Assembly (NCBI RefSeq): GCF_041260155.1
Contig: NC_091931.1
Location: forward strand, 10,273,861-10,337,860
Length of the DNA stretch: 64,000 nucleotides
From: Ptychodera flava
Lineage: Eukaryota; Hemichordata; Enteropneusta; Ptychoderidae
Direction: 5' to 3'
The number at the start of each line of letters is the position of its first letter. The stretch's first letter is position 1. Positions 1 to 64,000 of this stretch are shown piece after piece. Under the pieces are notes generated by a model. That model was not told where the DNA came from and did no database searches. It worked only from the letters and a program-made list of their open reading frames with translations. The position numbers were made by a program, and so were the translations under genes.

Positions 1-3000
1 CTGCAGCAGAAATTACTTAGAAAGGACATATATGCTAAATTTTGTGCCTAAATCGTGGTGGGGGAGTCATGGCTATAAATATGGCAAACTCTCAGTTTGA
101 CGCTATCCAAACAGCACATTTTGGGATGTCACACGTGTATGTACATGTGATGAGATCAATAGAATGAAAAAGAATGCCTTTATCAAAAATATCATGTTAT
201 CTTTTCTGATTTCTATTGTTGGCTCAACAGAACAAATTATGCATGAGAATTGATATGCATATGTACACAAAGACTGATCACAAATAAAACGTTTATGGAC
301 ATATATTCCCATGCTTCTAGGTTGTACATCGCCCTGACTTTACATGTGATTCAGGTCATTGACAGAGATAAAGCCATGCGGTAATGTATGGCAATTATAT
401 TTATTTTAATGAAATTTTATTTTATTTTTCATACATTCTCCGAATGTTCTATACACACATGAAAAATTATTATTTCCAAAAATCCACAGATGGACATAAA
501 ACTATTGACATGCAACATACATCTTTATGAGCAGCAGCCCAAGGTTTGTTCAATACACCAGTCACCCATGACATCATGACCCAATACAAACAATCAACAA
601 CTCTGCACAACAGCTGTGACACTTATGGGGGCTATACCGTGTGGTCCATCTCTGAGTAGCGCGGTTATTATAGAATCTGGCCCAGTACATGTAGGTCAAC
701 TTTCATGTGTCAAATCTGGAGCCTAATCTTTCTTTCACAATTTCAAAACGCTATAAATATCCCCTATGAAACATTTTCAGTGATTCATGTGACGGCACAA
801 ATCTTCCTGTGTTTTACACTCTCAAACTTTTGCTTTCACAATCACTGGAGGAATTGAATTCACTTTTAGTTTCTAGGAAACAAAATCTGTCAAATTTGCT
901 TGTCAATGCAGACACGAAAATATTCGCTCCTGGATTAATCTAACTATATCTGAATGTAAACTACCCATGGAAGACACATTCACACTGAAGAGTAATGTAC
1001 AATGTACGGCTGGGAACGATCCCTGCCAGCAAAATTGTTCAGTTTCAAGGGATTCATTATCAACTGGTAGTATTGGCCAGCACAAGCACACCACACACTC
1101 AGGGCAAATTTAGCTATTCAATAAGATTGCCCTGGGGCAAAGAGTATCTGTATTACAACCATTTTATCTGATAACAGAACTTAACATGTCGCCTGATGGC
1201 CGCCCAATGGGCCTTATACCGTTTTCCAGTCTTTGTCCACCTTTAATCAGTTCAAACCCAGGTTTTGCAACGATTTTTATTGCTATGCAACAGAATGGAA
1301 CTCCTGTACATGTACAGTACTGAAGGTAGAGAACCGTAGATGACTCAGTTGTGTCCTGAGAATTCACATGACGTCAACAACAGCCACTCAGTTTAATTGA
1401 CTTGTCTCACCTGTCAATTGAAGTCTCTTAACAAAACACAGACATACGTTCATGTGACGTGCAACACATCATCTTCAAGACCAGGCCAATTATTTATTAA
1501 GAAGCAAGATAAATACTTCATTTCTTTCAACGATAAACTAATTTCCTCCGCTGTTTTTTGCTCTTTGTCATCATACATAAGGTATCATTTTACACTTTTC
1601 CATATAAATCAAATTGAAAATTAAATGACGTCAGTCTTTGATAACTTGGAAAAGTGTAGGCAATGTAACGTCTAAAATTAGACACTAAATACTTTTTATT
1701 CGTTCTAGAATGCAAAGAAAGTTATTGGAAAACATACCAGTAAATGCAAACAATACTACCATATGAAAACACGGACACATACAGATGTCACAACATGTGT
1801 ATGTTGACACCACAAAAAACACTCTTTTTATTAGCAAATACAACAAATTTAATTTGCAATTCTATTTTGTTCTTGACAACAGGAAAACGTATTTTGAAAA
1901 ATCCATCTCTTTCAGGGGGTTCTCAAACCTACATACTTGTAGTTTCTGTAAAAATCAGAAATGCTTTTTGCTCAATAATCTGATCATGTCTTAGGCATCC
2001 AAAATAATTTAAGAAACTGCCATAAAATTCACTCGAGGATCTTTGGGTCAAAACACGCTTCAATTTATTTCTGATGGAATATAAGCTTTTAGTGGTTTTG
2101 AAGCTGTTTTTATGAGTCTGCCGGGATAGAACTACGTCATTGACACAAGTGTGGCTTACAAAATTGAGGATTACTATCTTGGAGTGTGCGTGCCGTATAT
2201 TGAAAACTTTATTGCATTACTATGGAGATCGAAAAAAATTCCATCATATGCGACTGGATTTCATTATGTCATTACATTATGAATTGTTTACTAAGTTTTC
2301 ACTTGAACATTTTTGTGAAAATACTGATTACCATTAGCTATCAAAGAAATTACCGCTTTTGTAAAATTGAAATAATTGACGACATGTCCAATTTGCTGGA
2401 TGTACAGTAGTAATTTGCTATGACAACCATTCCATGGTTTGGTCATAATTGGTACCTCTCTTCAATGAGCATAAAATCAGAGCCGGCTCAGCGGCTGTTT
2501 CATTGAACAGAATCAGCACACATGACACTGTGATGTCGAAGTAATCACTTTGTCATTAAAAATTTGAAGCTTTTGCAATGCACCATTCCTTGACAGAGAA
2601 AATGGAAATTGGAAAAGGGACAGCTATTTCACGTGCCTGCAACTATTCACGGCATGACAAATCCTTGATGAAAGAAACTGCCAGATGTAGGTGTGAAGAT
2701 TGCAGTAGGCTTTGTTGGGCTGAAAGTATCTTTACTCTGAACTCTGAAGATACAGAATGGTAAGCTAATCAGGTACTTTTGTGATAAATCTAGCTACAAA
2801 GGGCAAGCTGGGGTTATGTTATCCCACATACAGTAAGTATTAAACCAACATGACCAGTATATATATACCTGTATGTATGTACTGTCCAGTACGTAGAACA
2901 ATTATTAATTTTATGCAAAATTCTAGAACAACGATATGAAACCCCTAAGGAATGGTTAAAGAATTACACTGGAAACAAGAGGATATACACAGCGACAAAA

Positions 3001-4979
3001 ACACACAGAATGATATGATTGATCAATGAAATTGTGACCTATAGATATCTCATTGGCATGGCCATACCAGTATGTGGACACTCTATGTATGCTAAGTTGA
3101 AACCTACGTGTAGTATATCTTGATGCATGAGGCTGTTGTTGCCAACTGAACTGAAAATTTACCCTTCTGCTTCAAGTGCATTATGTTGCTGACAGTACCT
3201 ACAATACTGGCAAATGGGACGTAATGACCTGCAAGATCGATAATCTGACAGGTGTATTTCGCCAGAGGGCCTCTGCAGTGCAATGCACCATGGGAATATT
3301 CCTGAATGTCTGATCATGTTTTATTGCAGGTACTTGAGAGAATTCACCACTGCTTTGAGTAAACCTTGCTAATGAGGGCACTGGAGATGATTGATGACCG
3401 CTCTGAGACACTGTCGTGATCACCTAGGGTACCCTGTCAGTACCCAGTGCCTTGGTGGCAAGAACAAAATGGGTACTGAAAAGAATGTGTCTGAAACAGG
3501 AACAGGGCACCAGTTTGTTTTTCTGTGTCTTTTCACACAGGTAATTACATTCCTCCTTTCAATCTTCATGAATAAATAATGACAAAAACTTAATCAAACA
3601 TAAACTCTTGCTTTGTCAACACTGCACAGATAATGGAGTTTGCTATCTACAGAATTGCCTTACTGATCTTTCATTGAGATGTGATACATACAGTTGGTGC
3701 CCTGCATTCTGATGAACCGACAGCATTATTGACTCTCTTCATAAAAGTAGTTTACATTGTGTGTCATGTGCATTATATTTCCAAGGTAAACATGCATTGT
3801 TTTGGATCAAAAATAATTTTTACGATGTCAGAGTTCTCTGTGGAGAGTGATCCTTTCATTGAAAAGAAGAGTTTTCACAAATGTTGAGATTGTTGAGATA
3901 ATGTCAGGTACATGTATGTATACTTTGTGTCCAGTACAGATTGTAGCGGTATGCACTGTGTGACAAGTCATTGACATAGATTGTGCAGTAAGGCATGATT
4001 TGGAATAAATATTCCTGGCAGGAATATAATGACGCTTTGATAAAATAATCAAACATTATGAAAACTTTTTTTGCTTCTAAAAGCTGATCTATCAAACATA
4101 AATCCTGAAAACCAATGTTGCAAGCCAGGGGTGTTTATTCAGGTAAGGAATCTCCCTCAATACAATCAGGGAGACAATACCAGTACTACACTAACCATGC
4201 CAGGCAGACCAGACGTTGTCCAAATAGAGAGTGACACTGTTATATCATATCAAAACCTTTGGCAAACAATTGCAATTCCACTAAACTGTGAACATCGGAA
4301 ATACCTGTGTAATGTAAATTCACGCAGGATGACTGTATAAAGCTAAAAATAGATCTTACAACTCCTTGCTTAAAACAGGAAAAAATATATAATAACATTG
4401 CATTCCAGTGACTGTGAGATTTGAGAGTTAAACAAATGTATAAATATTTCATTCTGAAGCTAATTAACGATGTCTTATGTAATCAATCCGTACATAATGA
4501 ATGTTGCATTACAGTAGCATGAGTATGCCAATTTCCTGTATTGTTTTACATGAAATAAACTTTTAACAATGTTTGTCTTTTCTCATGTTTTTATAAATTT
4601 CATTAAGTCACATGTCAATTTAATAGTTGTGAGGGGGAGATGCAATTTTAAATATGGTCATGAAATACACCCAGAAGCTTAGTTTATTGCATGCTTTAAG
4701 AAGAATTTTTTCAGATTAAAATGTATGAATATTATTTGGCAAGAGTTGTCAATTTCATTTAATATCAATTTCATTACAAAGTCATTTATGGGACTATCTG
4801 TCGCATCTTATACTATCACACTTTCTGGTGCCGAGCAGAAATATTAAATCTACAATTTTTTTTCAATATTTCCTGTGAAATGGCCGATTTTATATGATCA
4901 AAGGAATACCTTCACAAATGAATGTTGATCTGACACAAATTGTACAGAGGTAGACAAGCATGCACTAATAATACCACTA
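1..4979. other. Non-coding stretch, probable intron of the TBC1D1/4-like gene
   Basis: I find no exon here that combines coding character with splice sites. The short open frames carry no motif I recognise and are as expected by chance. Because the first coding exon of the TBC1D1/4-like gene lies at 13.2-13.7 kb on the minus strand and its continuation is not visible, this DNA is most simply read as part of a long first intron. Very small exons could have been missed. Confidence 0.4.
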
Positions 4980-4987
4980 CATGTATC

Positions 4988-5153
4988 AGTGTTTTTGCTA
5001 AGGTTTGGGAACACTGGTAAATGATTTGGGAACCCAGGTAACATTTCTTCTGTCCCCTAACCTGATTGCATTGATATACCAAGGGGAACCCAGGTAAAAT
5101 GACTGGGGAACCCCGGTAACATTTACCTACTTACCGCCCTTAGCAAAAACACT
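4988..5153. mobile_element. 166-bp MITE-like element with terminal inverted repeats
   Basis: The left end begins AGTGTTTTTGCTAAGG and the right end is its near-exact inverse (CCTTAGCAAAAACACT). The flanks are CATGTATC (4980-4987) and CATGTATG (5154-5161), an 8-bp target duplication with one mismatch. The interior repeats the phrase GGGAACCCAGGTAA with variations. There is no coding capacity. An 8-bp duplication is typical of hAT-type non-autonomous elements; that superfamily assignment is an inference. Confidence 0.75.
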
Positions 5154-5161
5154 CATGTATG

Positions 5162-8100
5162 CTATGGAGTCAAGATACCACAATGTACATGTAGGTGTGA
5201 ATGAACTCCAGAAACTGCAAGGCCACAAGGAATGCCCCGCTCCATTACACCCTTGATATGTATTTTACAGTTGTCGTTACCCATATACGCAGTTCCTGTT
5301 TATGTTAATACATGACTCTGTGTCACATTGTGGAAAGTTCAAGCCATCTACTAGGTCAAGGTTTCCATGCTAGCTATTGTGCAGAATAGCTTGGCACTCT
5401 CAGTGACTTTTCTATGTGAGTATTTTTATACTTAAATGGTTCCCCACTTGACCAGTGCAAATAAAATACCACTGTCACAGTATTTGACAGTTCTGCATAT
5501 CACTTCTTGCATTTCATGGCATGCACGTACTGCACATTACAATGTGCAACAAATTTATGCATTTATGCAACTTGTTATATGACCTACATTGACTTGCAAA
5601 AAAACACTCGAAATACTGCAAAATTTACGCAGACGGTAAAAAATTTGCAATACCGGTATATACGACAGAATAGAAAACATTTTTAATTCAGCCATTTTGT
5701 AAACCAATAGCTGTCACTTCCATACAGTCATCTCCACTAGACATACAATCCACATCCTTCACAACATTTCAGAGGGAACAACTGATGAGCAAAAAATGTT
5801 CAGCTGTGCTTTGCTTTGTAGGATGCGACTTCACCTTTTCAGCACCATGGTTTGAACCAAAGCCATTGTTTTCTATGGTAAAGTTGAAACTTTGAATGGA
5901 GAAAGGACATGATACAACAGTTTGAAAACAAAGACAATTGCTTTTAATGAGCAGTTACCTAATCAAAGCAAGGTTTCAGTATTAAACAATGAACCTAAGA
6001 CAGATGTGATTAGTCCATAGACAGTCGAGAACTTTACTGTCTACGATTACACCAACACAGTTGAATGTATCAGGCCTTGTATTTCAAAACCACAAAAGGA
6101 CAACTTGCATGGCAAGTTTACAAATCATATGACATAAAACTATCCCCCCCCCCATAAAAAAAGAGACAAATATCAAATTCCTTGCAATGCAGAGGCTGTA
6201 TTGGTTACAAGTCTACAACTTGGACGACATGACAGCATTGTTACCTTGATGAAACACTATGAGAGTGGCAACAGCCAACCTTAAACATTTTTGTTTGATC
6301 AGCTTTTTTCATTCAGTAATGTTGGCTTTAGAGTAGAAAACTTTGGAAAAAATATGTTGAGGAAAGTGTGTATTTGTCTTTGGTGCTGGGGTACTTTATG
6401 CATATAACACTATGAAAGTAAGAATAGAATAACAATTTATTGAATAGTTGGGAGAACCTGTATATAGATGGGTTACAGTTTTAAGTTTACCAGTATTCAC
6501 ATAGAGAGCTTGAAATTTGAAATCACAATTTAATTCACAGTCTGGTTGAGAGACCATAAACCTAACCACCATAAAACATCCTGTACACTTAGATTTGCAT
6601 CTGTGAACAGGTATTTGATTTTATTTACGATCACACCTACTAAACAAACTCAACAGTACAAAGACTATTTCAAGACAGTTGCTTGGCAATTTGACTGAAG
6701 TTGAAAATTCTCTGCATAGCATACAGGTATTCAATGTAATAGATTTAGTGTGGATCTCAGGTGAGGACTACACTCAGTGTTGTGTAACAGCGACATCTCT
6801 GTGGATGTACAGATTATGAGGCGGTGTCACAACAGAAGTTTTCAAATATTCTAACGCATCAAATCATGAGACACAAAATGCCAAGGTATCAGGAACGGTG
6901 ATGAAGATTGCACATCACCATGGAAACATCACGCACATCAACTCCGTGAGATGCTTTGGGAATCACCGCTCGAGCAGAAAAGAAAATTGCACTGCGCTGG
7001 CCAGGGACTTGGCTGACACGGAACGAGATTCAAAGAAAATTGGCAAGGTGTCTCCAAACTCCAATATGTGATTAGCACGCATCTGGTGCATTACAGAAAA
7101 TAATTACGACACAAGTCTCAAAGTGTAAGATTGCACAAGTCATCGCAAACTTCAAAGATGAGATTCTTGGCAGACATCATGTATATATATTGGCACAATC
7201 TGAACAGAAGCTTAATGATCTTCAGACAAAATTCGCAAAAAAAAGAACTTGCTGTTCTACCAGTACATAAATTTCTCTTCTACAACTCTGTTTTGCACTG
7301 ATCTTGTAAGCTTGGACTTGAAGTACATCTACTGCTCAAATGAAATTTTTTTTACATCAAAAGTATTCTGTCAGTCACCTGGGAAATACAGGTACTGTAT
7401 TAAATTCACTCAGTCCATTCTGATTTTCTCAGACTCTTTGAAAAGTTCTTTATAAAATGCTCTTCTTTTCCTTGCTCTGCTATAACGTATAAATAAACAT
7501 CAACCACCTCCCCTTTTCTCTCTTTTCTGTATTCACAACAACGCCCCTCATTCCTTTCTCTGTTGCCGTCAAACCACTTTCAACATCCTTCCCTCCTCTT
7601 CTGAGGTGGTTTCATGATTAGTCTAGGATCTCTCCTCGGTTTCTGCATACACTATGCTGCCCCTCAAACCTGCAGCGTACTCCAAAACAGAGCAGAGGTC
7701 CTAGACTACCTATTTAATGATGAAATCACCGAGACCAACCACAAATACAATGGTTTGAGAGTTTAAGTAAATACACACGTTTCAATGCATTCAATGACTG
7801 GTCATGTTATAACACAAATCAAATAAAAGATGTACATGTATTCCATCTAGCTAGAAAACACATGATGTGAAAATATTGTAAGAGTGAGCTAACAGTTGAA
7901 TCTATCCAAGTCCAACTGATGAAGGTTTCAGTATAACTTGCTGCTTGCTGAAAAAAATACAAGACAAATTCAGTTCTGATTTGTGAAATAGCTCTTGATA
8001 AGCCACTTTCATTTGTTTTGCAGAAAATGGAGTTTGTTGGAATTTCATTCTGAACAGACACGGTGATATTCTTACTTTGAAAATTCTGGAACAGACAACA

Positions 8101-8200
8101 CAATCATAATATCTTGCGATTAAGATTATCTTGTTTGGCATTGAACATTGACATACTGTACACGTATAGTAAACAATGTGCATTGCAAAACAGTAGCATT
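5162..8200. other. Non-coding stretch, probable intron
   Basis: No exon is supported. The stretch holds short homopolymers (for example the C-run near 6146-6155) and unique AT-rich sequence. A pyrimidine-rich patch near 7500-7620 has no open frame of note. Confidence 0.35.
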
Positions 8201-8224
8201 ATTTACGGAATGTTAAGGTTATTA

Positions 8225-8850
8225 AACTTTCCTAAATGAAATTTTCAACCATTCTCTTATCAAATCAGCGATCACCGTGCAAAGTTTGGTACTAGAGATC
8301 AAATTACCTGGCATTTACTGATATTTGAAATTCAAAATGGCTGCCATTCATGTGGTAACTCCATGGGGAAAAATAAAATTTTCCATCGTCTAAGACAGTG
8401 AAACTGTTTCTCACTCAAAGAGCTTAAAAGTGGGCCCCCCACAAATGGTAGACCAAAAAAGAATTATGAGAATTGTAAAAATTTATCTATCTTTGAGAAA
8501 CATTCTACCTTTACTTTACATGTAGGATGTGCCTCGTAGACACATACTCAGACTCAAAATGTTTTACAATACTTGTCTTGCCTACACCTTTTATGGGCTC
8601 ATTTTGACACGCTCAGAATAAATAAATTTTTACAATCTTGTTTTTTTTTGAAAATCAAAAATTTTACTTTTCCTAATAGAGTTTACATAGGGATGGCAGC
8701 CATTTTGAATTTCAAATGTACTTAAACTTCACATAATTTGTTTCTCTGGTACCAAAGTACGGGGATGACTGATTTTTAGTCTTGATTTGGTAAGAGAATG
8801 GTTGAGTTTCCATGAGGAAAGTTTGGGCAAAAGTTATGTCAGTTTTGCGG
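8225..8850. repeat. Dispersed repeat family R1, copy with two inverted arms
   Basis: The left arm (about 8225-8520) and the right arm (about 8590-8850) are inverted copies of each other. They share the words TTCAACCATTCTCTT, TTTGGTACTAGAG and TTCAAAATGGCTGCCAT. Related arms occur at 15125-15490, 20950-21305 and 58225-58545 on the plus strand and at 24725-24985 on the minus strand. It has no coding frame. The arrangement suggests a foldback or long-TIR non-autonomous DNA element; single-arm copies would then be fragments. Confidence 0.7.
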
Positions 8851-11401
8851 CGCTTGCTATCTTACCAGTACATGTAATAATAAAGGCTTCAAGCATCAGC
8901 ATATGCACAGGAGACCAGGAGACTTTGTGTTTAAAATAGCTTGAGGCAAGTGTGATCTTTCGTGTACCATGAACAACCATGGAAATTCTGAGACATCCAC
9001 TCGCAAAGTAATCTCACACCTACGGTATATATCAGTCAGGCAACACATCACCATGGCAATGTCATGCCAGAAACTTTTCAATGTGATAGACATGCAAACC
9101 ACGGCAGATATTTTACGTGACTTGACTAAGATTTGTACATCACCTACAGATAGTATTTTGGTTTTTGTATTCACGAAAGAGGATGATTGACAAGCGTAAA
9201 CCATGTTTCTTCAGAGATTTGAGTGTTTCCATGTACAACATTGGAAACTGGTGCTGTACAGGGAAAATGTTATTTGCTTTGAACTTCAACAACAGCTAAT
9301 GATGACAGCTCATCTGTCATGCGTGAACATGCTGACATGAAAATTCAATACATGAGTTCTTAGACCTTCAAACTTTCTGACATTGGCACACACCTGCCAT
9401 AATAGAGACTTTCCCTGCACCATATAGTGGTCTATTACAGTACCAGAATCTGAGATCATATAACACACATAAACATCACAAACATGCATTATGTTTGCTG
9501 GGCAACATACCAGAGCAAATAACGTTGTTTAACAATGTGAGGTAACTAGTATTTGATTCTGCAATGCAATGACGAGTGCATGGTGATTCAGGAGAATCTG
9601 ATTATTTTATGCGACAAACAACCTTGTTTTTTTATTTACAAATGGCAAAACACCGATAGATTAATGATATCACCTGTCTGGGACTTTCAAGTAAAACTGT
9701 TTCCCCACGCAATCGCCCTTCCTCCTTACCACTGCCAGTCTGTTTTTGGTTGTTAGGGAATTTTGAAAGTGGCTTTTGTTTTCCATAGAAAATATAGAAG
9801 ACCGGTACCTTGAGATTAAGAAACTGGAGCAAAAATCTAAGCCTGGAAAAAACCACATACCGCATATCTCTGGCAGACATTACACAGATAATATGAGACA
9901 ACACAGCTCGTGTATAATCAAATACTTTTTCCCTACTGCAGAACTACTTTATGTGTTAAGTGTTATCTTACAAAAATTACCCGCATGGCATTTATTCAGA
10001 ACACAAATCCTTGACAACTGACCTTTCATGAACATTATAATCCAAGTATTGTGCTTCGAATATCTGTTATGTTGAGTTTACTTACGAGGGTGCAAAATGT
10101 AACAATAAACACTTCCCCTTTGCATAATTCTCCATAATTCTCCATAATGGGGCACCCATGATTGTTACCAGAGCCATTTTGCAGGGCATAGAGGAAAGTT
10201 TTTCACTTATTTTCTGTGGAATGACAATAGCTCAGTTATATTTTACTCAGTAAAATCATTTATATTGAAAAACTGGAAAAACGAAGTAATGGTGTACTGC
10301 TTTCAGAAACTTTAAAATGAAAACTTCAATTCTTAAAGGACAATCACAATTCAACTGCAAAGCCTAGCACAACGATAACTAACTTACAATATATTGACAG
10401 TCAATATTTGAATTATTTCAGTTATTTTTGATAGCATCAATTCTGCACATAGGAAATAACAAAACTAACTCTGAAACATAATTGTTACTTTTCTTCGCAA
10501 GATACTGACCTCGTGCAGATTTTAGGGATCAACCATTATCTTAGCAGGGGGACAGACAAGATCAAATGATCTGCTGAAAAAGAGAAATTCATGCTTCTTT
10601 GTTGCATTTTATTAGAAAATCCAAACGTGGCATTAAGGAAGAATGGCGTGTGCATAATGCCCAACTCTAACGAAAATAAAGTTCTGGAATGCAAAAAACT
10701 TTTGTCATGATTATCCCCTCCAAAGATCTGATGGTCAGTCCCTGAATATCCATATGTTAGCTGCTTCAATGTTTACTGTAAAATCTACTACATGGAAAAT
10801 ACTTTTAGTCACCAATCTTATTTGTAGTTGCAGTATCACAGCGGATGGAACAATGTTTTGACAATTTTAACTGTCAAATCACCTTGAACCCAATTGTTTC
10901 TGTAGTTAAGGGGAAGACATGCTGAGAAAAACAGGGTGAGATAGTGGTTTGGCATGGCAGTCGTCCAACCACAGTGGATTCAAGTGATGAAAACCAGCAA
11001 CCAACCAGCAACTTTGCAAAATATCAAATTTCCGGAAGTGAGAGAAAAAAAAACACTCTTGGACATAACAATCGGCGACAAACAATGGGTTGAGTGCGAG
11101 GGATATCAGAGTTAGTTTTGAGTGACTCAGAGATATGTAGGAGGAATTTCCTGATCAAAATATGACATTAGAAGACATGACAATCAGGGGAGTCAGATGA
11201 CGAAAATGCAAAATTTAAAATAGCACGAGGATGAACTTGAGTTCTGTGGGAAAATTTTGACGGATTTCCTCAATAGGTTGCAATAAGAAACCTTCAAATT
11301 TGCATACAACAGGAACACAAGCTAGTAAACAAGGCCTCTCCTTTCCTGTGATACATTTCACACTAAACATAGACCCAATCAACCTATCAAAGACAATTGG
11401 G
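8851..11401. other. Non-coding stretch, probable intron
   Basis: I see no supported exon. Both strands carry chance open frames of 60-100 codons without recognisable domains or splice context. Confidence 0.35.
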
Positions 11402-11412
11402 ATATATATATA

Positions 11413-11476
<64 letters not shown>

Positions 11477-11490
11477 TATATATATATATT
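11402..11490. repeat. (TA)n microsatellite
   Basis: About 89 bp of alternating TA, interrupted by TGTG near 11417-11420 and by TAGA near 11474. It generates artificial Ile/Tyr-rich reading frames on both strands. Confidence 0.97.
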
Positions 11491-13064
11491 GGTGAAAATT
11501 GGTAAAAATTTTGGAAAATTAAGAAAATTGTTCACATTCAAGTCAAACCATTGTATAGTGAAACATTAAGTTAAACTTGGCAAAGATACTACTGCAGTAA
11601 AAATTGGCAATTTATACTAGTTTGACAGTGGATATCATTGGGAAGTGAATGGATCTGAGTGTCAATGGAATAGCTTACACTGTCATGTGCAATGGATTTC
11701 ATAACGTACATCTTTGTTATCCTCTAGCTTGCTGTTTGACAAGTGTGATGGACAGTTTTGGAGCTAACATTTTAACATGAAAAATGCACAGGCAAAACAG
11801 ATACTTTTCACCTATTACACAGCTTGTTCAAGAATAAAGATGTAGTTACAGAGTAAACTTACAAGGTATAATAACCAGCCACAAAATTCACTCATACATG
11901 CAAATGAAACACACAAGGATTGAGTGTTTATCCATGAATCATGCACAGCAGCATCAATTTTCTCTTCCTCAACAGTGAATGAGTAAGTATCACTTTTTAA
12001 ATTGCAATTTTGTTAAATTCTTGTTTGACAAAGCGACAATGTGCTCATCTGTGATAACATTCATTTTCAAAAAGTCATGGAAAGCGAAAGAAAAAATACA
12101 AACTCTGGCTAACCCACAACATGAGACTTGATCAAACAGGATTTCCCAAGATAGATTGCACATGTACCCTAACACACCTACCAATAGTAATATCCTTGTT
12201 TAACTTAGCACAGGACATTTCCTAGACCAATCTCTGATAATGAGGTCAATCTTAAAATCATCCGGCTACAAGTAGGCTCATAAAAATGGTGAGCGGGACA
12301 ATTAATAAATTTGTTTGCTTTAACCCTTTACTATCGCCATGGTTTGGCCCAAACCCATTCAATAGCGAGTATGGAATGGGCATGGAAGGGAGTGAATAGT
12401 TAATTACTCTCTTACAGTTAATTGTGACACCTTGCTTTTGTCAAATCGCAACTGCTCCTCTTATGACTTAAGATTTGGAAAATTTTAGACAGTCACTGTC
12501 GTGGGGGGTGTTAATAATGAAGGTTCAGCCAACATTGACGTCCCTCCGTTAAAGTTGACATACTTGCACATGATCGAATCGCAGATAAACTGATTTCGAT
12601 AATTAATATAATTACAGTACATCCGAATAACGGTACAGCTAATTAGCAAGTCTCTTCACTGTTCAGTGAAAGTTTAATTAACTGTGCTCAGTACTGTGCG
12701 GACAAATAAACAGTTTCACTGTTTGTGAATCGCGCGATTAATTCATTCGTGCTCTACTTCTAGGTATAACCTTTATCACAATGGACAAGGGTGGGAATAC
12801 CGAAGGCGTGCTTTGTTCCCGTGCTGTCAACATGTTCCTTACTGTGGTGGGCGTCCTGCATGCACCAAATGTATCAATGGTGAACCACAGTCATGTCACA
12901 GCCCTGCATACTACACGGTCACGTTTGCAAAAGGTTTTGCACGCCCTTTACTGGCAATGCAATATAACAGAATAGTAAATCGATGCAAGTTTGATTGTAC
13001 AACCGTGGTTTGTTGTCTGACCTTATCGAAAACAGCTGATCATTGGCGCATTCAGTGAACAATT
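11491..13064. other. Intronic non-coding stretch with a small TTAA-ended palindrome
   Basis: It lies directly downstream (minus sense) of the TBC1D1/4-like exon. At about 12320-12401 a short imperfect palindrome begins TTAACCCTTTACTATCGCC and ends GAATAGTTAA, resembling tiny TTAA-flanked MITEs of marine invertebrates. No exon is seen. Confidence 0.4.
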
Positions 13065-13169
13065 TTACTCTTTGTTTGGCCCTTGGGCAACCGCTACCTG
13101 CATGCGCTTGCAGAATGACACCGATACCACATTGTATAAAGACAATAAAAGACCGTTTTTAGAACTTAC

Positions 13170-13670
13170 CATATCCGATTCTGCGGCCTGAAATACATGG
13201 CAACTAAAATCAGAGTCAGCGTTAATTCTGTAGAGGTACGCAAAACACGTCTTGACTCTCTGGCATCGTGATATTCTTGAAATTCCCTGAAGTCTGTGTT
13301 CAAAAAGTATTGACCCAGTCTCTTCGTCGATGCACAGTAGCGACTTCGCGGACAGCTGTATGATTATTCGTCGAGTTTGGAGCCTCCGTCGAACTTCTGC
13401 TAGAATCCACGGAAGCATTGACTGTGTGAAGCGACGATCCAGCGACTCGACACCGTAATACATCAGGTTGAACGTCATCTTTTCGCCGGCTTCGAAGTTC
13501 TCAGCCACCGTTGCATCGGATCGCGCGGAAAGTGTTGACGAGATAGCGTCAATTTCATTTTCACTCATGTGTACATCGACGTCCCCCGACTTGTTTTTTG
13601 TATTTATCTGTTCAGTCATGTCTTTACTCGCAGTGGCGGTAGCACTGGGTAGGTTCGTTTCAAGGCTCAT
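13170..13670 (-). CDS. First coding exon of a TBC1D1/TBC1D4 (AS160)-type Rab GTPase-activating protein
   Basis: The exon encodes 167 residues, starting at the AUG at 13670 (MSLETNLP, preceded by GCAAAG, with a purine at -3). It ends in phase 0 at ATG|GTAAGT, with the donor at 13169-13168. The open frame runs on to 13065, but that part is intron. Residues 1-62 are Ser/Thr-rich and probably disordered. From about residue 65 there is the start of a PTB/PID domain: FNLMYYGVESLDRR, then SMLPWILAEVRRR, ILFEHRLQGISR, and CFAYLY...CHVFQA. These match in order and spacing the first PTB domain of human TBC1D4 (LPMLPWLMAEIRRR, FEHKAQHISR, FAYLI...ACHVFRA) and TBC1D1 as I know them. In vertebrates the family acts as an Akt/AMPK-regulated GAP for Rab8/10/14 in GLUT4 vesicle traffic. 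The second PTB and the TBC domain are not in this window, so intron 1 probably exceeds 13 kb. An in-frame upstream GTG at 13742 is not a credible start. Confidence 0.88.
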
Positions 13671-13900
13671 CTTTGCATAACATAGTTCCAACGGGAAATA
13701 TCGCAAACCGCTGTGATCTGCAAACTTTGAATGAATGACCACCTCCAGATATCGATCACTCCAGACGACTGGCCGCCATAGCGTTGCTCGATGATGTCAT
13801 AGTCTCCCCAACTTCCCTGGAAATGGACTGCCGCCCGGCCGCGGCGCGTACTTTGAATGCGTCAGATTGTTACTGATGGTGTTTGTCCGTCAGCGAAATT
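13671..13900 (-). promoter_or_regulatory. Probable promoter/5' UTR of the TBC1D1/4-like gene
   Basis: The DNA just upstream of the AUG is locally GC- and CpG-rich compared with its AT-rich surroundings (for example GCCCGGCCGCGGCGCG near 13833-13848). It also contains a TGATGTCA CRE-like word near 13792. No TATA box is evident. The extent is a guess from base composition. Confidence 0.45.
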
Positions 13901-15120
13901 GTTACTATATACCATGGGATGACGCTTCGGAAAGTTCTCGAAACTTGCTTCAATCAAATCTTTGAAGTCATATTATACGAAAAATGGGATCCCTCCTATG
14001 GGTGGGCTAGGGAGTCTTTATCGACCCGCTTGTTTTCGTGAATACGTGACCTTGATGTGACCGAGCACCAGAGATACCAGTCCGCTGATAGGCCTACGTA
14101 CCGATCTTGACGCACGCATTTCTTGTTTCTTGAATTGCTCTCTTAAAGAATGATCTTTTTTTTGCAGTATTTCTGGTAATTTGGTGACACAAGCAATATC
14201 TAAAAGTCTTGAGGAGAAGGTATTCCCCAAATAAAATAACTTATAGGGCCTACAGTAGCTTTTTACTTTTGTAATTTTTTCATTGTGTTTTGTTCAGTTT
14301 TTCAACAGCAGGGCCTTGTGCCGGCCCTACTTCCACTACTTGTCAAACAGACCTGTGTGTGACCCACAGGATAAGCAATGACCATTTTCTGGGGGACAAC
14401 AATTTAATTTCACATCCACAATGCACCGGTGCAATAGGGAATTAAAAAAATGGGATTTCGACATGCCTCAGGGAAGAGCAAAAATAAAGTTTAGCTAATA
14501 CAAAAAAGGAAAACGTCAAAATAGGCCTACAAACAAATATAAAAATATAATGTTTCGTACATGGATGTCTGTCAATATTGTAATTAAAATTCAAAATTAA
14601 AAAAAAAAGACAGACAGTAAAACTGATAAGGATAACTGAATCACAGAGAAAGAGAAGAAAAAAGCATCTATGAGAAAAACCATGGAGATCACTGTTGTTT
14701 ATTTTTTCAATTCAAATCTTTGGAAGCTAAGAAGTAAAAAGAGTTTGTTAAATATTTTGATATTCAATAATATACTGTCAAAACACATGAATTTTAAAAA
14801 ATGCAAATCGTATAAAACCAACATTCAAAAGATGCAACAGTTTTGATCCGGAAAATTAACATCCCATGAAATATGTAAGCTTACTACAGAGGCCTGTGAA
14901 TAATCAGAATAGATCACCATTGACTCTGACGAAACGAACCCAATTAGTCATATCAATGGCGTAACAAATCATGTCCTAATAAGAGTGAAAGAGGAGTTTC
15001 TGAAAGCATGCATAGTGAGGGTAACTCGATTTCCAGGGACTGGCATGTCAAAGTTACCGTCCCGGGCAGATTAATTTGCGAAGTGGCGCAGAATTGCTGG
15101 TCATAATATAGGCCTACGCG
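13901..15120. other. Intergenic stretch, nothing recognised
   Basis: AT-rich with A/T runs (for example near 14598-14608). No exon, RNA gene or clear element is seen. Confidence 0.4.
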
Positions 15121-15124
15121 CTTC

Positions 15125-15490
15125 CAAAGTGTAAGGATTTAACTTTTGATCAAACTTTTCTCATTGAAACGTTCAACCATTCAAGGCTTATCAAATTAGA
15201 ATAACAATCAGGGGCCACTGTGAACAGTTTGGTACCAAATAAAAGATTTTACCTAACATTTAGGCCTACGGACATTTAAATTCAAAATCGCCACCATTAA
15301 TGTGACATCAATTCTTTGGGAATAAACGAAAGTTTCGAGTTTCTATAAATGTAAGACGGTAATTTTTTCTTACTTCAAGCTTGAGCTTTAAAATGAGCCC
15401 CAACAAATGGGAGATCAGAAACGAATTGTAAAATTTTGAAAGTCCGAATATCTCACGTTCACCGAGCAGCATTCCACCTCAGAGTCTGAA
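15125..15490 (+). repeat. Dispersed repeat family R1, single arm
   Basis: It shares ordered words with the copies near 8.2, 20.9 and 58.2 kb: ACTTTTGATCAAACTTTTCT, CAGGGGCCACTGTGAACAG, GAGCTTTAAAATGAGCCCC and GAATTGTAAAA...AGTCCGAATATCT. It is non-coding, and no inverted partner arm is seen nearby. Confidence 0.7.
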
Positions 15491-16149
15491 CAATACACAT
15501 TTCACGGCAGTAAGCTTATCTTGCTTCAAAGTTGTACTTTACACTTTTTGAGTGCAAAGACATGTTTTCCTGACATGGCTCACAAAAGTTTACTTTTCCA
15601 GAATTAAGACTAAAGACAATAAGGCAGCAGTTTTGCTTGCAAAACCACCGGTGTGCCTTTCAATTATTTCCAAACTCTTTCAGATTATGAAGTTCTGAAT
15701 ATTTATCATGTGTCAGTCCAATACGAGTAGATACATTTGGATATTTTATTGCCTCAGAAAGAACTCAATTAACCAAGTGACAACTCAAAGGGGCCACTGA
15801 TAACCATGATGAAATCTTTTTCAGTGAAATTTTTGTTTAAGACCTTCAGGAGACGGTTGCACTCCTTTTATAATCATAATACCTAGATAGCTAATGCTTT
15901 GTATTTTTGTGTAGTTCCTAGTGCCGATTCCTTGTAAAGCAAATGGTGACAAAATGAACGCTACTGGTGTGCCCACACCAGTGTTTTGTCTTGCCTATTA
16001 CATTCTAAATTGTGTTGGGTAGGAGGGGTCTTTACCAGACCTCTGAAATTCTGCAGTTTTTCAAGCCCCTGGCCCTAAATTATTGTGCGAAAAATTTATA
16101 GCCCCTGGACAATCTGATTGCCGTATTTGCAACGATCTTACCCGCTACT
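15491..16149. other. Intergenic stretch, nothing recognised
   Basis: No supported gene. The sequence is unique as far as can be told inside this window. Confidence 0.3.
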
Positions 16150-16245
16150 TGCTGCGGATCCGTAGCACTACCACTCCCTTTGCTTGTTGTGTTGGGGGAG
16201 TAACACAACCCACAAAGGGAGTGGTAGAGATACGGATCCGCAGCA
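16150..16245. repeat. 96-bp hairpin (imperfect palindrome)
   Basis: The left arm (16150-16193) contains TGCTGCGGATCCGTAG and CCACTCCCTTTG. The right arm (16202-16245) is its near-complement, ending CGGATCCGCAGCA. About 44-nt arms flank a GGGGGAGT loop. It is one of a group of foldback hairpins in the window. Confidence 0.8.
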
Positions 16246-17233
16246 AACCCACCACTAGATTTTAGAGGTCGTTTTCTGGTTTATTTAGCTCCCATACGAT
16301 AGGCGTGTCTTTTTGTCGAAAATCCTAGATAAGTGGCGTTTTGAAATTTTGCAGAACGAGTTTGGGTACTCATCCTTTCCTGCGAGTGTCACAACCATCA
16401 ATCTGCGGTGGCGTACAGATTCGACACTCAACGATGTGTGCACTGTTATGACGTGAGAGGGCGTCATACACAACATCAAACGGAGGACCACGGAGGACAC
16501 TTTTAGGGACTGGTCAGTTTCTTCGTTGGGGGGGGGGGGCGGTGGATTCATACGGTGTCCCTATTTTTCACTTTGGAGACGAGGATAAACATGTTTTTGA
16601 AATGTTCAATATGGGCAGTATGCTTTTTAATTACAATACGGGTTGATACTTGCCTAAAATACATCGCATGGCCACGAATTTTATTATTCACTTGCTTTTT
16701 TTGACACACCAGTCTCTTAGGAAGATATCGACCCGCCAGATACACAAACATGATTCTGACATTGAACCGACAATTATTTGTCTCTGTATACTAAACAAAG
16801 GTTGCAATTTTCACTATACTGTTTAATTTTTGGTTCAAACTTTAGTCTACCGGAAGGCAATCTGAGTGTAACTTTTATTTTTTTTATGTATTTTTTATAT
16901 TTTTTGTATTAGGCCTATACCTTTCCTAGTGACTCAAGGGTAAGTATTCAGAGAGAATGGTGGCGTGCTTACTCCTCATGACAAAGGCGGAGTATGCTTT
17001 ATTTCATATGTGGAATTGTATTAGAAACTATTTTACCATTTATTGACTATACTTTGTAAACTATCAAACAAACAAATTCTGTTCTTCATCCGCAAACATG
17101 AACACAGCTACAACTCTCTATTGGTTCTTTATTGTATAAGGAAATAAAAATGATCACGCGTATCGCATAAACAAACTAACAAACAAGGAGCCGGAGTTCC
17201 CTGTGTTTCGATCGCAAAACATTAATTACAATT
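16246..17233. other. Intergenic stretch with a G-run
   Basis: It contains a G(10) tract near 16530-16539 and T-rich low-complexity sequence near 16874-16905. No gene is supported. Confidence 0.35.
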
Positions 17234-17337
17234 CACGGTTCCGTGTGTTTCGATATATAGCGGGCGCGTCGTGGCATGCATACTTTTCTATGCATACCAC
17301 ACGGCGGCTGCCATGTATCGAAACACTCGGAACTGTG
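17234..17337. repeat. 104-bp imperfect hairpin
   Basis: The left arm reads CACGGTTCCGTGTGTTTCGA. The inverse of the right arm reads CACAGTTCCGAGTGTTTCGA. Pairing continues to TATGCATA at the tip. It is non-coding. Confidence 0.65.
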
Positions 17338-17394
17338 TTACAATTTGTTTACATGTTGAACCGTACCTGACCAAGATAGGAAGGTTTAAAGGGG

Positions 17395-17545
17395 TAAAAT
17401 TTCGCAAATTGACATGCCGGCTTAGTTGGGTGGATACTTCGTCTTTGCACCTTCAAACTGTTAATTTGAAACAATGTGAGTTCGCGCTCACACTCAGTTC
17501 CCCCGACGCGGTCCGGCATTTTTGCTCTGCCGTCATTATACTATG
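17395..17545 (+). repeat. ~150-bp direct repeat, copy 1
   Basis: It shares TAGTTGGGTGGATACTTCGT, a TTCGCGCTCACACTCAGTT region, and CCCCCGACGCGGTCCGGCAT with 19025-19160 in the same orientation. Its identity as a transposon fragment is unproven. Confidence 0.6.
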
Positions 17546-18380
17546 GAAGACTAAAACTGCCGACATGCGTTTGCCTTTTCACAAATAAATGTACAGGTAT
17601 GTTTCCCACTTGTAAATACACGCCAGATTTTGTGCGCGCCGGGCACGTCGCGGTCCCAGGGGTAAAATGAAAGCTGTGGCGACATGGCTCAAATTACATG
17701 TATGCTTATACAACCTGCGAGGGCGCCATACAATACGGCCAGGTCTGCGGCCGATGTGGTGTGGTACCAATGGGATACTTTCAAGATCAATATTGACCTA
17801 CGAAATTGTTGGCAAAAATATACCAGATAATATCAAATCAGCCTAAATTTGGAATTTCGTTGACTTCTTCTATCGTTCAGCAACTGTGATAATAAACCTC
17901 ATTGGCAAATTCCTATCGACAGCCACCTGAGCAGGCGAATCTTCGAGCAAAACATCATGTTTGTAAATAGAAAATGGAAAATCTTTTCGATATACTGATA
18001 AAATTCATTCTGGACAACACAAATTAATTCCAACATATGAAATTAATTTTAACAGATTAAATTAGTTACAAGAAAATAGTAAAAATTAATTCTATGCTAC
18101 GTAATATTAATTCCAGCGTGTCAGATTAATTTAAAATGTTTTCTAACCAAGTCAAGGAATATAGAAAATTAACTGCCAGTACTAGTTAAATTAATTCGAT
18201 ACGATATAAAATTAATTTTGACACATTAAAATTATTATACATCACATAATTTTGACCAGAACGGACCTCCATAAAGCAGTCTCCAACGACGTCTCAAACT
18301 TCTTATTCGAGTTCTCTCAAAGTCACAACTGCAAATAACTCATCGAACTATCTCTACACTAGAGACGAAGGTTTAAATTA
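17546..18380. other. Intergenic stretch, nothing recognised
   Basis: TTAATT-rich words recur between 18000 and 18250 (ATTAATTC/ATTAATTT spaced irregularly). No gene is supported. Confidence 0.35.
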
Positions 18381-18565
18381 GAGGTTATAAACGGCAAGCG
18401 AGGGTATTTGGTTGCGGATATAAGACCTCTGGGCTGAAATTAGCATATTTGGCGGGAAATAATCACCTCGCTTCGCTCGGTGATTATTTCACCCAAATAT
18501 GCTAATTTTCACCCCAGAGGTCCTTATATCTGCAACCAAATACCGAGCGCACCGTTTATAACCTC
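18381..18565. mobile_element. 185-bp hairpin (foldback) element with a possible ATTA target duplication
   Basis: Two arms of about 90 nt pair almost throughout: GAGGTTATAAACGG at the left end, CCGTTTATAACCTC at the right end, and CGCTTCGCTCGG at the tip. It is flanked by ATTA on both sides (18377-18380 and 18566-18569). It has no coding capacity. Confidence 0.75.
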
Positions 18566-19024
18566 ATTATATATGTTGAAGTTAAAAACAAGTGGACAAT
18601 TTCGTTATTTTAGGGCCGAAGTTGGCACAACAGTTCAGGAGCGCCAAGCGTCATACAAACACTAAAAAAGAACGTTTCAGAACGCGCGCGCGTGCACCGT
18701 TGCAGTCATAAACTACGGTTACGCAACGCATCGATATCGCGATTAGACATCGAACTTGAAGAATTTTTTCTTTAAAAAAAAACGCTCATAAAACTTTAAA
18801 AAATTGTGGTGTTGTTACACAGACTCCGCTGCTTACAGAAACTCTTCATATTTTGGTTCGTCAAGCTGCACTAGCCTAAAATTTAACGATCAAAAACAAT
18901 CTGAAGCCATAGACTTGTTCGCATGTTACGCGGCGCGCAGGTCTTCTTGTAGAGAATATAAACCCCGGCTCCAGCCAATCAGATTGCCGGATTCCAGCCG
19001 AGCATATTATAATATCGTAAATTT
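18566..19024. other. Intergenic stretch, nothing recognised
   Basis: Includes a GCGCGCGCGTGCAC run near 18684. No gene is supported. Confidence 0.3.
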
Positions 19025-19160
19025 ACCAACAAATTCTGCCTGCTATTTAAGTTGGGAGGATACTTCGTTCTCAGACAAAAGTGGATTTTAGCCGAAAACC
19101 TGTGGGTTCGCACTCACAGTTTATTCCCCCGACGCAACCGGCATTTTTACAAGGCCGTGA
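19025..19160 (+). repeat. ~150-bp direct repeat, copy 2
   Basis: It is the counterpart of 17395-17545: AGTTGGGAGGATACTTCGTT, GGGTTCGCACTCACAG, then CCCCCGACGCAACCGGCATT. It lies about 1.6 kb from copy 1 in direct orientation. Confidence 0.6.
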
Positions 19161-20949
19161 AACAGCAAAGAAGGATAAATGATATATTTCCGTAACTTCT
19201 TTTCGACTAGATATCGGGGGTAATGTTTCTCGTTTACGGAGATATTGCCATTTCTGTGTTCTCGTCGAATCTACCTGAAGCACAGCGGTCATTCTGTCAG
19301 AAAGAAGACGGACGCTTAACTATTCATGACCTATGAGGGCGCCATCACTATTCAAAGCTTCCGCGCAGGGCCACTGTGCATTCCACTGTGTCCTCAGACT
19401 TTCGGAGATTATGTGAAATATAGTGATTCCAGCAGGTTATAACGTGTTGATGATTCTTTTCGCGAGTGAGATGATCACACATTGATCAGAACCACGCTGT
19501 CTTCGCATCTGATCTTACGTTGCATTTGCGCTTGCCTAGAGTGAACGCTACCGGCAGCACGGCTGCGGTCACAAATAATGGTGAGGAGGAGTGCTGGAGA
19601 AATCGCGATCGAAATCTGTTTTCAGATCCCCTCATACTACCCTTAAAAAATTCGAATTCCCCGTCTATATTATCGAAATTTTTCAAGTCCCCCTTCAAAA
19701 ACTATCATATAGCTGCATAGCTATTAAGAATGTACGTGCAGAACATGTATTGCGCAGTTCTGCTCGCAGATGTTCGACACAACCCTTTTTCACGCACACA
19801 TAAATATTTTGTATTGGTTATAGAAATGTGGTCAGCAGTCTGTAGAGCCACATTCCTAAGCCAAGCATTTTTAAATGTATCGGTGGACATTTTGGATTTA
19901 TCAGTCTAAATAACACATTTCCTTCATTTTAATTAGAATATTTACTGTTCAAAATTTTACTTTTGTGTCATTTTACGATGAGAATGTGAATATTTCATTC
20001 ACGGCATGAACTCGAAATGAATGCATTTATACATTGATATCAGTAAGTGACAAAAGTGACTCTAAATCAGACGTTGTTGGTGACCCCATCTTTTTTCTTT
20101 AATATTTGATTATTCTAATATACCCGCATTCAAAATTCCTTAATGCAAAAGTACAACAATAGCAAACAATATATTACAAACATCATATTTTGATATTTTT
20201 CTCTTGTTGTACATCTTATCATGTTGAAATAACCATTATTTAGCCTATGAATACAATATACATATGTGATATGTACACAAATATTGGTGTCGGTTGTATT
20301 TTATATACATTAAAATTTCAATATTACATACGACTGCTGCATATTAATATTCAGACCGAGTGAATAATTTTAAAGCATTAATTTTGCAACATGCAAGTAA
20401 GAAAAAATGTTTTTTAAAAATGATGACACAAAAATGATGTTGATACATCACGGTGTTCGAGAAAAAAATCAAGTTGAACATACCTTCTGATCATTCACAT
20501 CTTTTTTGCACTCTATTGATAACGTATTCACTGTAAAATGTCAAATACAGGCAGCAATGTAGAAATAATAGTAAACTGTACCATGACATTCACGGAGATG
20601 CACTCGTTTTGTGTTCCGTAGTCAACACTATTTTGTGCACGGTGATACACATATTGCCCCGTAGGCCATTGTTCATTGATAACTGTTAACTTAAAGTCTT
20701 CTGGCTCTCCGTGTGTTGCTCTCTGGCCTGATTTCGTGTTTCTCTGCCATGAACGTTATATGACCCAAACTCTTGTCGGATACTCAAAGGCTGGAGTCAA
20801 CCATTTGATGACAGAAAATAAGGAAGAATACTATATAAGAGCATGTAACATGCTCGGCACCAGAATGCACAACTTGAAAGATACCCATATGTGTTAGACT
20901 ATATATCTGCTCACTATGAATTTCTCTATTTATTGGATGGTTAGTCTTT
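19161..20949. other. Intergenic stretch, nothing recognised
   Basis: AT-rich. Several chance open frames of 60-75 codons lack motifs or splice context. Confidence 0.35.
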
Positions 20950-21305
20950 AAGGTAGTTCGCGCCTAGAAAGTGAAAGACTTAAACTTTTGTTCAAACTTT
21001 TCTTGAGGAATCTTTCAACCATTCTCTTTCAAAATCAAGAACAAAAATTAGGGGTCATCCTGCAAATTTTGGTACTAGGAAACAAATAACTCCATATTTA
21101 CCGACATTCAAAATTCAAAATGGCCGCCTTTCCTGTGTTAATCCTATGGAGAAAAATAAAATTTTCAAATTTTCGAATTTCGAAAAACTAAGCCGGTTAA
21201 AAATTTCTTTCACCAAGAGCTTTAAAATGAACCCCCGCAAGTAGATCAGAAAAGAATTGTAAAAGTTTGAGAGTCCGAATATCTGTCCCCGAGGCGCATT
21301 GTACC
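20950..21305 (+). repeat. Dispersed repeat family R1, single arm
   Basis: This is the clearest R1 arm. It runs from about AAGGTAGTTCGCGCC through TTCAACCATTCTCTTTC, TTTTGGTACTAGG, CAAAATGGCCGCC and GAGCTTTAAAATGAACCCCC to GAGGCGCATTGTACC. Its right edge meets the 640-bp inverted-repeat element at 21311. Confidence 0.75.
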
Positions 21306-21310
21306 TTAAA

Positions 21311-21950
21311 GCACAGGCGGCCCAGACACTATTAATAAGCTTATTATTGAGTTTTTCTCACTTTTTTCTCTATCAGTTCCTCTCCTTTTCTTCATCACAG
21401 TCCCTCTATGGATAGAGGGACTGCGTCTATATGCTCTGACTGATCAGAGTGAATAAAATAAATGGTTTATATAACCTAACCAAGCCTCTTTTGACTCTTT
21501 ATTCATTTTACACCCATTACAAGGACGCTTATCTCTCATATACACATCTTGTAATTAATTAGTTAACATAACTAATTATATTAATCCGTTGACTTAATCA
21601 AGGGTTGATCAACATTGGAAAGATAGAGATGTAAATGAAAAAGGAGTTTCAGTAACCTTTCCTATCTTTCGCGATGTTGACTAACCTATAAATCCCTGAT
21701 AAGTCCACAAATTAGTATAATTAGTTGTGTTGACTAAATAATTACAAGATGTGTGTATATGAGAGATAAACGTCCTTGTAATGGGGTGTAAAATAAATAA
21801 AGAGTCGAGAGGCTAGGTTAGGCTATAAAGTCATTTATTTTTATTTACTACGATCAGTCAGAGCATGAAGAAAAGGAGAGGAAACTGATAGAGAAAACAG
21901 TGAGAAAAACTTAATAATAAGCTTATTAATAGTGTCTGGGCCGCATGTGC
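21311..21950. mobile_element. 640-bp long-TIR non-autonomous DNA element (MITE)
   Basis: The ends are GCACAGGCGGCCCAGACAC and the inverse of GTGTCTGGGCCGCATGTGC. The inverted similarity continues inward for more than 200 bp on each side (for example TATTAATAAGCTTATTATT, the Ser/Phe-neutral TCTCCTTTTCTTCAT tract, and CCATTACAAGGACG versus CGTCCTTGTAATGG). Both flanks carry TTAAA (21306-21310 and 21951-21955), a clean 5-bp target duplication. It has no coding capacity. A TTAA-centred target fits piggyBac- or Kolobok-like insertion, but the TIR sequence does not let me assign a superfamily. Confidence 0.85.
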
Positions 21951-21955
21951 TTAAA

Positions 21956-22417
21956 GATGATATGATATCCGAAAATGTTTTGCTACTAAATTATATACGC
22001 CTATGGCTTGTAATCGAATATCCCAAGTACATAGTTGTGTTGCATTTAATAAAGTCGTGACCCAAGCACGACCACTAGTACTATTTCACTATCCAAACAC
22101 ATCTCAGTTTATCTGTCAAAGTTTGGACTGATCACCACACATAGGCCTAAGGGCTTTCGAGCTTCAAGTATCGGAGTTTATGTATTTACTTGTTTTAGTT
22201 TTTATCTTTTATTCATTCATACATTCTATAATGATTTAATCACTGTTTTGTTCGTATATGTATTTCTATTTATTTATTTTGTTTTGTTTTGCTTATTCTA
22301 TTAACGATCATTCTGAAGTTTTTTGAAATCCATTTTATCTACCTGAGTAAGCCGACTCGAACACACTAGGAATTGTAGGTAATGCGTGATAAGAACTCTG
22401 CCATGGAAATTGCTAGA
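21956..22417. other. Upstream flank of gene A, nothing else recognised
   Basis: AT-rich intergenic sequence with T-runs and a TTTATTTATTTTG tract near 22267. No exon is seen. Confidence 0.35.
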
Positions 22418-22425
22418 GGACGTCA
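22418..22425 (+). promoter_or_regulatory. Near-consensus CRE upstream of gene A
   Basis: GGACGTCA differs at one base from the CRE TGACGTCA and lies 162 bp before the gene A AUG. Genes B and C have exact CREs at 148 and 151 bp before their AUGs. The matching distance makes a shared regulatory site plausible. Confidence 0.4.
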
Positions 22426-22579
22426 CAAAATCGCCATAGAACGATAGAACGCTACCAAGCTACTATACTTTTCTTACTAGCATTCGTTCTTCGTTACACT
22501 TGAAAAGCTACTAAAGCTTTTGACTTTCTTTTATGACCTGTTGAGGCTGTTCCATCATTTTTGTGAAAAAAACAGCAAC

Positions 22580-23826
22580 ATGGGTAACCAAATATCATCT
22601 CAAAGGCGTGGAAGTGCTCCGAAAACGGTCGACAATAGGTGAGTTTACGTGATTCCTATCCATATTACAGCGGTATGACGATAGTTGGCTTGAAAACTTA
22701 CATTCTCTTTAAATGTTTACGAATTCGGTTCTTATATATCTATGCAAGCCCTAAATGTATTGCAATTTAAAATTAAAGTCAACAAACAACAGACGAACGC
22801 AATTTCAATCAAGTGATTCGGCATCATGTTTTTGTTTCTATTTGTGTACGCGTTAGTCTAACATCTTCTAGAAAATTTGTCACATTGTGAGCTTTTCAAC
22901 TTCTCCTGGATCAAGTGGTTTTGATTTATGTATATGTAGGCCAAGTCTTAGTAAAAATTATCAGATCGTGGGCGTCAAACATTCCTGGGTCAAGCGAAAA
23001 AGAAAAGCTAATTTACTAGACACGACAACAAAGACATGAACAGCAGACGGGTTAGAGTCTTCCAAATATTAGAGCAGTTACCGTGTGCGGCCACTCCTTG
23101 TCTGTGCTAGAGCTGCTGAACATAGTCACAAGTATTCAGTGCTCTGTCATCGTATCAATGTAAATTCTATTTAGGATGTTTATTTTATCATTCTACACAG
23201 TGGAAAGAAAGAAAGGACAGTAGAGTCTAGGAACAGGAAGAAATGGTGGATCTTTAGGAAAAATAAAGTTCAACCAGAAATTCACGGTAACATGTACGGC
23301 AACCGTTGACAACATCGGAGAAATCCAAGAAGAAGCAGTAACTGCGATGAAGGAAAGGCTTTTCACAAGTGATCGTCAAACAGAAGAGAAAGAAATGAAG
23401 GGAAGCGAGAGTGGAGAAGTCCGTCATGAACTTGAGAAAGTTGAAACTGAGACACAGAAGCTAGTGACTGACAACCCCGAACTCATTGACGGGCGAGATG
23501 AGAGAAGGAAACTCAGCTGTAAGGATGGTGATTCTACGGACAAAGCATTGAAGAACATCCGTCTCCGGAAACGCGGTGACGAAAGAAGAGAACGTCGAGC
23601 CGCTAGAAGGTCCAGACCAGAAAAACAGGAAACAGGTATAGAGGGAGCACAGGTCGACAAGGTAGACGATGATGTCATCGATCGCACAATGGCGGCAAGG
23701 AGAGAGAAAATTGCTGAAAGTAGAAAACGCATGGAAGAGAAAAGAAGAGCAAGAGCTGCCAACCGACATGAACTTACTTACGAAGAGAGTTTTGCTAAAC
23801 TCAGAGCCTTGGCAAAGATGCAGTAA
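22580..23826 (+). CDS. Gene A: myristoylation-signal coiled-coil protein, two exons, frame disrupted in exon 2
   Basis: Exon 1 (22580-22638) encodes MGNQISSQRRGSAPKTVDN and ends in phase 2 at AATAG|GTGAGT. Exon 2 starts at 23201 after TTCTACACAG. MGNQISS fits the N-myristoyltransferase consensus (Gly2, Asn3, Ser6). Exon 2 first reads a basic-aromatic patch, NRKKWWIFRKNK, followed by EIHG, and then meets a stop at 23307. A second frame, offset by one base, continues as VDNIGEIQEEAVTAMKERL...SDRQ and runs to the stop at 23824-23826. These two segments match consecutive parts of gene B (KKKRLFFRKR...EIQ, then LDAVWDIRDALVSEMKK...YDRQ). Gene A has 19 nt where B and C have 15 between them. So a net +1 shift lies within about 23286-23304. 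The later frame (23347-23826 in full) is long, highly charged (E/K/R) and ends YEESFAKLRALAKMQ like gene B. A 34-52-nt mini-intron would restore the frame, but it would remove homologous sequence, so a recent frameshift or sequence error is more likely. The function is unknown. Confidence 0.7.
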
Positions 23827-24412
23827 GAGAGGACAATAAGGAGTACTTTATCCTTATCTCAAAGAAACCTGCGATCTGGTCTTCGTCACTTTCTCCACTA
23901 CCACTTCTTGCCATGGATTGTCTCTATGGAATCTGTGCTTGTAGCAGGTGCATCGCTTTTGTGTATAAGCCAAAGTGAAAAAAAATGTGTATTTCCGGTA
24001 ACATACCTCCCAAAATTAGACTACGTTGGTCGGAGGAATTTTTCTATGTTTGTCTTTGGCTAAGACACGTGAACTACATTAAAATTTACAGAACTTGCTC
24101 GAACTTTGTTGAAAATGCGAAAACAATTAGTGGGGTCGGAGGGTTTTTGTTGGGTAGGTCGGATTACCGGACACATAGGCAATCTCTTTCTTTTATTTGG
24201 CATTAGATAAAAGATCAAAGATGCATGAAAAAAAATTATCAACAGATAAGATAGTGCAGGTTCAGTATTAAAAATGAAAATGGAGAAAAGGCATAGAAAT
24301 ACGAGAAAAATGTAGTATTTTTTCAAGATAAAATTAGAACATATTGTATTGTATAATTGTTTAAAAACTAAATTTCTTTCAGAGAAACATTAATAATTTT
24401 AGTGGCACATAT

Positions 24413-24418
24413 AATAAA
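24413..24418 (+). terminator. Candidate polyadenylation signal of gene A
   Basis: AATAAA about 590 bp after the gene A stop. It is the first exact match I noticed downstream. No cleavage-site evidence is available. Confidence 0.35.
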
Positions 24419-24724
24419 ATCCTTATTGACAACGCAACTATAATATGTGTGTTTATATGTCGAATATTAATTACAGTGAATCGCATTAACACATTTTCCG
24501 ATGAGGAGTGAAAATTTAACACATCTCATGCATATTGAAATTAGATTAGTGTTTTGCAGTGTAATATTCTGTATGAATTCATGGGGAAAATTTGACACAA
24601 AAAATGCTGGTATAAATGTCCGATTGGGATACAGTACACGGACCTTTTGGTAAAATAGAATGCGCCTTGGGGATAGATAGACATTGGGAGGTTCACACTT
24701 TGACACTATATTTCGTCTACCTCT
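24419..24724. other. Intergenic stretch, nothing recognised
   Basis: AT-rich. No gene is supported. Confidence 0.3.
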
Positions 24725-24985
24725 TGAGGGGGGTGCTCATTGTGAAGCCTATGGAGTAAATAATATCTCACCGGCTTACTTTTGTGAAAATCGAAAACTT
24801 AATTCCCACATAGGATGGCGGCCATTTTGAATTTCAAGTGTCAGTAAATATTTGGTATTTTCTTCCTGTAGTACAAAACTTTGCACGATAACCCCTGATT
24901 TTTATTCTGGATTTCTAAAGGGTATAGTTGAAAGTTATGGCAACAAAACAAAATTTTCAGTCTGTCAATTAATTAAGCTCCACTG
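24725..24985 (-). repeat. Dispersed repeat family R1, single arm, reversed
   Basis: Read on the minus strand it gives the R1 words in order: TTTCAACTATACCCTTTAGA, the ATCAGGGGT(T)ATCGTGCAAAG region, TTCAAAATGGCCGCCATCC and GTAAGCCGGTGAG. It is truncated relative to the copy at 20950. Confidence 0.7.
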
Positions 24986-25846
24986 CCGGACTAGAATGGG
25001 ACGACATCAAATGTCAATCGTCCATTTTCAGTGTGAATTCTGTACAGCTGCTAAAAATAGATATAACACAGTTGTTTTCTTCACAACAAAAATGTCTACA
25101 TTAATATGTGATTCCATCTCTATAACAACAACACGCAGATAGCAGTTTTAAATGTGTTATAGTGCTAAAGTTTACTATCTTAGGCGAGTCAAACTGCAGA
25201 CGAGACTTCATCCTATGACGTGTTCAGCCCACATTGTGTAAACTCATCGCGCCATGTATCTCTTGCTTGAAATGACATTTACTGTTCCCAAAACAATAAA
25301 CACTACATTTCCTGAACTTTTCCTTTGTAGAGGAAAGGACGTTTACTAGTGGTCATCATTTTCGCACAGATAATAAAAAACTTTGCGATATAAGAGAGGA
25401 GCGAATTAGGACTTCTTAACTAAACATTAAATTGATATCAAATAACTTAATTTATTTCGGCATTGATAATTAGAATAACCATGACTATATGCAACAAGTG
25501 TCGCTGTTTTAGAATAATTTATCATGGCCGTCGACGTCATAAATGTCACCAGAAAAAAAAGAACGAACATTTGACTGAGAATTTTGACTCCCACATTTTT
25601 TCAGAGCAAATGTATTGACATTACCTACCTGGCTGGTCGTGTCTAGTTGTGAATTTTTTTTACGAAATTGTATTATTTATGAGTGACTCATACTCCCTCC
25701 CTGCATGGGACTGTATAGGCTTACCTTTAATCGGTTCCCTTCGGTTTCCCATCGATGATTATTGATCATTGTTATTTCTTGTCATAATAGCAATCATGAT
25801 AAACTGATATAACTTTCGCAAACTAAAGACACCTGCATTGCTGTTG

Positions 25847-25850
<4 letters not shown>
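24986..25850. other. Intergenic stretch, nothing recognised
   Basis: No exon or clear element is seen. Confidence 0.3.

Positions 25851-25927
<77 letters not shown>
25851..25927. repeat. (CT)n microsatellite
   Basis: 77 bp of uninterrupted CT dinucleotides. Confidence 0.98.
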
Positions 25928-25930
<3 letters not shown>

Positions 25931-26259
25931 TCAATCAACTGCTGATCTTATGATGGCATTTCCAGCAGTTATCTACAGAGGCAGGAGATATGTGCGCAGT
26001 AGTGGTCCGTTCGCTCTCAATTAAATCTTTATTTTCCTGTTCCTCTTTTCATAAACTTCTGTCCCTTCCGAACATTTCAACAATTTTTGTGAAGGTTAAG
26101 CACTTAAGCCATACATTCTCAATTATATTGTACGAAAGCATACTCGTCGGAAATCAGTAATATCATAGCTTTACACATTGTTCGCGTGTCGAACTCAAGA
26201 GGGCGATCACTCAACAACCGACGCTAAGAGCGTCCACATTAAAGTGGTGCGCAGTCTGG

Positions 26260-26267
26260 TGACGTCA
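26260..26267 (+). promoter_or_regulatory. CRE (TGACGTCA) upstream of gene B
   Basis: An exact palindromic CRE 148 bp before the gene B AUG, in the context GGTGACGTCATAC. The duplicate gene C keeps it (GGTGACGTCACAC). CREB/ATF-family factors bind this sequence. Use in this organism is inferred. Confidence 0.5.
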
Positions 26268-26407
26268 TACAGTTATTCTTTCTGGAAATAGAACACGCAA
26301 TATCAAAGCTACTCACTTGTTCGAACAACTTGCGGAGCGTCAATATTGCAGAAAATCTTCGAAAACTGAGCGATTAATCTGGTTTTTTCAATAGTAAACA
26401 CACAAAA

Positions 26408-28058
26408 ATGGGTAACAGAGTTTCCAGAGACTGGAATGTCTTTGAGGAAATTGTCTTGCAAAGGTGAGTTAGAGTGTTTTGGGCAATACAAAACGTGACT
26501 GTTGAGAAGCTGTAGTCTAACTGCCTGAGTAGCAATATGCACAGCTGAAACGTTGATTTATATGTGACAACAGAACGACACAAAGTGGTATTTGCTGGTT
26601 CATACAGTTTTAATGTTTTCCTTATGCAGTATTCCATGCTTTAGATATGATCAACAGCTTTGTTGCAAACCCCTGTTATGCATGCAAAGCTAGCTTGCAT
26701 ACGGTTATTGTTATCTAGCGTTTACATCTCTCCGACCCGTACTCCAAAACCGAATTCACGATCAGGATGAAACGGTACAAGTTTCAAGGGCCAGGAATGG
26801 TAACTTTTGATGATTGTTATATTACTTTTATTTTGAATATCAATAACAACTTCTTACTCTACTCCCTAAAGAATGTTGAAACACACAATATTTAGCTTGT
26901 CAACGTAGCGTTTATATGTGTAAAATGCATTGTTATTGTTTACATTTGAATTCTATAGCTTGTCCGGACCAGAAGTCACTTTTCAACAATAACAATGCAG
27001 TTTACACACGTAAGACTTAGTTTACTGGCTGAGTTGACAAGCTGGATACTGAATATATCGACATGCTTTAGAAAGTTGAACACGGAGTTATGGACAATCA
27101 AAACAAAAATGGTGAAAAAATTATCAAACGTTAGCACTACTAAGCTTAGTCCTTTGATCAGCCTAAAACTTAAATTTGGTCGTTAAATATATAATATAGA
27201 TTATTACATTATGACGTGTAATCATTCGTTATAGGTGAACTTCCTCGTTGCCTTGCCCTTCAAGGGTTACTCTTTAAAGCTATCGCATGAGATAAAATGA
27301 CCTCCATGTGAAGAACAAATGTGCAATGCATATCCCTGCATACTATTTTAACCGGCACTGTAAAATTTACTCATGGTTATCGCAGCGTGTACCAAATCAA
27401 AAGTTACTTGGTCGGTAGAAGGGTAACAATAGTATTACTGTCCGGGTCATCGACTGAGGTCACTTGTTTGATCACATATTTTTTTATAAATTTGTCTTGT
27501 TTGTATAGAGACGAAGAAGAGAAGTATGCGACATTGCTACAGCAGTGGGAAGCCCTGCAAGGTCATCTAACTGCAATGGAGGAGGAGATAGAGAAAAAGA
27601 GCAAGAAGAAGAGGTTGTTTTTTCGAAAGAGAGCGAAGAAAGAAATACAACGCAAGAAGGAATTCCTTGACGCCGTCTGGGACATCAGAGACGCACTGGT
27701 CAGCGAGATGAAGAAAAACCGCTTGGTGGCGTATGACAGACAGCAAAACCTGCAGAAGAAGGAGAATATAGAACGCGAAATAAAGATCATAGCAGATCTA
27801 CAAGAAAGCCAGAAGAAGAAATTTGAGAAAATTGAAAAGAGAGAAGCGGCTGAGAAATGCAAAGAATGGGTTAAGGAAAGAAAAGCTTGCCAAGACGAGA
27901 ATGAGGTCATCGAACGTGAGATGGCCGAACGAAGGGAGAAGATCACGGAGATTAGGATGCGAAGTGCAAAGAAAAGGGAAGAGAGAGCTGCCCTCCAAAA
28001 GGATAGATCATATGGAGATAGCTTTGCCAAGCTCAAAGCCTTGGCCAAAATTGAGTAA
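26408..28058 (+). CDS. Gene B: intact myristoylation-signal, polybasic coiled-coil protein (201 aa)
   Basis: Exon 1 (26408-26463) encodes MGNRVSRDWNVFEEIVLQ and ends in phase 2 at CAAAG|GTGAGT. Exon 2 (27509-28058) follows TTTGTATAG and completes the codon AGA. The predicted protein has 201 residues. Gly2-Asn3...Ser6 is a strong N-myristoylation signal. Residues 48-63 (KKSKKKRLFFRKRAKK) form a basic patch with two aromatic residues and one Ser in a PKC-like basic context. From about residue 20 to 185 the chain is almost all E/K/R/Q/A/L and should form a long helix or coiled coil. The C-terminus is SYGDSFAKLKALAKIE, also seen in gene A. The architecture of acyl anchor plus basic-aromatic patch resembles MARCKS-type membrane binding, but there is no sequence homology that I can claim. 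It is the middle gene of a three-gene plus-strand family. I do not recognise the family. Confidence 0.82.
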
Positions 28059-28534
28059 GAGGCAAAGTTTACATGCCGTCACTGTCGTCCATGCACAGTC
28101 GGCCCGACTTGACCATCATTAGAACTTGAATGCGATTCAAGATAAAGAAGTGGACCTAGTTAGGTCACATTGTTCGTGGGAACGTTTTGTATTAAGGTTG
28201 CTGTGCGTTGAAGACGCTGAACGTAGTTCAAGAGTCTCTTCATCGTTATGATGAACTCATAACAAATGGGACAAATTATGACAACATTCAGCGGCTGTAT
28301 TGATATCCGAAGGATTTGAAACCAGTCTAACTTTAATCCGACCCCCTGAAAAAAAAAATAACGCAGTGAATGCTGATAACTAGAATTTAAAATGCTAGAA
28401 ATTTTCCATTGTATTGATTATAGTCATAGACACACTTTTGATTTATAAATAGTTCAAATTTTGATGTATTTGTTGATCACAAACATTTTTAAGTAAAAAT
28501 TATATTCTGCACTTCTTGTTCTCTCTTTAACGTT

Positions 28535-28540
28535 AATAAA
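28535..28540 (+). terminator. Polyadenylation signal of gene B
   Basis: AATAAA 477 bp after the stop. The same hexamer and its surroundings (AATAAA.GATAACACAAAATG) are conserved at the duplicate gene C. Confidence 0.65.
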
Positions 28541-29503
28541 GGATAACACAAAATGAATATCGGCTTGTGTTACACTCTTTGGAAAACTTCTTTGTGTAGA
28601 TCAGACTTGAAATTGCCTTGCCATGATTAATAGGGCCATAATCATATTCATGATCAAAAAATATTAGGTATAACGTCTGAAATCTCAGGTTTTCTCTCTC
28701 ACGAAATGACGTGCCCGCTCCGTTCGAAGGGGCGCCATCAACGATAAGCAGGTCTTTCACCACAATACAAGGTTTTCCTTGACATTAAATCCTCTGTTAA
28801 CTTTTTCCCCACTGTGGTCGGCCAAAACCCAATGTTATCAACGGTGATTGTGAAACTGTTTACAGGGAAAGGGATGACTTGGTTAAGTAAATGTACAGTC
28901 CTCTCCCGTTTAGTGGAAATTGTTAAAATTGTCAGCAGTGTTGAGTCATAAGCTTAGCCGTGATGCATGGAGGCCAAATTGAATAGTTGAATATCAGGAA
29001 GCTATTCCGGGTTACAAATGTTGATATTGGTATCCGCATTGTCAGTTTGGCTTGATTACACGATTCCAACTTTTTGGTTTTGAGGCGTTGAGGCGTTTAC
29101 TACCCCTTCTCTGAAAAAACACCATCGGAGTGCATGTATATCTTATCCCAGATTTTACTATCGATTATCAGTGCGTCATGGTAATGAAACTTCTTGCTGA
29201 AAAAAGTGAAAATATCAAAAATGACAACGCATTTTCTTTTCGTGTATAGAAATTTTTATACAATGTGGGTTCCATTATATGAAGATAATGTACGTTTATT
29301 TCTATATGTACAAGGTCCGGGCTGATCGATCCGCTCATAGTTCACAAATTACGTGCATTTGCTTTCATACACGTGAATAAAAGCGCTATCGTTTTCAAGT
29401 TATATCACCTTGCTTACATGAATATGGAGTTGAATTTAAACATCAAAGGCTGTATTTGACTCGATTGCAATATTGACACGTGCATAGGCTTATTAGATCA
29501 CCT

Positions 29504-29815
29504 AAAGGAGCCTTCAGTAGTTACAGGGGGATGGGCCGGGGGATTTGGGGGCGGGTCACTTTAGAAAACTTGTCCAAGAGGAAGGGTCACTTTTTATAGA
29601 CCTATGTTTGGGGGTCACTTTTAACAGAAGAAGATCTTACGGCCAAACCTTTGACTGCCCATTTGATATTTCTTGAATAGGAAATGCCAACGAAATACAT
29701 CGATTCTTTTAAATATATACACATTATCGACGAGCTTCTTGCCACCTTATACTTGCGCAAAATATGATGACCCTCCCGAAAACGCATGTACCACAATGAC
29801 ATTTTTTTCTCTTGG
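29504..29815 (+). mobile_element. Internally deleted fragment of the GGGAGCC-ended TIR element
   Basis: It begins AAAGGAGCCTTCAGTAGTTA and continues like the inverse of the right end of the complete copy at 47532-49233. It carries the GGGTCACTTT phrases and TTGAATAGGAAATGCCAACG. It then jumps to sequence like that near 47840-47890 (GCGCAAAATATGATGACCCT). The tandem-repeat core is absent, and the far end is cut off by the hairpin at 29822. It marks the right edge of duplication unit 1. Confidence 0.7.
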
Positions 29816-29821
29816 ATAATT

Positions 29822-29984
29822 ATATATAATCCCATGGTATTTTTCTCTGTTTGACGTCATCGTATACGAGTGTTTTTCGCGGAGCCGTACAACTTCGAGC
29901 CGAAGGCGAGAAGTTGTGCGGCTCCGAGAAAAACACGAGTATACGATGACGTCAAACAGAGAAAAATTCCATGGGATTATATAT
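29822..29984. mobile_element. 163-bp hairpin (foldback) element
   Basis: Near-perfect arms of about 75 nt run from ATATAATCCCATGG at the left to CCATGGGATTATAT at the right. They pass through TGACGTCATCGTATAC and its inverse, with a tip around CTTCGAGCCGAAG. Each arm carries an exact CRE. It is non-coding. Confidence 0.85.
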
Positions 29985-30869
29985 TTATCACATGAACAGT
30001 CTTCTTATTTTTCTTTGATGTGGATGGATCAAAATTATTGTAACAAATTGCATGATTTTTATCGCGATTTTATGTTTTATTTACGCGGATTACTTATATT
30101 TAATGAGTAAAGCGGTCCGTCACCCAGGAGATGTGCAAATGTTTACAGGTATTCTTCCATTCATAAATCCCATTAAGCTAAAACTTTGATACATGGAATG
30201 GTATCTCCACCAATCAGACATACGGATTCGGTCACGTGCGCGTGTCAATCATTGTCTTGCGCTGGAGCGATGCCAAGGCAAGTCTGCCATCGGCGGACAT
30301 AGCTTTCACCGCGATGGCGACGGATAACGATAGTATTTTGAGTTATTTAGAATATTTAGAATTATATTTATAAAGCGAATGCAACGGCACGATCGAAACA
30401 GTAGTTATCATTCTTACAGATGCTGTGGCTTTTAAAATATCACAAGTTTACGGCCTTGGCGAGCCTGAAAGTTTCAGATCGATGACACACTCAGTGTACG
30501 CTTGTAGTTGTAGTACAGTGGGCACTGCCGTCACCGGTCTCCGCCGCGCCGGTGGCCATCTCAGTCGTCAATGTTTTCGTCATACGGACTTTGATGTTTG
30601 CTGTGACACATATATCGCCCGTAGGTATACTTCCCAATTTTGTCACTAGACGGGAACTCTGTTCTGTTGTGAGTGTTGTCCGAGTCCACTTTCGAAATGC
30701 ATCGGATTCTACAGCGCTGCACTGCAGAGTTTACGCTACAGTTTGACAGCTTAGGCTTGATTCCGATCGAGAAACAACGGAATAGTATTTGTGTGATGAA
30801 GGAAATTTATCGTTGATCGTCGATATTTGTGCCTTCTATGTCGCTTTCCCGAAGTTTATACAGTATTCA
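29985..30869. other. Intergenic stretch, locally CpG-rich
   Basis: CpG-rich from about 30220. It holds a 19-codon open frame in a fair Kozak context at 30314-30373 (MATDNDSILSYLEYLELYL) with no support beyond its sequence. No larger exon is seen. Confidence 0.3.
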
Positions 30870-30875
30870 TTTATT
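30870..30875 (-). terminator. Candidate polyadenylation signal for the minus-strand exon at 31076-31321
   Basis: TTTATT on the plus strand, which reads AATAAA on the minus strand, about 200 bp past that exon's stop. Its value depends on whether the exon is real. Confidence 0.35.
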
Positions 30876-31075
30876 AAGTTGAACTTTCGTTGAGGTGTAT
30901 CTTTCGGGTTTATCGCCAATCGGGATCGCCAGGTACGACGTCGCTTGGCGATCGCCAGGTACGACGATATCCACATTGAGCCTTGCGACTGGAGCCGTCA
31001 TGACGTTACCCCGGGGACGTTACTGAGCCAAACGATCGACGGTATCCTCATTCGATTCTTGGGAATAGTAAAGCT

Positions 31076-31321
31076 CTAGCGACTCGAAATTTCGTTGGGC
31101 ATGCCTTCTATCAACTTTTTGTCAAAATGCCATGAGAGCACGGCATCGATCACGACAAATCGGTCTGTGTCGCGACGTGCATGTACGAACGGTACCATTG
31201 CAGGAAAAAAGTTCCGGTTGATGACGTACAACAGGGGTAATATGGATTTCTTATCTGTGCTGGTGTACGTCACACAGGTGGAGATACGGGCCAGTTCATG
31301 TGATAACTCCAGTTTACTACT
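31076..31321 (-). CDS. Possible terminal exon of an unidentified minus-strand gene
   Basis: After a plausible acceptor (TTTATATTCCAGGCTCTTAG, ending at 31322) an 81-codon frame runs to a TAG at 31078-31076. It reads SSKLELSHELARISTCVTYT, later KKSILPLLYVINRNFFPAM, then RFVVIDAVLSWHFDKKLIEG. Codon choice is coding-like (ATC TCC ACC, TAC GTC ATC AAC CGG AAC). The mix of hydrophobic and charged residues fits a folded alpha/beta domain. A polyA signal follows at about 200 bp. I do not recognise the protein and cannot find its upstream exons between 31.3 and 32.3 kb with confidence. The opposite strand is also partly open (about 31098-31325), so the strand is not certain. It could instead be a remnant of a transposon gene or a pseudogene. 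Confidence 0.35.
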   Translation of the reverse strand, partial: SSKLELSHELARISTCVTYTSTDKKSILPLLYVINRNFFPAMVPFVHARRDTDRFVVIDAVLSWHFDKKLIEGMPNEISSR

Positions 31322-32284
31322 CTAAGAGCCTGGAATATAAATCAGCCTAACAAAAATTACACCTTTACAACTACTTCTTGTAAATCAATACCTTAAACAT
31401 TGTGCAAGGATTTCTACTTCAATTTACACTGTGACACCCAGTTTCACTTTCAAGCATCTTCATCAGCCAAAATCTTGTGATTTTCAAAAGATGGAATTTA
31501 ATCTCTTTTGCATCAATAGCATAAATGGAGGATTCAATTATATTACATGAGTAGGTTTTTTATCAGTTTTATCTATGAATAAATTAACTAAACACAAATT
31601 TCACATTGAGAACAAAGGATTAAAATCACACAGTCAATGTCAACATGCACTACCGGTAATGTGATAACCATGGATTGGGGACTGCCCCTTGAAATTCAAT
31701 TCTAACCATATTATAATTTATTTCTGAGACTGAGGTTCATCTGTATATCATTGGATTCACTGCACGCACTAGACTTGTACATGTCTGTCTTGTAATATTG
31801 CCTTCCATAAATATCGCATTTTTTTGGGGTGCACAAATTTGTTTCTCAAAGCTTTGACATGCTGAAGAAGATGTACCGTCCTGTTCATTGAGGATATGAC
31901 TTGGTCGGTTACAGCAACGTTTACATTCTGGCTCTTTCACAGTTTCAGTTTAAACTCTAGGATACAAAACTTGCACTACAGGTTCTGTAATGTTTCTAGT
32001 CTTGAAATATGATGTCACCAGAGCATGTCACAGCTTCTAAAGCACGATGTCAGAGCATGACGTCACAGATACGAGAGCACGATGCTACAGCAACTAGATA
32101 ATGTCGTTTATGGCTGCTAGACTTGATAATCACAGCAATACACAGAATATGTCATGGCTTTCAGAGCATGATGATGTTATTATTTCTCAGACTACACTGC
32201 ATTTGTAATGTTACATCGGAGTGGATTGCGATAACACAATCTGTGTTCTTTATTAAGGAAAGTGATATATAAACTTACGCCGTA
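31322..32284. other. Intergenic stretch with short AGAGCATGACGTCACAG-like repeats
   Basis: Around 32010-32100 a short motif recurs imperfectly (GAGCATGTCACAG, GAGCATGACGTCACAG, GAGCACGATGCTACAG). A minus-strand Cys-containing frame at 31737-31940 has no acceptor or family match that I can support. Confidence 0.35.
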
Positions 32285-32405
32285 GTAGTCAATTCACTCT
32301 CAATGAAACCTACATTTTCCCGTTCCTCTTTTCAAAAACTACTTTCGCTTCTCAACCTTTCAAGAATTTTTAAAATGTTAACCACATGATTGGTGCAAAG
32401 TATGG

Positions 32406-32413
32406 TGACGTCA
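32406..32413 (+). promoter_or_regulatory. CRE (TGACGTCA) upstream of gene C
   Basis: An exact CRE 151 bp before the gene C AUG, preserved from the duplication that gave genes B and C even though the surrounding promoter has drifted. Confidence 0.5.
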
Positions 32414-32556
32414 CACGGCTATTCTTTCTGCAAATAGAACACAACAATATCACAGCTAGTAAGGTTGTTCGAACCATTTGCGAAGCGTCAATATTGCAGA
32501 AAATCTTCGAAAATTGAGCGATTAATCTCGTCATTTCTATAAAAAAACACACAAAA

Positions 32557-33872
32557 ATGGGTAACAGAGTTTCTAGAGACCGGAATGTCTTTGAGGAAAT
32601 TGTCTTGCAAAGGTGAGTTAGAGTGTTTTGGGCTATACAAACATGACTGCTCAGAAGATGTACTCTAACTGCAGTAGCAATATGCACAGCTGAAATATTG
32701 ATTTATACATGACAACAGAACGACACAAAGTGGCATTTGCTGGTTCATAAAGTTGTAATGTTTTCCCTATGCAGTATTTCATGCTTTAGATATGATCAAC
32801 AGTTTTGTTGCAAACCCCTGTTATGCATGCATAGCTAGTTTGCATACGGTCATTGTTATCTAGTGTTAACATCTCTACGACACGTACTCCAGAACCGACT
32901 TCATGATCAGAAGTAAACAATATTATTTTGATAAACCTAAAATAAATTTGGTAATTTGTTTTTAGGTATCTTTATAACTCTGTAGATGATGACAATGTGA
33001 CTTGTAGATATTCGTTAAGGCTGATTTTCATCGTGTTCATGACCTTCAAGGGTTACACTTCCAGTCTAACACACACCAGATAAAAGGGTATCCAATGGAA
33101 TTACGTAAATACAATGCACATACCTGCGTATGTTTTTAATCGGCGTTGTAAAATTTACACGTGATTATCGTAGCGCACAGCAAATGAATGGTGCTTTGGG
33201 AGGTAGAAGTGTAACAATAGTATTACTGTTCGGGTCATCGACTGAGGTCACTTTTTTCAATCATGTCAATTTTTTTTATAAATTTGTCTTTATAGAGACG
33301 AAGAAGAGAAGTACGCGACATTTCTACAGCAGTGGGAAGCCCTGCAAGTTCATCTGAATTCAATGGAGGAGAGGATAGAGAAAAAGAGCAAGAAAAAGAG
33401 GTGCTTTTTCAGAAAGAGAGCAATTAAAGAGATCCAACGCCAGAAGGAAATTCTTGACGGTGTCTGGGACATCAGAGATGAAGTGGTCAGCCAGATGAAG
33501 GAAAACCGCTTGGTGGCGTATCGCAGACAGCGAAACCAGGAGAAAAGGGAGCAAATAGAACGTGAAAGAAAGATGTTAGAAGATGCAAAAGCAAGTCTGC
33601 AGATGAAAGTCGAGAAAATTGAAAAGAGAGAAGCGGTTGAGAAATGCAAGGAACGGGTCAAGCAAAGAAAAGCTTGCCAGGACGAGGATGAGGTCATCGA
33701 ACGTGAGATGGCCGCTCGGAGGGAGAAGATCATATGGAGATTAGGATGCGAACTGCAAAGAAAAGGGAAGAGAGGGTTGCCCTCCAAAAGGATAGATCAT
33801 ATGGAGATAGCTTTGCTTGGCTCAGAGCCATTGCCAAAATCGAGTGAGAGGCCAAGTTCAGTTGTCAAGTAG
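32557..33872 (+). CDS. Gene C: myristoylation-signal polybasic coiled-coil protein with a frameshifted C-terminus
   Basis: Exon 1 (32557-32612) encodes MGNRVSRDRNVFEEIVLQ and ends CAAAG|GTGAGT. Exon 2 starts at 33296 after TTTATAG. The open frame ends at 33870-33872, giving about 210 residues. It keeps the myristoylation signal, the basic-aromatic patch (KKSKKKRCFFRKRA), VWDIRDEVVSQMKENRLVAY and the charged helix. Near 33731-33735 gene C has ATATG where gene B has ACG, a 2-nt insertion. The last ~47 residues are therefore read in another frame and do not resemble A or B. The ancestral frame is still visible beyond the shift as SFAWLRAIAKIE with a stop at 33845-33847. The gene may be degenerating, may tolerate a new tail, or may reflect a sequence error. 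The function is unknown. Confidence 0.72.
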
Positions 33873-34335
33873 TCAGTGTCGTCGATGCAAAGTGGTCACA
33901 ACTTAACCGCCACTAGACTTTGAATGCGATTCACGTTGATAAATGGAACCTGTTTAAGTGTTCGTAGAAACGTTTTATCTCAATGTTGTTGTGCGGTCGA
34001 AAGGCTGAATGTAGTTCAAGCTTCTCTTCATCGTTATGAAGAACACTTAACTAAGGGAACAAATTATGAAAACAGTCAGCGGCTGTATTGACATGGAAGG
34101 ATTCGAAACCAGTCTCACTTCAATTCGACAGCATTATTGGACAAAGACCAATAAAATATAACGCAGTGAATGCTGATAAATAATAGTAAAAAATTAATAA
34201 ATTTTCTATCGGCATTTTAGTCATGGACACGGCTTTTGATTCATAAGCCGTTCAAATGTCAATTTATTTGTTGGTAACGAACACTTTAATTAAGTTGAAA
34301 TTATACTCTGCATTTCTCATTTTCTCTTTAACTTC

Positions 34336-34341
34336 AATAAA
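34336..34341 (+). terminator. Polyadenylation signal of gene C
   Basis: AATAAA conserved in position with the gene B signal, about 465 bp after the stop. Confidence 0.6.
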
Positions 34342-35375
34342 CGATAACACAAAATGAATATTAACTCGTGTAATTACAATCTTTGTTAAGTTTCTTGGTG
34401 TAGATTAGGGTTGAAATTGCCTTGCCAGAATTTTATTAATGGCCAAGAAAAACAATACGTAGAACGTCTAAAATATCAGGTTTTCCTTCTCACGGAATGA
34501 CATGCTCCCTTCGACGGAGCGCCCTCAATGGTCCAATCCAATCAGGTCTTGATTTTCAAACACTTTCTCCACGATGCAAGCGTCTATTAACTTTTTCCCA
34601 ACTGTGGTCGGCCATAACTCACTGTTATTAACGGTGATTGTGAAACTATTTACAGGGAACGGGATGACCTTGCTAAAGAAAGGTACGGCCATTTCTCCCG
34701 ATTTGTGTAAATCATCAGATTTTTCAGTCGTGTTGAGTTTACTACACCTGTGATGCATGGGGGCCGAATTGTATGGTTTAATACCAGGAGCTTATTCGGT
34801 GTTGCAAATGTTTATATTTTGGTGGCCGCATTTTTAATTTGGTTTGATCACATGACGCAAACTTGTTTGTTTTGTTTTGTGAGGCGTTTACTACTCGCCT
34901 GTGCAGAACACCAACGAAGCAAATACCGGTATATCTCACACTTTATCGATTCTTGTCATTCTTACATCAATGCGTCACGGTGATGAAATTTTTGGTGAAA
35001 GAGTGAGGATATAAAAAAATGATCATTTCCTCTCTTTCATGTATAGAAATTAGATATATCATAACATGTACATAATGTACGTTTGTTTCGATAAAATATA
35101 CAAACTGGTTTGCAATGCTCGTCTCAGACTGACGATCTTTACGTAGAAAAGGTCAGGGCTGATCGCTCTCTTCGTAGTACACAAATTACGTGCATTTGCT
35201 CTTATACATATATACATATATACGTGAATATAAGCACTATCGTTTTCAAATTGTATCACCTGGCTTATATGAGAATGGACTTGAATTTAAACATCAAAGG
35301 CTATATGTGGCTCAATTTTCACATTGCATAGGCCCGTGCATAGGCCTGTAGTTCACCTAATGCACTCCGGATATT

Positions 35376-36024
35376 GAGGGCGCACTATATAAGGAGTCAT
35401 GTGCGACCACCACCCGCCAGTTGTTGAAAAATATCAGCGAGCCCCTACAAGTGGTACATTACAAAAGAATTCTACCTTGATCAGACTGAAACAAATCATA
35501 CGAAAATATTTACATTACGAGCTGACAATAAAGATGTAGGCATTAATTTGGTTAACTTTTGGTGGACAATGTAGCACGCTTCATTTAGAAGTTCTGTACA
35601 TGTGCAACTAAATCTTGAAGAATATCAAATCATATACTGTATGATTAAAAAAGTCACTGGAGAGACTACCTATTTGATTTGCAGGCCATACGAAACTTTC
35701 ACCACGTGAGCATTCTACTGGTTGTTGATTTGCATATGACTGTGTTGTGTATCTAACATTTTAGGGCACGCCCTAGACTTGGTCCAAGTCTGTGAATAAA
35801 AATTTAATGTGGTGAATGTAGTAGAGATGTAGTAGAGAAATTGTGACTCCTTTTTTGTCTGACCGTGATGTGGAGGAATTATTGCTGATTGCATAAGAAA
35901 CTTACTGCCAATTGTGTTCACTCCATGCATGCACAAATGCACCACAATATCATACTGCAATCATCTGACTCAAAGTGTTTCACACAAAAAGTATCATCAA
36001 TGCCTTATAAACTGCTGAAATAAC
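35376..36024. other. Intergenic stretch between convergent gene C and MRPL30
   Basis: No exon or element is recognised. Confidence 0.35.
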
Positions 36025-36030
36025 TTTATT
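36025..36030 (-). terminator. Candidate polyadenylation signal of MRPL30
   Basis: TTTATT on the plus strand is AATAAA on the minus strand. It is the first exact match found downstream of the MRPL30 stop, at about 790 bp. A variant signal nearer the stop cannot be excluded. Confidence 0.35.
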
Positions 36031-36816
36031 TCATAAACTCATTGACTTAAACCAAGTCTACAGAGGCCTATCTGGTAAATAGTAAATAACTTAAGCATCA
36101 ACTAGACGATCCTGCAATGCTTTTGATTGACAAAGACCACAAAATAGCCGAGGTATACGGAGCAAAATCCATTTAGGTAATGAGGTTGACCCATCCAGTT
36201 GACAATAACTCTACACCATTAAAGACAGTGATACACTTTGATAACTTGTCAATTTTCATCAGCTGATATCCAGTGGTTATAGATATCTGACATCCACTGG
36301 TTAAAAAATACCACAAACAGGTGACACTCTTTGGAAGCAAACATGGACTCAAAACAAATTAAGTTCGCTCAACTGCTTCATTCTGATTTCAATCCCTTAA
36401 GGACAAACACAGGGCAGAGTAATTTGTTGAATTTACGAATATTAACAAGAAGAAAAATATCAAAGGACATAATATCTTTATCACAGAGGTTAACTTTTCA
36501 AAACAATACTTCTCACTTGCTACATGGGTATGTAAATTAAACAGCTGATATGATTTCATGTTGCACATGAAAGGAAGAAGGCATCATGGGAAACACTGAA
36601 TTTCAATTGTGTTAACTCAGAACACACAAGTTGAAAAAAGTTTCAAATGTTCTGAAAATAAATCAGCACAAACCACATGACAGCAGTGTGCACAGCTGAT
36701 CAGATGGAAAGCATCATCTTACATACTCCATGTACATCCAGTAATTTTATAGATTCAGCATTTTTCTACAATAAAGCTCATGACAAAAAAACTTGACAGA
36801 CTCCGAAAGGTAACCA

Positions 36817-39800
36817 TCACGATGGCGTTTCAGTGCTTTCTTTGTTTTGTGTAGCCGCAGTGTCCGTCATCTCTGAAACTGACTCAGTTCTCTCCACTGT
36901 GTTGACTTTCCTCGTCAGGACAAATTCTCCATTATGTTTCAACAGTGTGTTGTCATAGTCACCGTCCTGGGGAAGGCCGTGTTGGAGTTGCACTGGCTGT
37001 ATTCGGATCAGGTGTTTCACTGCTTGTAGCTTCTCATTGACGCTTGGTATGTTCTTGAGAATGACAACTTTGTGCATCTGTAATGTGGGAACGAAAATAC
37101 CAGTAACAAAAAAACATCAGAGTCACTATTTTTTGTCTTCACAGTAACGAAGAAGTTAAGCCTTTGTACATTTTTTATTCACAGTTTACCAGTTATTTAT
37201 GCCATCAACATGACATATTTTTCATTTTCTATTTTAGTGTTGATTGTGTGAGATGTCAGGAAGAAAGTACATATAAACAGATGGGGAACAACACGTGTAG
37301 TGTAGAACCTCTCCTCAGTTTCAGTGGAAGCGTCGTAATACACTGAAACCTATAGATTTTGATAGGAGCGTAGCATACACTGTAAACATGGAAAGGACCT
37401 AGACTACAACTCTCGCAGAGTTGAAAAGTAATCTTTTGATCAAAGTACCGAAGGATGATAAGTGCACAGGAATCATCCAAATCAGTAATGTGGTAAGATG
37501 AACTTGTACTGACTGTCAAGACACTGACATAATTAACCGTTCCACATTCAGGTCTCGAAATTAGCGGTAGTCCCGCGTCCACAGATTACCAACTTTTCTC
37601 TGGGGCTACCAAAGTCCATGAAATGGTAGCCCACATAGACTACCAAAGCCTGGGACATGAAATTCAGTCAGTACTTGGCATGCCATGTCTGGTCTTTCAC
37701 TTTTGGACGAGCAAGACGCAGTCAAACCCAGCTTGGCACAGGAAGGCCAGACTATAACTTTGTTTTGCAAATTACAAAGACGACCTTGTGATGGAACTTT
37801 GCAACAAAGTTTCTATATCCCAACTGATGTATTTAGATGACAGGCACAGAAAATGTTGGTCAATGAAAATGTGTTCTCATTGCATTTTGACCAAAATGTA
37901 TCAATCATGAACTCCTCCCTACTACAGAAAGCCCTTCTGAGAAGGTGGTGGTCATTGCCATGTCGACTATCAAAATTGGCATGCAACTCTGAGAATGAAA
38001 GGGGTCGTCAATACAATGATAGGTCACCAAACTTTTTAGAGTCACTGTCGTCAATTATACCACTTTCCTTTGGGTATTAAAGGTGTGCAAGTATTAACAT
38101 CAAATGACTAACAAATTCACTTCATTGGCAGAATCTTCAAAAAAAGCTTTTTCTTCTCTTGTTAATGAAAAAAAATCCCTACAATAAAATATGCATGGGC
38201 TACCAGCTATTGTCACTGGGCTACCAACTTCAGAAAACGGTAGCCCATAAAAGCGAACTGCTAGGGGAAAAAGTTAATTTCAAGCCCTGACATTAATATC
38301 CCAGTATAGAGTTCCATCCTTGCTATGGATAGCAATAGGGTTGTACCACAATCCTATACTATGATAAAAGGGCACAATGACATTGATGTTTGAATGAAGT
38401 CAGTAAAGTTAACTTATGATGACATGTAATTTTCAAAACTTATCCACAATTTGAGCTTTATCTTGTAAGGTACATATCTAAAAACTTTTTACACTTTCCC
38501 TACATGTCATACCCACATTTTAAGAACATCAACTTTACCAAAAACACATAAACCATTCCTGTCAAAAAACAGATGTCTGTTTTTGCCTCTGTGGTCATAT
38601 CACCTATGTGTTCTACTCATTTGCAGAAATTATCTCTGGAATATCGATGACGTTTGAGCAGACCAGACCAGGCTGTGGTTTTGTGATAACGTCCACAGAA
38701 TGTCACTCTAGGACACTTTGTAACGTGTCCAAAAACCACAAACAGGAACCCAGTTACCTTCAATGCTGTAGCGTGAACAGTCAAGAAATATGTGCTTAAA
38801 AACTGAATATGGCAGTGTTTCCCACAGCCTGAAAAAACTGTTTTAACTAATTTACATAACAATTCATAATTTGCATATTCTTTTGTATTAAAATATATTT
38901 TTTTGTAGAGTTATTAACATAGGAATAGCATCCACAAAATCAGATGGTTGGTCCACCACCCCTAGAAATCCCTTTGTGGAGAACCCTGTTTGGCATACAC
39001 TTAAAATTCACTCAAAGAGAAATCAGTTGACATATGGTATGTATTTTCAAGTACACTTTAACTGAAGTAAAGTACTCACAACATCAAGGCCTAGCTGTTC
39101 AATGATTTCTTTCTCCCAGTATGGTCGTTTCCTTGTGGAATTGGTTCTGTAGACTGCATGTAACATGTGTGGTGGGGCATCACCTTCCTTCACATCCACT
39201 TCCAATGGTTTGGGATTCGCCCGAACTTGACCTTTGTGCCTTGGAATGTAGAAACATGTACGTACTGGCAGTGACCTCAAAGACATGTTTTGCAACTGTA
39301 ACAGAGGAATCAAAGCGTGAGACAGGAATAAGATGAAGTTATTACGAAAATACCACAAAAGATGCATGAGGACATCGGCATGGTGTATCACCTGACATCA
39401 AGCACAGGGAGTTAAACAGCGCCAATGTCTGAGTTTAATCATGGGGTAAAATGTATGATTGGAGTGTTCACTGCAGTTGTTTGCTGACATAACATGAAAA
39501 TTTTTTGTCTCAATCCTTGGTCAACTACATTCCACTCGTAAATCCCTATTTAATTGATTTACTTGAAATTTAACACCCAGTCAGAGATCTCAGATCAGCT
39601 GACTCTTTGCGGTTGGTGCCACCTCATGGAAACTTTAATAAGGCATATGGGCAGAGAGCATTCTCTGTTTGTGCACCTGCTCTGTGGAATTCGCTGCCGC
39701 CAGTGATTTGCAACGCCAGATCTGTTGACTGTTTTAAACGTCTTTTAAAAACTCATCTTTTTAATCAGTGCTATTTGTGATTGAGTTTTTAGGATCATCT

Positions 39801-42371
39801 TCTGTATGGTTTTTAACTGGGACTTTTTAATTTATTCTGCTGCTTTCATAAATTTTTAATCACCGTCTTTTGTTTTATTGTACGAGAATGGTACAGGTGT
39901 TGACAGATTTTGACATTGTTTTCGTTTTCTTTTATTGCTGTTGCTGGTTTTTAGTATTTGTTTCTTTTTTAAAATATGTAAATCGCACTGAGACGTATGT
40001 GTAGTGCATGTAAGAAATAATATTATTGTATTATTTCAGTAATGAATCAGGCTCATTGCAACTACATATAAATTCAGGTACACAACATACATATGAACTA
40101 AGGCATAAATTTGGATGACACCCCAGAAAAATCTTCAAGTGTTTCAATTTTTATTCCACTTTATGGCCATAATAAGGCATGTGGCAAGTGCAGTAATATA
40201 ATGTTTATGAAATGCTGTGTTATAGGCGCAGAAAATTATCACAGGTTTTACTTGTGTCATTTGTGGTTTTTGTGTCTGACTCAACATGAACAGGCTTTAC
40301 TCATTCTTTAACTGCAACACGACATCAAATCAAATGTATATTATGGGATTAGAATATTAAGCAAACCTTAGTCAGAGTAATACAAAGGCAAGTATGTAAC
40401 CACTTCAAGAGAGAAAGAGAGCTTGCAAATGGCATCTCATACTGATGTTTGTAGTTCCCAACTTTCCCATTCTAGCAAACCAGAGCTTTATTACACTCCA
40501 CGATACTACACTAAAATTTGCTGGGTAATGTCTTTGACTAATGTATTGCCAAATGAGCATTTGGGACTTTACAGCCACAAAGCTACTGAACAATTGAAAA
40601 CGATATGTGAGTGTATAGTCAGGGCAGAATTGCACTTGAAAGACAGACAGTGACTGGTGTTATGACTTTAGTAGTTGCCACGGCAATTATGGGATTCTGG
40701 ACCATCACTTGCAGTAACATACATGTACATCTTTCTTTGGTTGACAGTCTGAGATTCAAGCTTACTGTGTACCACACACAGTAAGTGAGGCTACCCACAA
40801 TGCCCCTTGATTTGTTCACTCAGACATTTTTTGCTAAAGGCTTTTCCAATTTATCAGTTTCTTAACAATTTTTAACTTACAATTTAAGTTCAGGATTATT
40901 TGTTAGAACTATGTTCCAAAATTATTGATTATGTTTAAAATTAAAGAGTAAATTGAATGAGAAGTCGATGTTTGGAGGTGCTAAAAATTGCACACTTTTC
41001 AAGATAAAGTTATCAGCAACTAAGATGGTCTCATCATACCACCTGTCAGAAATGCAAATTTCCTTTGTTAAAAAATCAATACCCTTTCTTTTGCCAACAC
41101 AGATCCAACTTATTCCCTTAGTTTCTTTGAAAATATTGTGTATGGCTGTCAAAAATCTATGTCGACAAAATTACAAAATTGCTATCTCCTCCGCGGAAAA
41201 GGGGTTGATCTTCTCATTATTCAAAGTGAGAAATCAGAAAATTATGATTATCAGAATTATGTTGCCAGAATTTTGAAATATGGACCGAGTTGTTCTGTGT
41301 ACAGAAGAAATTTGCTTTAGTTCAGTGAGTGATCTCCGTGTGTACAGATCATGGAGAATTGTGGGTAGCCTCACTTACTGTGCCACATACCGGTAAACCT
41401 TGAAATTACTACATCCATGTGCATGCATGCATGGACGTACAGTGCGGTGTACAAGAGAGACCATGATCTGTGAATAATGTGTGGGTATGGACATTGTAGG
41501 TCACAGTCCCTCAACACACTGTGACTGTGGGTACATCCTAATTCCATGATGTGGGTTACATGACCCCTTCGGTTTTTCATAAATTGCTTCCCCAAATCAT
41601 GGCATTTGTAGTACCTGCAGAATGTGACTTTTATGGTTATTCAATGGTTTCTTTGACATTTCTACTGAAATATCTAAACGTGTTTTCTAGAGGTTTTTAA
41701 TATATTATTGCTTTCAGGCAGAACTGAAAAAGTTATACAAATTCTAATGTTTAGTGTACAAATCAAACTGAATTGTGGGTATTTATTCTATTATAATTGT
41801 ACTGTGGCCCGTAGGGTACAATATTCCGGACATACCAAGTAGATCTGCTGGACACAAAAACGGTCGCACATACAGCGAATTTTCCCTCATCTCATGAAAA
41901 TTTCGCCACAGTCTTGCTTCCTGGTCATTAGCGATGCAATCAATCTGTCTGAGTACCGCTGGCCCTACACCACAGTCGCTTGTGGTTCGCTAAACGGTAA
42001 GGGCCCTCTCTTTCTAAAGCTTACAGGGGTTCTCGCTGTGCATCGAACCACAGGCGACTGTGGCTCGCCCCGCTATGTACGAAATGATTTTGGGACGAAG
42101 TTGTGTGGGGCGAAGTGTCTGAACCCGTATGCCCGGGCGAGCAACAGTGTCTTGTGTACGTCCTCTGTATGTCACAGTCGGTGGCTCGGAAACGCACGGA
42201 TCTACAATCTGAGTCGCGATCCGAGAGTCTACGAGATAAACTAAAACATGTTTAGATTCTTTTCTTTCAAATACAGTGCATTACAAATATCAAGATGCAT
42301 GTTTAGACTGCGTTTTGCTGAATGTTACTCACCATCCGTGCAGTCGCACCACACAATGTGGTGGCCGCCAT
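36817..42371 (-). CDS. MRPL30: Mitochondrial large-subunit ribosomal protein L30 (uL30m), complete, three exons
   Basis: Exon 1 (42371-42333) encodes [13 protein letters not shown] and ends ATG|GTGAGT. Exon 2 (39295-39080) follows CCTCTGTTACAG and ends GTT|GTGAGT. Exon 3 (37077-36817) follows CCCACATTACAG and ends in TGA. All junctions are phase 0 and the product is 171 residues. Exon 2 contains [20 protein letters not shown] and [11 protein letters not shown], and exon 3 contains [29 protein letters not shown] and [10 protein letters not shown]. These match human MRPL30 in order ([49 protein letters not shown]). The human protein has about 161 residues. The protein is imported into the mitochondrial matrix and belongs to the large mitoribosomal subunit. 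The N-terminus, with Arg and few acids (residues 1-35), fits a presequence. Intron 1 (39296-42332) holds a LINE 3' end and a 602-bp element; intron 2 (37078-39079) holds a 741-bp element. Confidence 0.95.
37549..38289. mobile_element. 741-bp non-autonomous DNA element in MRPL30 intron 2
   Basis: The ends are CAGGTCTCGAAATTAGC and the inverse of GTTAATTTCAAGCCCTG, a ~17-bp imperfect TIR. ACATT flanks both sides (37544-37548 and 38290-38294). The interior near both ends repeats GGTAGCCCA/GGCTACCA phrases. The CAGGG-type TIR recalls hAT-like elements, although those normally make 8-bp duplications. No coding frame is recognised. Confidence 0.7.
39577..40045 (+). mobile_element. 5'-truncated LINE (CR1/L2-like) 3' end in MRPL30 intron 1
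   Basis: An open frame at 39583-39780 (65 codons plus TGA) reads [34 protein letters not shown] and [15 protein letters not shown]. This is the well-known C-terminal tail of CR1/L2-clade LINE reverse-transcriptase proteins (LRSAD...YGxRAFSxxAPxLWNSLP...FKxxLKTHLF). A T-rich 3' UTR follows and ends in an ATTATT-type tail near 40018-40040, as in L2/CR1 elements. Only the extreme 3' end is present. It lies opposite in sense to MRPL30. Confidence 0.85.
40779..41380. mobile_element. 602-bp TIR element in MRPL30 intron 1
   Basis: The left end CAGTAAGTGAGGCTACCCAC is exactly inverted at the right end (GTGGGTAGCCTCACTTACTG), with the match extending about 23 bp. No convincing target duplication is seen. 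Overlapping open frames of 60-107 codons inside show no transposase motif. Confidence 0.65.
41381..42332. other. Remainder of MRPL30 intron 1
   Basis: Contains a CpG-richer block at about 41900-42240 with an inverted pair (CACAGTCGCTTGTGGTTCG and CGAACCACAGGCGACTGTGG). A 116-codon frame there has no supporting motif. Confidence 0.4.
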
Positions 42372-42386
42372 GATTAACAGTGAATG

Positions 42387-42396
42387 TCAAAGGTCA
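42387..42396. promoter_or_regulatory. Nuclear-receptor/ERR-like half-site upstream of MRPL30
   Basis: TCAAAGGTCA, 16 bp from the MRPL30 AUG, contains the extended AGGTCA half-site used by ERR and related receptors, which are known regulators of nuclear-encoded mitochondrial genes in mammals. It is a short motif, so the call is tentative. Confidence 0.35.
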
Positions 42397-42402
42397 CGAC
42401 AG

Positions 42403-42414
42403 TGCGCCTGCGCT
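42403..42414. promoter_or_regulatory. NRF-1 site upstream of MRPL30
   Basis: TGCGCCTGCGCT matches the NRF-1 consensus (TGCGCAYGCGC, with the common C variant in the centre), 32 bp before the AUG. NRF-1 sites are typical of promoters of nuclear genes for mitochondrial ribosomal proteins. Confidence 0.6.
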
Positions 42415-43989
42415 GAAACCAGACGGTAACTGAAAACCGCGCGCCGCTGCAGTGTTCTGCGTCTCTGAATCCCCGTCAATACACAATATAACGACCTTGC
42501 AAATTTTAAACTAGGGAATTGATATCGTAAAGTGTTTTCCATGTGCGCTAATATCGTGATGATAAGTGTAATACGAGTGACATCAAAAGAAAGCTGTATG
42601 CAATATGGTAAAGATTTAAATTTGCCGAAAGTAAAATTGATAAGCTTAGACCTATGGTCAGTCGCAAAATCACTTTTTGCCAAGAAAAGCAATAACTGAA
42701 CTCCACTCAAAGAATTCGGTTTCAGCATGGAGGTAAACTCCACACAGTTCGAGCGATTTGGAGTTACAATAACGAAATATTGCAAGCATTTTTTTCTCTA
42801 ATAATGATTTATGATGTTTTTTTTCTGTTCTTGAAATCCGTGAAACACTAAGGTCACAAATATTATCGTAAATAACTGAACTTAAGTAATCACGCAAGTT
42901 ATGATGAGTAGAGCTCAAATTTATCAGTCAACTTATTTCAGAAATCAGAAAGAAGCATAAATAATCTCTAAATATTGTAATTTATGCTGTTATACATACT
43001 TTAAACAGGTCAGACATGTATATTCCGTTGGTTAAGAATTATTTTGCTATCGATTATTTCAATTTTAAACAATAAAGACTTAGTATCATGTCCGTTCTTA
43101 CCGTCTTGTTTTTACGTGTTTTATGTGGATCGATGTAGTTCGTGTATTTCACGTTGTTAATTTATTTTCGACTCTATTTGGTCAAGTGTCTTTTGACACA
43201 ACAAATTATGTAAAATATTAAAAACACAAACAAACAAACAAATACACAATCCCTCGATGAACCTTGCTTAATAGGAATTCTAACCATGCCAAATGCTATT
43301 TATCATTTGCTCTTTAAATTGCTCAGTGCGTGTCGTGATTTATCACAACATCTTGTACGATTGATTTATTTTGTGTGCATGTAAATTGGTTTATGGCGGG
43401 TGCACTGTAGGGACTGTGTGGTGGCGAACGACCCCTGTGCGCCCGGCATTTCCTACACTCACATCAGCATAATATTGACTTATCGCTGACCACCTGAGGT
43501 GAGGCTGTCAAATACATATTCATTGCCGCGCAGTGCAGCTTTCCCTGTCACCTATATCGACGCAATGAAGCATTTATTCACCTGGGAAGTGAATGAACTT
43601 TGCTCACCTCAGGGCGGAGACATTTAGATCGATGATGAGCCCGACGGCGGAGACGATTTTCCACACGTCAGTGACTGCGAAATCCAATCAGTTGCCACAG
43701 TTGGCGATGTTTATACTGTCAGTTTGAATCAGTTGGCACATGTGCATAGCTCCCTGAGCTGTCATAATGTATACCGTCACAAGCCAACGCATCGTGTTCA
43801 TCTGAGCTGTGAGCGCCTTTGATCACCTTATCTATAACTCATGTGCGCTCGATTTATAAACACACGATACATTGAACCTGACAAAACAGAAAGCCCAGCT
43901 ACGTTTCCAGTCGACAGCTGATCACAACTGTAGCCGTGCAACATTCGAGCCGAGCGACTCACGTAAAGCTTCGTTCAAAGAAGAAAGTT
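42415..43989. other. Intergenic stretch, nothing recognised
   Basis: AT-rich at first, CpG-richer after about 43420. An inverted pair CACCTGAGGTGAG and CTCACCTCAGG lies at about 43490 and 43608. No exon is supported. Confidence 0.35.
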
Positions 43990-44153
43990 TGTGAGGCAGC
44001 ATTTTACAAGTGGCATAGCCACAAACTGATGACGTCAAATCGCCTCACACAAAACACAGACGCCTTGTAATTATGGCACTGTGTATTGTGTACAGCGATT
44101 TGACGTCATCAGTTTATGGCTTTACCACTTGTAAAATGTTGCCGTTTGTGATG
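43990..44153. mobile_element. 164-bp hairpin (foldback) element
   Basis: Imperfect arms of about 75 nt pair through CATTTTACAAGTGG and ACTGATGACGTCAAATCGC and their inverses. Each arm contains an exact CRE (TGACGTCA), as in the hairpin at 29822. It abuts the left end of the recognisable reverse-transcriptase fossil. Confidence 0.8.
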
Positions 44154-44295
44154 TTAATTAAGCTTACCAAGAAAGACATTATCAGTAGGCTTGATTTCCT
44201 CATCGACAACATATTTGTTGAATTTGGAGAACATTTTCCAACAGTGTATATGAATTCCTATGGGTATTAACTGTGCTCCCTTGCTTGCTGACTTA

Positions 44296-46028
44296 GGGAG
44301 CGTTCAGTTATTATGGCCGGGGGTAGGCCGGCAAAATCCAGGGGGGGTCACCTCAAATTTGAAAACTGCAAAGGGGGGGGGTCATGTATTTTTCAAGCAG
44401 CTCAGAGGGGGGTTACTTAATTTTCATAAGTATCCGTCCAGTTTCAGTGTTCATAAATATTCTTGGAGATAAAAATGATTCGTTGCATGATTTCATTCTC
44501 TGCAGTTATTCACCTGTAAATCTGAACAAAAGTATAATTATCTGTCACATGAACATCTTGACTTGACAACTCTGAACTGAGGGCAATGAACAATTCCTAT
44601 TACTTACATATTAGAGATATAGCAAGTTTTGTCAGGGAAATTATTTAACAGTTACCTATACTGAGACTACTAGTACCATGAAAAGTTAAATAATACTTTT
44701 AGGTGAAATTCCAATATCATAATTGTTGTCCACATCTGAACTTTTAAATACCCTATTTGAATCAAGTACATTTGTATCAATTATCAAACACCTATAAAAG
44801 CACAAATTAATTTAGTTTAGCATTGTAAAAAAAATATTCTTAGTTTTTTCATAGACTCCAATGTATAGTGAATCAACATTTCGGTGAAATTACAAAATCA
44901 AATTTTTTGCACACGAATCAACCTTTAACCATCCTAGGCTAACTAAGCACTTTAAAATGAATTATCAAATGTCTCTAAATACACAGATTTTGATATTTTT
45001 GTATTGGAAAAAAATTATTCATATTTTCCTCACAGACTCCCATGTACAGTGAATCTACATTTTGGTATAATTCCAAAATCCAATTTCTGGCAAACACATC
45101 CATTTGTTACCACCCTAATCTAATCTAATACATTGATATCAATAATCGAGAGTGCATAAATACATGGGTTTACCTATTTTTGTATTGGAAAAAAAATATT
45201 CATACTTTCCTCATAGACTTCCCTATATAGTGGACAACATCAGTGAAATTCCATAATCAGATTTCTTGTACACATAATATGCACGTTTAACCATCATATT
45301 CTAATCAAGTACAATTATGTTAATTATTGAACGTCTGTATATGCACAAGTATACCAAGTTTTTCATTGGAAAAAAAAATTATTCACAATTTTATCATTGA
45401 CTCCCATGTATAGTGGATGAACATTTTTGGTGAAATTCTAAGGTCAAACTTGTTGTCCACATGCCAGTTGTAACAACCCTATTTCATTTAAGTACGTTTA
45501 TGTAAATTATCAAATATCTATAAATGCATAGATATAGTTTTGCATCGAAAAAGTATCACATAGATTTCTCATACATGTATGAGAAAATATATGTATACCA
45601 TGTATAGTGAATCAACATTATCAACAGCTGATTTTTAATTAAATCCAAATATCAAAATTTTGTACACACGCTTGCGCAAAAATATTGCGTTCCACCATTA
45701 ATTTCTGTCCAACCCCTTTGAGGGGTAATTTCAAAATTATAAGCAAGTCAGAAGGGGAAATCTGAGCATCAACACCTTTTGAGTTTGTAAGGAAGGTCAT
45801 TTGAAAAAATCTAAGCTCTTTTTTGGGGATTCTATCGCTCCATACCCCCGAGGCGTTTGTGTGTGCAGCTTTACTCAAGCAATGTGGGGAGGGGGGTGTC
45901 ATGAAATTTTTGTCATCTTGAAAGGGGGGTCATCAATTTTTTGGTACAATGGGTAGGGGGGTTCACTTATTTTGACTGATGCGCAGGAAGAATTTGCCGG
46001 CCCACCTCCATAATAACTAAACGCTCCC
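44296..46028. mobile_element. 1.73-kb TIR element with internal tandem repeats, inserted in the RT fossil
   Basis: The left end GGGAGCGTTCAGTTATTATG is inverted at the right end (CATAATAACTAAACGCTCCC). TTA flanks both sides (44293-44295 and 46029-46031), a 3-bp (or TA-centred) target duplication. The subterminal regions are rich in GGGGGG/GGTCA phrases. The core is about five copies of a ~180-bp repeat. There is no transposase frame, so it is non-autonomous. Confidence 0.85.
44830..45620. repeat. Tandem repeat, ~180-bp period, about 5 copies
   Basis: The marker ATGTATAGTG (with variants) recurs near 44861, 45052, 45227, 45406 and 45599. It is followed each time by AATCAACATT-like and GAAATTCC/CAAAATC-like words. 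Copies are diverged. It is the core of the TIR element at 44296-46028. Confidence 0.8.
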
Positions 46029-46420
46029 TTATTTCCGTTCTCATACGAGGCAGAATTTATCCAGAACCTAATCAAACAGAAAAAGGTTTCTGTAACTAGA
46101 ACTTTCAACCTAAATTTAGATACATACGATTTTATTTCAATCAATAACTACAAATTCAGTGACTATCTCGCTATGATTTATCCTCCAGAATTGGAGATTA
46201 AAGAAACTACGGCCTCTTCTGCTTCATATGTGGACATTTTCCTTGAATTTGACTCTAATGGTCACCTTTCTACTAGGCTATATGACAAGAGAGATGATTT
46301 CAACTTTAGTATTATCAAATTCCCACACCTCATCAGTAATATTCCGCTCTCAACAGCTTATTGGGTATACATTTTCCAGATTATTCGATATGCAAGAGCA
46401 TGCAGTTCATATGAACAAGA

Positions 46421-46619
46421 TTGGAACTAATTTGGGATAATCGGATTTTCATATTTTTCAAATTTCTCAAAAATGTTAGGTGCCATATAGCCGAATGCTG
46501 CAATATCGCAAATTACTTATAAAAATAAGTGTGTAATATAAAAAGAAAAGCAGATGAGATAACATTTGTAAATTAAATCGACATTACTTCACCATCCAAT
46601 TATCCCAAATGAGTTCCAA
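46421..46619. mobile_element. 199-bp MITE inserted in the RT fossil
   Basis: The left end TTGGAACTAATTTGGGATAA and the inverse of the right end TTGGAACTCATTTGGGATAA form a ~24-bp TIR with two mismatches. The element splits two conserved segments of the reverse-transcriptase relic. The target duplication is not clear. Confidence 0.75.
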
Positions 46620-47085
46620 ACGTGTTTATGGTGATTTTGTTGAGAGACATAGCCCTCTCTCTTACAAACTGTTAAATCAAGGTTACACCAGAGAAAGACT
46701 TGTCTCTACATTCAAACGCTTTTTTGGCAGGTATCGCAAGCTGGTATATAAATACAATATCTCTCTTCGACAAATGATCACTGATGGCATCGGTGACATG
46801 GGGCCTTAGTTAGTGACCACTACCTATTTGACTTACAGATTGATATATGGCGGGTGCCACATGTGGGGCAGGATGCGCTTTTTTCGAAACACCTGACATC
46901 ACTTCTTGGTCTTTTGGCCAGAGGTCCATATATCTTTCTTTCATGAATTTGACTTTGTTTGTGTACCGGTTATTTACTGTCCGTTCTGTGCTGTTTGTGT
47001 CTATGTTTACAACTATTGTACTGCGAATTTTGACCTAGTGTTAATATACGTGTTCTGTTTTATGCGTGCAATAAAATAGAATATT

Positions 47086-47531
47086 GCAGTTTGATACACA
47101 GCCCCTTATTTCGGATATGCGATTTTCGATATTGGTTTTGAGCCAACCATGTTTACATTTCTAGTGATGATCCCGTCTCACTCAGACTGATACATTTTAG
47201 ACAAAACATCCACCCGTGCCTATATTGTCGACATTTTCCTTAACAGCTGATGCCTAAAAAGCTCGCTTCTTCCTCCCGTTGTGATACTTTCTGATAAAAC
47301 GGCAGTATCTATGCTGAGACACTGTTTACTCGACCTGAGGCTGATCTGAAAGTCTGGCACAAGGACAGCTATGGATCTAGAACAGTTGTCAGTCAATGAT
47401 AGTTGCATAATTAGGGACTTCTTGATCTCGGGAAAAGTAAAAAAAAGAAAGTAAGAAAAGACATCGAGCTGTAGAGAACTGCAAATCAATTACGTATTTA
47501 TCAACTCCCATAAATTATTTTATTCTGAATA
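47086..47531. other. Spacer between the RT fossil and the next TIR element
   Basis: No feature is recognised. Confidence 0.3.
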
Positions 47532-49233
47532 AGGGAGCCTTCAGTAGTTACAGGGGGTGGGCCGGGGGAATTTCGCGCACACCTGTACCGTAAAATGTGA
47601 CCCTCCCCCTATCCTCCTGTCTAAAATGTGACCCTCCCCCTTGTCCGACATTCTAAAACTTGACCTCCCCCACCCCCCAACCACTGTGGTATTTTCCCAA
47701 GGAATAACTAAAACAGTATCAGCTAATTTACATAACAATTGGTTCAATTGTTATGTTAGGGACAAATTACAGAGGGGAGGGCTGGTGTTTTTGGAGGGAC
47801 AGTCGCAATTTATCACGCAAGAATTTTTGAAGAGATATGGTATTTCATACATTTGAGGGAGGGTCACCATATTTGTGCAACTATAAGAAGGCAAGATGTG
47901 GCTGATTTAGTGCTTCATCCGAAAATATCAAATCATAATACATGGAGTCTATCAGGCAAATTATTGACAATTTACCCCCACAAAACATGCTATATCTGTA
48001 TATCATATATGTTTGATAATGTACTTAAATGTACTTTGCTTGAATTGGGAAGTAAAATGTGCATTTGTGTACAAGAAATTGATTTCTGAATTTCATCTAA
48101 AAAGTTGGTTCACTATCCATTGTGTCTATGATGAAACTATGAATAGTTTTGTCCAAAACAAAAATAGGTAAATCTTTGCATTTGTGTACTCTTGTTTATT
48201 GATATTAATGTTCTTGATTAGACTAGAGTGGTTACAAGTCTATGGTTGTGCAAGAAATTTGATTTTGAAATTTCAACGAAATGTCGATTCACTATGCATG
48301 GCGGTCAATGAATAATTTTTTTTTCAGTACAAAATAACATAAATCTGTGCATTTATGTATGCTTGATTATTTACATTATTGTTCTTGATTAGACTAGAGT
48401 GGTTACAAGTCCATAGTTGTGCAAGAAATTTGATTTTGGAATTTCATCGAAATGTTGATTCACTATGCATGGCGGTCTATGATGAAACTATGAAAATTTT
48501 TTTCCAATACAAAACTAGGTAAATCTGTGCATGCATGTGTGCTTGATTATTTATATTAATGTTTTTCATTAAACTAGAGAGGTTATAAGTCCATGGTTGT
48601 GCAAGAAATGTGATTTTGGAATTTCACCGAAATGTTGATTCAAAATGCATGGCGATCTATGATGAAATTATGAATTTATTTTCCAATACAAAACTAGGTA
48701 AATCTGTGCATGCGTGTGCGCTTGATTATTTATATTAATATTGTTGATTTAACTGGAGTGGTTATAAGTCCATGGTTGTGCAAGAAATTTGATTTTGGAA
48801 TTTCACTCAAAAGTTGATTTACTGTACATGGTAGTCTATGAGAGAACTGTGCACAATTTTTTTCCAATATAAAACTGACAATATCTTTGCATTTATGTAC
48901 ATTTGATAATTGATATACACTTTTCCATCTGTTGCATATATTTTTGTCTCTTGTCTTTTATCAGTTTTAACTGTTCAAGGTGTTTAATGTAGGATACCAC
49001 TGCATCTTCTTTGCTTGTGAAACTTGTTGATAATGTGTACGTATTTTGTTGGTGATTTCCTATTCAGTAAATACCAGACGGACAATCAAAGTTTTGGCCA
49101 TAAAATCAGCTTCTGTCAAAAGTGACCCTCCCCCAAGATAGGTTTATAAAAAGTTACCCTCATTGAACTGTTTTCTAAAAAGTGACCCTCCCCATTCCCC
49201 CGGCCCACCCCCTGTAATTACTGAAGGCTCCCT
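47532..49233. mobile_element. 1.70-kb TIR element with internal tandem repeats, second subfamily
   Basis: The left end AGGGAGCCTTCAGTAGTTAC is inverted at the right end (GTAATTACTGAAGGCTCCCT), and the match continues through GGGGGTGGGCCGGGGGAAT. TA flanks both sides (47530-47531 and 49234-49235). Subterminal regions repeat GTGACCCTCCCCC. The core is a ~180-bp tandem array whose inverse resembles that of the element at 44296, so the two are sister subfamilies. It is non-coding and non-autonomous. Confidence 0.85.
48090..48910. repeat. Tandem repeat, ~175-180-bp period, about 4.6 copies
   Basis: The phrase GTTGTGCAAGAAAT recurs near 48245, 48415, 48595 and 48775. It is followed by GATTTTGGAATTTCA and a CTATGCATGGCGGTC-like word. 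It lies inside the element at 47532-49233. Confidence 0.82.
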
Positions 49234-49235
49234 TA

Positions 49236-51329
49236 TTGTACATGTCCACTGCAGCCAACTTTTAAACTGCTTTCTTCACTGACTGAACACGGATAAGCTG
49301 CTTCTATAAATCAATGGATTTTCAAAACCACACTTTCAAGCTCGGCAATGTTTATTTTACTATCACATTTTAAGTCTCTCAGTCGTGATAGGTTAGAGAA
49401 TTTCTCGATCGTGGGACCAAGGTTTACTTCCGCTCACAGAAAATCAGATAGAAAACGTGTTTTTGAGAAAAGTGGGTTATAATAGCGAATCCCAAGTTTA
49501 TCGTATTACGTTGCCATTCCCGGGAATCCTGTGATATTAAGTTTTGAAGTGGCGACAAAATAGACCTCTGAATGTCAATATAAACTTTTCTTTCCTTTCC
49601 TATCCCAAGATAATGCTCATCCAATCTTCCAAACTTTGAAACAGCATGAAAATTTGTGGTAAAATATCAAATTCTACACTCGGAGGCAGGTTTTCGACGC
49701 TAAAAAGCAGAATGAAATTATTTCTTAACTTTGAATCACGTTGGCCTCGAGGAATGCTTCGGGGGCAGGAAAGTAAACAGCGCCATCTATCGAGTATCTT
49801 GCAACAAAAAAATGATAACGATAGTGAGCTGAAGAGTTGAATATTAGCTGTTCCCTGCAGCGTCTAACGTGTTACAAACGCTTTGATTGGTAAAGCGCCA
49901 TGATTCTTGCCTGCAAGAGCATCGATCCTGACGTCAATCAACGAAGAAGAAGATTAAAATATGATCTAAAAAGACTTTTGAACAGAAAGTTGCCCCCGTG
50001 GGAAATTTGAATACATATTACCTGAAGGAAAATACAATAATGGTTGTTTATTCGTTGATCAGAAAAGAAAGACTGTGACGCAATACCAGAAATATGTCAC
50101 GTCCATTTTATCTTTCGTTCAGGTATACTCTCAGTTCGGTCGTATGATCATCAATCACACTAGAATGGAGAAAGCCTTCCTTACCAAGTCCATGTGTTCT
50201 CTGAAAAAGTGCAAAAATCTTCTGACTCAAACGGTCCAGTCGTTTGTGGAGGGACTTTATATGACTAGCGGGTAGGGTTATTCGAAGCGACATTTCCTGT
50301 ATGATTCGAATGAAAGTTTGATCACATTTAATTAAATCGATTGCAATATGAAATCTTTGTGTATGTGATGATAATCGCATCACAATGACCTAAGTCTTTT
50401 GGGGTAAAAAATGTCGGACTTATCTTCAATTTAATCCTAGTGTTCAAGGTAGAATATTTTAAAGAGGCCGATGCACTTTTATGTTTGGATTCTTAGCATA
50501 GTGGCATGTTTAGATTTCTCAGTCGTTTGTTTGGCTAGCAATTACGTTGAAAGTTCATCCTATACAGAAGCTAGCTCACTCTTGCTCTGCGCAATGAGGC
50601 ACAGCTGAAGGCAGTATACCATTCGACATTTATCATTAGTCATCCTTGTTACACGGTGTATTGAGTCAGGTACTGATTAACTAAATTATTCTTGCCGATG
50701 CTTTTTGAAAAGGTTACAGTATCATGCACCAAAGGCACGACATTATCATGATTATATTATCTTAGAGCTTTCTAATGTCTTTATTGACCCTCTGATATAG
50801 TGTACCGAAGCTGCGTTATCCGACAAGCCAGATATTGTTCAGCATGCAGAATGGTGTGCGGCCGGCACTGCAATGCGCTCCAATGAACGTGGCCAAATAA
50901 TTAATCTAACGTATTAAACAAGAGTAATTTTAGAAAATTAAAGAGGATCGAACCTCCGCCTATAAAAGGTTTAGACCCCCGCAGAGACACTGAAGAACGG
51001 CCTTCATGGCGACCTTCCTAAACGCTTCGAAATCGACATTTCGAAATCCAGTGAACATGGGCAAATAGCGAATTTAGAATCTGTCCAGGCCTAATCTTAA
51101 TTTATACACTCGTTTTCTGCACCCTTGATCGGAATTCGTTTGTTTGTTGTCATAGTGATCAATGCTAAAAATGTGAATGGCCTCATTTCAGCCAAACCAC
51201 TAATATTAGCGGCTATTGTGCATGCGCAATGTATTAAAATACTCCATTTGATTGCATTGTATCAATATTTCATCAGTACATTACTTTCGCTGTCAATTTG
51301 CATAACAAAGGGACCAAACTGAGTAAGAC
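49236..51329. other. Intergenic stretch, nothing recognised
   Basis: Chance open frames only. A 66-codon plus-strand frame at 50075-50275 has a coding-like look but no motif, acceptor or neighbour to support it. Confidence 0.35.
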
Positions 51330-51720
51330 GCCCTCTCTTCTCTCACGATCAGATCGGCTCGGGAACATCTGTCGGTCGTATTAGTCGGGTGTTGTTTATC
51401 GAACCTGTTGCGACAAATTGTGGTATTGGCGTACACACAGCCCTTGGAGTATTGCGCTGGTTTTCACATCGCCGCATGGATAAGGATTTTCACTGTTGAT
51501 GTGTGAAAGTAGTTTCCGATTGATTTCGCCCCGTAGTGCAGCTTTCCGCTTTGCTGGACAACTTACCATATACTCGGACTCCTGTCTCCGTGTTTGCCGA
51601 TACACTGCCGTGTAACGTTAAGAACCTTCAGGCTTCGAACGCTCTTCAAATCCAGTGTTGATTTTATTACAAATGAGAAAATAAGGTGAGGTTTTTGATT
51701 ACAATTTTGATGTATTCTAG
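51330..51720. promoter_or_regulatory. Possible transcription-start region (untranslated first exon)
   Basis: CpG density is raised compared with the flanks. A good donor occurs on each strand: AATAAG|GTGAGG at about 51683-51692 (plus) and ATATG|GTAAGTT at about 51570 (minus). Either could end a non-coding first exon of a gene outside the window. This is weak evidence. Confidence 0.2.
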
Positions 51721-54700
51721 TCGTACTTTAGTCATGTACGGTGGTGCAACATGGGCGACTCAGGCCTAAATTGATATTTGTCAATTTGTGATGAAGCATT
51801 TAGCATTTTACGTCACCTACACTTTGAGTGGTGTGGGTATGCGATGTAAATCAGATATTATCGTCGATAAACATCGCCCCTTCTAATCGGTATAATTTGC
51901 TGATCCTCAAATCGAATAGATCGAAGTTGTCGTATTTCCAACCTTGCTCATCGAATAATAACTCGCCATTATTATCCTCCATACCGAACATTCGGACCAT
52001 GTATAAGCTCTGTTGTCCTAGTCGGAATTCAAATTCTACTACTTGAAGCTCTTTGCTTTACCTAACATGTTTTAACAAAAAAATTAAGCGTCGAGCCTCA
52101 CGGCATCTCATTTCGTGGACGAGGTAATCCACATGCTATTGGTGTGTGCGCGAATTAACGTTCACTATAAGTCGTGGGTGTTTGTGTATGTGTGACTACT
52201 CAAACCAGATCGCCATGAACGTATACAGATCCTTTACACATTTTCATGCCAAAAGTGCAAACATTGCAAAAATTGCCGATTGTTATGATAAAGGTATGCT
52301 ATTTCCTCCACGACTAGACTCATCAAAAGGTTTTCCTCACACACGTCATTACGATTGAACGAATCGCACAGGATCGACACGGTATAAATTTCCATCCAGC
52401 CCCTACAGGGAAATTACATTCATTCTGGATGTCTTCCGCTTGCCCTAATTTATTGTATAGTGAGACGATGCACGTTGTAATCACAATTTGAGGTATTCTG
52501 GTCATTTCAATGTCATAAGATGAGATAGATACGGGTGGTTGAATGCACATCCAGGGTGACAATGGCTGTGGCTTTGTATGTTAATAATCTCTTCTTTTAA
52601 TGAGTATATATGTGGTAATCGGCACTCCGCTTAAACTTACATCACAATGGCGTCCAAAAACGTGTCAATCACGGTAGCACGGAGCAGACGACATGCAAAT
52701 CTGTGGCAGCACTGATTTGATGAAAAATCATGGCCAAATTACACGAGTTCCGAGAATCATCCACTTCCGACTACTGTGAAAACACAATTATCGACCAAAG
52801 CAAAGTCTTCGTTGCAATTCGCTCAGTGCATGTTTTGTGGGGGGACCGTGCTCAGTGTAAGCCGACGAGTTCAACTCTGGTACGACGACTAGAGACTTTT
52901 ATTAGAATCACCGTAATCGTGGCGGGGAGAGACACGTTCGTCATTTAAATTTAGATAGGGGACAAGTTAACACCGTTGTTGATGCGCTAACGCTTATCAG
53001 CTACGAGATTCGTAAAGGCATCTTTCAGTTTAAAACAGAAACCAGTGTAATTACAAGGTGGAACCAACGATCATTCTCAATGTAACCGCGGTTAACCGTG
53101 ATGTAACCTATTTGGTTAAGCCATGGGCGTCTTTTTTACGTCCAGCCGTGCTGCCCGATCTCTCAAGTTTAAAAGTAGGGTGTGTTCGCACAAGGCATGT
53201 CCATTCTTTCAAAAGATGAGTGCTATTTATTTGCGGATATTGGATCTGCGAAGGGTCGACAAAATTTAAACTTGCTGTGCTATATATAAATATTCGTATG
53301 CTATAACCACGGACGTAAAAAGCTATAACTGAACCGCTCGTGCGCAATAGCATGATATTATATTATACTATATAGCATGGTGACTGCGAAAATGCAGCTA
53401 TCTTAATGGCGAATAACAGTGCCTTACTCGCGATATAGCACAGTTGGAACACGGCGAGCTGTCGATTAGAGAAAATCCAATATTTTAATGTTCCATGTCA
53501 GAATTTCAATATAATACTCACATAACATAATAGCAATAAACCAACGCAACAAAGGGTAAGCTTATACCACTCGGTTTTATATTTAGTATACCGAATACAT
53601 GCATGCACTCGCTATCGCTTGTGCGTGTATGTCTGAAAACTGTTCAAAATATCGTGTTATACCCATCGCTTGCATGGGATTGCATATTAATTAAATGTCA
53701 CGAAGAGATGTGTTCTTCACGTTGTTCTAGTTGACGAAATGTTATAAATTATATTATGTTGATGGGCGATAATACAGCGATATGATTAGTTGCAATGCTA
53801 AATGTAACAGGCATGCAGTATACCATATTGGCAATATAGCACAGTTTGAAGTCGTGTGAGTTCTCAGTTGGTAAAAATATCCCCATTTGTAATGTTTTAC
53901 GCTAGAATTTCAATGTTGTTATAACATACAGTCGCTATCGTTTGTCTATACATGTCCTATGCTGGTCAAATACTCTGTGTGTACCATGTATAGCCCTGGC
54001 TAGGGGTTGTTTATTGCCTAATACTGAGCGATTCCTACAGCTATCCGAAACCTTATGGGATTATTTGAAACCACATATAATCTGAGAATGGCCATACTAG
54101 GCATACATTATAACGTCAAGAATATCTAGGGCTGCGTGCATGCATGATGAATCGCCCGTTCATACTGATTCGTTTTCCGAAACACACCCAAAAATGAAAT
54201 ACCGGGCGCGAGACAGTGAGAATTGATTTATGACGACGGTCAGCTAGAGATAGAGCTCCACTACGCGACCAGTCCTGTGGCTTGTACGGCGCATATGTTA
54301 AGGTCACCGAACCATGAATGTCATACAAGACAGACCAAATATGACAAACGTAAGAACAACATACACACTTGTCCTTAAAAGGTTCATGTGTACATTACTC
54401 GTAGCTTTATGTTCGCTTGAATGTGATGGAGAGCTGTGTTTACTCCAGGGGCAAATATTTGCCGCGTTGTATTAAATAAAACACCGTGACATTTCCATCA
54501 TTATTAGTTCATATTGTCAGGGGAGACGAGCAATTTACCACATTTGACGCGAGGTGACAATATTTAACACAAAAGCGGCACGGAAATCCATTATAAGAAG
54601 AGAACAATTTGATTTAAATGGGAACAGGGTAGAATGGAGATGGTGTTCTTTAATTAAGATCTTCGCGAGATCATTTTCTCCGATGATTCGGCCGAATGTT

Positions 54701-56118
54701 AATTTAATTTCTTTTCATGCTTTTTGTAAAGACATCGTAAACCATATGGAGTATAATCTATAATTAGTGAATGGCGTTGTGAGCATGCCTGACTCATACA
54801 GCTTGGAACAAGCTAATGTGATTGGTGAGTTCCTTTGTATTGCTTATGTAGTTTCGCTTTTTCGTGTCACATACTCTCATAAGCAAACATGACCTGTCAA
54901 TTTGTAATCCTATAAGAAACATATTTTTAATCAAACAGCCTTCTGCAAAAACAAAAATCTACAGGATTGGTACATAAAAATACCTAAAAGTGATATTTTA
55001 TATATATCCCATTTTTGACAGGAAGAATCTAACCTTATTTATTTACTCAATATCATTGTAGTGTGCAAGAGACCATTTCCGATTTGCTCATTTAATTTAT
55101 AAACAAGGATAGCGAGATGCTCATCCGTCTTGTAAGCAGATGGGAACATTTTCATTGTCTGATTTTATCTTAATATGGAATGATTTGGTGGGCTGTCAGA
55201 AGGATTTAAACGCGACCAAATGAAAAATTACTCTTTAATGGGGCCGGGTATAAGGGTCGAGGTGGCCGGTTGTGCGATCTAGTGAAGCACGATATTTATA
55301 GCTGTCGTGCACAGAACGTCGCGACCGATGCTTGTTGAATTCCCAACTCACCCAAACTTCTTATCTTTTGAACTATGCAGTCTACAAAGCCCTCAACTGA
55401 TATGATAAATGTGAGTCAAGTAGAAGAGTGATGTCCCCGTCTGATTTGACTGCTGGGCAATGGAAGCTGTGAAACAACTCACAGCATGAATGAGGAATAA
55501 ATTCAAAGGAGGGTTACTGTTGAAAATGTATCTATAAATGGGTTTCGTTGCCTGAATAATGAAGAGTTTTGTTGTCGTTTTTTAATCTTTATTTCGTTGC
55601 CAACGATAGCAGAGTGACTGTGACCGTAACCAAGTATAACCAAGTATAATTTGAAGGTTAGGATTAGTTCAGCAGAGCTTAATTGAAAGGGTTATTGATA
55701 AAGTCACGTGCTTATATACTCCTGATCGTAATTCCCACGGGATGTAATATAGTGTGTCCATCAAAGGCTGACCACTTTTTGTCTTCAAAATCGGATGCAT
55801 TGGCTTGCATGAAGGTACAATATGAAGAAACCATATCGCATATTCCAAAGATATTCACAAAACAACTGCCATCATGGTTGTTGCAAATCTCCATAGCAAA
55901 ATCAAATGGCCCCTTAATGAATGTCACGTTTATGACTGCCAGGCATGCACACTGACCGTACGGCTTAGCGCTCATTCACACCTAATGACACACTCATTAA
56001 TTTGTGACGAAACAATTATAGCTGATAGAGGTGACTTAATGAAATGTGCTCGCGTTTGACCGATGAAACGCGACAGATTCCCGATAGTGTGGAATGCGGG
56101 TATACAATATTAAACACT
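51721..56118. other. Long non-coding stretch with homeodomain-like AT motifs
   Basis: No exon is supported. Patches such as 54480-54780 combine TAATTA-type words with GC-containing unique sequence and look unlike simple AT drift. Whether they are conserved enhancers cannot be judged from one genome. Confidence 0.3.
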
Positions 56119-56842
56119 GTAAACACCTATTACCTGGTCATGAGGGCTGTAGCACCCGTCCAAGATACAAGAGGCCTTGCATCGCTATTCCTCGAAGCCG
56201 TATAGGCCGAGGGTTACAGCGATGTGTTTCTGGTAACGCACGGGCAAGAGGGGTAATGAACAGATGCTATAGCCCGAATAAAGACCAGGTTATATATGTG
56301 TTTAATAACACACCACAGGTTCATGTTGTTTCATGTTATTACTTTAATATATATTCACCTATGAAGGTACTTGTGGTACCTCCATGATGCACTGTAACAA
56401 TCCATTGTAAAAAGTTTTACTTTGCGATTTCTGCACAGTGGTAAGAGTAGTTCTAATTTCTGCACAAAATATATCCCAAGCCTACCACGCACCGTCCTTG
56501 GTTGCTCTTCAATCTTTGTTGTCGATGAGCTGTTCAAGTTCCTACGCTGTTGAAATGGAAAATATTGTTATTTTAGTTAGAGGCTATACTAGCATATCCT
56601 GGGCGCTCATCACGTTCCAGTCGCTCACTTTTGTTTCAAAGTTGCAGACGACACTATGCGACGGTCACGTGACCAGACGCTTGGCCAAAGATTACTAGTA
56701 TTTCCCTGGGGAAATAGTCTTTCAAAAACTCCTCTAATATCCCTTCCGTCGATTCAGTGGGGACTAGACGTATCTATTTTTCTTGTCACGTGACGTATTC
56801 TAGCGAATCACAACACGGGATGAGCATGTGGCGTGTCATAAT
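56119..56842 (+). mobile_element. ~720-bp hairpin-bearing element, copy 1
   Basis: It begins GTAAACACCTATTACCTGG and ends GAGCATGTGGCGTGTCATAAT. The first ~200 bp form a decayed palindrome around CCGTATAGGCCGAGG. The rest is collinear with copy 2 (62013-62844), sharing GATGAGCTGTTCAAGTTCCT, ATCACGTTCCAGTC and CACGTGACGTATTCT. It lacks the nested MITE found in copy 2. There is no coding frame. Confidence 0.8.
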
Positions 56843-58224
56843 TTTTATAATTTTAAATAGTACAGCGCACGAGTGATCAAATGAAAGGAAAGGATCAGTT
56901 TTCAGTTTGAAATCTGTTACCCGTCCGCTTCGCCACGAGTGAATTCTATATACGGGGACCTTAGCAACGTTGGCTTTGCTTCAACCTGGCGTACAGATTT
57001 CCATTATTTCAAAATATTCCAGGCAATTCCAATGGCTGACCATAATTAGGACGCAAGTATTCCGACAACCGCCAACAACTAAACCATATTGCATGCATTG
57101 TGTGACAGGCATCGGTCGTAAAAAACCATCTGCTTCCGTCGATACGTTTGGTACCATTAGAAAGGGTGACACTCTTGCGATGGCTTCAGTATCATGTGTG
57201 CTCCCTGCACGGGGAAAGAGTTATAGTAACATTATTATCCTGCGAGATCGGACAAAATACAATTTCGTCCTGGCGTAGAACGTTCACTCTTTCAAGCCAA
57301 GATTTCGCTGCCCGTTGATGTTATTTGCTTAGCTCCCCAAATGCAGCAAAATCCCCAGCCCCCTTTTACAGACTCGGAATATACGGAACATAACGATACC
57401 TCGGCGCTTTAACGAGCTGACAGTATTTTGCCATTACACCTCTGGTCATCTAAGTTTTGATTAAGCCCATTTGATGCAGTTCGAAATGTTGCTTGTACAA
57501 AGACAAAACCGACTCTACCAAGGGTTGTAAATGAAAGTTTACGATTGGCACTTACTATTTAAATGCTTACGCTGTAAAATTTAAGAGGCTGGGACATTGA
57601 TAACAAAATACAATATATGTCCAAATGAGTGATAGAAAAATGTATATTCGCCTATCAGTAAATTGTTGATATTCCCTAAGGAGTAACACAAGCTTAAGGT
57701 ATTTCAAAAGTGTTTGAAATAACCCGTCCATTAAATGGCCCGAGTCGATAGTATTACCCGGGACTCTTAATTCAGAAGAGAGAGATTAACTTAACCGTGA
57801 TTGATTAGCGCATAAATTAGATTTGCCTAAATCTGTGGGTATATAAAATATATAAACGGATAAAATTGAAGGAATGAACCAGCAAAGCTGTTGCGTAGAT
57901 CGTGGGTCGAAAGTGATGGTATAGGTCAGCCAGTAACTACCTGACTACGTGTATTTAAACTGCCGCCGAGAAAAGCCCAGCGACTGGGACCAGTCTACGC
58001 ATAAATTAAGGTAGACACAAAGGAAACTTGACACGCTCAACAACGTCATTACATGGAGGTAGTCTACTACCTCCATGGTCATTACAAGTACAGTAGATGG
58101 TTGTGCATGTATTTGACACGAAAGCCGCGTGTAAACTTAGTTTCGACATACATTATGATAATGTATTTGCCCTGTACCACCAGTATGACTTGACCGTTAA
58201 GGCATGTGTCTCAAACTTTCTATA
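56843..58224. other. Intergenic stretch, nothing recognised
   Basis: A small inverted repeat GGAGGTAGTCTACTACCTCC lies near 58055-58074. The 102-codon frame at 56970-57278 has no supporting features. Confidence 0.35.
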
Positions 58225-58545
58225 GAAAGACTTGGAATTTTTTCTCAAACTTTCCTCGAGTAAAACTTTAAACGATTCCTTTTCGAAATCAAGAATAAAA
58301 ATCAGTGGTCACCATGCAGAATTCGTTATCAGAGAAACAAGTTACTCAATATTTACCAACACTTGAAATTCGAAATGGCCGCAAACTATGAGTTGAACTC
58401 TATGGGGGAAATGTTCGATTTTCACAGAAATAAAGTTTGTTACTCCATGAGCTTCAAAATGAACTCCTAAAAGTGGTAGATCAAATAAGTATTGTAAAAG
58501 TTTCAGGCAGAATATCTGTCTCCGAGGTGCGTTTAACCTGAGCAA
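58225..58545 (+). repeat. Dispersed repeat family R1, single arm
   Basis: R1 words appear in order: TTTTTCTCAAACTTTCCTCG, ATCAAGAATAAAAATCAG, CACTTGAAATTCGAAATGGC, GAGCTTCAAAATGAACTCC and ATTGTAAAAGTTTCAG...GAATATCTGTC. Confidence 0.7.
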
Positions 58546-58689
58546 AAACTGATGTGACCCGTGCTTGTCCTCTTGTAATGCAGACGCTTGAATTTCATTT
58601 CTATCGATTTTCCTGACGTTTTAGGATCTTGCTGAACAAAAATGAAAGTACTTCAGCACTATGACACCACCAAATCGACTGCAGCTTCC

Positions 58690-58714
58690 GTACGCACATA
58701 CGTACGTACGTATG

Positions 58715-58746
<32 letters not shown>

Positions 58747-58955
58747 TGTATGTATGTATGTATGTATGTATGTATGTATGTATGTATGTATGTATGTATG
58801 TATGTATGTATGTATGTATGTACGTACGTATGTACGTACGTACGTATGTACGTACGTACGTACGCACGCACGCACGCACGCACGCACGCACGTACGTACG
58901 TACGTACGTACGTATGTATGTATGTATGTATGTATGTATGTATGTATGTATGTAT
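58690..58955. repeat. Compound tetranucleotide microsatellite (GTAT/GTAC/GCAC)n
   Basis: 266 bp of 4-bp units. There is a long GTAT core, a GTAC-rich stretch near 58820-58865, a pure GCAC block near 58862-58890, then GTAC and GTAT again. It yields artificial MYVC/HTYI-type frames in all phases. Confidence 0.97.
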
Positions 58956-61900
58956 TTTGTTTGTATGTGTGAGTGTATGATCACTTTCAACTTTTATTAA
59001 TCCTATACTGGCAAACTGACAATTTTGAAAAATATTGGATGTCAGAGTAGTTTGTTTGTGAAGCCTTTAAGCGATCGGATAACATCTTGTTTAGTAGGTT
59101 TGGTGTGCTTAACTAGCTTTATTAAAGTTAATATGCCTGTAGTTTTAGCAAGCTCTATCAACTTAAAGACTCCCTTTCTTTCCTGAATAGAAATGTGACC
59201 TAGCGGCTGTGCACTCTGTCCACACCGAGAGTTACGGTAATAACCTCATAATTAGACGAGTCATTTGTCCTGATAAACAGGCACTAACGTTTCCCATTTC
59301 GAAAAAGGAAAGATGGGATTTATGACTTCCGTTATAGGCTATATTAGCTCGTTTATTATCTGTCTGAGATAAGAGCCTGAATTATTGATCGAGTGTGAAC
59401 AGTAAAGATTCTATTCAAAACATCTCTCAAAAGATTTATGAAAAAGTACTTGCAAGTCTAGAGTATCATGAGTGTCATTATTGATATCAAAATCCATTTA
59501 TTTATAACATAAGTGATTGTTTCCCTGTTAATGCAAGCTGCCTTTTTTAGAATAATCATGTCCTACCTACTTCTTGGCTTGTATAGGACAATACATGACA
59601 CAGAAGTGATTAACATGGCATGGTAGCCATAGCATACAGTAACCATCTTTACGCTAATAACGGGAAGTAATAAAGATTAATGCAAATAGCATAAACATAG
59701 CACTCATCAAGAGAAATACCATACGATACATTGTTACACGACAGGGCAAATACAACAAACAGTGTTAATGACCCATTGCCTGGCGAAAGAGAGTTGTCTT
59801 CCAGAGCAACCATAGCAGACTGACGAAACGCACCAATCAGGGATGAGGAATAAATCGATGGTCTCCCAAAGACAGGAAGTGTCCTCGATTACTTCTGAAG
59901 GCAAACCCCGTCAGGAATTGTTGTTAACAAATTTACAGCACACCTTCCCTCTTATACATGATCATAAATTTTACACGGGAGTGACAAATAACAGAGACAG
60001 TGCAATGCCTGAGTTCCTCTATCTCGACACGTATCTGACACGGCTGTAACCTAATACCGTATACCTCAATTTGATTCACTGGAAATCGGAATGAACCCTA
60101 TAGTTAATGATTTGCAGCGTTCAATCGATTCTGATATCGCAATAGTATATATATTTCAATTTCCTGAAAGCAGCAATTGAGTTCTCAAACACAGTTACGC
60201 AGGGTGTCATCATCAATGATGTCAAATCGAGATACACACACTGCGATGCGGTAAGGATCTTCTTTAAGGAATGGAAAATTATATTTTATTATTCCATCTA
60301 TACGTGGGCGGCGAATCATCTTTTCACAGTCACTGACAAAGGATATCTGACATTTTTGGGTCAATGGAGGTGTTTCTTCGATTACAACTTCCGTTGCGTC
60401 TGTAAGACGTCTACAATACTGTAGCGGCTTGAGAAAATTACAAATAAAATGTAACTAGCCTAGTTGGATCAACTGTGAAATAAGTGGACGCATCCAACAG
60501 TTTCGAAGGCCTTTGGCGCTAACTTTTATGTCTTTTTTGGAAACAACTTTCCCATTGTAAATTTTTCAAGGAGTGCAGTACTCAATTAGATTCCGAGTAG
60601 ATTGCTTTGATCCTCTCATAAATGTCTTTCAGCAACCACCGTGACGAGTGCGTCAGGCTCTGTCTGCTTTCAAAGAAATTGAAACAGGAAAGAAAAAAGC
60701 TATTTCGAGGTTATCCCTCGCTGGTCGTGATAAGAAGAGATGTGTCTTATCAAGTAAAGTAAATCTCTCGCTATTCACCTGTTTTTATTCGATTCCTTAC
60801 GAGAAGGTAAAGTACCAGCGTATACGAAACCTAAACAAATACATTTCAATCATTGCAATTTTCGATCATCCCCTGGGTAAAGAGAAAAATTCCACATATC
60901 GAAGTTTTACATTTTTATAAGAAAATTCTGCTGTATTGTTTGAAATTTCAGGATGCTTGCATCATTTACTCGTTATTGCTAAGTAACACAGAGAATTTTG
61001 GGACTCTTTAAGCCCCTGGAGCTAGGTCATTTGTTTTAATCATATTGAAGAAATTAACATACATGATGAATCGGGTTTTAATTAGCTATTAACAACAGAT
61101 AAGTGTTCATTTCGCTGTTAATGAGTGGACTCAATCGAGCAATTTTTATAAATTGCCACTTTGCGGTGAAATTAATATGAAACCATATTTCGTAATTATG
61201 CTGATTTCCTAAATGATCTCAGAACGGTGTTGCCATAGAGATAATGCCAGGTATTTTGCCGGTCTGGCAGTACTCTAGTAAATCACCATCACAGTAATAA
61301 CAATACGTACACTGTCATGATAAAAACCAGTGAAAAGTGCCTGCATTCATTATAATCGCTAATACGGTGATTTCAATTAGTGATCAGTTGACATTGAACC
61401 CCCTTTCACATGATAACCTAGAGAATTTAAATAATGAAATTAACAAAAACTGATAGAGTGAATAGCAAAATAAACTGAATCGAGTGACTATTTCTAATAA
61501 TAACGATCTGTGGGATTGAAAGCGGTGAATGTAGTATAGGGAGCGGAGATGAGCCGTAGTCTATCTATAGTGGCAGCCTTTCAGCTGGTTTAGATTTGTT
61601 CCGAAAAGGGCATCATTGTACCGCGAGAGACCATCTGGTCACGTACACTTATATAACGCATATGTGATGTGACTGGATGCGGTGGAGAGAAAAAAAGAGC
61701 CACTAGCGGTTGCCATGGATACGTCCGTGGACTATGCAGACATTTTTGTTGCTTTTTTCCAGTTGCCTTAGTTTGAATGTGACCGGTCGTGATCAAAAGG
61801 ATCGTTTCCAAAAGTGCAAAGCTGACATTGAGGGTCGACATTGATTTGTCATCATCACTATCGTTTGGTTTCGTGGCAGAAGTGAATTATTGTGTACTTT

Positions 61901-62012
61901 CTGCTTGATAACTAGGAATGCCAAATCAAGAAGTGAACAAGCCTCTTTGTCGTATACGTAGGGGTATACACTCGTATGACGAAGTGGTTACCGGGTGGGC
62001 GTCATTTCCATA
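58956..62012. other. Long non-coding stretch, homeodomain-like motifs near 61.0-61.4 kb
   Basis: No exon is supported. The block 61020-61400 is dense in TTAATTAG/ATTAACA/TAATTATGC words. Nothing else is recognised. Confidence 0.3.
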
Positions 62013-62844
62013 GTAAACACCTATTGCCTGGTCATGAGGGCTATAGCGCCTGTCTATTACCCCGAGGGGCCGTGTGTTACCAGAAACACATCGCTATTCC
62101 CCGAGGCCGTAGGCCGAGGGGTATAGCGATGTGTTTCTGGTAACACACGGCCACGAGGGGTAATAGACGAGCGCTATAGCCTGAATAAAGACCAGGCTAT
62201 AGGTGTTTTATAACACACCACATGCTCATGTTGTATTGTTATATAGTTTTTAATGTGTTTTGATATTTTGCACTGCAACAATCCATTGTGACAAGTTTAC
62301 TGAGCGATGTACAGCGGTTTCAGTTGTACGTGGTACTACTTTCTTTCAAAAAATATTCTAAGCATACCTAGCGACATCCTTAGTTGCACTTTAATCTTTT
62401 CCGTCGATGAGCTGTTCAAGTTCCTACGCTGTTGGAATGTTGGAAAATCTGTTTTAGAGAATGTGTCGTCACCTATCCCGGACGCACATCACGTTCCAGT
62501 CACCCGCCATTGTTGCAAAGCTGCAGACGACACTCCGCCCGTGACGGTCACGTGACCGGGCACTTTTCCAAATTTGGTCAGAACCACAGGTGCTTAAATC
62601 AACCAGTGATCGCGAAGCCTCCTGTAAACGTACATAAATAGTACGTTTACAGGAGGCTTCGCGATCACTGGTTGATTTAAGCACCTGTGGTCAGAACTAT
62701 TTCCCTAGGGAAATAGCTTTTCAAAAAAAATACCCTCTGACGTCACTTTTTTCGATCCGATGGGGACCAGACGTATGTATTTTCTCGTCACGTGACGTAT
62801 TCTGGCGAATCGCGACACGGAATGAGCATGTGGCGTGTTATAAT
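62013..62844 (+). mobile_element. ~720-bp hairpin-bearing element, copy 2, carrying a nested MITE
   Basis: The left ~200 bp (62013-62215) is a strong palindrome centred on GAGGCCGTAGGCCGAGG, with arms through GTGTGTTACCAGAAACACAT and its inverse. From about 62206 a word like TTATAACACACCACATGC is inverted at the right end (GCATGTGGCGTGTTATAA), giving a second TIR pair about 640 bp apart. Removing the nested 105-bp MITE and its 8-bp duplication leaves 719 bp, matching copy 1 (724 bp). It is non-coding. Confidence 0.85.
62585..62689. mobile_element. 105-bp perfect-hairpin MITE with 8-bp target duplication
   Basis: Two 49-nt arms (62585-62633 and 62641-62689) are perfect inverses, beginning CACAGGTGCTTAAATCAACC, with a 7-nt ATAAATA loop. 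GTCAGAAC flanks both ends (62577-62584 and 62690-62697). The homologous copy at 56119-56842 has no insertion at this point. The perfect arms point to a recent insertion. The 8-bp duplication suggests a hAT-type transposase acting in trans. Confidence 0.93.
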
Positions 62845-64000
62845 CAGATATAATGTTCTTTAAAAGTAAACCCTAGGCGTGTCGTGGCAGTTGGCAGAGA
62901 TGGACCGATATCTGACATTTGACAGCTGATGCTTATTTCAGCTATAAAAGACGTAAACTTATACTAGACCTTATGCGCAAAAAAACGACAAACATTTACA
63001 TGCAAGGACGACGACGAACTTGCTCCAGACCTTTGAACGCATCCTTGGAGCTCAAACCTACGTCAGACAGGTCCGGAATTGCCTTTAATCTGAAAATAAC
63101 TTTCTGCTCGATAAATCACGTTGCGCATGTATTTAGGTCGAAAGCAGGGTGTCACTGTAAGCGAAAGACAACGTGTGGAAATCAGATCGATTTTAAAGAC
63201 AGGCAGAAAAAAGTCACTTCCAGCAAGTGCTCCTAATGTAACAATATACGTCCGACTGTCTGTAACGTGTTCCGTGCACTTGGCCAGTACAATAATTGAC
63301 CCGACACATGACAATCAGTAGCTTCTATACATGTACTTAACAATAGCATTCGGCATACATATTCCTCGTTAATCATGTTATCTGTAATTAATGATGTTTT
63401 ATTCGGCAAATTTTATCACCTTGACCCTCATTTTATGCCCGAACGTGTCTGAAATTGAATTAAGAACAATCATGCAATTATGTGAAAATGACAGTGTTAT
63501 TCGCTGCAATACCCTTTCAGTATCATCTGTGAATGCTATAGTTTCGCTCCAAAACGGCGACACTGATCTCCGGAGTCGACCACAACTATCGCCCATACTC
63601 ACTTTCAAGAAAATCCACCATTCAAAGAAATTGAGAGAGAATCGATGTTTTAAGACAACGGGGACAATTTCAACACGCCGTGAGCGAAACGCGCCGTATA
63701 TTTAGCAACGTTCTAAAAGTAGAACGCCATGCGTGCATAAGATGTAAAAATACAAATTGGCATTATTGACGTAATGGGAGCATGCGTCGATCAGACATCA
63801 ATAATGTTTCAGCTGCCGTTGGTATTTATCTCGTACTCGTTGCAATATGCCGTATGATTCATAGCTATCGCCGTAATGGGGACAGATTGTGCCAGCATTT
63901 GCAGTTAAAATTGATCGGCCTATTTGCTTCGCGAAGCTCGGCTTGACTATGGGAAGCAATGTTATAACGATGATAGATTTCGCGTCCAGCTTGCGCATTC
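62845..64000. other. Non-coding stretch to the window end
   Basis: Open frames of 60-105 codons on both strands overlap one another and show no domain, splice or start context. Nothing is recognised. Confidence 0.35.

Follow-up and report, generated by a model that had tools for sequence, protein, structure and literature searches.

The window analysed here, a stretch of 64,000 nucleotides from Ptychodera flava, carries three plus-strand loci with related gene copies, A, B and C, which start at 22580, 26408 and 32557, respectively. Each opens with an exon 1 of 56–59 nt that codes for MGNx[IV]S and ends in a consensus donor with a phase-2 intron. Exon 1 of A (22580–22638) reads MGNQISSQRRGSAPKTVDN plus AG before the donor TAG/GTGAGT, that of B (26408–26463) MGNRVSRDWNVFEEIVLQ plus AG before AAG/GTGAGT, and that of C (32557–32612) MGNRVSRDRNVFEEIVLQ plus AG. 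The donors match MAG/GTRAGT at 8/9 positions in A and 9/9 in both B and C, and the acceptors are preceded by 11, 10 and 10 pyrimidines in 15, respectively. The likeness between the first exons of A and B exceeds what their composition explains (2 of 1000 shuffles as good), and those of B and C differ over 18 codons by one synonymous and one nonsynonymous change. A related family with a two-exon layout and a tiny myristoylation-type exon, as proposed in the initial annotation, is supported by the exon 1s, donors and intron phase at all three loci.

The N-termini of all three copies also fit a PROSITE-type pattern for N-myristoylation at Gly2, as had been claimed for them. A scan of both strands across the 64 kb for exon starts combining an ATG, this pattern and a donor returned just A, B and C. 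The first seven residues of the family are very similar to the MGxRVSR-type N-terminus of the sphingolipid desaturase DEGS1. Exon capture from such a gene was considered and rejected: residues 1–26 of B had no Pfam match with the threshold set to E = 10, a search in which weak short matches can be missed, and B as a whole matched no desaturase. The likeness is taken as convergence on an acylation signal.

In this assembly, gene B is the intact copy. Its intron of 1045 nt (26464–27508) contains a palindromic element (26798–27136) that is without counterpart in C. Exon 2 (27509–28058) codes for a charged helix-type sequence with a basic-aromatic patch, KKSKKKRLFFRKRAKK (residues 48–63), and runs through the C-terminal SFAKLKALAKIE to the stop. 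The predicted joined coding sequence specifies 201 aa, its longest open run being equalled in 1 of 1000 shuffles, and includes 53 Lys or Arg, 43 Asp or Glu and 18 Ala. An AATAAA lies downstream at 28535–28540, in the same register as that downstream of C (34336). The 400 bp upstream of A, B and C hold no NF-kB, IRF or AP-1 motifs.

The starts of B and C lie ~6 kb apart, and homology extends over ~3.5 kb with gaps. To judge from their alignment, B and C are clearly tandem duplicates, and A is a paralogue far more diverged than this pair. Flanks and intron are common to B and C, which marks them as products of genomic duplication and not as retrocopies. This bears on the notion of a domesticated, matrix-like mobile-element protein, which the repeat-rich window and the use of a myristoyl group with a basic patch by some retroviral matrix proteins might suggest. 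With an intron present and no retroelement domain in B in Pfam, we regard such an origin as extremely unlikely.

Frame breaks in A and C

The initial annotation described these features as common to the three genes; three intact members that have all of them are not supported. B alone combines the N-terminus, the patch and the C-terminal motif within a single frame. In C, exon 2 as read (33296–33872) retains its patch, KKSKKKRCFFRKR, and loses the frame past residue ~164; the ORF stops at 33872 after 210 aa, including exon 1. The cause is an insertion of 2 nt relative to B (at about 33732–33733), after which the C-terminal motif is no longer read. The insertion sits within a 15-nt exact copy (33727–33741) of a stretch 67 nt downstream (33794–33808), and so looks locally templated. 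The lost block persists as an out-of-frame relic (33737–33847; EIRMRT...SFAWLRAIAKIE), with 31/36 residues as in B.

In A, exon 2 read in the frame of exon 1 (23201–23309) contains the patch NRKKWWIFRKNK and stops at 23309, giving 55 aa in all. Another frame (23224–23826) holds a 200-codon open run that ends in TYEESFAKLRALAKMQ and carries the C-terminal motif SFAKLRALAKMQ; 0 of 1000 shuffles are open for as long. Because patch and motif lie in different frames, the canonical splice yields the 55-aa product. Fourteen alternative single-acceptor joins reach the C-terminal frame. In the nearest, exon 2 would begin at 23226, 25 nt downstream of the canonical start; the acceptor has 1/15 pyrimidines, and the 219-aa product lacks the patch. 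Exon 1 of A can be connected to this frame only by a frameshift, by a second intron, which would be weak, or by a poor acceptor that leaves the patch out; A requires a frame change or unusual splicing. Rescue by a second intron was considered for both broken copies. There are 95 frame-keeping GT-AG pairs in A (best donor 6/9) and 94 in C (best donor 7/9), and none is distinctive because very many pairs fit. Where the two frames of A overlap, the patch frame is closer to B (26 of 1000 shuffles) than is the other frame (146 of 1000), and homology to B is undetectable over the first 118 residues of the C-terminal-frame piece (376 of 1000 shuffles).

The C-terminal block and selection

A and B share the C-terminal block best, rather than the patch. 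Over its 47 codons they differ 10, 13 and 27 times at codon positions 1, 2 and 3, and 0 of 20,000 permutations are as third-position-heavy. Between B and C, omega is 0.46 over 201 codons (bootstrap 0.28–0.85), with the out-of-frame block of C read in the frame of B, and 0.44 when only the pre-shift part of exon 2 is counted; in the two remaining frames of the alignment it is 1.20 and 0.83. Purifying selection at the protein level is thus supported. Counting against it, the codon-position bias between B and C is slight (22, 25 and 29 differences, each of 202), and the coding sequence, with 76 differences in 606 (87.5% identity), shows no stronger conservation than do the upstream 150 bp (128/147) or the 5´ part of the intron (277/306). 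It does exceed the 3´ part of the intron and the 3´ flank in conservation.

The C-terminal signature SFAKLxALAKxx attributed to all three copies stands for B, where it is in frame; in C it survives in the out-of-frame relic, and in A it lies in a frame other than that of exon 1 and patch. The hydrophobic moment of the last 14 residues of B is modest (0.248), and by that measure a C-terminal amphipathic membrane helix is unsupported.

With frame breaks in 2/3 copies, the cluster might also be in decay, all copies or all except B being pseudogenes that preserve the relic layout of a family functioning elsewhere in the genome. In the block after the shift, eight codons differ between B and C; with A as outgroup, three nonsynonymous and one synonymous change are assigned to C, one of each to B, and two are left unassigned. 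Two of the C-derived changes lie in the SFAKLxALAK motif. A candidate relic of a fourth exon 1 (15019–15049, plus strand) matches exon 1 of B at 25/31 nt, weakly and with the ATG lost (1 of 200 shuffles as good). Such decay is nevertheless improbable in the face of the fully open B, an omega below 1 and the long open frame of A.

The basic-aromatic patch

Patches in frame with exon 1 are KKSKKKRLFFRKR in B and KKSKKKRCFFRKR in C. That of B is unusual for its composition (4 of 2000 shuffles), and that of A is unusual within its 54-residue frame (37 of 2000). Before the shift, windows of B and C with at least 15/16 identical residues start only at positions 1–21, 46 (the patch) and 143. The basic-aromatic patch of the initial annotation is supported and is conserved in B and C; the patch of A matches that of B weakly and lies outside the frame of the C-terminal motif. 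The Ser in KKSKK (Ser50 of B), put forward as a phosphorylation switch, is missing from A: the B patch has one Ser and two Phe, the A patch no Ser.

The patch of B also looks like a nuclear-import signal, KKSKKKR resembling the classical type. The lysine-rich patch could thus be a nuclear localisation or calmodulin-binding signal of a soluble charged-helix protein, its Gly motif incidental or partly used, and the 53 basic and 43 acidic residues of B suit such a protein. We consider this possible, yet rather doubtful: the best-conserved B/C windows form their longest run at the N-terminus, and MGNx[IV]S is found again in A, diverged as this paralogue is.

The family had also been labelled coiled-coil. 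There is support for this at residues ~19–46 only, the one window that stands out (equalled by 4 of 300 shuffles); across exon 2 as a whole the 3.5-residue period shows no rise (0.89), and the peaks fall at 3.38 and 3.7. A salt-bridge, single-alpha-helix model was rejected, as opposite-charge pairs at i,i+3/4 show no enrichment (889 of 1000 shuffles reach the value of B, and 800 of 1000 that of A).

Comparison with known families

The view that the genes belong to no named family agrees with our searches of Pfam, NCBIfam and PDB and, for B, of PHROGs, prokaryote genomes and viral contigs, eukaryote proteomes lying outside this set. When B and, for the other two copies, the exon-2 frames were compared with Pfam-A (hmmscan, E up to 1), ExsD_C (0.19, B) and PAE (0.32, C) fell short of the cut-off and A had no match. 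The best PDB values (E = 0.4 by sequence, 0.049 by profile) were not accepted as homology. NCBIfam gave no match for B or the open frame of A, and PHROGs none for B; one weak PHROGs match for the open frame of A (E = 0.039) was not credited. Six short peptides of B gave nine pattern matches in viral contigs, of which tblastn confirmed none, and no confirmed match among the 80 listed in prokaryote genomes. In open-licence PMC papers, no match to family peptide strings and no paper about such a family was found. Separately, of the 266 filtered neighbouring ORFs with a minimum length of 58 aa, 130 were compared with Pfam at E up to 0.01, namely the 150 longest minus 20 that lie within the gene cluster or close to it; the matches were to six families, PID alone being strong.

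The closest parallels in design are MARCKS and MARCKSL1, which likewise combine an N-terminal myristoylation signal, a lysine-rich patch with Phe and Ser, and a myristoyl-plus-electrostatic logic. The MARCKS effector domain has about five Phe, and c-Src carries SH3, SH2 and kinase domains. A myristoyl group with a polybasic region is described as the membrane anchor of MARCKS and c-Src, and the N-termini of AKAP12 (Gravin/SSeCKS) and c-Src resemble the present design in that the myristoyl group acts with polybasic stretches; AKAPs differ in being described as scaffolds that are disordered and contain three polybasic regions (PMC7752083).

A place for the genes within the MARCKS family itself, as divergent members, would account for the myristoylation-type start, the one intron that A, B and C each have close to the N-terminus, and the patch in exon 2. 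PMC8101130 places the sole intron of MARCKS genes within the MH2 region and gives the effector domain three or four target (PKC-site) Ser. In our genes, no MH2-like stretch was recognised by eye, the patches have the one Ser and two Phe of B or the lack of Ser of A, and the 18/201 Ala of B do not amount to an alanine-rich body. No MARCKS profile matched in the Pfam-A search with B and with exon-2 frames from the other two copies (run without a MARCKS positive control), the best E for B, 0.19, belonging to another family. Unlike MARCKS and MARCKSL1, the present family has a charged sequence whose conserved C-terminus reads Y..SFAKLxALAK. Membership of the MARCKS family is accordingly very unlikely.

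Discussion

The genes most likely represent a small set of myristoyl-plus-basic peripheral membrane proteins with a MARCKS-like logic, the profile, effector-domain and alanine-content tests for the MARCKS family itself having come out negative. Exon 1 would be the source of the N-myristoylation-type start, and exon 2, most clearly in B, would supply a stretch of high charge that is probably helical and includes the basic-aromatic patch, followed by the conserved basic C-terminal block. We propose that Gly2 of B may be acylated by N-myristoyltransferase, that myristate and the K/R/F patch (residues 48–63) would jointly retain the protein on acidic inner membranes, and that the C-terminal block might perform the family's job, either partner binding or a second membrane contact. 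For a small, probably lineage-limited animal family of A and the B/C pair, with a two-exon design and with B as an acylated, patch-anchored membrane protein with a working C-terminal block, we see the chances as evenly balanced.

A more far-reaching and tentative possibility, which we hold to be on the unlikely side, is an unnamed metazoan family unrelated to MARCKS, in which the anchor was built convergently from a separate exon 1 and the start of exon 2, the C-terminal block (Y..SFAKLxALAK) is a new conserved effector, and the tandem copy C kept anchor and patch and lost the block by a frame change.

This looks like an orphan gene family of ordinary type, with location of the protein at the inner face of the cell membrane a possibility; the main lesson would then be that the common layout described for it is found in one frame in 1/3 copies only. 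Expression and acylation of B, if they occur, would make it a myristoyl-electrostatic anchor that is intron-separated, independent and not part of the MARCKS family; the B/C pair would in that case offer a natural comparison of such an anchor with and without the C-terminal block.

Exon layout and reading frames

Three related plus-strand loci, A, B and C, each consist of a tiny exon 1 and a longer exon 2 when translated across the proposed splice sites. Locus A starts at 22580, with its donor at 22638 and exon 2 from 23201 (intron 562 nt); the corresponding positions are 26408, 26463 and 27509 in B (1045 nt) and 32557, 32612 and 33296 in C (683 nt). The junction is in phase 2 at all three, the donors agree with MAG|GTRAGT at 8/9 (A) or 9/9 (B and C) positions, and pyrimidines occupy 11 (A) or 10 (B and C) of the 15 scored acceptor positions, a consistency that bears out the shared two-exon design of the initial annotation. 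The exon 2 open runs exceed chance expectation: 200 codons in A (0/1000 shuffles as good), 182 in B and 191 in C (1/1000 each). No further exon starts turned up when the 64-kb window was searched on both strands for an ATG that carries an N-myristoylation pattern and reads without a stop into an AGGTRAGT donor no more than 120 nt away. A candidate relic of a fourth exon 1, resembling that of B, lies at 15019–15049 (25/31 nt; 1/200 shuffles as good), with no convincing relationship in its upstream flank. Each of A, B and C has a CRE-like site (TGACGT/ACGTCA) about 146–160 nt 5´ of the ATG; the window holds 47 such matches, or 0.73 per kb.

The common layout extends to a common protein only in part. 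B alone reads through, giving 201 aa in which the N-terminal MGNRVSR, KKSKKKRLFFRKR and SFAKLKALAKIE share one frame. In A, the basic-aromatic patch and the C-terminal motif are split: the frame continuing exon 1 contains NRKKWWIFRKNK and stops at 23309 after 55 aa, and SFAKLRALAKMQ lies in a different frame, open from 23224 to 23826. Fourteen alternative single-acceptor joins lead into the SFAKLRALAKMQ frame, the nearest of which (exon start 23226; 219 aa) has 1/15 pyrimidines upstream and lacks the patch. Rescue by a second intron could use 95 splice-site pairs, the best donor scoring only 6/9; for a similar rescue of C the best donor scores 7/9. Where the two frames overlap, likeness to B was equalled by 26/1000 shuffles for the patch frame versus 146/1000 for the other. 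C carries 2 inserted nt relative to B at about 33732; these shift the frame, and its ORF ends at 33872. The insertion site falls inside an exact 15-nt copy (33727–33741, plus strand) of a stretch 67 nt downstream (33794–33808), a sequence that is single in B (28005). This arrangement looks like a templated mutation of local origin, the probable cause of the frameshift, and not like a read error at a homopolymer.

Conservation and history of the cluster

B and C form a tandem-duplicate pair, with starts about 6 kb apart and gapped homology over 25995–29505 and 32278–35360. Their introns are unevenly alike, at 90.5% identity in the 5´ part (277/306; 26464–26773 and 32613–32918) and 75.6% in the 3´ part (232/307; Fisher p 9e-7), which suggests gene conversion or constraint, perhaps regulatory, near exon 1. 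Identity in the CDS (87.5%) is no higher than in the 150 bp upstream (128/147) or the 5´ intron, which counts against coding, yet it is above that of the 3´ intron and two 3´ flank stretches (383/490 and 679/917). In favour of coding, over 201 codons, with the post-shift block of C taken in B's frame, dS is 0.246, dN 0.113 and omega 0.46 (bootstrap 0.28–0.85); the other two frames of the alignment give 1.20 and 0.83. Differences by codon position (22, 25 and 29, of 202 each) are only slightly biased, a further point against.

The comparison of A with B, the more diverged pair, is more telling for the 47-codon C-terminal block, which ends in the SFAKLxALAK motif. Its differences are third-position-heavy (10, 13 and 27 at positions 1, 2 and 3; 0/20000 permutations equally so) and pS exceeds pN (0.785 versus 0.245), which points clearly to constraint at the protein level. 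The same block is recovered by tblastn (E 4e-8 and 5e-10), and A and B are also alike in exon 1 (2/1000 shuffles). Likeness in the patch is weak (26/1000), and no relationship to B was detected over residues 1–118 of the A piece that lies in the C-terminal frame (376/1000). Before the shift, B and C agree at 127/164 residues, and the only starts of windows at least 15/16 identical are 1–21, 46 (the patch) and 143. From these comparisons the patch, central to the initial annotation, is genuinely conserved in the tandem pair, but A and B share most at the N-terminus and in the C-terminal block. After the shift, 31/36 residues are alike when C is taken in the matching frame. With A as outgroup, the eight differing codons of this block comprise three nonsynonymous and one synonymous change derived in C, one of each derived in B and two without assignment; this fits frame loss in C, although the numbers are small.

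Neighboring features

A full-length match to Vault RNA (Rfam RF00006; 37.7 bits against a gathering threshold of 34) lies at 17414–17523 on the plus strand, with a T run at its end. A minus-strand exon at 13068–13796 encodes a PTB/PID domain (Pfam E 3e-8) with weak PDB matches to the PTB domains of ANKS1B and DAB2; it may resemble the N-terminus of TBC1D1/TBC1D4. This exon, the Vault RNA match and the introns all point to an animal source. Satellite arrays with a unit of about 180 bp occupy 44674–45573 and 47933–48916 in opposite orientations. Several fold-back elements, long palindromes that look MITE-like, are found at 21305–21956, 26798–27136, 29815–29989, 43995–44143 and 62015–62208; that at 26798–27136 sits in the B intron and was either gained by B or lost by C.

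Affinities and possible function

Pfam gave nothing below E 0.19 for B or the exon 2 frames of A and C, and NCBIfam gave no match to B or to A's open frame. PHROGs had none for B and one weak match (0.039) for A's frame. The best PDB match was at E 0.4 for B and 0.049 for a four-piece profile, and viral contigs and prokaryote genomes yielded no confirmed relatives of B. The family is thus unrecognised within these libraries; because none of them is a eukaryote proteome, calling it lineage-limited is a guess. With MARCKS, whose logic had been invoked, A, B and C have the myristoylation-type start in common, but the patches of A and B are not a multi-Ser effector domain, B lacks an alanine-rich body and there was no profile match, the last in a search run without a MARCKS positive control. 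MARCKS genes have a sole intron (PMC8101130), and membrane anchoring by myristoyl plus polybasic elements has been described (PMC7752083).

The patch at residues 48–63 of B is unusual (4/2000 shuffles), as is the coiled-coil signal at residues 19–46 (4/300). The proposed phosphorylation switch is weak, since Ser50 is common to B and C and A's patch has no Ser. Our best guess at a mechanism is that putative myristoylation of Gly2, together with the patch, would provide two-point anchoring on an acidic membrane, with residues 19–46 forming a short coiled coil and the C-terminal block acting as the effector.
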